Shown here piece after piece: positions 1 to 44,752 of a stretch of DNA of 44,752 bases. The position numbers and the translations under genes are program-made. The stretch's first letter is position 1, and every line of letters begins with the position of its first letter. The notes under the pieces were generated by a model that had not been told where the DNA came from, ran no database searches, and was given only the letters and a program-made list of their open reading frames with translations. The DNA is from a bacterium. Its GTDB lineage: Bacteria > Planctomycetota > Planctomycetia > Gemmatales > Gemmataceae. The stretch spans positions 25,643 through 70,394 of the forward strand of contig JAFKFQ010000284.1 in NCBI GenBank assembly GCA_017308215.1. The letters are read 5' to 3'.

Positions 1-560
1 AGGAACGCCCCGGTGTACCCGCCGCCGGACACGGTGGACAGGAAGTCCACCCGCGGCAGCCACCCGCCGCGGGTGAGCGTGGCGCGTTTGCGGGTGCAGT
101 ACCGGCAGTACATCGAGCAGTTGGGCGTGGTGATGAGCAGCGCCCGGTCCGGGTACCGGTGCGTCAGCCCCGGCACCGGCGAGTCCTTGTCCTCCTCCAG
201 CGGGTCTTCCAGTTCGTACCCCGACTGGTTCTGGCTCTCCAGCGGCGACGGCACGCTCTGGAGGCGGATCGGGTCGAACGGGTCGTCCGGGTCGATGAGC
301 GAGAAGTAGTACGGCGGGATGGCGAGCTTGTACTCGCTCTCGATCCGGCCGATGGCCTCGAGCTCGGCGGGGGAGAAGGTGAGGAGGGTGCGGAGCTGGC
401 GGACGGAGCGGACCGAGTTCTGGGTCTGCCACCGCCAGTCGGTCCAGAGGTGGTCGGGGACATCCGCCCAGGCCGCGTGCCGCCGCGGGCGACTCGGGGG
501 CTCGTCGTCCTCGATACCGGTCCCGGCCGTCGTGAGCGGGCGGGTGTCGGGCTCGGCCAT
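1..560 (-). CDS. kamA: lysine 2,3-aminomutase (KamA family) N-terminal half running into patatin-like sequence; partial
   Basis: The gene runs off the left edge; 186 codons are visible. Residues 1-167 are typical of the radical-SAM, PLP-dependent lysine 2,3-aminomutase family: the HLWTDWRWQTQNSV segment (38-51), the YKLAIPPYYFSLIDPDDP segment (78-95), and the SAM/4Fe-4S motif CSMYCRYC (Cys148, Cys152, Cys155) followed by TRKRATLTRGGW. The family would continue with about 250 more residues holding the SGGDPL region and the PLP lysine. After Trp167 the frame instead reads LPRVDFLSTVSGGGYTGAF, which matches the nucleophile elbow (G-x-S-G-G) of patatin-like phospholipases. As seen here the protein is therefore a chimera and cannot be a working aminomutase. 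The start ATG has GGAGG about 13 nt upstream. The KamA identity is firm; the junction could be a real deletion fusion or an assembly join. Confidence 0.8.
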   Translation of the reverse strand, partial: MAEPDTRPLTTAGTGIEDDEPPSRPRRHAAWADVPDHLWTDWRWQTQNSVRSVRQLRTLLTFSPAELEAIGRIESEYKLAIPPYYFSLIDPDDPFDPIRLQSVPSPLESQNQSGYELEDPLEEDKDSPVPGLTHRYPDRALLITTPNCSMYCRYCTRKRATLTRGGWLPRVDFLSTVSGGGYTGAF

Positions 561-857
561 ACCGGGTTTCGCCTCCACGGGTCCGCTGACCCGGGCCGGT
601 GTCTCCGCTGACGACCGGCACTGCGGGGGGTGGTCTCGGCGGCGGGTCACCGCGCGACGTGCACCTTAAGAACAGATCGTAACGCGGGGTCGGTGAAAAA
701 CAAGTTGACCGTCCGCTGTCACTGCGCGGTTTTTCCCACTTTTTTCCGCAACACCGGCGCGACAGGGCGCGGGCACACCCCCGCTGCCGTCATTCCGCGC
801 GGTCCCGCGCGCCGATACACTTCCCTTTCCGACACCGCGAGCGCGAGCCGACGAGCC
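561..857. other. divergent intergenic region between kamA-like gene and mutS
   Basis: This stretch separates the minus-strand kamA-like gene from plus-strand mutS, so it should hold promoters for both. The mutS frame stays open upstream to about 630, but those codons do not resemble MutS, so they are not counted as coding. No clear RNA, repeat or operator was seen. Confidence 0.5.
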
Positions 858-3440
858 ATGAGCCGGATGATGCAGCAGTACCGGGACGCGAAGGCGCTTC
901 ACCCGGGAATGCTGGTGCTTTTTCGCAACGGCGACTTCTACGAGCTGTTCGAGGAGGACGCCGAACTCGGGTCGAAGGTGCTCGGCCTCACGCTCACCAA
1001 GCGCGACGGCACGATCCCGATGGCGGGCGTGCCGGTGCACCGGCTGGAGCACTACCTCGGTCAGCTCATCAAGGGCGGGCACCGGGTCGCCGTGTGCGAG
1101 CAGATGGAGGAGCCGGACCCGAAGAAGAAGATCATCCACCGCGAGGTGAACCGGGTCGTCACGCCGGGCACGGTGACGGAGGAGGCGCTGCTCGACCCGA
1201 AGGCGCCGAACCACCTCGTCGCCGTGTGGTGCGCGAAGGGCGACGTGGTCGGCGTGGCGTGGGTCGACCTCAGCGTCGGCGCGTTCGGCGCCGCCGACGT
1301 GCCCGCGGCGCGCCTCGCCGACGAGTTCGCGCGCCTCAACCCGTCCGAGGTGCTGTTCGCCGAGGGGCAGGCCGGGGGCGTGGCCGAGGCGGCGGGCGTG
1401 GTGATGCCGCGGACGCGCTCGCCGCGCCCCGACTGGACCTTCGACCCCACCACGGCGGTGCAGGCACTGAAGACGCACTTCCAGGTCTCCACGCTCGCCG
1501 GCTTCGGGTTCGACGACGCGCAGCCGTGCCTCACGGCCGCGGGCGCGGTCGTAATCTACCTTCAAGAAACGCTGCGCGCAAGCCTCGCCCACCTGCGCCG
1601 CCTCCAGCCGCACCGCCCCGACGCGCTCCTCACGCTCGACGAGGTGACGCGGCGCAGCCTCGAACTCACCCGCACCCTCCGCGACGCCCAGCGCGACGGC
1701 TCGCTCCTCGCCGTGCTCGACCGCACGGTCACGCCGATGGGCGCGCGGATGCTGCACGACAGCCTCCTCGCCCCGCTCACCGACCGCACCGCCATCACCG
1801 CCCGCCTCGACGCCGTCGAGGAGCTGGTGAAGGACCACGCCCTCCGCGGGCAGTTGCGCGGCCTGCTCGACGCCTGCTCCGACATCCAGCGCCTCACGAC
1901 GCGCGTCTCGACCGCCCGCGCCACCCCGCCCGACCTGGCGAAGATCGCCGCCACGCTCCGCCTCCTGCCGGCGGTCAAGGCGAAGCTCGCGGGCCGCAAG
2001 TCGGCGCTGCTCGCGGCGCTCGAACAGCGCCTCGAACTCTGCCCCGACCTGCGCGACCTCCTCGACCGCTCGTTGAAGGACGACCCGCCGTTCAGCGCGA
2101 AGGATGGCGGCGTCATCAAGGAGGGGTACAGCCCGGAGCTGGACGAACTCCACAAGCTGTCGAGCGAGGGGAAGGGGTGGATCGCCCGCTACCAGGCGGC
2201 GGAGATCACGCGGACGAACATCGCCAGTCTGAAGGTCGGGTACAACGAGGTCCACGGCTACTACATCGAGGTGACGCACGCCAACACGGCGCGCGTGCCC
2301 GCCGACTACACCCGCAAGCAGACGCTCAAGAACGCCGAGCGGTACATCACCCCGCAGCTGAAGGAGTACGAGGAGAAGGTGCTGTCCGCGCAGGAGAAGA
2401 GCCAGGCGCTGGAGCTGCAACTGTTCACGCAACGCCGCGAGCAGGTCGCCGCGCAGACGCACCGCCTCCTGAACGCCGCCGACGTGCTGGCCGCGGCCGA
2501 CTTCCTCGCCGCCCTCGCCGAACTGGCCGCGTCGCGCAACTACGTCCGCCCGGTGCTCGTGGACGAGCCGGTCCTCGACATCACGGACGGCCGTCACCCG
2601 GTCCTCGACGTGATCCTCCCGCCGGGCACGTTCGTCCCGAACGACGCCGCGTTCGGCCCGGGCGCCGGCACGCTCTGGCTCATCACGGGGCCGAACATGA
2701 GCGGCAAGAGCACGTTCATCCGCCAGGTCGCACTGCTCACGCTCATGGCGCACGTCGGCAGCTTCGTCCCGGCGAAGGCGGCGACGGTCGGGCTCACCGA
2801 CCGCATCTTCACGCGGGTGGGGGCGAGCGACGAACTGAGCCGCGGGCAGAGCACGTTCATGGTCGAGATGACGGAAGCCGCGAACATCCTCAACAACGCC
2901 ACCCCGCGCTCGCTCGTCATCCTCGACGAGATCGGCCGCGGCACGAGCACCTACGACGGCGTGTCGCTGGCGTGGGCGATCACCGAGTACCTGCACGGGG
3001 CGGTCGGCTGCCGGGCGCTGTTCGCCACCCACTACCACGAACTCGCCCAACTCGCGGCGACGCTCCCGAACCTGCGAAACTACAACGTCACCGTGCAGGA
3101 GCACGAGAAGGACGTGGTGTTCCTCCACAAGATCGGCCCGGGGAACGCGGACAAGAGCTACGGCATCCACGTCGCCCGGCTGGCCGGCCTCCCGGAGGCG
3201 GTGCTGGCCCGCGCCGAGGCCGTGCTCGGCACGCTGGAGGCAAGGCACCAGCTCCCCGTCGGCACCCCGCCGCCGGCAATCGAGACACCGACCCCGAAGC
3301 CGCAGGCGCCGTGCGCCGAGCCTGCCGCGCGCCCGGCGCGGAAGAAGCCGGTGCCGCAGCGGGTCGAGCCGCCGGAGGCGCCGAAGCGAAAGCCCGGCCC
3401 GCCGTCGCTGTTCGACGACCCCGACGGCCCGCCGTTCTAA
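858..3440 (+). CDS. mutS: DNA mismatch repair protein MutS
   Basis: This 860-residue protein recognises base mismatches and small loops and starts methyl-independent or methyl-directed repair. Visible parts: the mismatch-reading motif GDFYELFEEDA with Phe27 and Glu29 (the Phe-x-Glu wedge), connector and lever domains, a clamp region, the Walker A motif GPNMSGKS, the ABC signature region, the Walker B motif LDEIGRGTSTYDG and the ATHYHEL segment. A proline-rich, basic C-terminal tail ends in SLFDDPDGPPF. The open frame extends upstream, but similarity to MutS begins at the ATG used here (MSRMMQQYRDAK). Length fits the family (about 850-900). It lies 12 nt before a WD40-type gene, probably co-transcribed by chance. 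Function is certain by family; nothing odd was seen. Confidence 0.97.
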   Translation: MSRMMQQYRDAKALHPGMLVLFRNGDFYELFEEDAELGSKVLGLTLTKRDGTIPMAGVPVHRLEHYLGQLIKGGHRVAVCEQMEEPDPKKKIIHREVNRVVTPGTVTEEALLDPKAPNHLVAVWCAKGDVVGVAWVDLSVGAFGAADVPAARLADEFARLNPSEVLFAEGQAGGVAEAAGVVMPRTRSPRPDWTFDPTTAVQALKTHFQVSTLAGFGFDDAQPCLTAAGAVVIYLQETLRASLAHLRRLQPHRPDALLTLDEVTRRSLELTRTLRDAQRDGSLLAVLDRTVTPMGARMLHDSLLAPLTDRTAITARLDAVEELVKDHALRGQLRGLLDACSDIQRLTTRVSTARATPPDLAKIAATLRLLPAVKAKLAGRKSALLAALEQRLELCPDLRDLLDRSLKDDPPFSAKDGGVIKEGYSPELDELHKLSSEGKGWIARYQAAEITRTNIASLKVGYNEVHGYYIEVTHANTARVPADYTRKQTLKNAERYITPQLKEYEEKVLSAQEKSQALELQLFTQRREQVAAQTHRLLNAADVLAAADFLAALAELAASRNYVRPVLVDEPVLDITDGRHPVLDVILPPGTFVPNDAAFGPGAGTLWLITGPNMSGKSTFIRQVALLTLMAHVGSFVPAKAATVGLTDRIFTRVGASDELSRGQSTFMVEMTEAANILNNATPRSLVILDEIGRGTSTYDGVSLAWAITEYLHGAVGCRALFATHYHELAQLAATLPNLRNYNVTVQEHEKDVVFLHKIGPGNADKSYGIHVARLAGLPEAVLARAEAVLGTLEARHQLPVGTPPPAIETPTPKPQAPCAEPAARPARKKPVPQRVEPPEAPKRKPGPPSLFDDPDGPPF

Positions 3441-3452
3441 CCTGGCCGTCCC

Positions 3453-4398
3453 GTGATCCGACTCCGCTGCCCGCGGGCGCCCGTCCGCTCGCTGACCTTC
3501 TCGCCGGACGGCGACCTGCTCGCCGGCGCCGGCCCGGAGGAAGTGTGGTGCTGGTGCGCGAGCCGCGGGTGGGGGCTCACGGGCCTGAAGCGCTCGGGGT
3601 GGGTCGGCGACGTGGCGTTCCACCCGGGCGGGCGGACGCTCGCGTTCATCGGCCCGCCACCGACCGCGCCCGGCTGGCGCGGGTGGCTGGCGGCGAAGCT
3701 GACGACCGACCCGCCCGCCGTCGGGTTCCACTCGCTCGCCGACAACGGCGCCGTCGCTCCGGATGCGCTCCCGCTGTGGCCGCCCGGGTCACCACCACCC
3801 GGGGCACAGGGCGGACCGGCCTGGACCCCGTGCCTCGCGTTCTCGGCAGACGGCAACACGGTTATCTCGAACACGCTCGACGAGGGCAGTTTCTTCCGGT
3901 TCCCGCGGCACGCCATCCTTCGGTGGCAGCTGACCGACGCCGGGCCGATGCGGGTCGTGAACCCCGAACCGCAACGGCTCGGGACCGAGGACGGGACGTA
4001 CCGGCTCGGCGACCTGTTCGTGATGATCGGCGGCTTCGGGATGCGGGCCTGCCCGTTCGACCCCGGCGACCGGCGGCCGATCGTGGCTCCGCGGTTGAGC
4101 GACGCCGCGGTACTCGCCGTCGCCCGGGTCGGTGAGTGGGTCGCCACGGCGAACCCGACCGGCATCCACATCTGGCACCTGCGCGAGCGGGCGCCCGTCG
4201 CGGTGCTCCCGCCTCCCCCCGGCGGTGCTCGCCGTCGGGAACTGGAACGGGGTGACGATCTGGAACCCGTTGTCCGGCGACCGCGGGAAGTCGTTCGACT
4301 TCGGGGTGGGGCGGGTCATGTCCGTCGCGTACTCGCCCGACGGCCTTCTGCTGGCTGTGGGCGGGACGCGGGGCGTGGTGGTGATCGACGTGGACTGA
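3453..4398 (+). pseudogene. WD40-type beta-propeller protein, frameshifted
   Basis: Starting at GTG 3453, the frame encodes WD40-like blades (VRSLTFSPDGDLLAGAG, VGDVAFHPGGRTLAFIG, later IHIWHLRERAPVAVLP) and then loses similarity. The sense continues in the next frame from about 4221 (AVLAVGNWNGVTIWNPLSGD, then VMSVAYSPDGLLLAVGG) to a stop at 4398. The switch falls at a run of six C at 4215-4220; with one C fewer the two halves join cleanly into a protein of about 314 residues. That equals the length of the intact relative at 6192-7148, so the two are probably paralogues. The break is either a true frameshift mutation or a homopolymer sequencing error. Partners and function are unknown; such propellers usually act as protein-binding scaffolds. 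Confidence 0.75.
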
Positions 4399-4404
4399 TG
4401 CGGG

Positions 4405-4678
4405 TCAGCGCGACGCCGGCGAGGGTCGCCCGGGGAGTTGGACCAGCACCGCGTCGTCCTTCAGCACGCGGCGGTAGATCTCGGAAAGCGGGCCGGTGTG
4501 AAGCACCACCGGGGCGCCGTCGCCGAGCCGGCCCGTCGCTCACCTTGGCGGTTACGATCTGCGGCCCCGGGCTCGACGGCAGCGCCGCGACGACGCCAGC
4601 CGTGCGGGCGAGTAGCAGCACGGGGCCTGCGGGCGGGACACGGCGCGTCCGATCGGGGAGTGACAAGGTTCGCCGCAC
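4405..4678 (-). pseudogene. decayed, internally deleted paralogue of the neighbouring secreted protein
   Basis: Reading the minus strand, one frame gives a hydrophobic signal-like stretch then PGPQIVTAKVSDG, matching APKLVVARVNEG of the gene at 4679-5470. A second frame, 1 nt out of phase and preceded by a TGA, gives RLGDGAPVVLHTGPLSEIY and KDDAVLVQLPG before a stop at 4405-4407. These match RLGKGAGVVLHTGPIADEI and KSDAVFVEVPG of the neighbour. The middle of the protein (the VPVNRQIDIPVNENGQQVI region) is missing. It is a tandem duplicate that has lost its centre and its frame. Not expected to make a useful product. Confidence 0.6.
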
Positions 4679-5470
4679 TCACGGCCGCGGCGCCGGGAGC
4701 AGGTCCGCGGGGGGTGGAGGTGCCGGCCGGGTGGCGGGCGGTGCTGGGGTCGGAGCGGCCGGGGCCGGGAACACACGCAAGCCCGGTTGCGGCGGTGCCC
4801 CGCCCGGGACCGGCGCCGGGCGGGCGAACTCGGACGTCACACCGTCGACGAACCCGCCCGGCGCGGCGAACGCCGGCTGGGCGAACCCGCCGACCCCGCC
4901 GGGGACTTCCACGAATACCGCATCACTCTTGAACATGGCCTTGATCTCGTCTGCGATCGGCCCGGTGTGGAGCACCACCCCCGCCCCCTTCCCAAGGCGG
5001 ATTTCGAGGGCGAGTGGCTGAATCCGCTTCCCGGCCGCGTCGCGCGCCTTAAGGCCGTCCAGCGGGATCGAGTTCTCCCGCGTCTGTTGCTGCATGCTGG
5101 TGGTCATCGCCTTGCGGATCACCTGCTGCCCGTTCTCGTTCACCGGAATGTCGATCTGCCGGTTCACCGGTACCACCTCGGTCGAGGACCAGACCAGCGC
5201 CCCCTCGTTCACCCGGGCGACCACCAGTTTCGGCGCCGATGCGCCCGCGCCGCGAGAGCCGCCCTGGATGACAAGGCCGCCCTGCGGGACGACGAAGTTC
5301 TGAGGTTGGGCCGGAACCGCCAGCGGGGGCTGAGCCGGTACGGTGGGTACGACTCGGCCCGGGGGCACGGGCTGGGCTGGACCGGAACCGGGGACGGCGG
5401 GGGGCGGTTGCTGGGCGGCGGCCGGTCCGACCACGGCGAGGAGCAGAACGGCGGCAGCGGAGCGTGACAT
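4679..5470 (-). CDS. secreted proline-rich protein of unknown function
   Basis: The 263-residue product begins with a signal peptide (MSRSAAAVLLLAVVGPAAAQ), so it is exported. A Pro/Gln/Val-rich linker follows (about 20-75), then a compact central domain (about 80-200) with KLVVARVNEGALVW, DIPVNENGQQVIRKAM and IRLGKGAGVVLHTGPIADE, then a second Pro/Ala-rich tail. No catalytic motif was recognised. The start was chosen because it opens the signal peptide and has GAGGGTG just upstream; the frame is open further upstream without coding character. A broken tandem paralogue lies immediately downstream. The Pro-rich flanks suggest an extended periplasmic or surface protein; that is inference. Confidence 0.7.
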   Translation of the reverse strand: MSRSAAAVLLLAVVGPAAAQQPPPAVPGSGPAQPVPPGRVVPTVPAQPPLAVPAQPQNFVVPQGGLVIQGGSRGAGASAPKLVVARVNEGALVWSSTEVVPVNRQIDIPVNENGQQVIRKAMTTSMQQQTRENSIPLDGLKARDAAGKRIQPLALEIRLGKGAGVVLHTGPIADEIKAMFKSDAVFVEVPGGVGGFAQPAFAAPGGFVDGVTSEFARPAPVPGGAPPQPGLRVFPAPAAPTPAPPATRPAPPPPADLLPAPRP

Positions 5471-5654
5471 GGGGCACCCTCGGATGAGGCTGAGCGACCT
5501 GAGAATAACCGACCCTGCCCACCCGGGCAACGGCCGACGGCGCATCTTCATTGTCTTGCCCGCCCGCGGGCCGGCGCTCGGCCGGTCGAGGTTGACTCCC
5601 GGCGGACCGTCGGGAGAATGGCCCCATCCCGTGTCCACGGAAGGAGCCCGCCGG

Positions 5655-6149
5655 ATGAACGTACCCCTGCCCAAATACGCCGAGCGCGGCCCGATCCACG
5701 ACGTGGTGTGGGTGCCGCTCAAGTTCTACCACGACCAGCGCGGGTGGCTCGTCGAGTTGTTCCGCAACGACCTGATCGACCCGAAGTACCACCCGGTCAT
5801 GGCCTACGTGTCGCAGACCAAGCCCGGCGTCGCCCGCGGCCCGCACGAGCACGTCGACCAGTCGGACTACTTCTGCTTCGTCGGCCCGTCCACGTTCCGC
5901 GTCTACCTGTGGGACGCCCGCAAGGACTCGCCGACCTACGGCAAGAAGGAGATCCGCGAGGTGGGCGAGGACGCGGCGTACGCGCTGATCGTGCCGCCGG
6001 GCGTGGTCCACGCCTACAAGAACGTCGGCGGGAAGGACGGGCTCGTGTTCAACGGCGCGAACCGCCTCTACGCCGGGTGGCTGAAGCAAGACCCGGTGGA
6101 CGAGATCCGCCACGAGGCCGACGCGGACAGCCCGTACCAGCTCGACTGA
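5655..6149 (+). CDS. dTDP-4-dehydrorhamnose 3,5-epimerase family protein (RmlC-like cupin)
   Basis: This 164-residue protein belongs to the RmlC cupin family, which epimerises 4-keto-6-deoxy sugar nucleotides on the way to L-rhamnose and related sugars. Seen: DQRGWLVELFRND (the DxRG-type start of the fold), the segment QTKPGVARGPHEHVDQSDYF with candidate catalytic His, LWDARKDSPTYG, and LIVPPGVVHAYKNVGG near the end of the barrel. AAGGAG at 5641-5646 sits 8 nt before the ATG, and upstream in-frame codons look non-coding, which fixes the start. It is slightly shorter than typical RmlC (about 180). It stands alone, away from other rml genes, so its exact sugar is uncertain. Confidence 0.85.
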   Translation: MNVPLPKYAERGPIHDVVWVPLKFYHDQRGWLVELFRNDLIDPKYHPVMAYVSQTKPGVARGPHEHVDQSDYFCFVGPSTFRVYLWDARKDSPTYGKKEIREVGEDAAYALIVPPGVVHAYKNVGGKDGLVFNGANRLYAGWLKQDPVDEIRHEADADSPYQLD

Positions 6150-6191
6150 CCCGCGAACCGATCCCGCCGGCGCGGCGTCTGATGGGGTGCC

Positions 6192-7148
6192 ATGCACGCC
6201 GTCCGCACCGCGTCCGGTCACCCCGTCTGTCGGGTCGCCTTCTCCCCGTGCGGGAACTGGTTCGCCACCGCCCAGCCGAACCACGGCGTTACCGTGTACG
6301 ACCGCGCCGGCGCGGCGGTGCGCACGGTCGGCAGCCCACGCTGGACGGATTACACGGGTCTAACGTTCTGCCACGGTGGGGCATGGATCGCGGCCGCCGG
6401 GTTGAAGGGCATTGCGGTGTACGACGCGGCGACCGGCGCATGCCTCGGCTCGACCCACTACCAATCCATGCGGGGCTTCCGGCTGGGCTCAACGGGTGAC
6501 GTGCTGCTCGGAGTCGGCCGAGGGGCGATTCTCGAACTACTCGTTCATCCCGGTGAGCCGATGATCGGCCGGACGGTCTGGTCCGTCACGGCGGGCGAGT
6601 CCGGCGAAGTCTCGCACGAGGGCCGGTGGGCGGTTGCCTTCCGGCCAACCGGGCGACCGATCGTGGTCGATCTCCTGTCGGGGCAGGAGTCCCACGTTCT
6701 CGACCACCCGGCGCGGAACCGTCCGAACGTGCCGGGGCAGCACGCGGCGCCCGTCGTGGGCTTCGCTACCGCCCCGCGGGCCGCGCTCGCCGCCGGAACC
6801 TCGGTCGCCGTCTTCGATCTCACGCCCGCGGTCGATCGGCCGGTCGCCTCGGATGAGCTACCCGCCCCGCGGCCGGTCGAGAAGGCGTGTTTTACCCTCC
6901 CGCCGCCTAACTGCTGGCCTGCTGGGAAGCCGTGGTGTCCCCCGTTCTCGCTGACGCCAGACGGACGCGGGCTGCTGGTGAAGCGGCCGCGCGAACGAGT
7001 ACAACTCTGGGATGTGGACGCCGGCACGCTCGACGTCGAGTGGAGCTGGCGGCTCGACGGGATTACCTGCCTTGCGGTCGCGCCGGACGGGCTGACGGCC
7101 GTGGCGGGCGCCCGCCACGGCCGCCTGGTGATGTGGGATCTGGCGTAG
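6192..7148 (+). CDS. WD40-type beta-propeller protein
   Basis: The 318-residue product carries irregular WD40 blades: VCRVAFSPCGNWFATAQPNH, LTFCHGGAWIAAAGLKGIAVY, FSLTPDGRGLLVKRPRERVQLW and CLAVAPDGLTAVAGARHGRL ending VMWDLA. It has no signal peptide and no kinase or enzyme domain, so it is probably a cytoplasmic scaffold. Length and layout match the frameshifted gene at 3453-4398, and both sit in the same 4-kb stretch, which suggests duplication. It starts 42 nt after the epimerase stop and may share its transcript. Partners unknown. Confidence 0.75.
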   Translation: MHAVRTASGHPVCRVAFSPCGNWFATAQPNHGVTVYDRAGAAVRTVGSPRWTDYTGLTFCHGGAWIAAAGLKGIAVYDAATGACLGSTHYQSMRGFRLGSTGDVLLGVGRGAILELLVHPGEPMIGRTVWSVTAGESGEVSHEGRWAVAFRPTGRPIVVDLLSGQESHVLDHPARNRPNVPGQHAAPVVGFATAPRAALAAGTSVAVFDLTPAVDRPVASDELPAPRPVEKACFTLPPPNCWPAGKPWCPPFSLTPDGRGLLVKRPRERVQLWDVDAGTLDVEWSWRLDGITCLAVAPDGLTAVAGARHGRLVMWDLA

Positions 7149-7153
7149 CTCGG

Positions 7154-7888
7154 CTACGGTTCGTCCGGGTCGAGCCCGAGCGCCCGCAGTTTCGCCGCGA
7201 ACTTCTCCGCCCGCTCCCGCTCCGCGTCGGCGCGTTGCTGCTCGGCTTCCGCCCGGCGTTTCTCGGCCTCGGCACGGCGGGTCTCAGCCTCGGCGCGGCC
7301 GCGCTCCTGATTCGCCAGCTCCCCGAGTTCCACGAAAGACAGGAACCGCCGCCCGTCCGGACCGTACAGTTGTAGCTCCGGATCGTCCTCGAAGCGGACG
7401 CCGAGGCGCGGGCTGACCCACCCGTTCACGTCGGGAATCGGGTCGAGCCCGGCCGGGCCGCGCGCGTAGCCGCGGAGTGTTCCGCGGTCCGGGTCGATGA
7501 CGTAGTACTCCTCCGCGCCGTAGGTCGTGTAAGTCGTGTAAAAGGCGAGCTTGCGGCGGAGTTCGCCGGCGCGGTTCCCCGGCGACAGCACCTCGAACAC
7601 CACCTGCGGGAACGTGTCGCCCTCGTCCCACACCTTGTAACTGCCGCGGTCCCCCTTCGGGCGGCCGAACGCCACGTACACGTCCGGCGCCTGGCGGATC
7701 GTGTTGCTCCCGCGGACCGGGTAGATGAGGTTGTCCCCGGCGACGAACACGTCCGCCCGAGCGGCGAAGAGAAGATCCAGATTTCCCTGGACGGTCACGA
7801 TCCAGCGGAACTGGATGGTGTTGTCCGACATCGGCTTCCCGTCCGAGTCGGGGTAGATGACTCCGGCGTCCGAGGTGGCGTGGCTCAT
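7154..7888 (-). CDS. Uma2 family protein (DUF820, PD-(D/E)XK-like fold) with C-terminal coiled coil
   Basis: The 244-residue product shows the Uma2/DUF820 pattern: an N-terminal LFAARADVFVAGDNLIYP segment, APDVYVAFGRP, the core QVVFEVLSPGNRAGELRRK with Glu and Lys of the nuclease-like fold, and EEYYVIDPDRGTLRGY. The last 60 residues are a charged heptad stretch with repeats of RRAEAE, a coiled coil common in planctomycete members. The family is abundant in cyanobacteria and planctomycetes; its nuclease role is predicted by fold rather than shown. The start has a strong GGGGGAGG before ATG, which fixes it. It lies 13 nt downstream of the sigma-factor gene and is very likely co-transcribed with it. 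Confidence 0.85.
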   Translation of the reverse strand: MSHATSDAGVIYPDSDGKPMSDNTIQFRWIVTVQGNLDLLFAARADVFVAGDNLIYPVRGSNTIRQAPDVYVAFGRPKGDRGSYKVWDEGDTFPQVVFEVLSPGNRAGELRRKLAFYTTYTTYGAEEYYVIDPDRGTLRGYARGPAGLDPIPDVNGWVSPRLGVRFEDDPELQLYGPDGRRFLSFVELGELANQERGRAEAETRRAEAEKRRAEAEQQRADAERERAEKFAAKLRALGLDPDEP

Positions 7889-7901
7889 GGCGCCTCCCCC
7901 G

Positions 7902-8573
7902 TCAACTCGTCGGGCCGGGGCGTTTGGCCTTCGGCACCTTTTTCGACGTCGGCTCGGGCGGGGCGAGCTTCGTCGCGTCGGTGGACAGCTTGGCGAGTTC
8001 CCGCAGCTTCTTCCGGGCACGCGACAGGACGGCGCCGATCGTGTTCACCGGCACGTCCGTCTCGGTGCTGATCTCCTCGTAGGTCCGCCCCTCCAGGTAG
8101 TACAGGCGCACGATCTCGCGCTCGCGGCCCTTCAGCCGCTTCAAGAGCCCGTCCACCTCTTCCAGCCGCTCGATCCCCTTCGCCGCCGCCGGCGCGTCGT
8201 CCGCCTCCGGTTCGGGGAGGCGCGACTCGCCGCGGTTGATCGACCCGAGCACCTGCTGGCGGCGCGCCAGTTCCTTCACGCAGATGCGGCGGGCGATGAC
8301 GGTCAGGTACGTCGCCAGGCTCGACTCCCCGCGGAACTCGCGGAGAACGCGGAAGTTGTCGTCCACGAGCTTCACCAGCACCTCGGCGGCGATGTCCTCC
8401 AGGTCTTCCGGGCCGACCCGGGCGCTGCGGAGGTGGGCGGTGTACTGGATGGCGTGGTAGATGAGGCTGATGAACCGGTCGACGAAGTCGTTCCACGAGC
8501 CGGGCGCCTTGGCGAGGCACCGCTTGAGGAGGTCGCGGTCGACCGCGGTGAACGAGTTGTTTGGGGTACTCAC
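7902..8573 (-). CDS. ECF-type RNA polymerase sigma factor
   Basis: The 223-residue product has a sigma region 2 (about 20-95: FVDRFISLIYHAIQYTAHL, EDLEDIAAEVLVKLVDDNF, LATYLTVIARRICVKELAR) and a sigma region 4 helix-turn-helix (about 140-190: EVDGLLKRLKGREREIVRLY, YEEISTETDVPVNTIGAVLS, RARKKLREL). It would direct RNA polymerase to a limited regulon. The C-terminal tail is Lys/Pro-rich and disordered. The start is GTG with a weak upstream site. No anti-sigma gene is next to it; the downstream partner is the Uma2 gene. It is of the planctomycete ECF type rather than a housekeeping sigma; the exact ECF group was not determined. Confidence 0.88.
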   Translation of the reverse strand: MSTPNNSFTAVDRDLLKRCLAKAPGSWNDFVDRFISLIYHAIQYTAHLRSARVGPEDLEDIAAEVLVKLVDDNFRVLREFRGESSLATYLTVIARRICVKELARRQQVLGSINRGESRLPEPEADDAPAAAKGIERLEEVDGLLKRLKGREREIVRLYYLEGRTYEEISTETDVPVNTIGAVLSRARKKLRELAKLSTDATKLAPPEPTSKKVPKAKRPGPTS

Positions 8574-8720
8574 GGGGGATCCCGGGTGTGGTGCGGGTCC
8601 GCTCCGGGGATCCCTCCCACACCAGCGTACCCGGCCGGGCGCGGTGACTCAAGCGGCCCGGCCGCGGCGCGGCGTTGCCCCATCATAGCCGAGTCGGCAC
8701 CGCCGCTACAACCGACCGGG

Positions 8721-9725
8721 TCACGCCCGCCAGAATCGTACGAGTTCCCGAGTCATGAAGTGCCACAGCCCGCGGGCGGCGAGCCAGCTCTTGCGGGCCT
8801 TGTCGGTGCGGCCACGGAGCAACCGCGTCGCCGCCTGCGCGCACTTCGCCAGGCACTGCACCGGCGCGTCGGCGGTCACGAACAGCTTGTACACGGCCAG
8901 CGCCGTCGGCGTGGCGCCGGCCTTGCGGAAGTAGTGGACGTAGCCGATCGCCACGTTCGGTGCGGAGAACCCGATGTTCTTCCGGCTCGACACCCGGCCG
9001 TAGTGCACGACCTCCACGTCGCCGACGTACACCAGCTCGCGCCGCCGCCCGACCTGCGTCGAGAGGTCGATGTCCTCGCCGCCGAACCGGTACTGCTCGT
9101 CCCACCGGCCGCTGTCCTCGAACACCGCCCGCGGCAGGAACACGGCGGCGCCCATCAGCACCTCGACCGGGCGCACGCCCTCGGGGTCGAACGTGTCGCG
9201 GCGGTAGTCGTAGTAGGCGCGGCGGAACAGCCCGGTCCAGCGCAGTAGGCTGACGCGGTGGAGCAGCGCCCCGAGCGTCGGCCGGCGGCGGTAGGAGATC
9301 TGCGCGGTCCCGTCGCCGCCGCGGAGCCGCGGGCCGACCATCCCGACCGACGGGTTGGCCTCGGCGAATTCGAGGAACTTCCGCAGCGTGTCCGGCGGGA
9401 CGACGGTGTCGTTGTTGAGGAAGAACAGGTAGCGGCCGCGGGCGAGCGCGGCGGCCTGGTTGTTGGCCTTCGAGAACCCGCGGTTCTCGCGGTTGCGGAC
9501 GAGCGTCACGCCGGGGAACTCGGCGGCCACCATGTCGGCGGCGCCGTCGGCCGAGGCGTTGTCCACCACGACCACCTCGAACGACACGCCCTGCGGCTGG
9601 TCGTACAGGGATTCGAGGCAGCGGCGCAACAGCTCGCGGCAGTTCCAGTTGGCGATGCAGACGGACACGTCCACCACCGCCGGCGGGCTCACCACGATCG
9701 GGACGGCGGGGAGGGTCTTCGGCAT
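8721..9725 (-). CDS. family 2 glycosyltransferase (rhamnosyltransferase-like)
   Basis: The 334-residue protein begins with the GT-A fold pattern VDVSVCIANWNCRELLRRCL, then VVVVDNASADGAADM, ENRGFSKANNQA and FLNNDTVVPPDTL, the nucleotide-sugar and metal-binding region. It continues with GAAVFLPRAVFEDSGRWDEQ and FGGEDIDLSTQV, which carries the acceptor-side ED motif. This order is typical of WbbL/RfbF-like transferases that add rhamnose or similar sugars to surface glycans. The tail holds basic helices that could sit on the membrane. It faces away from the DUF1080 gene and is separate from the main polysaccharide operon at 24.3-29.4 kb. Acceptor and donor sugar are unknown. Confidence 0.88.
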   Translation of the reverse strand: MPKTLPAVPIVVSPPAVVDVSVCIANWNCRELLRRCLESLYDQPQGVSFEVVVVDNASADGAADMVAAEFPGVTLVRNRENRGFSKANNQAAALARGRYLFFLNNDTVVPPDTLRKFLEFAEANPSVGMVGPRLRGGDGTAQISYRRRPTLGALLHRVSLLRWTGLFRRAYYDYRRDTFDPEGVRPVEVLMGAAVFLPRAVFEDSGRWDEQYRFGGEDIDLSTQVGRRRELVYVGDVEVVHYGRVSSRKNIGFSAPNVAIGYVHYFRKAGATPTALAVYKLFVTADAPVQCLAKCAQAATRLLRGRTDKARKSWLAARGLWHFMTRELVRFWRA

Positions 9726-9923
9726 GAAGCGCGTCCTGCGGGTGCCCTACGACCGGCCCGAGTCCTCCGGCCGGATTCGTGGTTCTACCCGCCCCCGCGC
9801 GGGGTGTCAACCTGAACCGGCGGGCGGGTTTCCGGTTGCCCGGGCCGGGGCCGGGGCTTACGCTGACCCGGCACCCGCCCCGGGTGTCCTGCCACCTGCT
9901 CCCGTCCGCCGGAGTTCACAACC

Positions 9924-10688
9924 ATGAGAGCCGCCTTGCTCCTCGCCTCGGTCACCGCCGCCGGGGTCGCCTCGCTCACGCCCCGTGGCACCGCGGCCGA
10001 CGCCCCGAAGGCGCCGCCCGGGTTCGTGGCGCTGTTCAACGGCAAGGATCTGACGGGGTGGGTCGGGCACACGACGATGCCCGAGCGGGCGAAGCTCGGC
10101 TCGGACAAGCTCGCCGCGCTGCGGGCGGAGCGCACCAAGAAGACGGAGGGGCACTGGAAGGTCGAGAACGGCGTCATCGCCTACGACGGCAAGTCCGGCG
10201 TGAGCCTCGTGACGGAGAAGGACTACGCCAACTTCGAGCTGCTGATCGACTGGAAGATCGAGGCGAAGGGGGACAGCGGGCTGTACCTCCGCGGCCAGCC
10301 GCAGGTGCAGATCTGGGACTCGGAGACGAGCCCGGGCGCTCGCGGCGTGGACAAGAATTCGGGGTCCGGCGGGCTGTGGAACACCCCGTACCCGCCCGGC
10401 ACCGACACGAAGGACGACGCCGCCACGCTCGCGGCGGGGAAGAAGGTCGGCAAGATCCCGCTGAAGAATGCCGACCGGCCGGTGGGCCAGTGGAACACGT
10501 TCCACATCACGATGGTCGGCGACAAGGTGACGGTGAAGCTGAACGGCGAACTCGTGGTGGACCGGGCGGCGCTGCCGAACTACTGGGACAAGGGCCGGCC
10601 GCTGCCGGCCGCCGGTCCGATCGAGCTCCAGCACCACGGCGACCCGCTGTGGTTCAAGAACATCTACATCAAGGAACTGCCGAACTGA
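9924..10688 (+). CDS. DUF1080 (3-keto-disaccharide hydrolase-like) secreted protein
   Basis: The 254-residue product has a signal peptide (MRAALLLASVTAAGVASL..., cleavage near residue 25) and one DUF1080 concanavalin-like beta-sandwich. Seen: GFVALFNGKDLTGWVGH, HWKVENGVIAYDGKSGVSL, NFELLIDWKIEAKGDSGLYL, QVQIWDSE, GQWNTFHITMVGDKVTVKLN and PIELQHHGDPLWFKNIYIKE. The family is hugely expanded in planctomycetes and Bacteroidota, and some members act on 3-keto-glycosides. It is periplasmic or surface-exposed. It ends in front of a perfect palindrome shared with the convergent ychF gene. Substrate not predictable from sequence. Confidence 0.9.
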   Translation: MRAALLLASVTAAGVASLTPRGTAADAPKAPPGFVALFNGKDLTGWVGHTTMPERAKLGSDKLAALRAERTKKTEGHWKVENGVIAYDGKSGVSLVTEKDYANFELLIDWKIEAKGDSGLYLRGQPQVQIWDSETSPGARGVDKNSGSGGLWNTPYPPGTDTKDDAATLAAGKKVGKIPLKNADRPVGQWNTFHITMVGDKVTVKLNGELVVDRAALPNYWDKGRPLPAAGPIELQHHGDPLWFKNIYIKELPN

Positions 10689-10696
10689 CCCCGCCG

Positions 10697-10734
10697 CCGC
10701 CCGCTGCGTCGCACCGGTGCGACGCAGCGGGCGG
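10697..10734. terminator. bidirectional terminator-like perfect palindrome
   Basis: A 38-bp perfect palindrome with no loop, centred on ACCGGT (10713-10718), lies in the 48 nt between the convergent stops of the DUF1080 gene and ychF. There is no T-run, so termination would be of the hairpin-only kind. Placement between convergent genes supports the call. Confidence 0.6.
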
Positions 10735-10736
10735 TG

Positions 10737-11837
10737 TCAGACGTTGAACCGGAAGTGTAGCACGTCGCCGTCCTGCACCGGGTATTCCTTCCCCTCGAGC
10801 CGGAACCGCCCCGCCTTCTTCGCCCCCGTCTCGCCGTCGAACTCGACGTAGTCCGAGTACGACACCGTCTCGGCCCGGATGAACCCCTTCTCGAAGTCGG
10901 TGTGGATCACCCCGGCGGCCTGCGGGGCGAGCATCCCGGCGGGGATCGTCCACGCCCGCGCCTCCTTCGGGCCGACGGTGAAGTACGTCACCAGGTCCAA
11001 CAGCGTGTAGCCGGCCCGGATGACCCGCGCGAGCCCCGTCTCGGCGAGCCCGATGGCCGCGAGGAAGTCGGCCTTCTCGGACTCGGGGAGGAGCGAAATC
11101 TCCGACTCGATCTTCGCCGACACCACCACGCACGGCGCGCCGCGCTCCTTCGCCATCGCCTCCACCTGCGCCGACAGCACGTTCCCGGTCGCCGCCGACG
11201 ACTCGTCCACGTTGCACACGAACATCACCGGTTTGGTCGTGAGCAGCTGCATGTTTGCCAGCAGCTTCCGCTCGGAATCGTCGCGCGTGGCGACGGACCG
11301 CGCCGGCTTGCCGTCGGACACGACCTTCAGCACGCGCTCCATCAGTCCGACCTGCTCCTGGGCGTCGCGGTCGCCGGCCTTCGCCTTCTTCTGCGTTGAG
11401 GGGACGCGCTTCTCCAGGCTCTCCAGGTCGGCCAGGATCAGTTCCATCTCGACGATGTCGGCGTCGCGGAGCGGGTCGATGCCGCCCTCGACGTGGACGA
11501 TGTCGCCGTCGGCGAAGCAGCGGAGGACGTAGAGGATCGCGTCCACCTCGCGGATGTGCGAGAGGAACTGGTTGCCGAGCCCCTCGCCCTTGCTCGCCCC
11601 GCGGACGAGGCCGGCGATGTCAACGAACTCCAGCTGCGTCGGGATGAGCTTCGCCGAGCCGGCGATCTTCGCCAGCGTGTCGAGCCGCGGGTCGGGGACT
11701 TCGACCCGGCCGACGTTCGGCTCGATGGTGCAGAACGGGTAGTTCGCCGCCTGCGCCTGCATGGTCGAGAGGAGGGCGTTGAACAGGGTCGATTTGCCGA
11801 CGTTCGGGAGGCCGACGATACCGCAGCGGAAGCCCAT
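10737..11837 (-). CDS. ychF: ribosome-binding ATPase YchF (Obg family)
   Basis: The 366-residue protein is the universal YchF/OLA1 P-loop ATPase, a translation-associated stress factor. Seen: Walker A GLPNVGKS (residues 9-16), the AANYPFCTIEPNVG switch region, the G3 motif DIAGLVRGASKGEGLGNQF, and NVDE in place of the GTPase NKxD, the change that gives ATP preference. The helical coiled-coil insert (about 125-200) and a C-terminal TGS domain ending in GDVLHFRFNV are also present. Length fits the family (about 363). The start ATG follows GGAG. It may be co-transcribed with the dehydrogenase upstream, 62 nt away. Confidence 0.96.
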   Translation of the reverse strand: MGFRCGIVGLPNVGKSTLFNALLSTMQAQAANYPFCTIEPNVGRVEVPDPRLDTLAKIAGSAKLIPTQLEFVDIAGLVRGASKGEGLGNQFLSHIREVDAILYVLRCFADGDIVHVEGGIDPLRDADIVEMELILADLESLEKRVPSTQKKAKAGDRDAQEQVGLMERVLKVVSDGKPARSVATRDDSERKLLANMQLLTTKPVMFVCNVDESSAATGNVLSAQVEAMAKERGAPCVVVSAKIESEISLLPESEKADFLAAIGLAETGLARVIRAGYTLLDLVTYFTVGPKEARAWTIPAGMLAPQAAGVIHTDFEKGFIRAETVSYSDYVEFDGETGAKKAGRFRLEGKEYPVQDGDVLHFRFNV

Positions 11838-11899
11838 GCCAACTGTCTCCGGGACGGGGGCGCCGAAACAGCCGAGATACGGGTTCCGCCGGCGAGCGG

Positions 11900-12904
11900 C
11901 TACAGGGTTAACACGACCTTCCCGACGTGCCCGCCGGCCGCGAGGTGGTCGAACGCCGCCCGCGCCGCCGCGAACGGGAACACGCGGTCGATCACGGGGC
12001 GGATCTGCTTCCCCGCGATGACCGCGTTCATCGCCTCGAACCGCGCCCGCGAGCCGACGAAGATGCCGTGGACGGTTACCCCCTTCATCACGGCCAGGAT
12101 CGGGTTGAACGTGCCCGGCCCGGACAGCACGCCGATCAGCCCGACGTGCCCGCCGTAGCGCACGCAGCGCAAGGACTTTTCCATCGTCCCCGCACCACCG
12201 ACCTCGACCACCAGATCGACGCCGTGCTTCCCCGTCTGATCCCACGCCCACTTCTCCCACGCCGGCACGTCGGCGGTGACGCACACGGCGTCGGCGCCGA
12301 GCGCGGTCGCGCGGTCCGCCTTGTCCGCGCTGCGGGTCGTCAGCAGCACGCGGGCACCGAGCGCCTTCGCCAGCTGGAGCGCGAAGATCGAGACGCCGCC
12401 GGTGCCCTGGACGAGCACCGTCGAACCGACGCCGACGCCCGCGACGTGAAGCGCGTGCCACGCCGTCACCGCGGCGCACGGTAGCGTCGCCGCCTCCTCG
12501 AAACTCAGGTGATCGGGCACGGCGACCAGCCCCCCCTCCTCGAACACCACGAGTTCGGCCAGAACGCCGTCGCGGTCCGCCCCGAGTGCCGAGCGGGCGG
12601 CGGCCTCGCTCACCGGGCCGTCGGCCCAGTCTTGGAAGAAGCAACCGATCACGCGGTCGCCGGGCTTCCATTTCACCACCCCCTCCCCCGCGGCGACAAC
12701 CTCGCCGGCGCCGTCCGAGCCGAGGACGCGCGGCAGCGGCAGCTTCGGGTTGTACTCGCCGCGGGCCACCATCAGGTCGCGGTAGTTCAGCGACGCCGCC
12801 CGCACCCGCACCAGCACCTGACCCGGGCCCGGCGTCGGGTCGGGGCGGTCCTCGTGCGTCAGGTGGTCGAGGCCGAACCCGCCGCGGAGTACGAACGCCT
12901 TCAT
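11900..12904 (-). CDS. medium-chain NAD(P)-dependent dehydrogenase (quinone oxidoreductase-like)
   Basis: The 334-residue product has the MDR fold: a GroES-like N-terminal domain ([48 protein letters not shown]) and a Rossmann domain with [20 protein letters not shown] for NAD(P) binding, then [20 protein letters not shown]. The four-cysteine structural zinc lobe of classical alcohol dehydrogenases is missing, which points to the zinc-free quinone/enone reductase branch. AAAGGA precedes the ATG. It is cytoplasmic. Substrate cannot be named from sequence. Confidence 0.88.
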
Positions 12905-13010
12905 CGGGGCAGTCCTTTCTGAATCGCGGGGCGTCGGGCGGCGTCAGTTATGGTACACTGGCCCGTGGGCGACTCGCCGCCCCCGGCACCACGTCACGGT
13001 TCTTGACCGC

Positions 13011-15968
13011 ATGACCCCGGCCGATTCACTGCAACTCGACGAGCACCTGGCCCGACTCCTCGCGGCCTACGACCAGGGGATCGGCGCGGCCGACGGGAAG
13101 GCGCCCACCCTCGGCCTCCAGTCGCTCGTCAACGAGGGGTCGTTCAGCGACGTGCTCCCCGACGTGACGCGCACCCCGCCGCCGGTGCCGTCCGGCCCGC
13201 ACCGGATCGGCCGGTACGAGCTCCGCAAGCAGCTCGGCAAGGGCGGGTGCGGGATCGTCTTCCTCGCCTACGACCCGAAGCTCAAGCGCGAGGTCGCGCT
13301 CAAGGTGCCGCGGCCGGAGATGATGCTCAGCCCGGACGCCCGCCGCCGGCTGGCGCGCGAGGCGCGGGCCGCCGCCGAGTTCGACCACCCGAACCTGGTC
13401 CCCGTCTACGAGTCCGGCGAGATCGGCCCGCTGTCGTTCGTCGCCACCGCCTTCTGCCCCGGCCGCACCCTCGCCGACTGGCTCGACCGGCAGGCGTTCC
13501 CGGTGCCGGTCCGGCAGGCGGCGCGGCTCGTCGCCACCGTCGGCGACGCCGTCCAGCACGCCCACGACCGCGGCGTCCTCCACCGCGACCTGAAGCCGAA
13601 CAACGTGCTGCTGATGGAGTCGAAGGGGTTCCCGCTCGACCAGGGGCCGCCGCCCGGGTCGGTGCCGCTGCGCGGCGAGCACTTCGTCCCGCGCGTGGTG
13701 GACTTCGGCCTCGCCAAGCTGATGGAGCCGGTGCCGGGCGAGACGGCGACGCGGCAGGTGCTCGGCACGCCGCGGTACATGGCGCCCGAGCAGGCGCAGG
13801 CCCGGCACGAGGACGTGGACGTCCGCGCCGACGTGTACGCCCTCGGCGTCATCCTCTACGAACTCCTCGCCGGCCGCCCGCCGTTCGACGGCGCGACCGA
13901 CGTGGAAATCCTGCGCCAGGCGATCGACGGCCGGCTCGTCCCGCCGCGCGAACTGCGGGGCGACGTGCCGCGCGACCTGGAGGCGATCTGCCTCAAGGCG
14001 ATGGCGCGGAACCCGGTGAAGCGCTACCGCACGGCGATCGACTTCGCCGACGACCTGCGCCGGTTCCTCGACGGCCGCCCGACGCTCGCCCGGCCGCTGA
14101 AGTGGACCGGCCGCGCCGCCCGCTGGCTCCGCCGCAACGACCAGTGGGTCGCGCTCGGGGTGGTCGTCGCCATCGCGCTGGTGTTCGTCACCATCGGCGT
14201 GTGGCACATGCGGGAGACCGAGCAGTTGCGGAGCGACCGCGACTTCACCCAGGCCGCCCGCTACCGGGCCGACCGCGAGCGCGACCACGCCCGGCACATC
14301 CGCGACGCCTTCCTCGCCTGGCGCGCCGGCGACGCGCAGCAGATGGCCGACTCGCTCACCGCGGCGCAGGCGGCGGCCGGGCTCAACGGCGACCCGCCCG
14401 GGTTCACCTGGGGCTACCTCGCCCAGCTCGGGCGGGTGGAGCGGGTGTCGGTCCCGTGCCCGGCCGGGTCCGCGACGGCGCTGGCGGTGAGCCCGGACGG
14501 CACCCGCGCCGCCACCGGCCACGCCGACGGCACGGTCGCGGTGTGGGAACGGGCCACCGGGCGGCTCCTCGGCGGGGCAAAGGCGCACACCAAGGCCGTA
14601 GCGCACGTCGGGTTTGTGGCCGGCGGGTCGGGGCTGGTGTCGGCCGCGGTCGGCGAGCGCCTCCACGTCTGGGCCGTCGGGCCGAATGGGGCGCCGCGGG
14701 CCGCGTCGGACGCCCCGTCGCTCCCCCGGGCGGTCGCGGCGCTGGCCGTGAGCGCGGACGGGCGGCGGGTGCTGGCGGCGACCGCCGGCGGGGCCGTGGT
14801 CGTGTGGAACCCGGCCGAGGCGCGGGCGGACCAGGGGTGGGAGGCGGGCGATCCCCCGACCGCGGTCGCGCTGTCGCCGGACGGGAAGACGGCCGCCACC
14901 GCCGGCGAGACCACCCGGCTGTGGGACGCCGACACCGGCCGGGCGCTCGGCGAGGTCCGCGGCGCGGACGGGGCGGCGGCACTGGCCTTCCTCCCGGACG
15001 GTGAGGGCGGCTGGCTCCTCGCCGCGCTGAAGGACGACGCGGCGGTGGCCAAGCACTTCGTTGCGGTGTCCACGAACGCGAAGGAAGTGAGCAAGTTCGG
15101 CATCGACACGGCGAACATGTTCGGCTTCTGGGACTGGGTCGGCGGGCGGTACTCGATGGACTCGGCGATCGGCCTGAGCACGATGCTCGCGGCCGGGCCG
15201 GACGGGTTCCGCCAGATGCTCGACGGGTTCCGGGCGATGGACGAGCACTTCCGCACCGCCCCGTTCGAGAAGAACCTGCCGGCGCTGCTCGGGCTCCTGA
15301 CCGTGTGGTACGTCAACTTCTTCGGCGCCCAGTCGGTCGCGGTGCTGCCGTACGACCAGTACCTGAAGCGGTTCCCGGCGTACCTCCAGCAGCTGACGAT
15401 GGAGAGCAACGGCAAGCGCGTGACGCTCGCCGGCGCGGAGGTGGACTACTCGACCGGCCCGGTGTACTGGGGCGAGCCGGGGACGAACGGGCAGCACAGC
15501 TTCTACCAGCTCATCCACCAGGGGACGAACCTGATCCCGTGCGACTTCCTGTTCTTCGCCAAGTCGCTGAACGCGGTCGGCCGGCACCACGACCTGCTGA
15601 CGGCGAACGTGCTGGCGCAGGCGGAGGCGCTGGCGTTCGGGAAGACGGCCGCCGAGGTGAAGGCCGAGGGCGTGGCCGACGCACTCGTGCCGCACAAGAC
15701 GTTCCCGGGGAACCACCCGTCGAACGTCCTCTTCGTGGAAAAGCTCACGCCGTTCGCCCTGGGGACGCTGGTGGCGCTGTACGAGCACAGCGTCTTCACG
15801 CAGGGCGTGGTGTGGGACATCGGCTCGTTCGACCAGTGGGGCGTCGAGCTGGGGAAGGTGCTGGCGCAGCGCATCGTGCCGGAGCTGGAGGCGCCGGCGG
15901 AGCCGGACTTGAAGCACGACTCCTCGACGAACGCGCTCATCTGCCGCTACCGCGCGGCGAAGGGATGA
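13011..15968 (+). CDS. membrane-anchored Ser/Thr kinase with WD40 repeats, joined in frame to the C-terminal part of glucose-6-phosphate isomerase
   Basis: One uninterrupted 985-codon frame. Residues 68-355 are a Hanks-type kinase: Gly-rich loop GKGGCG (76-81), Lys98, HRDLKPNN (Asp193), DFG (231-233) and APEQ (258-261). A transmembrane helix follows at about 379-398, a linker, then about four WD40 blades (490-665; e.g. [18 protein letters not shown]). From about residue 668 the sequence is glucose-6-phosphate isomerase: [16 protein letters not shown], signature [14 protein letters not shown] (708-721), [19 protein letters not shown] and signature [17 protein letters not shown] (933-949), to a normal Pgi C-terminus. 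The first 220 or so residues of Pgi, with the GIGGS and SKTFTT phosphate-binding segments, are absent, so isomerase activity is unlikely without a partner. The WD40 part is short. The join is at 15012-15030. A real gene fusion by deletion, or an assembly join, both remain possible. Confidence 0.85.
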
Positions 15969-16022
15969 CGGCGGCCGGTCCATCGCGCCGGCGATCGTAG
16001 TGTTCCGGCGGTGGCGTATTGG

Positions 16023-16039
16023 TTGGTAGCCGCAGGCTT
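16023..16039. repeat. half copy of the 29-30 bp-arm dispersed palindrome
   Basis: The 17 nt TTGGTAGCCGCAGGCTT match the outer arm of the elements at 20956, 24291 and 33067, but the opposite arm is absent. The copy lies between the convergent ends of the kinase fusion and the sulfatase, so it is probably a truncated remnant. Confidence 0.6.
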
Positions 16040-16045
16040 GAGTAC

Positions 16046-17488
16046 CTAATCCTTCTTTTTCTTCTTCGCCGCCGCCCCCGGCGGGACCGGGAGCGGCACA
16101 AAGTCTCGCTGGAGGATCATCCACTCCTGGAGCGCGGCCTTCAGCTCGCGCTCGACCGGCGCTGACTCCGGACGGCCGGCGAGGTTCGTCAGCTCGTGCG
16201 GGTCGGTCTGGAGGTCGTACACCTCGAACATCGGCCGCGTCGGCGCGAAGTACATCTTCCGCAACGGCTCCGCCAACGTCCCGGCGCGGTTCTGCTCCTC
16301 CAGCTCCTTCCACATCGGGTCGCCGGCGAAGTCCACCGGCCAGTACGGGATCTGCCACAGGGCGTTGTAGATCAGCTTGTACCGCTCCGCGACCACACAC
16401 CGGCCCAGGTCGAACGCCGCCGAGTTGGTCGGCAGCCCGGACCCGTGCGCCCCGCGCTGCGCGAACACGTGCTTCCGCGCCTCGTGCTTCTCGCCGCGGC
16501 GCAGCGGCAGGACGCTCTTGCCGCTCATCTCGCGCGGCACGTCCACGCCGGCCGCCGACAGGAACGTCGGCGCCAGGTCTTCGCCCGAGACGAGCTGCGG
16601 CGCCACGGCGCCGGCGCGCACGCCCGGCCCCCGCACCAGCAGCGGGCAGTGGATACCGAACTCGTACAGCGTCCCCTTCCCGCGGAACTGCGCCGCGCCG
16701 TTGTCGCCCGACACCGCCACCAGCGTGTTCGCGTCCAGCCCGCGGCGGCGGAGCTCTTCCAGGACCGTGCCGACGTCGGCGTCGAACCGGGCGATCTCGT
16801 CGTAGTACGCGGCGTAGTCCCGCCGCACGAGCTGGGTGTCCGGGTAGAACGGCGGAAGCGTGAGGCGCGCCGGGTCGTGCGGCGTCGGGACGCCGCCGGG
16901 CGTGTACGGCCGGTGCGGGTCGGAGAAGCACAGTTGCAGCACGAACGGCCGCCCCTTCGGCACCGCGTCGAGGAACTCGCGGAATTGCGTGAGGATCTGC
17001 TCGCGGGCGCCGGCGGTCTTCACGAAGTCGAGGCGGCGCGGGAAGGTGCGGAGGTCGAACCGGCGGAACACCTCCTCGGTCTCGGGCGGCGTCGCCGCCC
17101 CGTCGAGGTGAAACGACCGCCCGGCGACGCCGGCGAAGTACCCGGCGCGCTGCTTCAGCAGTTCGGGAAACGTGTGGTACTCGGCGGCGAGCGGTGCCGA
17201 GAAGCGGGTGTTCTGCACGGCGATCGCCGACCGCCCGGTCATGATGGTGGCGCGCGACGGCACGCACTGCGGCGTGCCGACGTAGTAGCGCTCGAACCGC
17301 GTGGCGGTCTTGGCGAAGGCGTCGAGGTTCGGGGTGCGGATGTCCTTGTTGCCGTAGCAACCGACGTGCGCGGCGCTGTGGTCGTCGGACAGGATCAGGA
17401 GGATGTTCGGCTTGTCCGCGGGCTGGGCGAAGGCCGGGGCGCCGGCCGCGGCAAGCGCCGCGCACGCGAGGAGGAGGCGGGAGAGCAT
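16046..17488 (-). CDS. secreted arylsulfatase-type sulfatase
   Basis: The 480-residue protein has a signal peptide (MLSRLLLACAALAAAGAPAFA) and a type I sulfatase domain. PNILLILSDDHSAAHVGCYG supplies the metal-binding Asp35-Asp36. CVPSRATIMTG has Cys75 in the C-x-P-S-R motif that is converted to formylglycine, so it should be active if the maturase is present. FSDPHRPYTPGG, SGDNGAAQFRGKGT and YDLQTDPHELTNLAG complete the pattern. It would remove sulfate esters from polysaccharides in the periplasm. The tail ends in five lysines and Asp. The start was placed at the signal peptide with GGAG upstream rather than 26 codons earlier. The substrate cannot be read from sequence. Confidence 0.93.
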   Translation of the reverse strand: MLSRLLLACAALAAAGAPAFAQPADKPNILLILSDDHSAAHVGCYGNKDIRTPNLDAFAKTATRFERYYVGTPQCVPSRATIMTGRSAIAVQNTRFSAPLAAEYHTFPELLKQRAGYFAGVAGRSFHLDGAATPPETEEVFRRFDLRTFPRRLDFVKTAGAREQILTQFREFLDAVPKGRPFVLQLCFSDPHRPYTPGGVPTPHDPARLTLPPFYPDTQLVRRDYAAYYDEIARFDADVGTVLEELRRRGLDANTLVAVSGDNGAAQFRGKGTLYEFGIHCPLLVRGPGVRAGAVAPQLVSGEDLAPTFLSAAGVDVPREMSGKSVLPLRRGEKHEARKHVFAQRGAHGSGLPTNSAAFDLGRCVVAERYKLIYNALWQIPYWPVDFAGDPMWKELEEQNRAGTLAEPLRKMYFAPTRPMFEVYDLQTDPHELTNLAGRPESAPVERELKAALQEWMILQRDFVPLPVPPGAAAKKKKKD

Positions 17489-17598
17489 GAGCTGGCTCCG
17501 GGTTTTTGACTCGGGGCTTTGTAGTGGTGCGTCGGCCGATCCGCGTCGGCCCCGGCGACCGGCCATTGTGCGCGGGCGGCGCTCGCCGGTCCAGTCGG

Positions 17599-17997
17599 TC
17601 AGTGCGGGCCGGCGGTCATCCCCGCGTACTCGGCGGCCACCCGGCCCGCCGCCCCACTACCCCGATCGGACTCGGCCCGCACCCCGGCGACGAGCGTGCG
17701 CGCGACCCGGGCGCGCCGGTCCGGGGCGTCGGGGTACTGCCGGTCGAGCGTCTCCAGCCAGTCCGGGTAGCTGCGGCCCGCGTCGAGGAGCAAGTCCACG
17801 GCCTCGGCGAGCGACAGCCGCCCGCGGACAAACTCGGTCACCAGCCGGTGCAGGTACTCCGACCGCGCGTCGCGCTCCTGCCTCATCACCTCCAGCCGGG
17901 CGGCCTCCGCCCCCGCGCCCCCGCCTTGGAGCCGGGCGGCCACCAGACCGACTGCCACCGCCGCCGCCGCGGCCGCCGCCGCCCGCACCCCACGCAT
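17599..17997 (-). CDS. small membrane-anchored hypothetical protein
   Basis: The 132-residue product starts MRGVRAAAAAAAAVAVGLVA, an Ala-rich N-terminal helix that could be a signal anchor. It continues with an amphipathic helical region (EAARLEVMRQERDARSEYLH, GRLSLAEAVDLLLDAGRSYP, DWLETLDRQYPDAPDRRARV). A GGGAGGGA site just before the ATG supports this start. No family was recognised. It lies between the sulfatase and the glucosidase and is transcribed like the sulfatase, 110 nt upstream of it. Helical content and the anchor suggest a periplasmic domain; function unknown. Confidence 0.6.
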   Translation of the reverse strand: MRGVRAAAAAAAAVAVGLVAARLQGGGAGAEAARLEVMRQERDARSEYLHRLVTEFVRGRLSLAEAVDLLLDAGRSYPDWLETLDRQYPDAPDRRARVARTLVAGVRAESDRGSGAAGRVAAEYAGMTAGPH

Positions 17998-18212
17998 GTC
18001 CGGTCCCTCCCGTGCCGCGGGCCGTGCGGCCCCGCACCGGGAAACGGGAACCGGGCGCCGGCGTCGCCGTGAGAAATGTCTGAGCCACGCCGGCCGACGT
18101 TCGGATTGACACACCGCTGTCACCGGCGGGGCGGGCGAAACGCGGGGCCGGAGCTTGGCACGGCCGCCCCGGCGGCTACCATCTGTGAACAGACCGCCGA
18201 TCGAGGGGACCG

Positions 18213-20924
18213 ATGAATCCGGAGCGCGCCCGCCTGGCCCAGGCCGAGCAGAAGACGGCGTGGTGGAAGAAGTGGGGGCCGTACCTGAGCGAGCGCCAGT
18301 GGGGGACCGTCCGCGAGGACTACTCGCCCCGCGGCGACGCCTGGGACTACTTCCCCCACGCCCACGCCCGCAGCCGCGCCTACCGGTGGGGCGAGGACGG
18401 CCTCGCCGGCGTGTCCGACGACCGCCAGCGGCTGTGCCTGTCGCTCGCCCTGTGGAACGGCGCCGACCCGTTCCTCAAGGAGCGGCTGTTCGGCCTCACC
18501 AACGCGGAGGGGAACCACGGCGAGGACGTGAAGGAGGCGTACTACTACCTCGACAGCACGCCGACGCACTCGTACATGAAGTTCCTGTACAAGTACCCGC
18601 AGCAGGAGTTCCCCTACAGCCTGCTCCTCGCCGAGGCGCGCCGCCGCACCCGCCAGGAGCCCGAGTTCGAGCTGGTCGACACCGGCATCTTCGACGACGA
18701 CCGCTACTTCGACGTGGAGGTCGAGTACGCGAAGGCCGCGCCGATGGACCTGCTCGTCACGATCACCGCGCACAACCGCGGCCCGGACGACGCCCCGCTC
18801 CACCTCGTCCCGCAGGCGTGGTACCGCAACACCTGGAGCTGGGCCGACAGCGCGCCGCGCCCGCGCGCGGTCCGGTGCGGCCCGGCCGCGGCCCACCTCG
18901 ACCACCCCGCCTGGCTCGACTTCCGCCTCCACTTCGACGGCGAGCCGCACCTGCTCTTCACCGAGAACGAGACGAACACGCCGCTCTTGTTCGGCTCGGC
19001 CGAGACCGGGTACTTCAAGGACGCCTTCCACGAGCGGATCGTCCGCGGCGACGTGAAGGCCGTGAACCCGATGGGCGTCGGCACGAAGGTCGGCGGGTGG
19101 TACTCGCTCACCGTGCCGGCCGGCGGGTCGGTCACCGTCCGCGCCCGGCTGCTCCACGCGCCCGACATGCCGGACGACGTCATCCCCGACCCGTTCGCCG
19201 ACTTCGACGAGGTGTTCGCCCAGCGCAAGATGGAGGCCGACGCCTACTACGCCGAGCTCCAGGAGGGGATCGACGACCCGGACGCCCGGCTGGTGCAGCG
19301 GCAGGCGTTCGCCGGGCTCCTGTGGACGAAGCAGTTCTACGCCTACGACGTGGCGACGTGGGAGGCCGGCGACGCGGCCCCGCCGAAGCCGCCGCCCGGC
19401 CGCGGCAAGGTGCGCAACGGCGACTGGGAGCACCTGTACAACGACGACGTCATCTCGATGCCGGACAAGTGGGAGTACCCGTGGTACGCCGCGTGGGACC
19501 TGGCGTTCCACATGATCCCGTTCTCGCTCGTCGACCCGGAGTTCGCCAAGAACCAGCTCGTGCTGCTGACGCGCGAGTGGTACATGCACCCGAACGGGCA
19601 GCTGCCGGCCTACGAGTGGAACTTCTCGGACGTGAACCCGCCGGTCCACGCCTGGGCGACCTGGCGGGTGTTCCAGATCGACCGCAAGCGCCGCGGCGAC
19701 GGCGGCGACATCGTGTTCCTGGAGCGCGTCTTCCACAAGCTGCTGCTGAACTTCACGTGGTGGGTGAACCGCAAGGACGCGCTCGGCCGGAACCTGTTCC
19801 AGGGCGGGTTCCTCGGGCTCGACAACATCGGCGTGTTCGACCGGAGCAAGCCGCTCCCCACGGGCGGGTTCATCAACCAGGCCGACGGCACCGCGTGGAT
19901 GGCGATGTTCTCGCTGAACATGCTGCGGATGGCGCTGGAGCTGGCCCTGCACAACAAGGTGTACGAGGACCTGGCGAGCAAGTTCTTCGAGCACTTCCTC
20001 CACATCGCCGAGGCGATGGCGGACATGGGGAACCGCGGCGTCGGCCTGTGGGACGAGGCCGACGGGTTCTACTACGACCAGCTCCACGGCGAGCACTGCG
20101 GCGGCCCGGTGACGCTCCGCGTCCGGTCGATGGTCGGGCTCATCCCGCTGTTCGCGGTCGAGACGCTCGAACCGGAGACGATGCGCCGCCTGCCCGACTT
20201 CACCCGCCGCATGGACTGGTTCCTGAACCACCGCCCGGACCTCGCCAACCTGGTGTCGCGGTGGACCGAGCCCGGGGTCGGCGAGCGCCGGCTGCTGAGC
20301 CTCCTCCGCGGCAGCCGGATGAAGAAGCTGCTGCGGCGGATGCTCGACCCGACCGAGTTCCTGTCGCCCTACGGGGTGCGGGCGCTGTCGAAGTACCACG
20401 AGGAGAACCCGTACACGTTCCAGGTGAACGACGACGTGCTGAGCGTGAAGTACGTCCCCGGCGACTCCGACTCGTGGCTGTTCGGCGGGAACTCGAACTG
20501 GCGCGGGCCGGTGTGGTTCCCGGTGAACTACCTGATCATCGAGAGCCTCCAGAAGTTCCACCACTACTACGGCCCGGACTTCACCGTCGAGCACCCGTTC
20601 GGGAGCGGGGTGAAGCTGACGCTGGAGGACATCGCCGACGACCTGGCGTGGCGGCTGGCGGGGCTGTTCCTGAGGGGGCCGGACGGCCGCCGCCCGGCGT
20701 TCGGCCGGCACCCGAAGTACCACACCGACCCGCACTGGCGCGACCACGTCCTCTTCTACGAGTACTTCCACGGGGACGACGGCAGCGGCATCGGCGCGAA
20801 CCACCAGTCGGGGTGGACGGCGCTGGTGGCGAAGCTGCTGATGCCGCGCCGCCCCGACCCGGTGCAGCACCTCTGCCCGGTGCCGCTGTCCGGCATCCGG
20901 CCGCGGCCGGCGGGGATCGTGTGA
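18213..20924 (+). CDS. GH63/MGH1-like glucosidase
   Basis: This 903-residue cytoplasmic protein (no signal peptide) belongs to the (alpha/alpha)6-barrel glucosidases related to GH63 (MGH1-like domain). Seen: an N-terminal region with RQWGTVREDYSPRGDAWDYF, a beta-rich domain (about 170-330), and the catalytic barrel with SMPDKWEYPWYAAWDLAFHM, GQLPAYEWNFSDVNPPVHAW and GLDNIGVFDRSKPL. GGFINQADGTAWMAMFSLNM and FGGNSNWRGPVWFPVNYLII complete the barrel. The Asp and Glu residues in the WD, EWNFSD and related segments are candidate acid/base groups. It acts on an alpha-glucoside or related glycan; the true substrate is not known. GAGGGG lies 5 nt before the ATG. A palindromic repeat follows its stop. 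Confidence 0.88.
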   Translation: MNPERARLAQAEQKTAWWKKWGPYLSERQWGTVREDYSPRGDAWDYFPHAHARSRAYRWGEDGLAGVSDDRQRLCLSLALWNGADPFLKERLFGLTNAEGNHGEDVKEAYYYLDSTPTHSYMKFLYKYPQQEFPYSLLLAEARRRTRQEPEFELVDTGIFDDDRYFDVEVEYAKAAPMDLLVTITAHNRGPDDAPLHLVPQAWYRNTWSWADSAPRPRAVRCGPAAAHLDHPAWLDFRLHFDGEPHLLFTENETNTPLLFGSAETGYFKDAFHERIVRGDVKAVNPMGVGTKVGGWYSLTVPAGGSVTVRARLLHAPDMPDDVIPDPFADFDEVFAQRKMEADAYYAELQEGIDDPDARLVQRQAFAGLLWTKQFYAYDVATWEAGDAAPPKPPPGRGKVRNGDWEHLYNDDVISMPDKWEYPWYAAWDLAFHMIPFSLVDPEFAKNQLVLLTREWYMHPNGQLPAYEWNFSDVNPPVHAWATWRVFQIDRKRRGDGGDIVFLERVFHKLLLNFTWWVNRKDALGRNLFQGGFLGLDNIGVFDRSKPLPTGGFINQADGTAWMAMFSLNMLRMALELALHNKVYEDLASKFFEHFLHIAEAMADMGNRGVGLWDEADGFYYDQLHGEHCGGPVTLRVRSMVGLIPLFAVETLEPETMRRLPDFTRRMDWFLNHRPDLANLVSRWTEPGVGERRLLSLLRGSRMKKLLRRMLDPTEFLSPYGVRALSKYHEENPYTFQVNDDVLSVKYVPGDSDSWLFGGNSNWRGPVWFPVNYLIIESLQKFHHYYGPDFTVEHPFGSGVKLTLEDIADDLAWRLAGLFLRGPDGRRPAFGRHPKYHTDPHWRDHVLFYEYFHGDDGSGIGANHQSGWTALVAKLLMPRRPDPVQHLCPVPLSGIRPRPAGIV

Positions 20925-20955
20925 GGGCCGATGAGCCGGGCTGTGTGGCGGTCCC

Positions 20956-21023
20956 GGTTTGGTAGCCGCAGGCTTTAGCCTGCGCTCGGCGTGACGCAGG
21001 CTAAAGCCTGCGGCTACCAAACC
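20956..21023. repeat. dispersed palindrome, 29-bp perfect arms
   Basis: Arms 20956-20984 and 20995-21023 are perfect reverse complements around a 10-nt loop. Each arm carries GGTAGCCGCAGGCTTTAGCC. The same unit occurs at 24291, 33067 and, as a half, at 16023. It lies 31 nt after the glucosidase stop and could fold into a strong terminator-like hairpin. Confidence 0.9.
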
Positions 21024-21102
21024 ATACACCACCGCCGAAACCACACCAAGCCCCGAGCCGGCCGCCCCGGACCGCCAACCCCTTCACCCCTTCACGAACG
21101 AC

Positions 21103-21759
21103 ATGCCCGACACCGAAGTCATCTCCTGCCCCGCCTGCCGGCACGTCGTGCGGGTGCCGACCGACTGGCTCGGGCAGACGGTTCAATGCCCCGAGTGCAA
21201 GGCGACGTTCACCGCGCCGGTGCGCGAGAACGGCCGGCTCACCGCCCCGGTCCTCGTCTCCGCGCCGGCCCGCGTCGCCGGCCCGTCGCCGGAGCGGAAC
21301 GGGCTCATGCTCACGCTCGCCGGGGCCGGGCTGGTCCTCGTCGGGGTGGTGTCGGTCGGGCTCAACGGGTGGGTGCTGGTGCAGTTCTTCGGCAAGCCGG
21401 ACGGCGGGAAGGAGTGGCTCAAGGAGCGCCTCCCGGACGTGCGCCGGCTGGGCCTCGCGCCGCCGGCCGGGGAGGGGGAGGCGAACGCGGCGGCCGACGA
21501 CGAGGCCGCGGCGGCCGAGCTCGCCCCGAAGCTGCGGTGGGTGTGGCCGGCGGCGGTGGCGCTGGCGGGGCTGTCCGCGGCCGGCGGGGTGAGCATGGTG
21601 CGGCGGCGGAACTACCGGCTGGCGCAGCTCGGGTGCCTGGCCGCGGCCCTCAACGTGCCGCACCTGTGCTGCGTCCCCGGGGCGGTGCTCGGGTTCTGGG
21701 GGATGCTCGCCCTGCTGGGCGACGACGGGTTCGGGCCGGGGCGTGAGGGCGCGGCGTAG
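21103..21759 (+). CDS. zinc-ribbon membrane protein of unknown function
   Basis: The 218-residue product begins with a zinc ribbon, ISCPACRHVVRVP ... VQCPECKATFTAP (two C-P-x-C knuckles, residues about 9-32). This N-terminal pattern is common in planctomycete membrane proteins. A transmembrane helix follows (MLTLAGAGLVLVGVVSVGLN), then a charged and Ala-rich stretch, and a C-terminal pair of hydrophobic segments (AAVALAGLSAAGG; LGCLAAALNVPHLCCVPGAV). The ribbon would face the cytoplasm. It may be co-transcribed with the next gene, 109 nt downstream. No enzyme motif seen; function unknown. Confidence 0.7.
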   Translation: MPDTEVISCPACRHVVRVPTDWLGQTVQCPECKATFTAPVRENGRLTAPVLVSAPARVAGPSPERNGLMLTLAGAGLVLVGVVSVGLNGWVLVQFFGKPDGGKEWLKERLPDVRRLGLAPPAGEGEANAAADDEAAAAELAPKLRWVWPAAVALAGLSAAGGVSMVRRRNYRLAQLGCLAAALNVPHLCCVPGAVLGFWGMLALLGDDGFGPGREGAA

Positions 21760-21868
21760 CCCCGGCGGGGGCGGGAATCCGCCCGGCGGGGATTGCGACC
21801 CCACCGGCGCCGGCGCAGAATGGCGCCGCACTACGGGTCCGGCCGCCCCCGGCCGCAGGAGCCTCGCC

Positions 21869-22750
21869 ATGACCGCGTTTCGGTTCGCCGCCCTCGCCGC
21901 CGCCGCCGGGCTCGCGCTCCCCGCCGGGCCGTCCGCCGCCCAGGAGAACACCTGGGCGCCGGGCCGCCGGTTCGACGAGTCGTCCAACCGGGTGCTGTCG
22001 AGCATCGAGCGGATCACCGCGAAGACCAACTACGGGTACGTCAACGGCATCTGCTTCCTGTCCGGCCACTTCCAAAAGGGGCAGGAGTTGCAGTTCTACC
22101 GCGACTTCGAGGGCGGGGTGAAGTACGCGGTGGTCGGCGGCGGCGACAACGGCACCCGGAACCTCGACGTCTTCATCCTCGACGCGGACGGGAAGGTGGT
22201 GGTGCAGGACACGCTCGAGGACAACATCCCGATCGTCGAGTTCACCCCGCCGCGGAACGCCCGGTACACGATCAAGATGGTCCTCCAGGACGGCGGCCCG
22301 GCCGGCGGGATGGGGTCGCTCGGCATCCTGCGCAAGGGCGGGTACGAGGTGCCGGCGAAGAACCAGGTGATCGCCTTCTCCGGGCTGATCGACGAGGCGA
22401 ACAAGGTGGACCGGGAGGTGCCCGAGGTCGTGGAGTTCAGCAGGGGGCCGGCGCAGTGGGGCGTGTACGGGGCGATCATCCCGAGCGGGGCCGACGTGGC
22501 GATCAGCGGCATCACCCCCGGCGGCGGCAAGCGGTACTGGGTGTGCGGGGCCGACCAGACGACGAAGGACGTGGACCTGTACCTGTACGACCAGACCGGC
22601 CGGCTGCTGAAGAAGGACGAGCGGGTCGACCCGCCGCTCCCGCGGCTCGACTTCCGCACCAACCCGGACGAGTCGTACACGGTGCGGGTCAAGAACGTCC
22701 AGTCGTCGCGCCCGTCGCTGATCCTCGTCGGCACGCTGGCGCTGGAGTAG
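21869..22750 (+). CDS. secreted protein with two PPC-like beta-sandwich repeats
   Basis: The 293-residue product has a signal peptide (MTAFRFAALAAAAGLALPAG..., cleavage near residue 24-25) and two related beta-sandwich units. The first has RNLDVFILDADGKVVVQDTL, IVEFTPPRNARYTIKM; the second has KDVDLYLYDQTGRLLKKDER, RLDFRTNPDESYTVRVKN. The shared pattern (D-x-D-aromatic, D-x-x-G, then Y-T-hydrophobic) resembles bacterial pre-peptidase C-terminal domains, which usually ride on secreted enzymes; here no enzyme is attached. AGGAG precedes the ATG. It probably works in the periplasm or at the cell surface. Function unknown. Confidence 0.65.
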   Translation: MTAFRFAALAAAAGLALPAGPSAAQENTWAPGRRFDESSNRVLSSIERITAKTNYGYVNGICFLSGHFQKGQELQFYRDFEGGVKYAVVGGGDNGTRNLDVFILDADGKVVVQDTLEDNIPIVEFTPPRNARYTIKMVLQDGGPAGGMGSLGILRKGGYEVPAKNQVIAFSGLIDEANKVDREVPEVVEFSRGPAQWGVYGAIIPSGADVAISGITPGGGKRYWVCGADQTTKDVDLYLYDQTGRLLKKDERVDPPLPRLDFRTNPDESYTVRVKNVQSSRPSLILVGTLALE

Positions 22751-22799
22751 GGGGAGTGCGAGTTGCGGGTGTCTTCGTCCGGCCGCTCCGCGGCCGGCT

Positions 22800-22942
22800 C
22801 CCTCCCCCCTTGAGGGGGAGGGTTGGGGAGGGGGGCACCACCTGACGCGGAGTCCGTGGCGCGGAGCCCCCGGTCCCCGTCACAGGTGGTGCCCCCCTCC
22901 CCGCCGCGAAGCGCGGCGACCCTCCCCCTCAAGGGGGGAGGG
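22800..22942. repeat. roughly 140-bp inverted repeat with nested hairpins
   Basis: The left arm, 22800-22844, is matched in reverse by 22883-22902 plus 22919-22942. The right arm is interrupted by a 16-nt insert (22903-22918) that is itself a small hairpin (CCGCG/CGCGG). The outer part of each arm also folds on itself around TTGAGGGGG. The element fills most of the gap between 22750 and the glycosyltransferase start at 23031 and looks like a non-autonomous mobile palindrome. Confidence 0.8.
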
Positions 22943-23030
22943 TGGCGAGCGCACGGCTCGCCTCGAAGAGTCCGCCTTGACACCCCCGCCGGCAATGCCG
23001 CACCCTGTCGCGGTTCCGCGGGGGTGCGTC

Positions 23031-24242
23031 ATGGGCGTGGTGCGGGCGGTACGGCGGAAGTGGCGGGCGGTGCGGACGGTCGGCGCCGTGTGGCCGGCGC
23101 TCGCCCGCGGCGGCCGGCTCCTCGCGCGGGGCCGCGTCCGCGAGTTCGCCGCCAAGCTCCTCAGCGAGCGCCCCGCCCCCGTCCCCCCGCGGCCCGGCCC
23201 GCCGCTCGCGCTCGCCGGGATCGCGCTGAAGCCCGGCGGGTACGACCACGTCGTCGCCGCCGTCGCCCGCGGGCTGATCGGCCGCGGGGTGAACGTCCTC
23301 CGCGACCCGGCCGCGGTGCTGGCGCCCGCACTCTTCACCGCCGCCGACCGCCCCGCCGACCCGGATGACTTCCCCGCCGCCCCGCGCCTCATCGCCGCGC
23401 CGCCGCACATCCTCCACCGCTTCGCCCCGTGCCCGCGCTCGGCGGCGCTGACGATGTGGGAGACCGACACCCTCCCGCCGGGTGCGGTGTCGGCGCTGAA
23501 CCGCTGCGCGCTGGTGATCGTGCCGAGCGCGTGGGGCGCGGAGTGTTTCCGCGCGACCGGCGTGCGCGTCCCGGTCGAGGTGGTGCCGCTCGGGTACGAC
23601 CCGACCGCCTTCGCCCCCGCGCCGCAGCCCCTCGACCCCGGCGTGCGGGCCGTGTTCGGCACCGCCGGCGCACTCGACGAGGGCGGGCTGCGGAAGAACG
23701 TGCAGCGCGTGATCGACGCATTCCGGCACGCCTTCCCCACCGACCCCGCGGTGCGACTGCGGGTGAAAATCACGCCGGCGTCGCCGCCGGTCCGCACTCA
23801 CGGCGACCCGCGCGTCGAGGTGACAAATCGTGCGCTGAGTCCGGCGGAACTCGTGGGGTGGTATCACGGGCTGACGGCGTTCGTGAACGCCTCGCACGGC
23901 GAGGGCTTTGGCCTCCACCTGCTCGAAGCGATGGCGTGCGGCCGGCCGCTGGTGTCGGCGACGTTCGGCGGTGTCGGCGCGTTCTTCGACGGGACGGTCG
24001 GCTATGAGGTGCCGCACCGACTGGTGGCGGCGCGGAACGCGGTCTACGCCGGGAACTGGGCCGACGTGGACGACGCCGATCTGGCGGCGCGGCTGCGCGA
24101 GATCGCGGCCGACCCCGGGCGTGCGGCGGAGCTGGGCGCGCGGGCCGCGGCGCGGGCGGCGGGCTTCACATGGGACGACACGGCGCGGCGGTTGGCGGAA
24201 GCGCTGGCGCGCCACGGGTTGCTGCCGGCGCGGGCTTCGTAG
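23031..24242 (+). CDS. family 4-type glycosyltransferase
   Basis: The 403-residue product has a GT-B fold. The N-terminal half carries LALAGIALKPGGYDHVVAAV and SAALTMWETDTLPPGAVSAL. The C-terminal half has VPLGYDPTAFAP, GTAGALDEGGLRKNVQRVID, FVNASHGEGFGLHLLEAMA and CGRPLVSATFGGVGAFFDG, the E-x7-E-type donor site of GT4 enzymes. The frame opens with TTG at 22977 and has an ATG at 22995; ATG 23031 is preferred because GGGGGTG precedes it and earlier codons lie next to the repeat. It converges on the polysaccharide operon and probably adds a sugar in the same pathway. Donor and acceptor unknown. Confidence 0.85.
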   Translation: MGVVRAVRRKWRAVRTVGAVWPALARGGRLLARGRVREFAAKLLSERPAPVPPRPGPPLALAGIALKPGGYDHVVAAVARGLIGRGVNVLRDPAAVLAPALFTAADRPADPDDFPAAPRLIAAPPHILHRFAPCPRSAALTMWETDTLPPGAVSALNRCALVIVPSAWGAECFRATGVRVPVEVVPLGYDPTAFAPAPQPLDPGVRAVFGTAGALDEGGLRKNVQRVIDAFRHAFPTDPAVRLRVKITPASPPVRTHGDPRVEVTNRALSPAELVGWYHGLTAFVNASHGEGFGLHLLEAMACGRPLVSATFGGVGAFFDGTVGYEVPHRLVAARNAVYAGNWADVDDADLAARLREIAADPGRAAELGARAAARAAGFTWDDTARRLAEALARHGLLPARAS

Positions 24243-24290
24243 GGGTGCGTCGACCGGTCGGTGTCGGGCCAACCGTGGCGTCGGCAGGAT

Positions 24291-24350
24291 TGGTAGCCGC
24301 AGGCTTTAGCCTGCGTCACGCGTGACGCAGGCTAAAGCCTGCGGCTACCA
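24291..24350. repeat. 60-bp perfect loopless palindrome of the dispersed family
   Basis: Positions 24291-24350 are a perfect palindrome, 30 bp each side of a CACG/CGTG centre. It is the most complete copy of the family seen here. It sits between the convergent stops of two glycosyltransferase genes (24242 and 24370) and could serve as terminator for both. Confidence 0.92.
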
Positions 24351-24369
24351 CTACAAGCCCCGAGCCGGC

Positions 24370-25518
24370 CTACCCGCCCAGCCATCCCGCGAACCGCGCC
24401 GCCTTCGCCGCCCAGCCCTCGTCCTCCAGCCGCGCCCGCGCCGCGGTCTGCGCCGCCGGCACGCCGCCCGCCAGCCGGTCCCGCACCGCCGCCGCGAACG
24501 CCTCCGGCGTACCCGCCACGTCGAGGCAGTCGACCCACGGGCGCGTCGCGGGGAGGTCGCGGACGACGACCGACCGCCCGGTGGCGAGGTACTCCTTCAG
24601 CTTCAACGGCTGCATTGCCCGCGTCACGGGCAGGTCGGCGTAGGGCATCACCAGCACTGCGGCCCGCACCGCCAGCGCCGGCAGGTCGGCATAGGGGACC
24701 GGCGGCAGCGCCGTCACCCGCGGCAGCGCGAGCAGCGCCGGGTCGGGGTCGTCCCGCGGGCCGACCAGCAGGACGGTCCCCGCCTCGAGCGAGCCGGCGA
24801 GCGCGCGCACGAATTCCACGTCCATCCGCCGGTCGGTGACGCCCCAGAACACCACGAGCGGCCCGGCGAGCGCGTCGAGGGCGCGGAGCGAATCCGGGAA
24901 CGCCGCGGGCACGCGGCGGAAGTGCGCGAGATCGACGCCGTGCGTCAGCAGGTGCGACGGGCGGCCGAGCTTCGCCAGGTGCTCCTGGAGCGTCTCGCTG
25001 ACCGCGACCACGGCACCGACCTTTTTGACCAACTCCGCTTCCATCGTGCGCATCGTGCGGCCGTCGAGCCCGGGCCAGACGCCGAAGTCGTCCACGCAGT
25101 AGTACACCCACCGCGCCGCGGGGAACTCACCGACGAGGTCGGCGGTGACGGGCAGCGTGGTGACGACGACCGGCGGGGCGGGCAGCTCGGCGACCGCGGC
25201 GCGCAGCGCGCGGCCGAGGAGCCGGCGGTTCAGCCCGCGGGCGAAGCGGGTGCGGAACGACGGCCACATCCGCGGGTTGAGGACGCGCGGCGCGGCACTG
25301 CCGTCGGCGGCGGCCGGCGGCTTCGGCCGGCCCCACTGCCGGAACTTCTCGGCGGCCCGGCGCAGCGTGGCCAGGTCGAGGCGCGGCGGGCGGGTGCCGA
25401 TCGTGTTCACCCACAGCACCGGGCGCGTCGGGAGCAGGTGCGCGACGAGGTGCTGGCAGCTCGACGGGTGACGGCCCCAGTCGTCCGAGAACACGACCAA
25501 CGGCGCGGGGTCAGGCAT
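24370..25518 (-). CDS. glycosyltransferase, GT4/TuaH-like
   Basis: The 382-residue product starts PLVVFSDDWGRHPSSCQHLV, followed by RPVLWVNTIGTRPPRLD and WVYYCVDDFGVWPGLDGRT. This resembles TuaH-like transferases that read DD and W residues near the acceptor side. The C-terminal Rossmann part has GVDLAHFRRVP, LVVFWGVTDRRMDVEFVRAL, GTVLLVGPRDDPDPALLAL, and PLKLKEYLATGRSVVVRDLP with the donor-binding glutamate. It is the last gene of the operon; its ATG overlaps the stop of the acyltransferase gene (25511-25518). It is cytoplasmic or membrane-associated. Its sugar is unknown. Confidence 0.85.
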   Translation of the reverse strand: MPDPAPLVVFSDDWGRHPSSCQHLVAHLLPTRPVLWVNTIGTRPPRLDLATLRRAAEKFRQWGRPKPPAAADGSAAPRVLNPRMWPSFRTRFARGLNRRLLGRALRAAVAELPAPPVVVTTLPVTADLVGEFPAARWVYYCVDDFGVWPGLDGRTMRTMEAELVKKVGAVVAVSETLQEHLAKLGRPSHLLTHGVDLAHFRRVPAAFPDSLRALDALAGPLVVFWGVTDRRMDVEFVRALAGSLEAGTVLLVGPRDDPDPALLALPRVTALPPVPYADLPALAVRAAVLVMPYADLPVTRAMQPLKLKEYLATGRSVVVRDLPATRPWVDCLDVAGTPEAFAAAVRDRLAGGVPAAQTAARARLEDEGWAAKAARFAGWLGG

Positions 25519-26137
25519 CCGGCTCGCCCCCCCCGAAGCGCTGGCGGATCACCTTCGCCGGCACGCCGGCGGCGACGACGAACTCGGGCAGCGGCTTCGT
25601 CACCACCGACCCCGCCGCGACCACGGTCCCCTTCCCCACGTCGGCGAGGACGATCGCGCCGGCGCCGATCCACGCCCCCTCGCCGATGGTGACGCACTGA
25701 ACCTCGCCGCCCTGGTCGCGGATCGGCACGTCGGGGTCGTCGAAGTGGTGCGTTTTGGCGCCCGACGGGATCTGCACGCCGGACGCGATCAGCGCGTCCT
25801 TCTCGACGCGCACCAGCCCGAGGATGCAGCGCGGGCCGACGTACACGCCCGCGCCGAGTGTCGCGCCGGGCTCCGAGAACAGCACGCCGAACTCGACGCA
25901 CGCCGACGGGTGGCAGTCGGCGAGCACCTGCCGTAGCAGCGCGCCGCGGAGGTACATGCCGGGGAGCCCCGGGAACAGTGAGGCGACCTGCACGATGCCG
26001 CGGAACGCGGTGTGGCGGCCGAAGACTCGGGACCAGAGCCAGTAGTCCAGGAGCAGCGGGAACACGAGCACGAGCGCCGCGGCGCGCACGGCGCGCTTCG
26101 CGGCTTCGCGCAGCGGTGATGGGGCGGGGGCGCTCAT
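25511..26137 (-). CDS. left-handed beta-helix (hexapeptide) acyltransferase
   Basis: The 208-residue product has an N-terminal hydrophobic helix (VRAAALVLVFPLLLDYWLWS) and hexapeptide-repeat coils: EPGATLGAGVYVGPRCILGL, VRVEKDALIASGVQIPSG, KTHHFDDPDVPIRDQGGEV and IGEGAWIGAGAIVLADVGKG. GTVVAAGSVVTKPLPEFVVA closes the helix with VPAKVIR. Members transfer acetyl or other acyl groups to sugars, with the histidine pair as candidate catalytic residues. Its start overlaps the upstream gene as ATGA (26134-26137), so translation is coupled. It likely decorates the glycan made by this operon. Confidence 0.9.
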   Translation of the reverse strand: MSAPAPSPLREAAKRAVRAAALVLVFPLLLDYWLWSRVFGRHTAFRGIVQVASLFPGLPGMYLRGALLRQVLADCHPSACVEFGVLFSEPGATLGAGVYVGPRCILGLVRVEKDALIASGVQIPSGAKTHHFDDPDVPIRDQGGEVQCVTIGEGAWIGAGAIVLADVGKGTVVAAGSVVTKPLPEFVVAAGVPAKVIRQRFGGGEPDA

Positions 26138-27255
26138 GGCGTGCGGCCGGCGAGGCGGCAGTAGAGGCGGAAGTACTCGTCCACCGTGCGGTCGAGGCGG
26201 TAGCGCTCCTGCGCGCGGGCGCGGGCGGCGGCGCCGAGGCGCTGCGCGAGCGCGGGGTCGTCGAAGAGGCGGCGGAAGGCGTCCGCGCACCGCGCGGCGT
26301 CGCCGCGCGGGAAGAGTAGCCCTTCCTTGTCGTGTCGTATCAGTTCCGGGTTCCCGCCGACGGCCGTGACCACCGACGGCAGCCCCGTGGCCATCGCTTC
26401 GAGCAGCGTCAGCGACGCCGCCTCGCTCACCGAGGTGAGCGCGAACACGTCCGCCGCGCGCATCAGGTCGGGGACGTCGGTGCGGATGCCGAGGAACTTC
26501 ACCCGCGTGCGGACGTGCAGTTGCGCGGCGAGCGCGTCGAGCTCCTCGCGGAGCGGGCCGTCGCCGGCCATCAGCAGGTCGACGCCCGGTAACCCGGCGG
26601 CCGCGAAGCCACGGAGGAGCGTCGCCTGGTCCTTCACGGGGTGGTGCCGCGCGACGTGAACGATGTAGCGCCGCGCGGGGTCGAGGCCGAGCGACGCCTT
26701 CAACGCGGCCGGGTCCGCGGCCGGGCCGTAGCGGTCCACGTCGATGCCGTTCTCGACGATCTCGATGCGGTTGCCGGCGAACCCGTCCGTCTTCGTCAGC
26801 CCCTCGGCGCTGAAGTGACAGCACGCCGTCACGGCGTCGGCGAGGCGGTCGAGGGCGAGGCGGTTCACGGCGCGGCGCAGCGGCGACACGCGGTCCGGGT
26901 AGTGGCGGCCGTGCTCGGTCAGGATGAGGCGACAGTGTGGGTTCAACCCCCGCGCCAGCGCCGCGTAGAAGAACGGCGTGTACTGGTGGGCGTGCACCAC
27001 CTCGATGCCGCGCGCGCGGGCGGCGGCGGCGAGGCGGCGGGCCACGCCCCAGTCGCGGCCGGGGCGGCGGCCGAAGGCGGTCACGTCGGCGCCCTCGGCC
27101 CGCATCTCCTCGCCGATGCGGCCGACGGCGTCGAGGCAGAACACGCTCGCGGTCACGCGGCCGGCGAGGCGGCGCACGGTCTCGCGCACCAGCACCTCGG
27201 CGCCGGCCACCTGCATGACGTGGACGACGAACCCGACGCGCAACGGCCGCGTCAT
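26134..27255 (-). CDS. family 4 glycosyltransferase
   Basis: The 373-residue GT-B protein starts RVGFVVHVMQVAGAEVLVRE and has VVHAHQYTPFFYAALARGLN, ILTEHGRHYPDRVSPLRRAV, IEIVENGIDVDRYGP, RYIVHVARHHPVKDQATLLR and VDLLMAGDGPLREEL. The GT4 donor site SVSEAASLTLLEAMATGLPS carries the E-x7-E glutamates. The gene overlaps both neighbours by 4 nt (ATGA), which points to a tightly coupled operon. It likely adds one sugar to a lipid-linked surface-glycan precursor at the inner membrane. Specific sugar unknown. Confidence 0.93.
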   Translation of the reverse strand: MTRPLRVGFVVHVMQVAGAEVLVRETVRRLAGRVTASVFCLDAVGRIGEEMRAEGADVTAFGRRPGRDWGVARRLAAAARARGIEVVHAHQYTPFFYAALARGLNPHCRLILTEHGRHYPDRVSPLRRAVNRLALDRLADAVTACCHFSAEGLTKTDGFAGNRIEIVENGIDVDRYGPAADPAALKASLGLDPARRYIVHVARHHPVKDQATLLRGFAAAGLPGVDLLMAGDGPLREELDALAAQLHVRTRVKFLGIRTDVPDLMRAADVFALTSVSEAASLTLLEAMATGLPSVVTAVGGNPELIRHDKEGLLFPRGDAARCADAFRRLFDDPALAQRLGAAARARAQERYRLDRTVDEYFRLYCRLAGRTP

Positions 27256-28091
27256 GCCCCGGCCCCCGCCGCGCGCTTCGTCAGGTAGTCGTACAGCTCG
27301 CCGCGGTCGCGGGTGAACTCGGCCGGGTCGTCGCGCACCGGGGCGATGTGCGGGCCGTCGTACACCGCCAGGTCGGGCATGAATTGCGGGTCTTTCCACC
27401 GGTGCGGGAACAGGTCGAACAGGAACGTCGGCAGGCCGAAGCGGTTGGTCTTCTTGCCGTCGCGGCGGGCGTACAGGTTGGCGAGCACGTTCCGCCACTT
27501 CTGCCGCAGCCGGGCCGGGTTCCGCACGAAACCGAAGTGGTGGACGGCGAACTTCGGCTCGACCGGCGCGAGCGTCTTCTCGTCGCCGACCCGGCGGACG
27601 TTCGACCCGTCGTTGTACACCTCGATGTCGGGCCGGTTGCGGTGGACGTTCCACTTCACGTCCGGCCACGGCACCTTCTCCGGGTGCCGGTGGTAGACGC
27701 GGTAGCTCCCGTAGAAGTTCATCATCCGCAGCGGCAGGACGAGCGCGTCGGTCGGCGCCTCCTCGAGCCACGCGCGGAACGGGGCGAAGTCCCACTCGGG
27801 GAGGAACTCGTCGCAGTCGAGGTTGATCGCCCAGTCGCCGGTGCAGCGCTGGCGGGCGGCGTTCTTGAACCGGGTGATCCAGTCCAGCCCGGTCGGTTTT
27901 CCCCAATCCGAGCGGAACAGCTTCACCTTGTCCGACCCGATGGCGGCGATCGCTTCGGCGGTGCCGTCGGTCGAGTTGCCGTCGTGGACGACGATCTCGT
28001 CGGCAAAGGGCAGGTGGTGGCGGATCATCGGCACGACGTGGTAGTCGTGGTAGAGTCCGTCGCGGACGCAGGTGTAGACCGAGAGCTTCAT
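27252..28091 (-). CDS. glycosyltransferase family 2 protein
   Basis: The 279-residue product starts MKLSVYTCVRDGLYHDYHVV and has DEIVVHDGNSTDGTAEAIAA, AINLDCDEFLPEWDF (a D-x-D-type metal site), FGLPTFLFDLFPHRWKDPQ and FVRNPARLRQKWRNVLANLY. This is the short GT-A form whose members often act on core-oligosaccharide or capsule acceptors. GGAG precedes the ATG, 6 nt after the ligase stop. The stop overlaps the next gene as ATGA. Acceptor and sugar unknown. Confidence 0.88.
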   Translation of the reverse strand: MKLSVYTCVRDGLYHDYHVVPMIRHHLPFADEIVVHDGNSTDGTAEAIAAIGSDKVKLFRSDWGKPTGLDWITRFKNAARQRCTGDWAINLDCDEFLPEWDFAPFRAWLEEAPTDALVLPLRMMNFYGSYRVYHRHPEKVPWPDVKWNVHRNRPDIEVYNDGSNVRRVGDEKTLAPVEPKFAVHHFGFVRNPARLRQKWRNVLANLYARRDGKKTNRFGLPTFLFDLFPHRWKDPQFMPDLAVYDGPHIAPVRDDPAEFTRDRGELYDYLTKRAAGAGA

Positions 28092-28097
28092 GGGCGA

Positions 28098-29411
28098 TCA
28101 GCTCCGCGGGGGCTCGGGGGGCGGGCCGCCGGGGTACGGGGCGTCGGCCGAGCGGTAGGCCAGCCGCAGCTGGGCGGCGGCCAGGAGCACCCAGTACTGC
28201 GGCTCGAACGCCTCGCACGACAGGAACACCGCGCCGACGAGGAACGTGACGAGCGCCCCCTGGAACCCGGCCGCGGCGAGGTACGCCTTCACCGAGTCGG
28301 GGTCGGACCGCGGCCGCGCCTTGCGGATGACCTCCTCGAGGTTCCACATCGCCAGCCCGACCACCGCCAGGTAGCACGCCAGCCCGACGAACCCGTTGTC
28401 GGCGGCGAGCTGGATGTACTGGCTGTGGATCACCCGCCCCTCCATGTCCGCGCCGTAGGAGCGGGTGAGGAGGGGCGAGTTGCGGATGCCGACGCCGAAC
28501 ACCGGGTTCTCGGTGGCGATCTGGAGGCCGATCTTCCAGCTCGTCAGCCGGCTGTTGGCGCTGTCGTCCTGCTGGAACTTCTCGACCGAGAAGAACCGGT
28601 CGCGGATCTGCTGGCCGGCGAGGAACGGGACGCAGGCGAGGATGGCAACGCCGAGCAGGATCTTCGGCCGGCGGTAGCGGCCGCGGAGGATCCAGAACGG
28701 GGCGGCGACGATGAGCGCCACCATCGCCCCGCGGGAGTACGTCATGAGGACGGCGTGGAGGATGACCGGGATGAACGCGGCGAACGCCCACCGGTACCAC
28801 CCGCGGTACGCCTCCCAGGCGAACGCGCACAGCGGCACGCCCATCGCCAGGAGCATCCCGGCGCCGTTGTTGTCGGCCCCGCCGTAGCCGTTCTGGGCGA
28901 TGCCCAGGTAGCCGTGGACGAAGTAGAGGAAGTTGATCTCGTAGGAGATGTACGCCAGCGACAGCGCGTACACCAGGAACAGCACCCACACCTGCCCGAC
29001 CGCCCGCACCACCACGGCGCCGACGGCGAACATGAGGAACATCCGCCAGTACTCGGACACCATCTGGTCGCCGGCGCTGGGGACGCGGGCGGTGAGGTAG
29101 CTGGCGACGAGGGACAGCCCGAACAGGAGCATGGCGACGTGGAGCGGCGCCACCTTGACCCGGCTGGCGGGCCAGCGGCCGGGGGCGGGGGCCGGCGGGC
29201 GCGGGCCGAACGCGACGGTGGCCAGGATGGTCGGGACGGCGACGTACAGCGACCAGTTCGCCCCGTCCGGGAGCGACCACTTCCACATGTACTGTGGGCG
29301 GAGGACGGCGTAGGCGATGTACGTGGCGAACCCGATGAACGGGGTGACGACGACCGACCCGACGACCGCGCAGCCGGTCACCGCGATCATGAACAGCGTC
29401 TGCTTGGACAC
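28098..29411 (-). CDS. O-antigen ligase/polymerase family membrane protein
   Basis: The 437-residue product has about ten hydrophobic segments and the Wzy_C/O-antigen-ligase pattern. The large loop with FGVGIRNSPLLTRSYGADME, IHSQYIQLAADNGFVGLACY (the H-x-x-Y/L-Q motif) and VVGLAMWNLEEVIRKARP carries the conserved Arg and His. These inner-membrane proteins transfer or polymerise undecaprenol-linked glycans on the periplasmic face. It heads the five-gene operon and begins with GTG. Whether it acts as a ligase or a polymerase cannot be decided from sequence. Confidence 0.88.
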   Translation of the reverse strand: MSKQTLFMIAVTGCAVVGSVVVTPFIGFATYIAYAVLRPQYMWKWSLPDGANWSLYVAVPTILATVAFGPRPPAPAPGRWPASRVKVAPLHVAMLLFGLSLVASYLTARVPSAGDQMVSEYWRMFLMFAVGAVVVRAVGQVWVLFLVYALSLAYISYEINFLYFVHGYLGIAQNGYGGADNNGAGMLLAMGVPLCAFAWEAYRGWYRWAFAAFIPVILHAVLMTYSRGAMVALIVAAPFWILRGRYRRPKILLGVAILACVPFLAGQQIRDRFFSVEKFQQDDSANSRLTSWKIGLQIATENPVFGVGIRNSPLLTRSYGADMEGRVIHSQYIQLAADNGFVGLACYLAVVGLAMWNLEEVIRKARPRSDPDSVKAYLAAAGFQGALVTFLVGAVFLSCEAFEPQYWVLLAAAQLRLAYRSADAPYPGGPPPEPPRS

Positions 29412-29476
29412 ACGCCCCCCCGCCCGGTCGGACCACGGAACTATACTACAGACCCTCCCGGACGAAAGGCGGCCCC

Positions 29477-32191
29477 GTGGAATCGCCCCGCGTCGTGCTG
29501 AAAGTGTCCACCCCCGCCGCCGGCCGCGGCCCGGTGACGGCCGGCGTCCCGTGGCCCCGCGGCGTGATCACGGACCCGTCCCGGCTGACCTTGGCTGATG
29601 GCAACGGGCGGCCGATTCCGGTGCAGGCGAAGGTGACCGACCGCTGGGCCGACGGCTCGGCGCGGTGGGTGCGGCTCGACTGGATCGCCGAGGCGGGGGT
29701 CGGCGAGTACGCGGTGTCCGTCGGAGCCCGGAGCGTGAGCGACGGGTCAACTCAGCCCGTCGCTCACGCTCCGGGCTCCGACGGACCAGTCGTCCGCCTC
29801 GACGGCTCGAAGGCCGGCCCGGCCGTAGATACCGGAACGTTTCGGTTCGAGTGGGGCATCGACTCGGTTTCTCCTGCCAACGGGCCGGCCGATCACCAGA
29901 CGCGCGTCAGAATACAAGTCGTTTGGGCGGACGACCGTATTTGGGATGTTCGGCCTTACGGAATCCGCTTCGATGAGACCGGGCCTCGCAGTACCGTTCT
30001 CCGTCTCGACGGGCGGGTTGGGCCACCTGACCACACGACCCAGCCAATCCTGGAGTACGAGGCCCAATTCCACTACTTCGCCGGCCTGTCCGTCGTGCGT
30101 GTCGAGTTCACCCTGCGGAACCCGCGCCGCGCCGAGCACCCGGGCGGGCTGTGGGATCTCGGTGACCCCGGATCGGTGTACCTGAAGGATGCGTCGTTCA
30201 CCTTTGCGCTGCCAGGGGCCGACGTAGGTCGGGTCGAGTCTTCGAGACCTGACGCGGCGGCGCGAGGGGCGGATGATGCTGGCTCTCAGTCCGGCCGTTC
30301 GCCCGAGCCGCCCGTGCTCCTCTGCTCCCCCGAGCGCGGCACGCCGCTCGCCCCCTTCGTGCTGCCGTTCGAGCTGTACCAGGACTCCAGCGGCGGCGAG
30401 AACTGGCGCGGCCGCAACCACGTCAACCGCGCCGGCGAGGTGCCGCTGACGTTCCGCGGCTACCGCGTCAACGGCGCCGACGGGCTCCGCGCCACGCCCA
30501 TCGTGCTGCTGCCGGGGCTCGGCATCACCATGCCGCACTTCTGGGAAAACTTCCCGAAAGCGATCGAGGTGACCGCCGACAGCATCACCCTGCGGCTGTT
30601 CCCGAAGCAGAGCGCCGACCTTCACGAGCTCCAGGGCGGGGAGCAGAAGACGCACACGTTCGCGGTCGCGTTCGGGGCGGACGCCACCGCCGAGGCGCTG
30701 GAGTGGTTCCGCACCCCGCCGCGCGTCACGCTCCCGCCCGAGTGGGTCGCCGCCACCGGCGCCGTGCCGTACCTCACGCCGCAAGCCACCGACCCGCACG
30801 CCGACTACCTCGCGCTCGTCGGTGCCGCGCTCGACGGGCCGGACACGTTCGAGACGAAGCGCGAGGCGATCGACGAGTACGGCTGGCGGCACTTCGGCGA
30901 CATCTACGGCGACCACGAAGCCGTGTACCACCGCGGCCCGGAGCCGATGGTGTCGCACTACAACAACCAGTACGACCCCGTGTTCGGCTTCGGCGTGCAG
31001 CTCCTGCGCTCGGGCGATGCGCGCTGGGCGGCTCACATGGACGCGCTCGCCGCCCACGTCGCCGACATCGACATCTACCACACCACGCGCGACAAGTCGG
31101 CGTACAACGGCGGGCTGTTCTGGCACACCTACCACTACGCCCCCGCCGACACCGCCACGCACCGCTCGTACCCGAAGCTCTTGCGCACGCTCGGCGGCCC
31201 GGCAGGGCTCGACCCGGACGACCCGAAGGCGCAGAAGTCGCGCCACGTGTACGCGCTCGGCGGCGGGCCGGGGAACGAGCAGAACTACGCCGCCGGCCTC
31301 GCGCTGCATTACTTCCTCACCGGCAGCACGCAATCCCGCGACGCGGCGGTCGGGCTCGCGCAGTGGGTGATCGACATGGACGACGGCACGAAGACCGTCT
31401 TCCGCTGGCTCGCCGGCGGCGACACCGGCCTCGCCAGCCAGAGCCGCGGGCCGGACTACCACGGCCCCGGCCGCGGCTCCGGCAACTCGCTCGCGGCGCT
31501 GCTCGTCGGCCACACGCTCACCGGCGAGGCGAAGTTCCTCGCCAAGGCCGAGCAGCTCATCCGCCGCGTGATTCACCCGGCCGACGACGTGCCCGCCCGC
31601 AACCTGCTCGACGTGGAGAACCGCTGGTTCTACACGATGTTCCTCCACGCGCTCGGCAAGTACCTCGACCACAAGGCGGAGCTCGGACAGCCCGACGCGA
31701 TGTACGCCTACGCCCGCGCGAGTCTGCTGCACTACGCCCGCTGGATGGCGGAGCACGAAGTCCCCACGCTGAGCCGGCCGGAGGTTCTGGAGTACCCGAA
31801 CGAGACGTGGGCGGCGCAGGACGTGCGCAAGTTCGAGGTGCTGCGCCTCGCCGCCCGCCACGCCGCCGGCGCCGAGCGCGACCGCTTCCGCGAGCGGGCG
31901 ACGTTCTTCCTCCGCGACTCGCTCGACCGCCTTCAGGCGTTCCCGACGCGCACGCTCGCCCGGCCGGTCGTGCTGCTGTTGTCGATGGGCTACACCGCCG
32001 CCCACATGCGCGCGAACTCGGGCGACGCCGCCCCGCCGCCGGCGGTGACGCCGTCCGACTTCGGCCGCCCCGAGCGGTTCGTGCCGCAGAAGGTGCGGGC
32101 GATGAAGCGCGCCAAGCTCGTCGTCGCGGCGGGGGCGGCCGGCGGCGCCGCGGCGGTGGTCGCGCTCATCCTCTGGCTGCTGCTCGCGTGA
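29477..32191 (+). CDS. PcRGLX/YetA-like (PL26-type) protein with RIFT barrel and C-terminal membrane anchor
   Basis: The 904-residue product has an N-terminal RIFT-type barrel (residues about 1-260: VPWPRGVITDPSRLTLADGN, VGEYAVSV, ILEYEAQFHYFAGLSVVRVE), a middle beta region (VLPFELYQDSSGGENWRGRN) and an (alpha/alpha) barrel (EYGWRHFGDIYGDHEAVYHR, HYNNQYDPVFGFGVQLLRSG). The family includes fungal exo-rhamnogalacturonan lyase (PL26) and bacterial YetA. There is no signal peptide, but the last 25 residues (LVVAAGAAGGAAAVVALILW...) form a transmembrane helix, an odd tail-anchored layout. Residues about 80-103 come from an in-frame palindromic repeat. It diverges from the polysaccharide operon by 65 nt and may trim or process that glycan. 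Activity unproven. Confidence 0.8.
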   Translation: MESPRVVLKVSTPAAGRGPVTAGVPWPRGVITDPSRLTLADGNGRPIPVQAKVTDRWADGSARWVRLDWIAEAGVGEYAVSVGARSVSDGSTQPVAHAPGSDGPVVRLDGSKAGPAVDTGTFRFEWGIDSVSPANGPADHQTRVRIQVVWADDRIWDVRPYGIRFDETGPRSTVLRLDGRVGPPDHTTQPILEYEAQFHYFAGLSVVRVEFTLRNPRRAEHPGGLWDLGDPGSVYLKDASFTFALPGADVGRVESSRPDAAARGADDAGSQSGRSPEPPVLLCSPERGTPLAPFVLPFELYQDSSGGENWRGRNHVNRAGEVPLTFRGYRVNGADGLRATPIVLLPGLGITMPHFWENFPKAIEVTADSITLRLFPKQSADLHELQGGEQKTHTFAVAFGADATAEALEWFRTPPRVTLPPEWVAATGAVPYLTPQATDPHADYLALVGAALDGPDTFETKREAIDEYGWRHFGDIYGDHEAVYHRGPEPMVSHYNNQYDPVFGFGVQLLRSGDARWAAHMDALAAHVADIDIYHTTRDKSAYNGGLFWHTYHYAPADTATHRSYPKLLRTLGGPAGLDPDDPKAQKSRHVYALGGGPGNEQNYAAGLALHYFLTGSTQSRDAAVGLAQWVIDMDDGTKTVFRWLAGGDTGLASQSRGPDYHGPGRGSGNSLAALLVGHTLTGEAKFLAKAEQLIRRVIHPADDVPARNLLDVENRWFYTMFLHALGKYLDHKAELGQPDAMYAYARASLLHYARWMAEHEVPTLSRPEVLEYPNETWAAQDVRKFEVLRLAARHAAGAERDRFRERATFFLRDSLDRLQAFPTRTLARPVVLLLSMGYTAAHMRANSGDAAPPPAVTPSDFGRPERFVPQKVRAMKRAKLVVAAGAAGGAAAVVALILWLLLA
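29716..29786. repeat. palindromic element inside a coding region, 31-bp perfect arms
   Basis: Arms 29716-29746 and 29756-29786 are perfect reverse complements around a 9-nt loop. The element is translated as part of the PcRGLX-like protein (SVGARSVSDG on one arm, AHAPGSDG on the other), adding about 24 residues to the barrel domain without breaking the frame. It is unrelated to the 29-30 bp-arm family in this window. Confidence 0.9.
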
Positions 32192-32227
32192 CCGGGTAGA
32201 ATCCGCTTCCCGTTCCCGGAGCCGTCG

Positions 32228-33034
32228 ATGAGCCGCGCCGACGACGAGTACGACGACAACCGCCCCCGCCGGCGCCGCCGCGACGACGATTACGATGACG
32301 ACTACGACGACCGCCCCCGCCGCGCGAAGGCGGGCGGCGGGGGCGGGATGAACGTGTGGGTCATCGTCGGCCTCGTGGTCGGGGCGCTGTTCTGCTGCGG
32401 CATCCTCGTGGTTCCCGCGCTGCTCCTGCCGGCGGTGCAAAAGGTCCGCGACTCGGCGGCGCGGGCGAAGGACATGAACAGCTACAAGCAGGTCGCGCTG
32501 GGGATGCACTTCCACAGCGACACGACCACCACCTTCCCGCCCGCCGACGGCGACCTGAGCTTCCGCGTCGCCATCCTCCCCTACATCGAGCAGGGGGAGC
32601 TGCACCGGCGGTTCGACCTCAACCAGGCGTGGGACGGTCCGCAGAACCGCACGCTCGCCGAGGTCCGGGTGCCGACCTACGTGTCGGTGCTCGACGGGCA
32701 GGACGTCACGCAGACCCGCATCCGCGTGTTCACCGGGCCGGACACGATCTTCCCGCCGGGCGAGCGGCCGCTCCGGCTCCCCGAGGTGAAGGACGGCACC
32801 AGCAACACCATCGTGGCGGCGGAGGCGGCCGACCCGGTGCCGTGGCCGCAGCCGCGCGAGCTGGCGTACACGAAGGGCGGCCCGCTCCCGCGGCTCGGCC
32901 ACCCGCAGCGGTCGTCCGGGTTCATCGTGATGATGGCCGACGGGAGCGTGCGGTTCGTCACCAAGTCGGTGGACGAGGCGACGATCCGCGCCGGCATCAC
33001 CGCGGCCGCCGGCGACGCGCCGCCGCAGTTCTAG
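32228..33034 (+). CDS. DUF1559 pseudopilin-like protein lacking the prepilin cleavage motif
   Basis: The 268-residue product carries the planctomycete DUF1559 pattern: LLPAVQKVRDSAARAKDMNS (normally just after the pilin-like helix), a ILPYIEQGELHRRFDL core, VKDGTSNTIVAAEAAD, and FIVMMADGSVRFVTKSVD near the C-terminus (the usual D-G-S-V-R-F end). Instead of the usual GFTLIELLVV prepilin signal it has about 40 residues of Asp/Arg-rich disordered sequence, a Gly-rich linker and one transmembrane helix (MNVWVIVGLVVGALFCCGIL). It is therefore membrane-anchored but unlikely to be processed by prepilin peptidase. Gene ends in a palindromic repeat shared with the convergent amidohydrolase. Confidence 0.85.
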   Translation: MSRADDEYDDNRPRRRRRDDDYDDDYDDRPRRAKAGGGGGMNVWVIVGLVVGALFCCGILVVPALLLPAVQKVRDSAARAKDMNSYKQVALGMHFHSDTTTTFPPADGDLSFRVAILPYIEQGELHRRFDLNQAWDGPQNRTLAEVRVPTYVSVLDGQDVTQTRIRVFTGPDTIFPPGERPLRLPEVKDGTSNTIVAAEAADPVPWPQPRELAYTKGGPLPRLGHPQRSSGFIVMMADGSVRFVTKSVDEATIRAGITAAAGDAPPQF

Positions 33035-33066
33035 GGCCGGTGCCGTTTCTGCGACGGTGAACGAGC

Positions 33067-33125
33067 TGGTAGCCGCAGGCTTTAGCCTGCGTCACCAGAG
33101 CGCAGGCTGAAGCCTGCGGCTACCA
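33067..33125. repeat. dispersed palindrome copy, 25-bp arms, overlapping a gene end
   Basis: Arms 33067-33091 and 33101-33125 match with one mismatch around a 9-nt loop. Same family as the elements at 20956 and 24291. The amidohydrolase stop (33082-33084) lies inside the left arm, so the repeat encodes that protein's last residues (VAAGFSLRSGDAG). Confidence 0.88.
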
Positions 33126-34308
33126 CACCGGGCCGCCACACCCCGCGGAACAGCGTCCGCCGCTCGCCCGGGTGGTCCGCGAGCAACAACTCGTGCGGGT
33201 CGGCGGCGTCGCGGTCGGGGAGCGGCACGGCGACCGCGTCCGCCGACTTCCCGGCCTCCAGGCTCCCCGTCTCGTCCGCCCACCCCAGCGCCTCGGCGCC
33301 GGCGAGGGTGACCATCTTCAGAATCGTCTCCGCGGGCAGGTCCGGCCGCCGGGCGCGGACGAACCGCGCCTCGGCGAGCGGGTCGAGGTCCGGGTTCGAG
33401 GCGAGGCTGTCGGTGCCGAGGCAGACGCGCACGCCGCGGGCGAGGAAGTCCGCGACCGGGTGCGGCGGGTGCCCGAACGCGGCGTGCGTCCGCGGGCAGT
33501 AGACGACGGTCGTGTTCGGGCGGAACAGGTCGTCGGGCGGCTGGTAGTTGGCGTGTGCGAGCAGCAGCGCGGGCGCGTGCAGGCCGGCGTGCGCGAGCGT
33601 GCGGCGGAAGCCCCCGATCAGCTGCCCCTCGTCCCACACGCCCAGGTCTCGCAGGAACGCGACGAACGGACCGGCGTGCGTCCCGACCAGTTCGACCTCG
33701 GCCGGCGACTCCATCCAGTGGACCGTGACCGGCACACCGCACCGGCACGCCCACATCAGCATCATCTCGCGGACGCTGTACGGCGCGTGCGGGCTCAGTG
33801 CGCGGCGGGCGAAGCCCGTCCCCGGCCGGCGGACCCACTCCCAGTGGTCCTTGACCTGTTCGAGTAGTCGTCCTTCCCGCAGCCCGATCAGTTCGCGGAA
33901 CACGACCGCCCGCGCCGGCGCCGCGGCGAGCGCGTCCCAGCTCGCGCCGTCGGCAGCGATGTCGCCGATCAGCGTCGTCCCGAAGTCCAGCGCCTCCGCG
34001 AGTCCGGCGCGAACGTCGGTCTGCACCTGCTCCGGGGTGCGGCCGCGGCGGTAGGCGATCACGCCGCGGAGCCAGTCGGTGAAGTGAGCGGCGTCGGTCG
34101 GCGGGACGAGCCCGCGGGCGCCGCTCAGGTCGAGGTGCGTGTGGGCGTTCACCAGCCCGGGGATGAGCGCGACGTTCCCGAGGTCGACGTCCGGCGTGCG
34201 GGCGCCGCGCGGTTCGACGGCGGCGACGCGGTCGCCGCGGACGGTGAGCGTGCCGCCGACCAGCGGCGGGCCGGCGACCGGGAAGACGACGCGGGCGGTG
34301 TACGTCAC
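33082..34308 (-). CDS. amidohydrolase (cytosine/guanine deaminase-like, metallo-dependent hydrolase)
   Basis: The 408-residue protein has the amidohydrolase fold: VALIPGLVNAHTHLDLSGAR (the H-x-H metal site), FTDWLRGVIAYRRGRTPEQV, LSPHAPYSVREMMLM, VPVTVHWMESPAEVE (metal His), ALLLAHANYQPPDD, VVYCPRTHAAFGHPPHP and VRVCLGTDSLASNPDLD (catalytic Asp). It resembles the ATZ/TRZ deaminase group acting on N-heterocycles, and futalosine-type deaminases (MqnX) have the same plan, so a menaquinone role is possible but unproved. GTG 34308 was chosen, since similarity starts there; an upstream TTG would overlap the tRNA. The natural C-terminus is replaced by a short tail encoded in a palindromic repeat. 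Confidence 0.85.
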   Translation of the reverse strand: MTYTARVVFPVAGPPLVGGTLTVRGDRVAAVEPRGARTPDVDLGNVALIPGLVNAHTHLDLSGARGLVPPTDAAHFTDWLRGVIAYRRGRTPEQVQTDVRAGLAEALDFGTTLIGDIAADGASWDALAAAPARAVVFRELIGLREGRLLEQVKDHWEWVRRPGTGFARRALSPHAPYSVREMMLMWACRCGVPVTVHWMESPAEVELVGTHAGPFVAFLRDLGVWDEGQLIGGFRRTLAHAGLHAPALLLAHANYQPPDDLFRPNTTVVYCPRTHAAFGHPPHPVADFLARGVRVCLGTDSLASNPDLDPLAEARFVRARRPDLPAETILKMVTLAGAEALGWADETGSLEAGKSADAVAVPLPDRDAADPHELLLADHPGERRTLFRGVWRPGVVAAGFSLRSGDAG

Positions 34309-34351
34309 CTCGCCCGCGAACCCGGACGCGACGGCGGCAGTCCCTGGTGGT

Positions 34352-34423
34352 GGGTCGGTCGCCAAGTGGAAAGGCCCCCGTCTGATACGCGGGGAAGCGC
34401 GGGTTCGATTCCCGCCCGACCCA
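34352..34423 (+). tRNA. tRNA with anticodon GAT (Ile by anticodon; Gln-like body)
   Basis: The 72 nt fold as a cloverleaf: acceptor GGGTCGG (34352-34358) with CCGACCC (34116-34122 in the last three digits: 34416-34422) and A at 34423; D stem GCC/GGC; anticodon stem CCCGT/GCGGG with a U-G closing pair and loop CTGATAC (anticodon 34384-34386, GAT); five-base variable loop; T arm GCGGG-TTCGATT-CCCGC. CCA is not encoded. The D arm (TCGCCAAGTGGAAAGGC) resembles bacterial tRNA-Gln rather than tRNA-Ile, so the identity is less certain than the fold. Confidence 0.8.
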
Positions 34424-34844
34424 CTGTGAACGTGTCACGATTCCAAGCCGATTCACCACCGACGTCTGTCGGACGGCGATCCGGGAGTCGCTTGGGTTTC
34501 CGGTCCGCGGACCGGCCCCGGTGCCCCACCCCCCTGGCGCGTCCCCGCAACTCCGTCCCCACCTACTCCAAGCACCCGACGAACGACTCCGCCCGCTGCT
34601 GGGGCGGCGGCCGGTGCGTCACGCTCGGCCCGTGGAATTCTACCGAGAGTCTGGAAGCCTACCGCCGCGGTTCGGCACCCAAGGGTACGCCGTCATGCCC
34701 CGCCGGGCGCGACGCCGCGTTCGCGCTGTCGGTCGAGCTGGCGCCACGCCGGACCGGGCGAAGGCGGACGGGGCCATCCCAGAACCCGACGGCGGCCTGA
34801 GGAAGCGGAAGGAGATGTGCGGCGGGGAACGGCCGGCCAGTGCG
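34424..34844. other. gap with no supported gene after the tRNA
   Basis: About 420 nt between the tRNA 3' end and the TetR stop. Frames on both strands are open only because of base composition and show no family pattern. No repeat of the tRNA 3' end was seen here or further right that would mark an integration site. Confidence 0.5.
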
Positions 34845-35429
34845 TCAGGACGGCCACAGCCGCATGGTCAGTTCGGCCACCCGCCCCAGGTCCACTTCGG
34901 TCGCCCCGCTCGCCGCTAGCACCGCCAGCCCGTCGAGGACCGCGGCCACGTACAGGGCGAGCGCCCCGCAGTCCGTTCCCGCCGCCAGGTCGCCCTCGGA
35001 CGCCGCCCGCTCGAACCGCCCCCGCAGGGCCGCCACCGTCCCCCGCCGCAACCGGGCCAGTTCCCGGCGGACCGGCTCCGCGTCCTCCCCGCTCACCAGC
35101 GCCGCGGACACCACCAGGCACCCCGGGGCCGGGCCGCCCCGGATGCACCGGATGAACCCGTCCAGGAACGCCTCCACCACCCCCCGCGCGGTGGGCATCT
35201 CCAGCGCGGCGGCCGCGAACCCCAGCGGCCCCGCCTGGTAGCGGTCGAGGACCTTGCGGAAGAGCTGCTCCTTGTTCCCAAAGGCGGAGTACAGGCTCGG
35301 CCGGTTGATCCCCATCGCGGCCGTCAGGTCGGCGAGCGAGGTCCCCTCGTACCCGTGCCGCCAGAACACCCCCATCGCCCGGTCGAGGGCCTCGTCCGCG
35401 TCGAACTCCCGCACACGTCCCGACGGCAT
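34845..35429 (-). CDS. TetR/AcrR family transcriptional regulator
   Basis: The 194-residue product has an N-terminal helix-turn-helix (FDADEALDRAMGVFWRHGYE, GTSLADLTAAMGINRPSLYS, AFGNKEQLFRKVLDRY; residues about 8-60), the standard TetR DNA-binding domain, and an all-helical ligand domain with GGPAPGCLVVSAALVSGEDA, typical of the group with a C-terminal TetR_C-type domain. It starts at ATG 35429; the frame is open upstream but crosses the divergent promoter. It faces the DUF417 gene across 97 nt that hold a 14-bp palindrome, so it probably represses that gene and itself. Ligand unknown. Confidence 0.92.
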   Translation of the reverse strand: MPSGRVREFDADEALDRAMGVFWRHGYEGTSLADLTAAMGINRPSLYSAFGNKEQLFRKVLDRYQAGPLGFAAAALEMPTARGVVEAFLDGFIRCIRGGPAPGCLVVSAALVSGEDAEPVRRELARLRRGTVAALRGRFERAASEGDLAAGTDCGALALYVAAVLDGLAVLAASGATEVDLGRVAELTMRLWPS

Positions 35430-35487
35430 GGGTGACTCCGGTGGGAAAACCGTGAAAGGGGCCCCGGGGCCCCCGGTATGATTCATT

Positions 35488-35501
35488 GTACCGATCGGTA
35501 C
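35488..35501. promoter_or_regulatory. likely TetR-type operator
   Basis: GTACCGATCGGTAC is a perfect 14-bp palindrome in the 97-nt gap between the divergent regulator and DUF417 genes. It begins 59 nt upstream of the regulator start and ends 26 nt before the DUF417 start. Size, symmetry and position fit a TetR-family binding site. Confidence 0.65.
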
Positions 35502-35526
35502 GAAAAAATTCCAACCCGAGGATGTC

Positions 35527-36051
35527 ATGTCTGCGACGCTGAAGGGGTTCGGGGCCGGGGCAGGTGTCGTGGGGCGGCTGTTCCGCACGCTGGCCGGGCT
35601 GCTCACGGGCCGGGTGGATGAGCACCTGGTCCGCGGGTCGATGGTCCTGATCTTTGTGCTGTTTGGGTACCAGAAGTGGTTCGAGTACGAGGTCCAGGGG
35701 CTCATCCCGTTCATCCAGAACGGCCCCCTCACGTCCTGGATGTACCCGGCCTTCGGGCTGCACGGGGCGAGCTACTTCCTGGGCGTGTCGGAGTGGGCGA
35801 CCGCGCTGCTGCTCCTGGCCGGGTACTGGAGCCGGACGGCCGGCGTCCTCGGGGCGCTGGTGTCGGTCGCCACGTTCGTGACCACGGTGACCATCATCCC
35901 GTTCATGCCCGACGGGTGGGACCCGGCGGCCGGGTTCCCGGCGATGAGCGGGAACGTCCCTTTCCTGATGAAGGACGTGGTCCTGCTCGCCGCGTCGGTG
36001 TACCTGCTCAAACAAGACCTGATCGGGTACGGGGCGGCCGATTCCCGGTAG
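35527..36051 (+). CDS. DUF417 (YkgB/RclC-like) membrane protein
   Basis: The 174-residue product has four hydrophobic helices (SMVLIFVLFGYQKWFEYEVQ, YFLGVSEWATALLLLAGYWS, GVLGALVSVATFVTTVTIIP, PFLMKDVVLLAASVYLLKQD) and the family segments GYQKWFEYEVQGLIPFIQN and GFPAMSGNVPFLMKDVVLL. E. coli RclC of this family helps survival of reactive chlorine stress; members elsewhere are regulated by TetR or AraC proteins. It diverges from the TetR gene, so it is probably the regulated output. GAGG precedes the ATG. Confidence 0.9.
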   Translation: MSATLKGFGAGAGVVGRLFRTLAGLLTGRVDEHLVRGSMVLIFVLFGYQKWFEYEVQGLIPFIQNGPLTSWMYPAFGLHGASYFLGVSEWATALLLLAGYWSRTAGVLGALVSVATFVTTVTIIPFMPDGWDPAAGFPAMSGNVPFLMKDVVLLAASVYLLKQDLIGYGAADSR

Positions 36052-36206
36052 CGCCCCACGGGGGTGTCGGCCGACCGGACGCCCCCGCTCGCGTCAGCGG
36101 GCGGGGGCGAAGCCGGTCAGGTCAGTGAACAGCGGTGCGGCTTCCGCCTCCTTCTCCCCGGCTTCGCCTGCCGGCGTTCGCGGGCCGCGGCGGATTGCTC
36201 GGCGGG

Positions 36207-36497
36207 CTACGGGCGGCAAACGGCTTCGGACCATCCCCGACGGAGCGAGTAGCGGTGAATCCGGCACCACCGGCCGCGGTGCTCGAAGCACTTGGTCGGG
36301 TGTGGCGGCATCAGCACTTCGCCGAATCCGGTCTCCGGCGTTTCGTACTCCCGCATTGTCTCCACCCGGCGGTGACGCTTCACCCCGTCCTTCTGCACGG
36401 TGATAACCGCGGCTGAAGGCATCGGCTTGGTGGCCGCCCGACGGGCCTCGCCTTCGGCGTCCCCGTCGATCAGGAAGTGCGTCCGGTGGGCTTCCAT
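36207..36497 (-). CDS. small hypothetical protein, possible
   Basis: A 96-codon frame (MEAHRTHFLIDGDAEGEARR, VITVQKDGVKRHRRVETMRE, YETPETGFGEVLMPPHPTKC) ends in a His/Arg/Cys-rich tail, CFEHRGRWCRIHRYS. Composition is protein-like, unlike most frames here, and it overlaps a second small frame upstream by 28 nt. No family was recognised. Either a small orphan gene or the tail of a decayed one. Confidence 0.35.
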   Translation of the reverse strand: MEAHRTHFLIDGDAEGEARRAATKPMPSAAVITVQKDGVKRHRRVETMREYETPETGFGEVLMPPHPTKCFEHRGRWCRIHRYSLRRGWSEAVCRP

Positions 36498-36616
36498 CCG
36501 GGGCCGAAGGCGGAGCAAGCAAGAGCCTCGGCGTGGGCGTACCCGGCGCTGAACGTGTCCGCTGTGGCTTGCCCGCCGGCGGCGTTCTCGCGGCCGATGC
36601 CGGTCGGCTCGGCCAC
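36470..36616 (-). CDS. very small hypothetical frame overlapping the next one
   Basis: A 48-residue frame starting at GTG (VAEPTGIGRENAAGGQATAD, TFSAGYAHAEALACSAFGPG) has normal-looking amino-acid use. With the frame at 36207-36497 it could be two pieces of one broken gene separated by a frameshift. Evidence is weak. Confidence 0.22.
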   Translation of the reverse strand: MAEPTGIGRENAAGGQATADTFSAGYAHAEALACSAFGPGWKPTGRTS

Positions 36617-36684
36617 AACCCCCGACCGAGTGAACGACCTGGTCCGGCGTTTCTAGAACGGCAGAGTCAACGCGGAGGGTGTCA

Positions 36685-36978
36685 ATGGTTGCTGTGGCCA
36701 AGGCGTGCGTCGCGGGGCTGCGGACGGGACTGCTGGCCGCCCTTCTCGCCTGGATCGCCGCCGCTCCCGTATTGTGGATTCTGCGTGACGGGCTGGGGCC
36801 GGATGCGGTGGACACGGCGGGCGGGCGGGCATTGGGCCGGTTCGCCGTCGTGTGGGGCCTGCCCGCCCTGGCGTTCGGCGTGTCGGTCCTCGGCCTGACG
36901 CTGGCTCAGCGCAAGTTGGGCAGCGACGTCCTGACGGGGATCGACGTCGCCACGATCGAGGCGACCCGTCGCGGTTGA
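36685..36978 (+). CDS. small two-helix membrane protein
   Basis: The 97-residue product has two hydrophobic helices (GLLAALLAWIAAAPVLWILR and VVWGLPALAFGVSVLGLTLA) joined by a short acidic loop, and a hydrophilic C-terminus. GGAGG at 36674-36678 lies 6 nt before the ATG, a good ribosome site. No family recognised. It stands alone between the uncertain frames to its left and the convergent zinc-ribbon gene. Confidence 0.55.
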   Translation: MVAVAKACVAGLRTGLLAALLAWIAAAPVLWILRDGLGPDAVDTAGGRALGRFAVVWGLPALAFGVSVLGLTLAQRKLGSDVLTGIDVATIEATRRG

Positions 36979-37045
36979 GGCGGCGGATTCGCGGGGCGTG
37001 AACAACCTCCGACGCCGGAGCGCCCCCGTCGGCGGCCGGCCCGTC

Positions 37046-37237
37046 TTACGCCGCATCTTCCGCCTTCCGCGGTTCGGGCGGCGCGGGGACGCGGTCCCAC
37101 CACTGGTGCGCACAGGACCGGCACCGGTACTTCGTCTCGACGAACTTGCCGTCCGCTTCCTCGACCGTCCTCCTGGCCCGGAACAGGTAACCCGTGTGCC
37201 CGCACTTCGGGCAGCAGCGGGCGGGGCGCTCGAACAT
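37046..37237 (-). CDS. small zinc-ribbon protein
   Basis: The 63-residue product has two knuckles, CCPKCGHTGYLFRARR and YRCRSCAHQWWD, spaced as in single zinc ribbons such as those of TFIIS-like or archaeal-style small proteins. The rest is charged, with a Pro-rich tail. It is small, soluble and probably binds nucleic acid or a protein partner; this is inference from the fold. It converges with the membrane-protein gene. Confidence 0.6.
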   Translation of the reverse strand: MFERPARCCPKCGHTGYLFRARRTVEEADGKFVETKYRCRSCAHQWWDRVPAPPEPRKAEDAA

Positions 37238-37375
37238 TCAGTAGGCTCCTGGGTGGTAGACCCGGGGGTATCGGCAGGCGGGAGAGCGGGGCTTGAGGAG
37301 TCGGCCGGGGTGGCGGACTCACCGCATGACGCGCAGGTCGTCTCGGCCGCCACATCGCCCGGGACGAGGGTGCGC

Positions 37376-37510
37376 TTAGACCAGCGTCTCCGGCCGGTCC
37401 CGCCACACCTCGTGCGCCTCAGCCGCCCGGATCGCGTCGGCCTCCCGGCGCGCCTCCTCCACCGTCAGAAACGGGTCGAGCAGCAGGGTGGTCAGAAGGT
37501 CGCTGTCCAT
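37376..37510 (-). CDS. small hypothetical protein
   Basis: A 44-residue frame (MDSDLLTTLLLDPFLTVEEA, RREADAIRAAEAHEVWRDRP) with GAGGACG 4-10 nt before the ATG and an amphipathic helix. An in-frame GTG 16 codons upstream gives a less likely longer form. No family known. Confidence 0.4.
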   Translation of the reverse strand: MDSDLLTTLLLDPFLTVEEARREADAIRAAEAHEVWRDRPETLV

Positions 37511-37818
37511 GGCGTCCTCGGGCAGAAAGTACCGGGCTTTGCAGCATTTGCTCCCCACCGCTACCGGTTCGGAGCCTCGGGAGGGGGTAACGCAGGGGCG
37601 GTGCCGCGGACCCGGATTTCGGTCGCGGTGCGGGCTCGAGCCGTGCCGCTACAACCGGACCCGGCAGCGAACGCCCGCGAGGGGAACGGGGCCCGCACGC
37701 CGTTACTCGACCGGCGGGGCGGGGCCGACCACGCCCGACCCGCGCGGCGGCTCGTCCTGACCTTCCTTCCCCACCGCCCGCCCGTACCCTGCTCCTGTAC
37801 CGTGACCCCGGAGCCCCC
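37511..37818. other. gap with no supported gene before the hydroxylase
   Basis: About 300 nt between divergent genes, so promoters for both are expected. Frames seen here lack protein-like composition. No repeat or RNA recognised. Confidence 0.45.
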
Positions 37819-38616
37819 TTGGACGCGTTCGACCGCCTGGCCCGGTCCGCCCGCGCGGCGGCCGGCGTCACCCTGACCGACGCGACGTTCTACGTCGTCG
37901 GGGCGGCCGCCCTGTGGCTCGTCTTCTACGTCCTGCTCCGCCGCCCCCTCGGGCACCGCAAGGTCGTCCCGCGCGCCCCGTCCGCCCGGCAGGTCGGCCG
38001 TGAAGCCGCCCACTCGCTCCGCAGCCTGCTCGTCTTCGGCCTGGTCACGACCGGGGTCATCTTCGCCGAGTTCTACGGCCTGACACGGCTCTACGGGCGG
38101 ATCGACACGTTCGGGTGGGCGTGGCTGGTCGCCAGCTTCGCGCTCGCGGTCGTCCTCCACGACGCGTACTTCTACTGGACCCACCGGCTGATGCACCACC
38201 CCCGGGTGTTCCGGCTGATTCACCGGACGCACCACCTGTCGACCAACCCGACCCCGTGGGCGGCCTACGCCTTCAGCGTCCCCGAGGCGGTCGTCCAGGC
38301 GGGGATCGGGCCGGTCGTGGTGTGCCTGATCCCGATGCACGGGCTGGCGTTCCTGGCGTTCATGACGTGGCAGATCGTGTTCAACGTGTTCGGCCACTGC
38401 GGGTACGAGATCTACCCCCGGTGGTTCCTGCGGACGTGGGCCGGGAAGCTCCTGAACACCCCGACCCACCACGCCCTGCACCACGAGCGGTTCCGGGGGA
38501 ACTACGGGCTGTACTTCAACGTCTGGGACCGGCTGATGGGGACCAACCACCCCGAGTACGAGGCCCGGTTCGGGCGCGCGGCCGGGGGATCGCCCGCATC
38601 GCCCGCCGCGTCTTGA
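37819..38616 (+). CDS. sterol desaturase/fatty acid hydroxylase superfamily membrane protein
   Basis: The 265-residue product has four or so transmembrane helices and the di-iron histidine clusters of the family: HDAYFYWTHRLMHHPRVF, IHRTHHLSTNPTPW, and THHALHHERFRGNYGLYFNV with WDRLMGTNHP at the end. Members hydroxylate or desaturate sterols or fatty acids in membranes using oxygen. Gemmata is known to make sterols, so a sterol or lipid role is reasonable but unproved. The start is TTG with GGAG upstream; a later start would cut the first helix. It stands alone on its strand. Confidence 0.9.
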   Translation: MDAFDRLARSARAAAGVTLTDATFYVVGAAALWLVFYVLLRRPLGHRKVVPRAPSARQVGREAAHSLRSLLVFGLVTTGVIFAEFYGLTRLYGRIDTFGWAWLVASFALAVVLHDAYFYWTHRLMHHPRVFRLIHRTHHLSTNPTPWAAYAFSVPEAVVQAGIGPVVVCLIPMHGLAFLAFMTWQIVFNVFGHCGYEIYPRWFLRTWAGKLLNTPTHHALHHERFRGNYGLYFNVWDRLMGTNHPEYEARFGRAAGGSPASPAAS

Positions 38617-39008
38617 CGCCTTCGTCACCGAGGGAGTTCGGGGGCCGCGAGCGGTCGTGACACCGCCACCCCGTCGCCGCCAACGACCCCTCGCGCTAGT
38701 GCCGCTACCGACGGCTCAACCCGACCGGAAAGGCGGGGTCGTGGGAGGCGAGTCGTGTACGTGGACGTGACGGGCGGCAAACTGGTCGCTCGCGGCGGCG
38801 ACCGCCGAATAGAACACTCCGTGTGGCCCTTCCCGGGCCGGGCCGTCGCTCAGGACCGGCCACCGGAGCAGGTCGCACGCTGCCCCGGCGAGCGCCCAGT
38901 TCATTGCCCGCCGACCGAGCGGGCGGTGAATCGATTGCGGTGAGAGTTGTTGTCCGGGGCGGAACGCGGGAGCTCGAAGAAAGGCCGCCCTCTCCGACCC
39001 TCAGTCCC
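38617..39008. other. gap with no supported gene
   Basis: About 390 nt between the hydroxylase stop and the stop of the next minus-strand gene, so both genes end here. Small frames on both strands (about 60 codons) lack family signals and good ribosome sites. No hairpin of note was seen. Confidence 0.4.
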
Positions 39009-39584
39009 TCATCCGGCCTTCGCGACGAGCGGTTCGTGAACCACCGCCCCGACGAAGCCGGCGACCACGGGCCGGGGAGCTTGGTCGTTCACCACAGACC
39101 CGGTCGCGTTCCGCCCCGCACTCAGGCCGTCGCACCACGCGATGACCGCGTCCAGAGCCCGGGCGGCGGCGTCCATCCCCTCGCCCTTCTCCTCACGGAC
39201 GACCACCTCCACCCCCAGCCGGGCGGCGATCCGGTCCGTTAACCGGTAGGCCTTCCCGACCAGGTGGACCGGAGGCTCGGCCCGCGTGCCCGCCCGCTCC
39301 CCGAGGGTCCGCACGGCCCGGCACCACGCCGCCACCCGCTGGGGGGTGTTGAGCGTCAACTCGGGCAGGGCGACCGACGGGTAGCGGGCGGTGTACCCGG
39401 TGAGGGCGGAGCGGAAGGCCTCGTACCGCCGCTGCCGCTCCCGCAGCCCCGGCCCGTGGGCGTTGGCGACCGCCGGGTCGTCCCGCAGGTTCTCCCAGCA
39501 CGCCTGCGACTCCATCACCCGCGCCAGTTCCGCGGCCTGATCCGGGGCCAATGCCAGGGCGATGTGGGGAGTCAACTGGGCCAC
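39009..39584 (-). CDS. hypothetical protein
   Basis: The 191-residue product is soluble and helical: LTPHIALALAPDQAAELARV, ESQACWENLRDDPAVANAHG, LRERQRRYEAFRSALTGYTA, RYPSVALPELTLNTPQRVAA and GMDAAARALDAVIAWCDGLS. No signal peptide and no known motif. GTG 39584 is preferred, with AGGA upstream (GGCAGGACC); codons before it look non-coding. It diverges from the acyl desaturase across about 400 nt holding a 13-bp inverted repeat. Function unknown. Confidence 0.55.
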   Translation of the reverse strand: MAQLTPHIALALAPDQAAELARVMESQACWENLRDDPAVANAHGPGLRERQRRYEAFRSALTGYTARYPSVALPELTLNTPQRVAAWCRAVRTLGERAGTRAEPPVHLVGKAYRLTDRIAARLGVEVVVREEKGEGMDAAARALDAVIAWCDGLSAGRNATGSVVNDQAPRPVVAGFVGAVVHEPLVAKAG

Positions 39585-39879
39585 GGCGGTCCTGCCTTTC
39601 GCGGGGGTGTTCCTGACGGGCGGTATCGGCCCGGGCGGATGGGCCGGTTGACGGCGGAAGACGGGAACGAGGGGAGATATCGACGGGCCGGCGGTGTATC
39701 CCTCCCGGCACGCGGAATCGCTACCCCAATCGCGCGACGCGGCGCGACTGGAACGCTCAAGTTCGACGGGGTTACTGCTCCCGACGCGGGAGCCGGTCGG
39801 CGTCCCGGCGGCGCCGTCGGCCCTGCGCGGGCTCCGCCCCTGTGGGATCGCTGCGCGCCGCTCCGGCTTACCAACTCGC

Positions 39880-39913
39880 GCCCCGGAACCGGACGATCTG
39901 CCGGTTCCGGGGC
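39880..39913. promoter_or_regulatory. inverted repeat upstream of the desaturase gene
   Basis: Arms 39880-39892 and 39901-39913 (GCCCCGGAACCGG and its complement) are perfect over 13 bp around an 8-nt loop. The repeat lies in the 400-nt gap between divergent genes and ends 71 nt before the desaturase ATG, so an operator or leader hairpin is possible. The rest of the gap (39585-39984) shows no gene. Confidence 0.5.
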
Positions 39914-39984
39914 ACTTGGTGCGCCACCGCACCGTAGAATCTCTCCTTCGCCTCCGTGTCACCCCGTCACCAAGCACCCTCAAA

Positions 39985-40893
39985 ATGCACGCACTTCCGG
40001 CCGTCCCTTCGGCCGCACCCCTCGTACCACCAGCGTGGTACCGGGCGACACGGGTCGGGCTGTCCCTGGTCCCCCTGATCCTCGTCCACCTCTCCCTGGT
40101 CGGGCTCGCGTTCGTCCCGGTGACGCTCGCCGGGGTCGTCCTCCTGGTCGTGATGACCCGCGTGAGCGGGGTGGGGATCACGGTCGGGTACCACCGCGGC
40201 CTGGCCCACCACTCGTACAAGACGTCCCGGTGGTTCCAGTTCCTTCTGGCGGCCGCCGGGTGTACGGCCCTCCAGAAGGGGCCGCTGTGGTGGGTCGTCC
40301 ACCACCGCCAGCACCACACCCACTCGGACACCCCGGACGACGTCCACTCCCCGGTCGTCGACGGGTTCTGGTACGGGCACTGCGGGTGGCTGTTCGCCCG
40401 CGACCTGATGCGGCCCGACCACGCCACCGTCCGGGATCTGACGCGCTTCCCCGAGCTGGTCTGGCTGGACCGCCTGTGGATGGTCCCGGGGGTGCTCGCG
40501 GCCGGGGCGTGCTACCTCGTCGACGGGTGGGCGGGGCTCATTTGGGGGTACTGCCTGAGCACGGTCCTGGCGTTCCAGGTGACGTTCGCGGTCAACTCGG
40601 TCGGGCACCGGTGGGGGCCGCAGCGGTTCGCCACCGGGGAGGGGAGCCGGAACAACGCCGTGCTGGGCGTGCTGGCGATGGGGGACGGGTGGCACAACAA
40701 CCACCACAAGTGCCCGACGTCGGCCCGGCACGGGCTCGCGTGGTACGAGTTCGACATGGCCTACCTGGCGATCCGCCTGCTCCGCCGCCTCGGTCTGGTG
40801 TGGGGCGTCCGCCAGCCCCCGGCGGCAGTCATGGCGGCGGCCCGCGGGAAGACCGTGCCGGTTTCGCCGGGCGGCGCGGGCGTTTCCCGGTAG
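39985..40893 (+). CDS. delta-9-type acyl desaturase (membrane di-iron)
   Basis: The 302-residue product has the three histidine boxes of acyl-CoA/acyl-lipid desaturases: YHRGLAHHSY (box I), HHRQHHTHSD (box II) and GDGWHNNHHKCPTSARHG (box III), with NSVGHRWGPQ between. Four or more transmembrane helices flank them (LVPLILVHLSLVGLAFVPVT, VTLAGVVLLVVM, FQFLLAAAGC, ACYLVDGWAGLIWGYCLS). It inserts a cis double bond into saturated acyl chains and so tunes membrane fluidity. The ATG at 39985 begins the similarity; the frame is open upstream without coding character. Confidence 0.93.
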   Translation: MHALPAVPSAAPLVPPAWYRATRVGLSLVPLILVHLSLVGLAFVPVTLAGVVLLVVMTRVSGVGITVGYHRGLAHHSYKTSRWFQFLLAAAGCTALQKGPLWWVVHHRQHHTHSDTPDDVHSPVVDGFWYGHCGWLFARDLMRPDHATVRDLTRFPELVWLDRLWMVPGVLAAGACYLVDGWAGLIWGYCLSTVLAFQVTFAVNSVGHRWGPQRFATGEGSRNNAVLGVLAMGDGWHNNHHKCPTSARHGLAWYEFDMAYLAIRLLRRLGLVWGVRQPPAAVMAAARGKTVPVSPGGAGVSR

Positions 40894-41028
40894 CACCGCC
40901 CCGAGCCGTACAGCCGGTCGATGCGTTTCCGGCGGGCGCGCCCCCGGCCGGATGACAACCACGACGGCCCGGAGCGGTATGGGCTTTGCCAGTCTCCCCC
41001 CGACCGGCCAACCGCCCGGTGCCGCGCG

Positions 41029-41220
41029 ATGAGCGCCAGGACGGTCCGGTCCGTCGTCCGCGGTGCGGGAACCCAGTGGGTCGAGGACAAGGCCACCCGG
41101 CTCGGGGCGGCCCTCTCCGACTGCGCCATCTTTTCCATCCCCCCCCTCCTGGGTTGGAGAGAGGTGGTCTTGCCCGGAAGGAAGGAGCGGCGAGCGGGGG
41201 CGCACTTTTTGCTGTCTTGA
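41029..41220 (+). pseudogene. N-terminal remnant of a YihY/BrkB family membrane protein
   Basis: From ATG 41029 the frame reads ARTVRSVVRGAGTQWVEDKA, TRLGAALSDCAIFSIPPLL, the start of YihY/BrkB (UPF0761) proteins (W-x-E-D-K-A-x-R-L-G-A-A-L then I-F-S-x-x-P-L-L). The rest of that roughly 300-residue protein is missing: after residue 40 the frame gives a basic tail and stops at 41220. A broken gene left by a deletion, not a working transporter. Confidence 0.6.
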
Positions 41221-41226
41221 CAAGAC
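41214..41226. promoter_or_regulatory. short inverted repeat before the aldo/keto reductase gene
   Basis: GTCTTG-A-CAAGAC is a perfect 6-bp-arm inverted repeat 36 nt before the ATG at 41262 and also contains TTGACA, the consensus -35 sequence. It may be an operator, but it is short enough to occur by chance. Confidence 0.3.
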
Positions 41227-41261
41227 GCCCTGCACCAAATGGCACGTAACACGAGGGCGAG

Positions 41262-42212
41262 ATGGCGACCCCGGAAATGACCTACCGGACCCTCGGCGCC
41301 ACCGGGGAGCGGGTCTCGGCGATCGGCCTCGGCGGCTGGCACCTCGCCCTCAAGCACGTGGACGAGTCCCTCGCCCTCCGCATCGTCCGCACCGCCGTCG
41401 ACCGGGGGATTACCTTCCTCGACAACTCGTGGGACTACAACGGCGGCGAGAGCGAGACCCGCATGGGCAAGGCCCTCCGGGACGGGTACCGCGACAAGGT
41501 CTTCCTGATGACCAAGATCGACGGCCGGTCGAAGCAGGAAGCAATGAAGCAACTCGACGAGTCGCTGACGCGGCTCGGGACCGACCGGATCGACTTGGTC
41601 CAGCACCACGAGGTCATCCGGTTCGACGACCCGCACCGGATCTTCGACCCCGAGGGGGCCAACGCCGCCCTCGTGGAGGCGAAGGCCGCAGGCAAACTCC
41701 GGTACATCGGGTTCACCGGCCACAAGGACCCGCAGATCCACCTCCACACCCTCCGGGTCGCGGCCGGGCACGGGTTCCGGTTCGACGCCGCCCAGATGCC
41801 GCTCAACGTCATGGACGCCCACTACCGGAGCTTCGCCCGTCTCGTCGTCCCGGAGTTGGTCGCCCAGGGCGTCGGGGTGCTCGGGATGAAGAGCATGGGC
41901 AACGGGCTGATCCTGCGGTCGAAGACGGTCACCGCGGTCGAGTGCCTCCACTACGCCCTGAACCTGCCGACCTCGGTGGTCATCACCGGCATCGACAGCA
42001 TGGAGATCCTCGACCAGGCGTTCGAGGCGGTCCGCACCTTCCGCCCGATGGGCGAGGCCGAGGTCGGGGCGCTGCTGGCGAAGACGGCGGGGGCGGCCGA
42101 CCGGGGGGAGTTCGAGCTGTTCAAGACGTCCTCGATCTTCGACTCCACCGCCAGCAACCCGGCGTGGCTCGGAAAGGAGCCGGAGCGGCTCCAGAAGTTG
42201 ATGTCTTCCTGA
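41262..42212 (+). CDS. aldo/keto reductase
   Basis: The 316-residue TIM-barrel protein has the AKR pattern: TLGATGERVSAIGLGGWHLA, FLDNSWDYNGGESETRMGKA (catalytic Asp/Tyr region), VFLMTKIDGRSKQEAMKQLD (catalytic Lys), LTRLGTDRIDLVQHHEVI (catalytic His) and VLGMKSMGNGLIL. It reduces an aldehyde or ketone with NADPH; many planctomycete members form a separate clade of unknown substrate. Upstream lie a short inverted repeat and a YihY remnant. Cytoplasmic. Confidence 0.92.
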   Translation: MATPEMTYRTLGATGERVSAIGLGGWHLALKHVDESLALRIVRTAVDRGITFLDNSWDYNGGESETRMGKALRDGYRDKVFLMTKIDGRSKQEAMKQLDESLTRLGTDRIDLVQHHEVIRFDDPHRIFDPEGANAALVEAKAAGKLRYIGFTGHKDPQIHLHTLRVAAGHGFRFDAAQMPLNVMDAHYRSFARLVVPELVAQGVGVLGMKSMGNGLILRSKTVTAVECLHYALNLPTSVVITGIDSMEILDQAFEAVRTFRPMGEAEVGALLAKTAGAADRGEFELFKTSSIFDSTASNPAWLGKEPERLQKLMSS

Positions 42213-42428
42213 CGACGGGGGACGGTCCGGCCGTGCCCGCGAAGCCGGCAAGGGCCGTTGCCCGCCTTGCCGACATCCCCCAGCCTTCCGGTCCGCGTAG
42301 GCTCGGGGTCGGCCGCACGAGCCCGCTCGCACGACCGGTGGGAACGGCTCCCGGCGCCGCCGGACGCGCCCGAGCCCAACGCCGAGGACGCCGCGCGAGT
42401 TTTCCGCGGCGAGAGCCTCCCCGGGCTC

Positions 42429-42866
42429 TCACCGCCAGCGGTGCGGCACCTCGCCGGAGCACAGGGCCACGACCAGCGAGACGACCGCGATCGCGAACCC
42501 GGCCGCGGACATGCCGAAGCTCCACCAGAACGTCTTCAGCCGCAGCGCCATGTAGCTCGCCCGCAGCGCCTCGGCTTCCGGGCTCCGCCCCCGACCGCCA
42601 GACCCCCTGTCCGGCTCCTCCTTCAGGAAGGCCAGGAACCCGCCGTGCAGCGCCCAGTACCGGCCCGCGTTCGTCGGCGAGAGGACGGTGCGGCCCTCGT
42701 CGGTGAACCTGGCCAGTCTCAGCGAGACCAGCAGGTCGGCCGCCGCCTTCGCCTCCGCCAGCGCCTCGTCCCCCGGCCCCCACCGCTCAACGGCCAGGTC
42801 GAACAGGGGAAGCTCTTTGCCCGCAAAGGCGGCGAGCAGCAGTTCGTGCGCGCGCATCTCGGCCAT
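42429..42866 (-). CDS. hypothetical protein with one C-terminal transmembrane helix
   Basis: The 145-residue product has a soluble helical part that looks like a small winged-helix-type unit (HELLLAAFAGKELPLFDLAV, AKAAADLLVSLRLARFTDEG, TVLSPTNAGRYWALHGGFLA) and a C-terminal transmembrane helix (WWSFGMSAAGFAIAVVSLVV). AAGGAGGAA lies 9-17 nt before the ATG. No family was recognised; the T-N-A-G-R-Y-W-A-L-H-G-G stretch is likely a conserved core. Tail-anchored with the soluble part in the cytoplasm. Confidence 0.6.
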   Translation of the reverse strand: MAEMRAHELLLAAFAGKELPLFDLAVERWGPGDEALAEAKAAADLLVSLRLARFTDEGRTVLSPTNAGRYWALHGGFLAFLKEEPDRGSGGRGRSPEAEALRASYMALRLKTFWWSFGMSAAGFAIAVVSLVVALCSGEVPHRWR

Positions 42867-42983
42867 CTTGGGTCGGTTCCTCCTTCGTGGTGACGGGTCG
42901 AGCCATTATTCGCTGCCGGCGGCCGGGGAATCGGGAAAAGACCGCGGTGCTAAAGTTGCGGTCAGGTCACCGGGAGGTGAGCC

Positions 42984-43595
42984 GTGCGCGTCGCGGTCCT
43001 CGGGATGGGAAACGTCGGTTCGACCCTCGGCCGCCGCTGGGCCGATGCGGGGCACGAGATCACGTTCGGCGTTCGCGAGCCGGCGAAGAAGAAGGCCGAG
43101 AAGGCCGCGGTGACGACCATTCCCGGTGCCGTGGCCGGTGCCGAAGCCGTCCTGCTCGCCGTGCCGTGGGCGGCCGCGCCGGAGGTCCTGAAGGCGGCCG
43201 GCGACCTGGCGGGGAAGGTGCTCCTGGACTGCACCAACCCGGTCACCCCCGAGCTCACCCACCTGACCATCGGGTTCGCCACGTCCGCCGGCGAGGAGGT
43301 GGCCCGGATGGCCCCCGGGGCGAGGGTGGTGAAGGTGTTCAACACCAACGGGGTTGGGAACATGGCCGACCCGGACTACGGGCCGCTGAGGGCGACCATG
43401 CTCTACGCCGGTGACCACGACGACGCGAACCGGGTGGCCGCCCGACTCGCGGAGGAGATCGGGATGGAGCCGGTCTGGCTCGGGCCGCTGAAGGAAGCCC
43501 GGCTGTTGGAGCCGCTGGCGATGACCTGGATCCTGCTCGCCCGGCACCGCGGGCTCGGCCGGGACTTCGCGCTGAACACCGTCCGGCGTCCGTGA
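42984..43595 (+). CDS. NADPH-dependent F420-reductase-like oxidoreductase
   Basis: The 203-residue protein has a Rossmann N-terminus VAVLGMGNVGSTLGRRWADA (G-x-G-x-x-G), then EITFGVREPAKKKAEKAA, AEAVLLAVPWAAAPEVLKAA, LLDCTNPVTPE, VVKVFNTNGVGNMADPDYG and a closing helix MTWILLARHRGLGRDFAL. It matches the NADP oxidoreductase, coenzyme F420-dependent family, which also includes many dinucleotide-binding proteins without F420. GGGAGGTGA lies before the GTG start. Substrate not predictable. Confidence 0.87.
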   Translation: MRVAVLGMGNVGSTLGRRWADAGHEITFGVREPAKKKAEKAAVTTIPGAVAGAEAVLLAVPWAAAPEVLKAAGDLAGKVLLDCTNPVTPELTHLTIGFATSAGEEVARMAPGARVVKVFNTNGVGNMADPDYGPLRATMLYAGDHDDANRVAARLAEEIGMEPVWLGPLKEARLLEPLAMTWILLARHRGLGRDFALNTVRRP

Positions 43596-43701
43596 TCGAC
43601 CAGCGCCGCGGTGCGAACCGCTGAGGTACCCGGCACCCCCACCACGCGTCGCACGCGCTTACTGGTCGGACGGTGCGGAGCTATGCGGGGATGGAGGAGG
43701 T

Positions 43702-43949
43702 TCGCCGGCGGCGGGTACCCCGGCGTTATGCGCCCGCCTCGCCTCGCTCGACGACCAGATCCGCCCCCACATCTTCTTCCGCTTCTTGTTCTCCGGAGAT
43801 GATCGGCGACGACGTCCGTGGAGGCGGTGGCGGAGCTGATGACCCAGTTCCCGGGTGCGGAGATGAGCCCGGCGGCGAAGCGCGGGCCGTCCCCCGAACG
43901 GACGGCACGGGTCGAGTTCACGAAGGGTGGCGTCTTCACTTTCCACTAA
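43702..43949 (+). pseudogene. remnant of a small hypothetical gene, frameshifted
   Basis: One frame reads ALCARLASLDDQIRPHIFFR, FLFSGDD up to about 43800; the next reads SVEAVAELMTQFPGAEMSPA, AKRGPSPERTARVEFTKGGV, FTFH and a stop at 43947-43949. Both parts have protein-like composition and run on from each other with a one-base frame change near 43800. No family recognised. Most likely a broken gene in the accessory region; the second part alone would be a 43-residue peptide. Confidence 0.35.
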
Positions 43950-44172
43950 CCCGCCAGCCCCTCTTGTCCCGCGGGTTGACCAACATTCCACTCCGGGTGG
44001 GCTCCGCCCGCGCCTTCGTCCGCCGTCAGGGATGAGTTATCAACGCACCGCCGCAGGCCGCCCGGGGCGGTGCCCCCGATTGTCGAATCCCACCCTTTCC
44101 GGGTGAAGAGGAGTGATTCGACCGGTGGGACCAACGCCCCTCCAGACCAGACACCCTCAACCCGATCGGGTG

Positions 44173-44752
44173 TCAGTCGGTCAGGTTCGCCAGGAAGTCC
44201 TCGAACGCCTTCCGCGCGGCGAACTCGGCCGCCGCTAGCGTCCGCTCGCGGGCGGTCAGCCCGTCGATCTCGCGCTCCTGCTCGGCGAGGCGGCGGAGGT
44301 ACGTCTGGTACACCTCCGCCTCCCGCGGGGTCGCCGCCAGGTTCTTCCGGATCCGGTCCTGGTCGGTGCCCAGCCGGGCCAGGTCGGCCTTCACCTGGGC
44401 CAGCTCGCGCACCGGCCCGTCCCACGCGGCCTTGAACTTCAGCGCCTCGGCCAGCTTCTGCTTCAGGGCCGGGGTCGCCTCGGTCAGGCTCATCACGAAC
44501 CGGATCGTCTGGTCCGGGTTGTTCGACAGCACCACCTGGGAGACGACGTCCCGCTCCTCGTTGACGACGAACGTCTTCTCCTCCCCGGCCTTGACGGCGA
44601 TCTGGAACCGGTACACGTCCCTCGTGTCCTCGCCCGGGGCCGCGGTCTCGACCAGCTTGAACTGCTGGTTCGTCCGGTTCGGGTGCTCGATGACCAGCGT
44701 CCGGTCGGTCTGGCTGCGGTTGGCGACCCGGTACTTCTTCTCCTCCCGGACC
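44173..44752 (-). CDS. C-terminal part of a DUF4139-like protein; partial
   Basis: Reading inward from the right edge: EEKKYRVANRSQTDRTLVIE, HPNRTNQQFKLVET, VYRFQIAVKAGEEKTFVVNE. This is the beta-sandwich of DUF4139-type proteins, in which R-T-hydrophobic-x-x-E-H-P is usual. A long helical tail follows (about 100 residues: ATPALKQKLAEALKFKAAWD, QVKADLARLGTDQDRIRKNL, LAEQEREIDGLTARERTLAA), likely a coiled coil. The start lies outside the window. Such proteins are usually secreted or periplasmic. No catalytic residue recognised; function unknown. Confidence 0.65.
   Translation of the reverse strand, partial: VREEKKYRVANRSQTDRTLVIEHPNRTNQQFKLVETAAPGEDTRDVYRFQIAVKAGEEKTFVVNEERDVVSQVVLSNNPDQTIRFVMSLTEATPALKQKLAEALKFKAAWDGPVRELAQVKADLARLGTDQDRIRKNLAATPREAEVYQTYLRRLAEQEREIDGLTARERTLAAAEFAARKAFEDFLANLTD

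Follow-up and report, generated by a model that had tools for sequence, protein, structure and literature searches.

A chimeric reading frame at the edge of a contig window

The window, the whole stretch of 44,752 nucleotides analysed here (C766:25643-70394), derives from a planctomycete draft genome of 766 contigs with a completeness of 84.9 %, and no runs of N were found within it. Its left edge is occupied by a minus-strand open reading frame (3..650), which is open at the window edge and reads ...TTPNCSMYCRYCTRKRATLTRGGWLPRVDFLSTVSGGGYTGAF. Across window 1-650, this frame follows the KamA family (putative lysine 2,3-aminomutase) through the CSMYCRYC (CxxxCxxC) motif to RKRATLTRGGW, where it changes to LPRVDFLSTVSGGGYTGAF, a patatin-like motif. 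Residues 30-161 of the chimeric frame match the NCBIfam families TIGR03820 (lysine 2,3-aminomutase; E 2.2e-42) and TIGR00238 (E 5.7e-35), while the tail is identical to a part of a patatin-like ORF that is recognised by Pfam PF01734 (E 1.2e-6). The tryptophan before the change is residue 167 of the frame, numbering from the methionine at approximately window 560. Three minus-strand features can be distinguished, namely a foreign tip of 59 bases with patatin-like coding (LPRVDFLSTVSGGGYTGAF; 1..59), which is alien to kamA and identical to C79:9619-9677, a word of 20 bases that is common to kamA and the patatin gene of contig C79 (60..79), and the genuine 5' part of a kamA-family radical SAM aminomutase gene including CxxxCxxC (60..560; TIGR00238 and TIGR03820).

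The probable patatin-like donor gene

The first 79 bases of the window are identical to C79:9619-9697 (79/79 bases; E 5e-34), far beyond what is expected by chance, and the base-for-base identity stops at window 79. On C79 these bases encode the N-terminal nucleophile region within an intact patatin-like ORF of 864 amino acids with its own start (VALSGGGIRSATFALGVLQALTRGGWLPRVDFLSTVSGGGYTGAFLGRFFDQ...), which incorporates GGGIRS and a nucleophile-like motif VSGGGY and scores 29.3 bits against PF01734 (cut-off 27.7). It thus resembles the patatin-like phospholipase family, and lies on another contig, unconnected to kamA. The reading of KamA followed by patatin, with Trp167 and an in-frame join, had been proposed in the first-pass annotation, and both the family matches and the 79/79 identity bear it out; the observation itself is accurate and its domain reading is confirmed. 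The patatin 5' end, which had been considered missing, is located in this intact gene.

The C79 ORF (L005:7326-9854, minus strand) has a hydrophobic middle portion, which is probably membrane-spanning, and a paralogue of it occurs on contig C448. The latter was considered as an alternative donor, given a 91 % match at C448:1708-1750, and was rejected, as this is a paralogous patatin in a frame of 744 amino acids, the DNA of which does not include the 20-base shared word.

kamA continues beyond a scaffold gap

A run of 26 Ns (C766:25617-25642) directly abuts window base 1. Beyond it the minus strand again encodes KamA (VIVSGGDPLTLPVGKL...), continuing to a normal C-terminus and stop. This remainder of the gene is situated outside the window at C766:24776-25616; the minus-strand reading just left of the Ns is VIVSGGDPLTLPVGKLRYYLENLKAIDHIDVIRVGTRVPVTLPQ..., and the kamA piece left of the gap reads VIVSGGDPLTLPVGKLRYYLENLKAIDH.... 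When the genome was searched with the KamA-family profile just two matches were obtained, comprising profile positions 5-134 to the right of the gap and 162-329 (C766:25115-25618) to the left of it. As the profile is matched in two pieces flanking the gap, this is a single kamA gene split by a scaffold gap. The first-pass annotation had itself named a return to kamA left of position 1 as refuting its proposal, and kamA does return there; its supposedly missing 3' end lies 26 Ns away. The in-frame chimera that had been described therefore stands as a reading of the frame and falls as a real gene.

Both genuine pieces match the KamA family (TIGR00238, TIGR03820), with CxxxCxxC on one side of the gap and SGGD on the other, although the approximately 65 bases between them are missing from this assembly, and the spacing between the two motifs is hidden by the Ns. 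In all five same-genus genomes exactly 65 bases separate the corresponding kamA blocks, coding for (E)(G/E)(I/V)SADDERMI(D/E)YVR.... As written, the assembly has 59 foreign bases and 26 Ns in this position, or 85 bases, which is 20 more than in the relatives, and kamA is out of frame across the gap. The N count is evidently 20 too long and the gap length an estimate, in which case the loss of frame is to be expected.

Comparison with kamA in related genomes

The 5' part of kamA (60..560) shares 94 % protein identity with the same gene in the complete genome of a relative, G004. A DNA search with window bases 1-20,000 showed this genome to be collinear with window 60-3438, which includes kamA and mutS (87 % in the DNA alignment), with the alignment at the kamA locus beginning exactly at window 60. 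Lipase sequence within kamA is absent from five of five same-genus genomes, which encode an intact KamA instead. A wider homologue survey covered loci from 20 relatives together with 64 named records. Every close planctomycete kamA with a readable radical-SAM motif encodes CxxxCxxC and then SGGD at a fixed spacing, and the KamA-patatin domain order was seen in no relative, with the readable close homologues all continuing as KamA. A single homologue, at locus L053, tripped a loose lipase pattern in an open frame of 1156 amino acids. It was rejected as a fusion, since it represents an intact KamA after a GC-rich open frame, and lipase-like sequence was not seen in the latter.

A genuine family of KamA-patatin fusion proteins, which has the in-frame reading as its sole support, can on these grounds be considered vanishingly improbable. 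The sequence to the left of the window, in which KamA continues beyond the gap, already rules it out. Furthermore, an intact copy of the patatin gene occurs at another place in the genome, a patatin was carried by none of the kamA genes examined from planctomycetes, and the first 177 residues of the C79 patatin have no close homologue in the eight relatives searched (five of them same-genus).

kamA and the patatin gene have a 20-base word in common

The kamA DNA similarity to same-genus relatives begins at window 60, while the patatin identity runs through window 79; window 60-79 is therefore common to both sources. The join falls between bases 59 and 60 of the window, on the border of this word. 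On the minus strand the word (CGCTCACCCGCGGCGGGTGG) has exactly two copies in the genome, even when one mismatch is allowed, one being in kamA and the other in the C79 patatin gene. Following the word, the patatin gene continues with CTGCCG, whereas the kamA genes of the relatives have GAG or GAA. Both genes encode LTRGGW in the same phase with the shared word, and it is only because of this that the reading frame is kept across the join. Short coding words that two genes have in common, in the same phase, can thus give rise to in-frame 'fusion genes' in GC-rich drafts. Shared words of 20 bases are not rare in this genome, which has a GC content of 72 %: once the joins are masked, eighteen canonical 20-mers are common to different contigs or pieces in approximately 98 kb, and some of these 20-mers come from paralogous patatins.

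The GC-rich stretch that had been reported to be capable of pairing at the join is present, and reads CACCCGC-C-GCGGGTG at about window 61-75. Biological recombination through this inverted repeat was rejected, as kamA is picked up again on the far side of the gap with a roughly normal spacing. It is also highly unlikely that some 59 or more patatin bases were really copied into kamA via the 20-base word, as a short insertion or gene-conversion tract that disrupted kamA in this strain. The microhomology of 20 bases and the perfect identity to the donor would be consistent with such an event, as would the masking of the gap sequence by the 26 Ns. However, the foreign stretch ends exactly at the contig end beside the Ns, the 85 bases between the kamA blocks (the gap being estimated) are near the normal 65 and leave little room for an insert, nothing similar occurs in any relative examined, and the other join in this contig points to assembly. 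There is equally little chance that the Ns conceal a real, strain-specific event in which recombination at the 20-base word carried patatin sequence into kamA.

The aminomutase-lipase fusion is instead almost certainly an assembly artefact at a scaffold gap and not a real gene. In de Bruijn graph assemblies, chimeric contig ends and mis-joins arise at words shared between loci. The characteristics of a mis-join are found at window 1-79, where the sequence abuts a gap, the donor is intact elsewhere, a shared word is located at the join and the gene resumes beyond it. The likeness extends to the position of the join exactly in the 20-base shared word, to the foreign tip ending at the scaffold gap and to the occurrence of a second, similar join in the same contig. 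The assembler, extending the kamA contig leftward, most likely met the word that also occurs in the C79 patatin gene and took the wrong branch, whereupon 59 patatin bases would have been added before extension stopped. This branch error would have lain beside a break in coverage or in the graph, and the inverted repeat in the shared word may have lowered the read coverage. Scaffolding would then have placed the rest of kamA correctly, with a 26-N gap of estimated length, leaving the wrong tip uncorrected.

The kinase-Pgi join

The second join, between a kinase-WD40 gene and pgi, is located on the plus strand at 15005..15022, with approximately 18 bases compatible with both the kinase side and the Pgi side. 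Within the window, Pgi is matched from profile position 174 onwards, while positions 1-190, and with them the pgi 5' half, are encoded on contig C357, where the match ends at the first bases of the contig. The end of C357 is 100 % identical to window 15007-15064 in their overlap, and the divergence sets in exactly at 15007. Window 8712-15022 corresponds to 2.878-2.884 Mb of G004, not far from kamA (2.909 Mb), whereas window 15005-15957 corresponds to 7.247-7.248 Mb, directly adjoining the position of the C357 end (7.248-7.252 Mb), and the two sides are thus 4.36 Mb apart. The G004 kinase gene runs past the join position with its own sequence, and in six of six relatives searched the Pgi match lies apart from every match to the kinase part. 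From the C357 overlap, the G004 map positions and the relatives, it is very likely that the kinase-Pgi join is a mis-assembly of the same kind as the kamA-patatin join, and that the window sequence to its right comes from another part of the chromosome.

A shared cause for the two joins, as had been suggested, is very probably correct; it is most likely assembly and not biology, with mis-assembly at short shared GC-rich words fitting both. Before claims of fusion or gene loss are made from C766, the tip at window 1-59 should be ignored and approximately 15,005-15,022 treated as wrongly joined. Collinearity with G004 also switches from 4.313 Mb to 2.878 Mb at window 8712-8723, which may reflect either a genuine rearrangement or a third mis-join.
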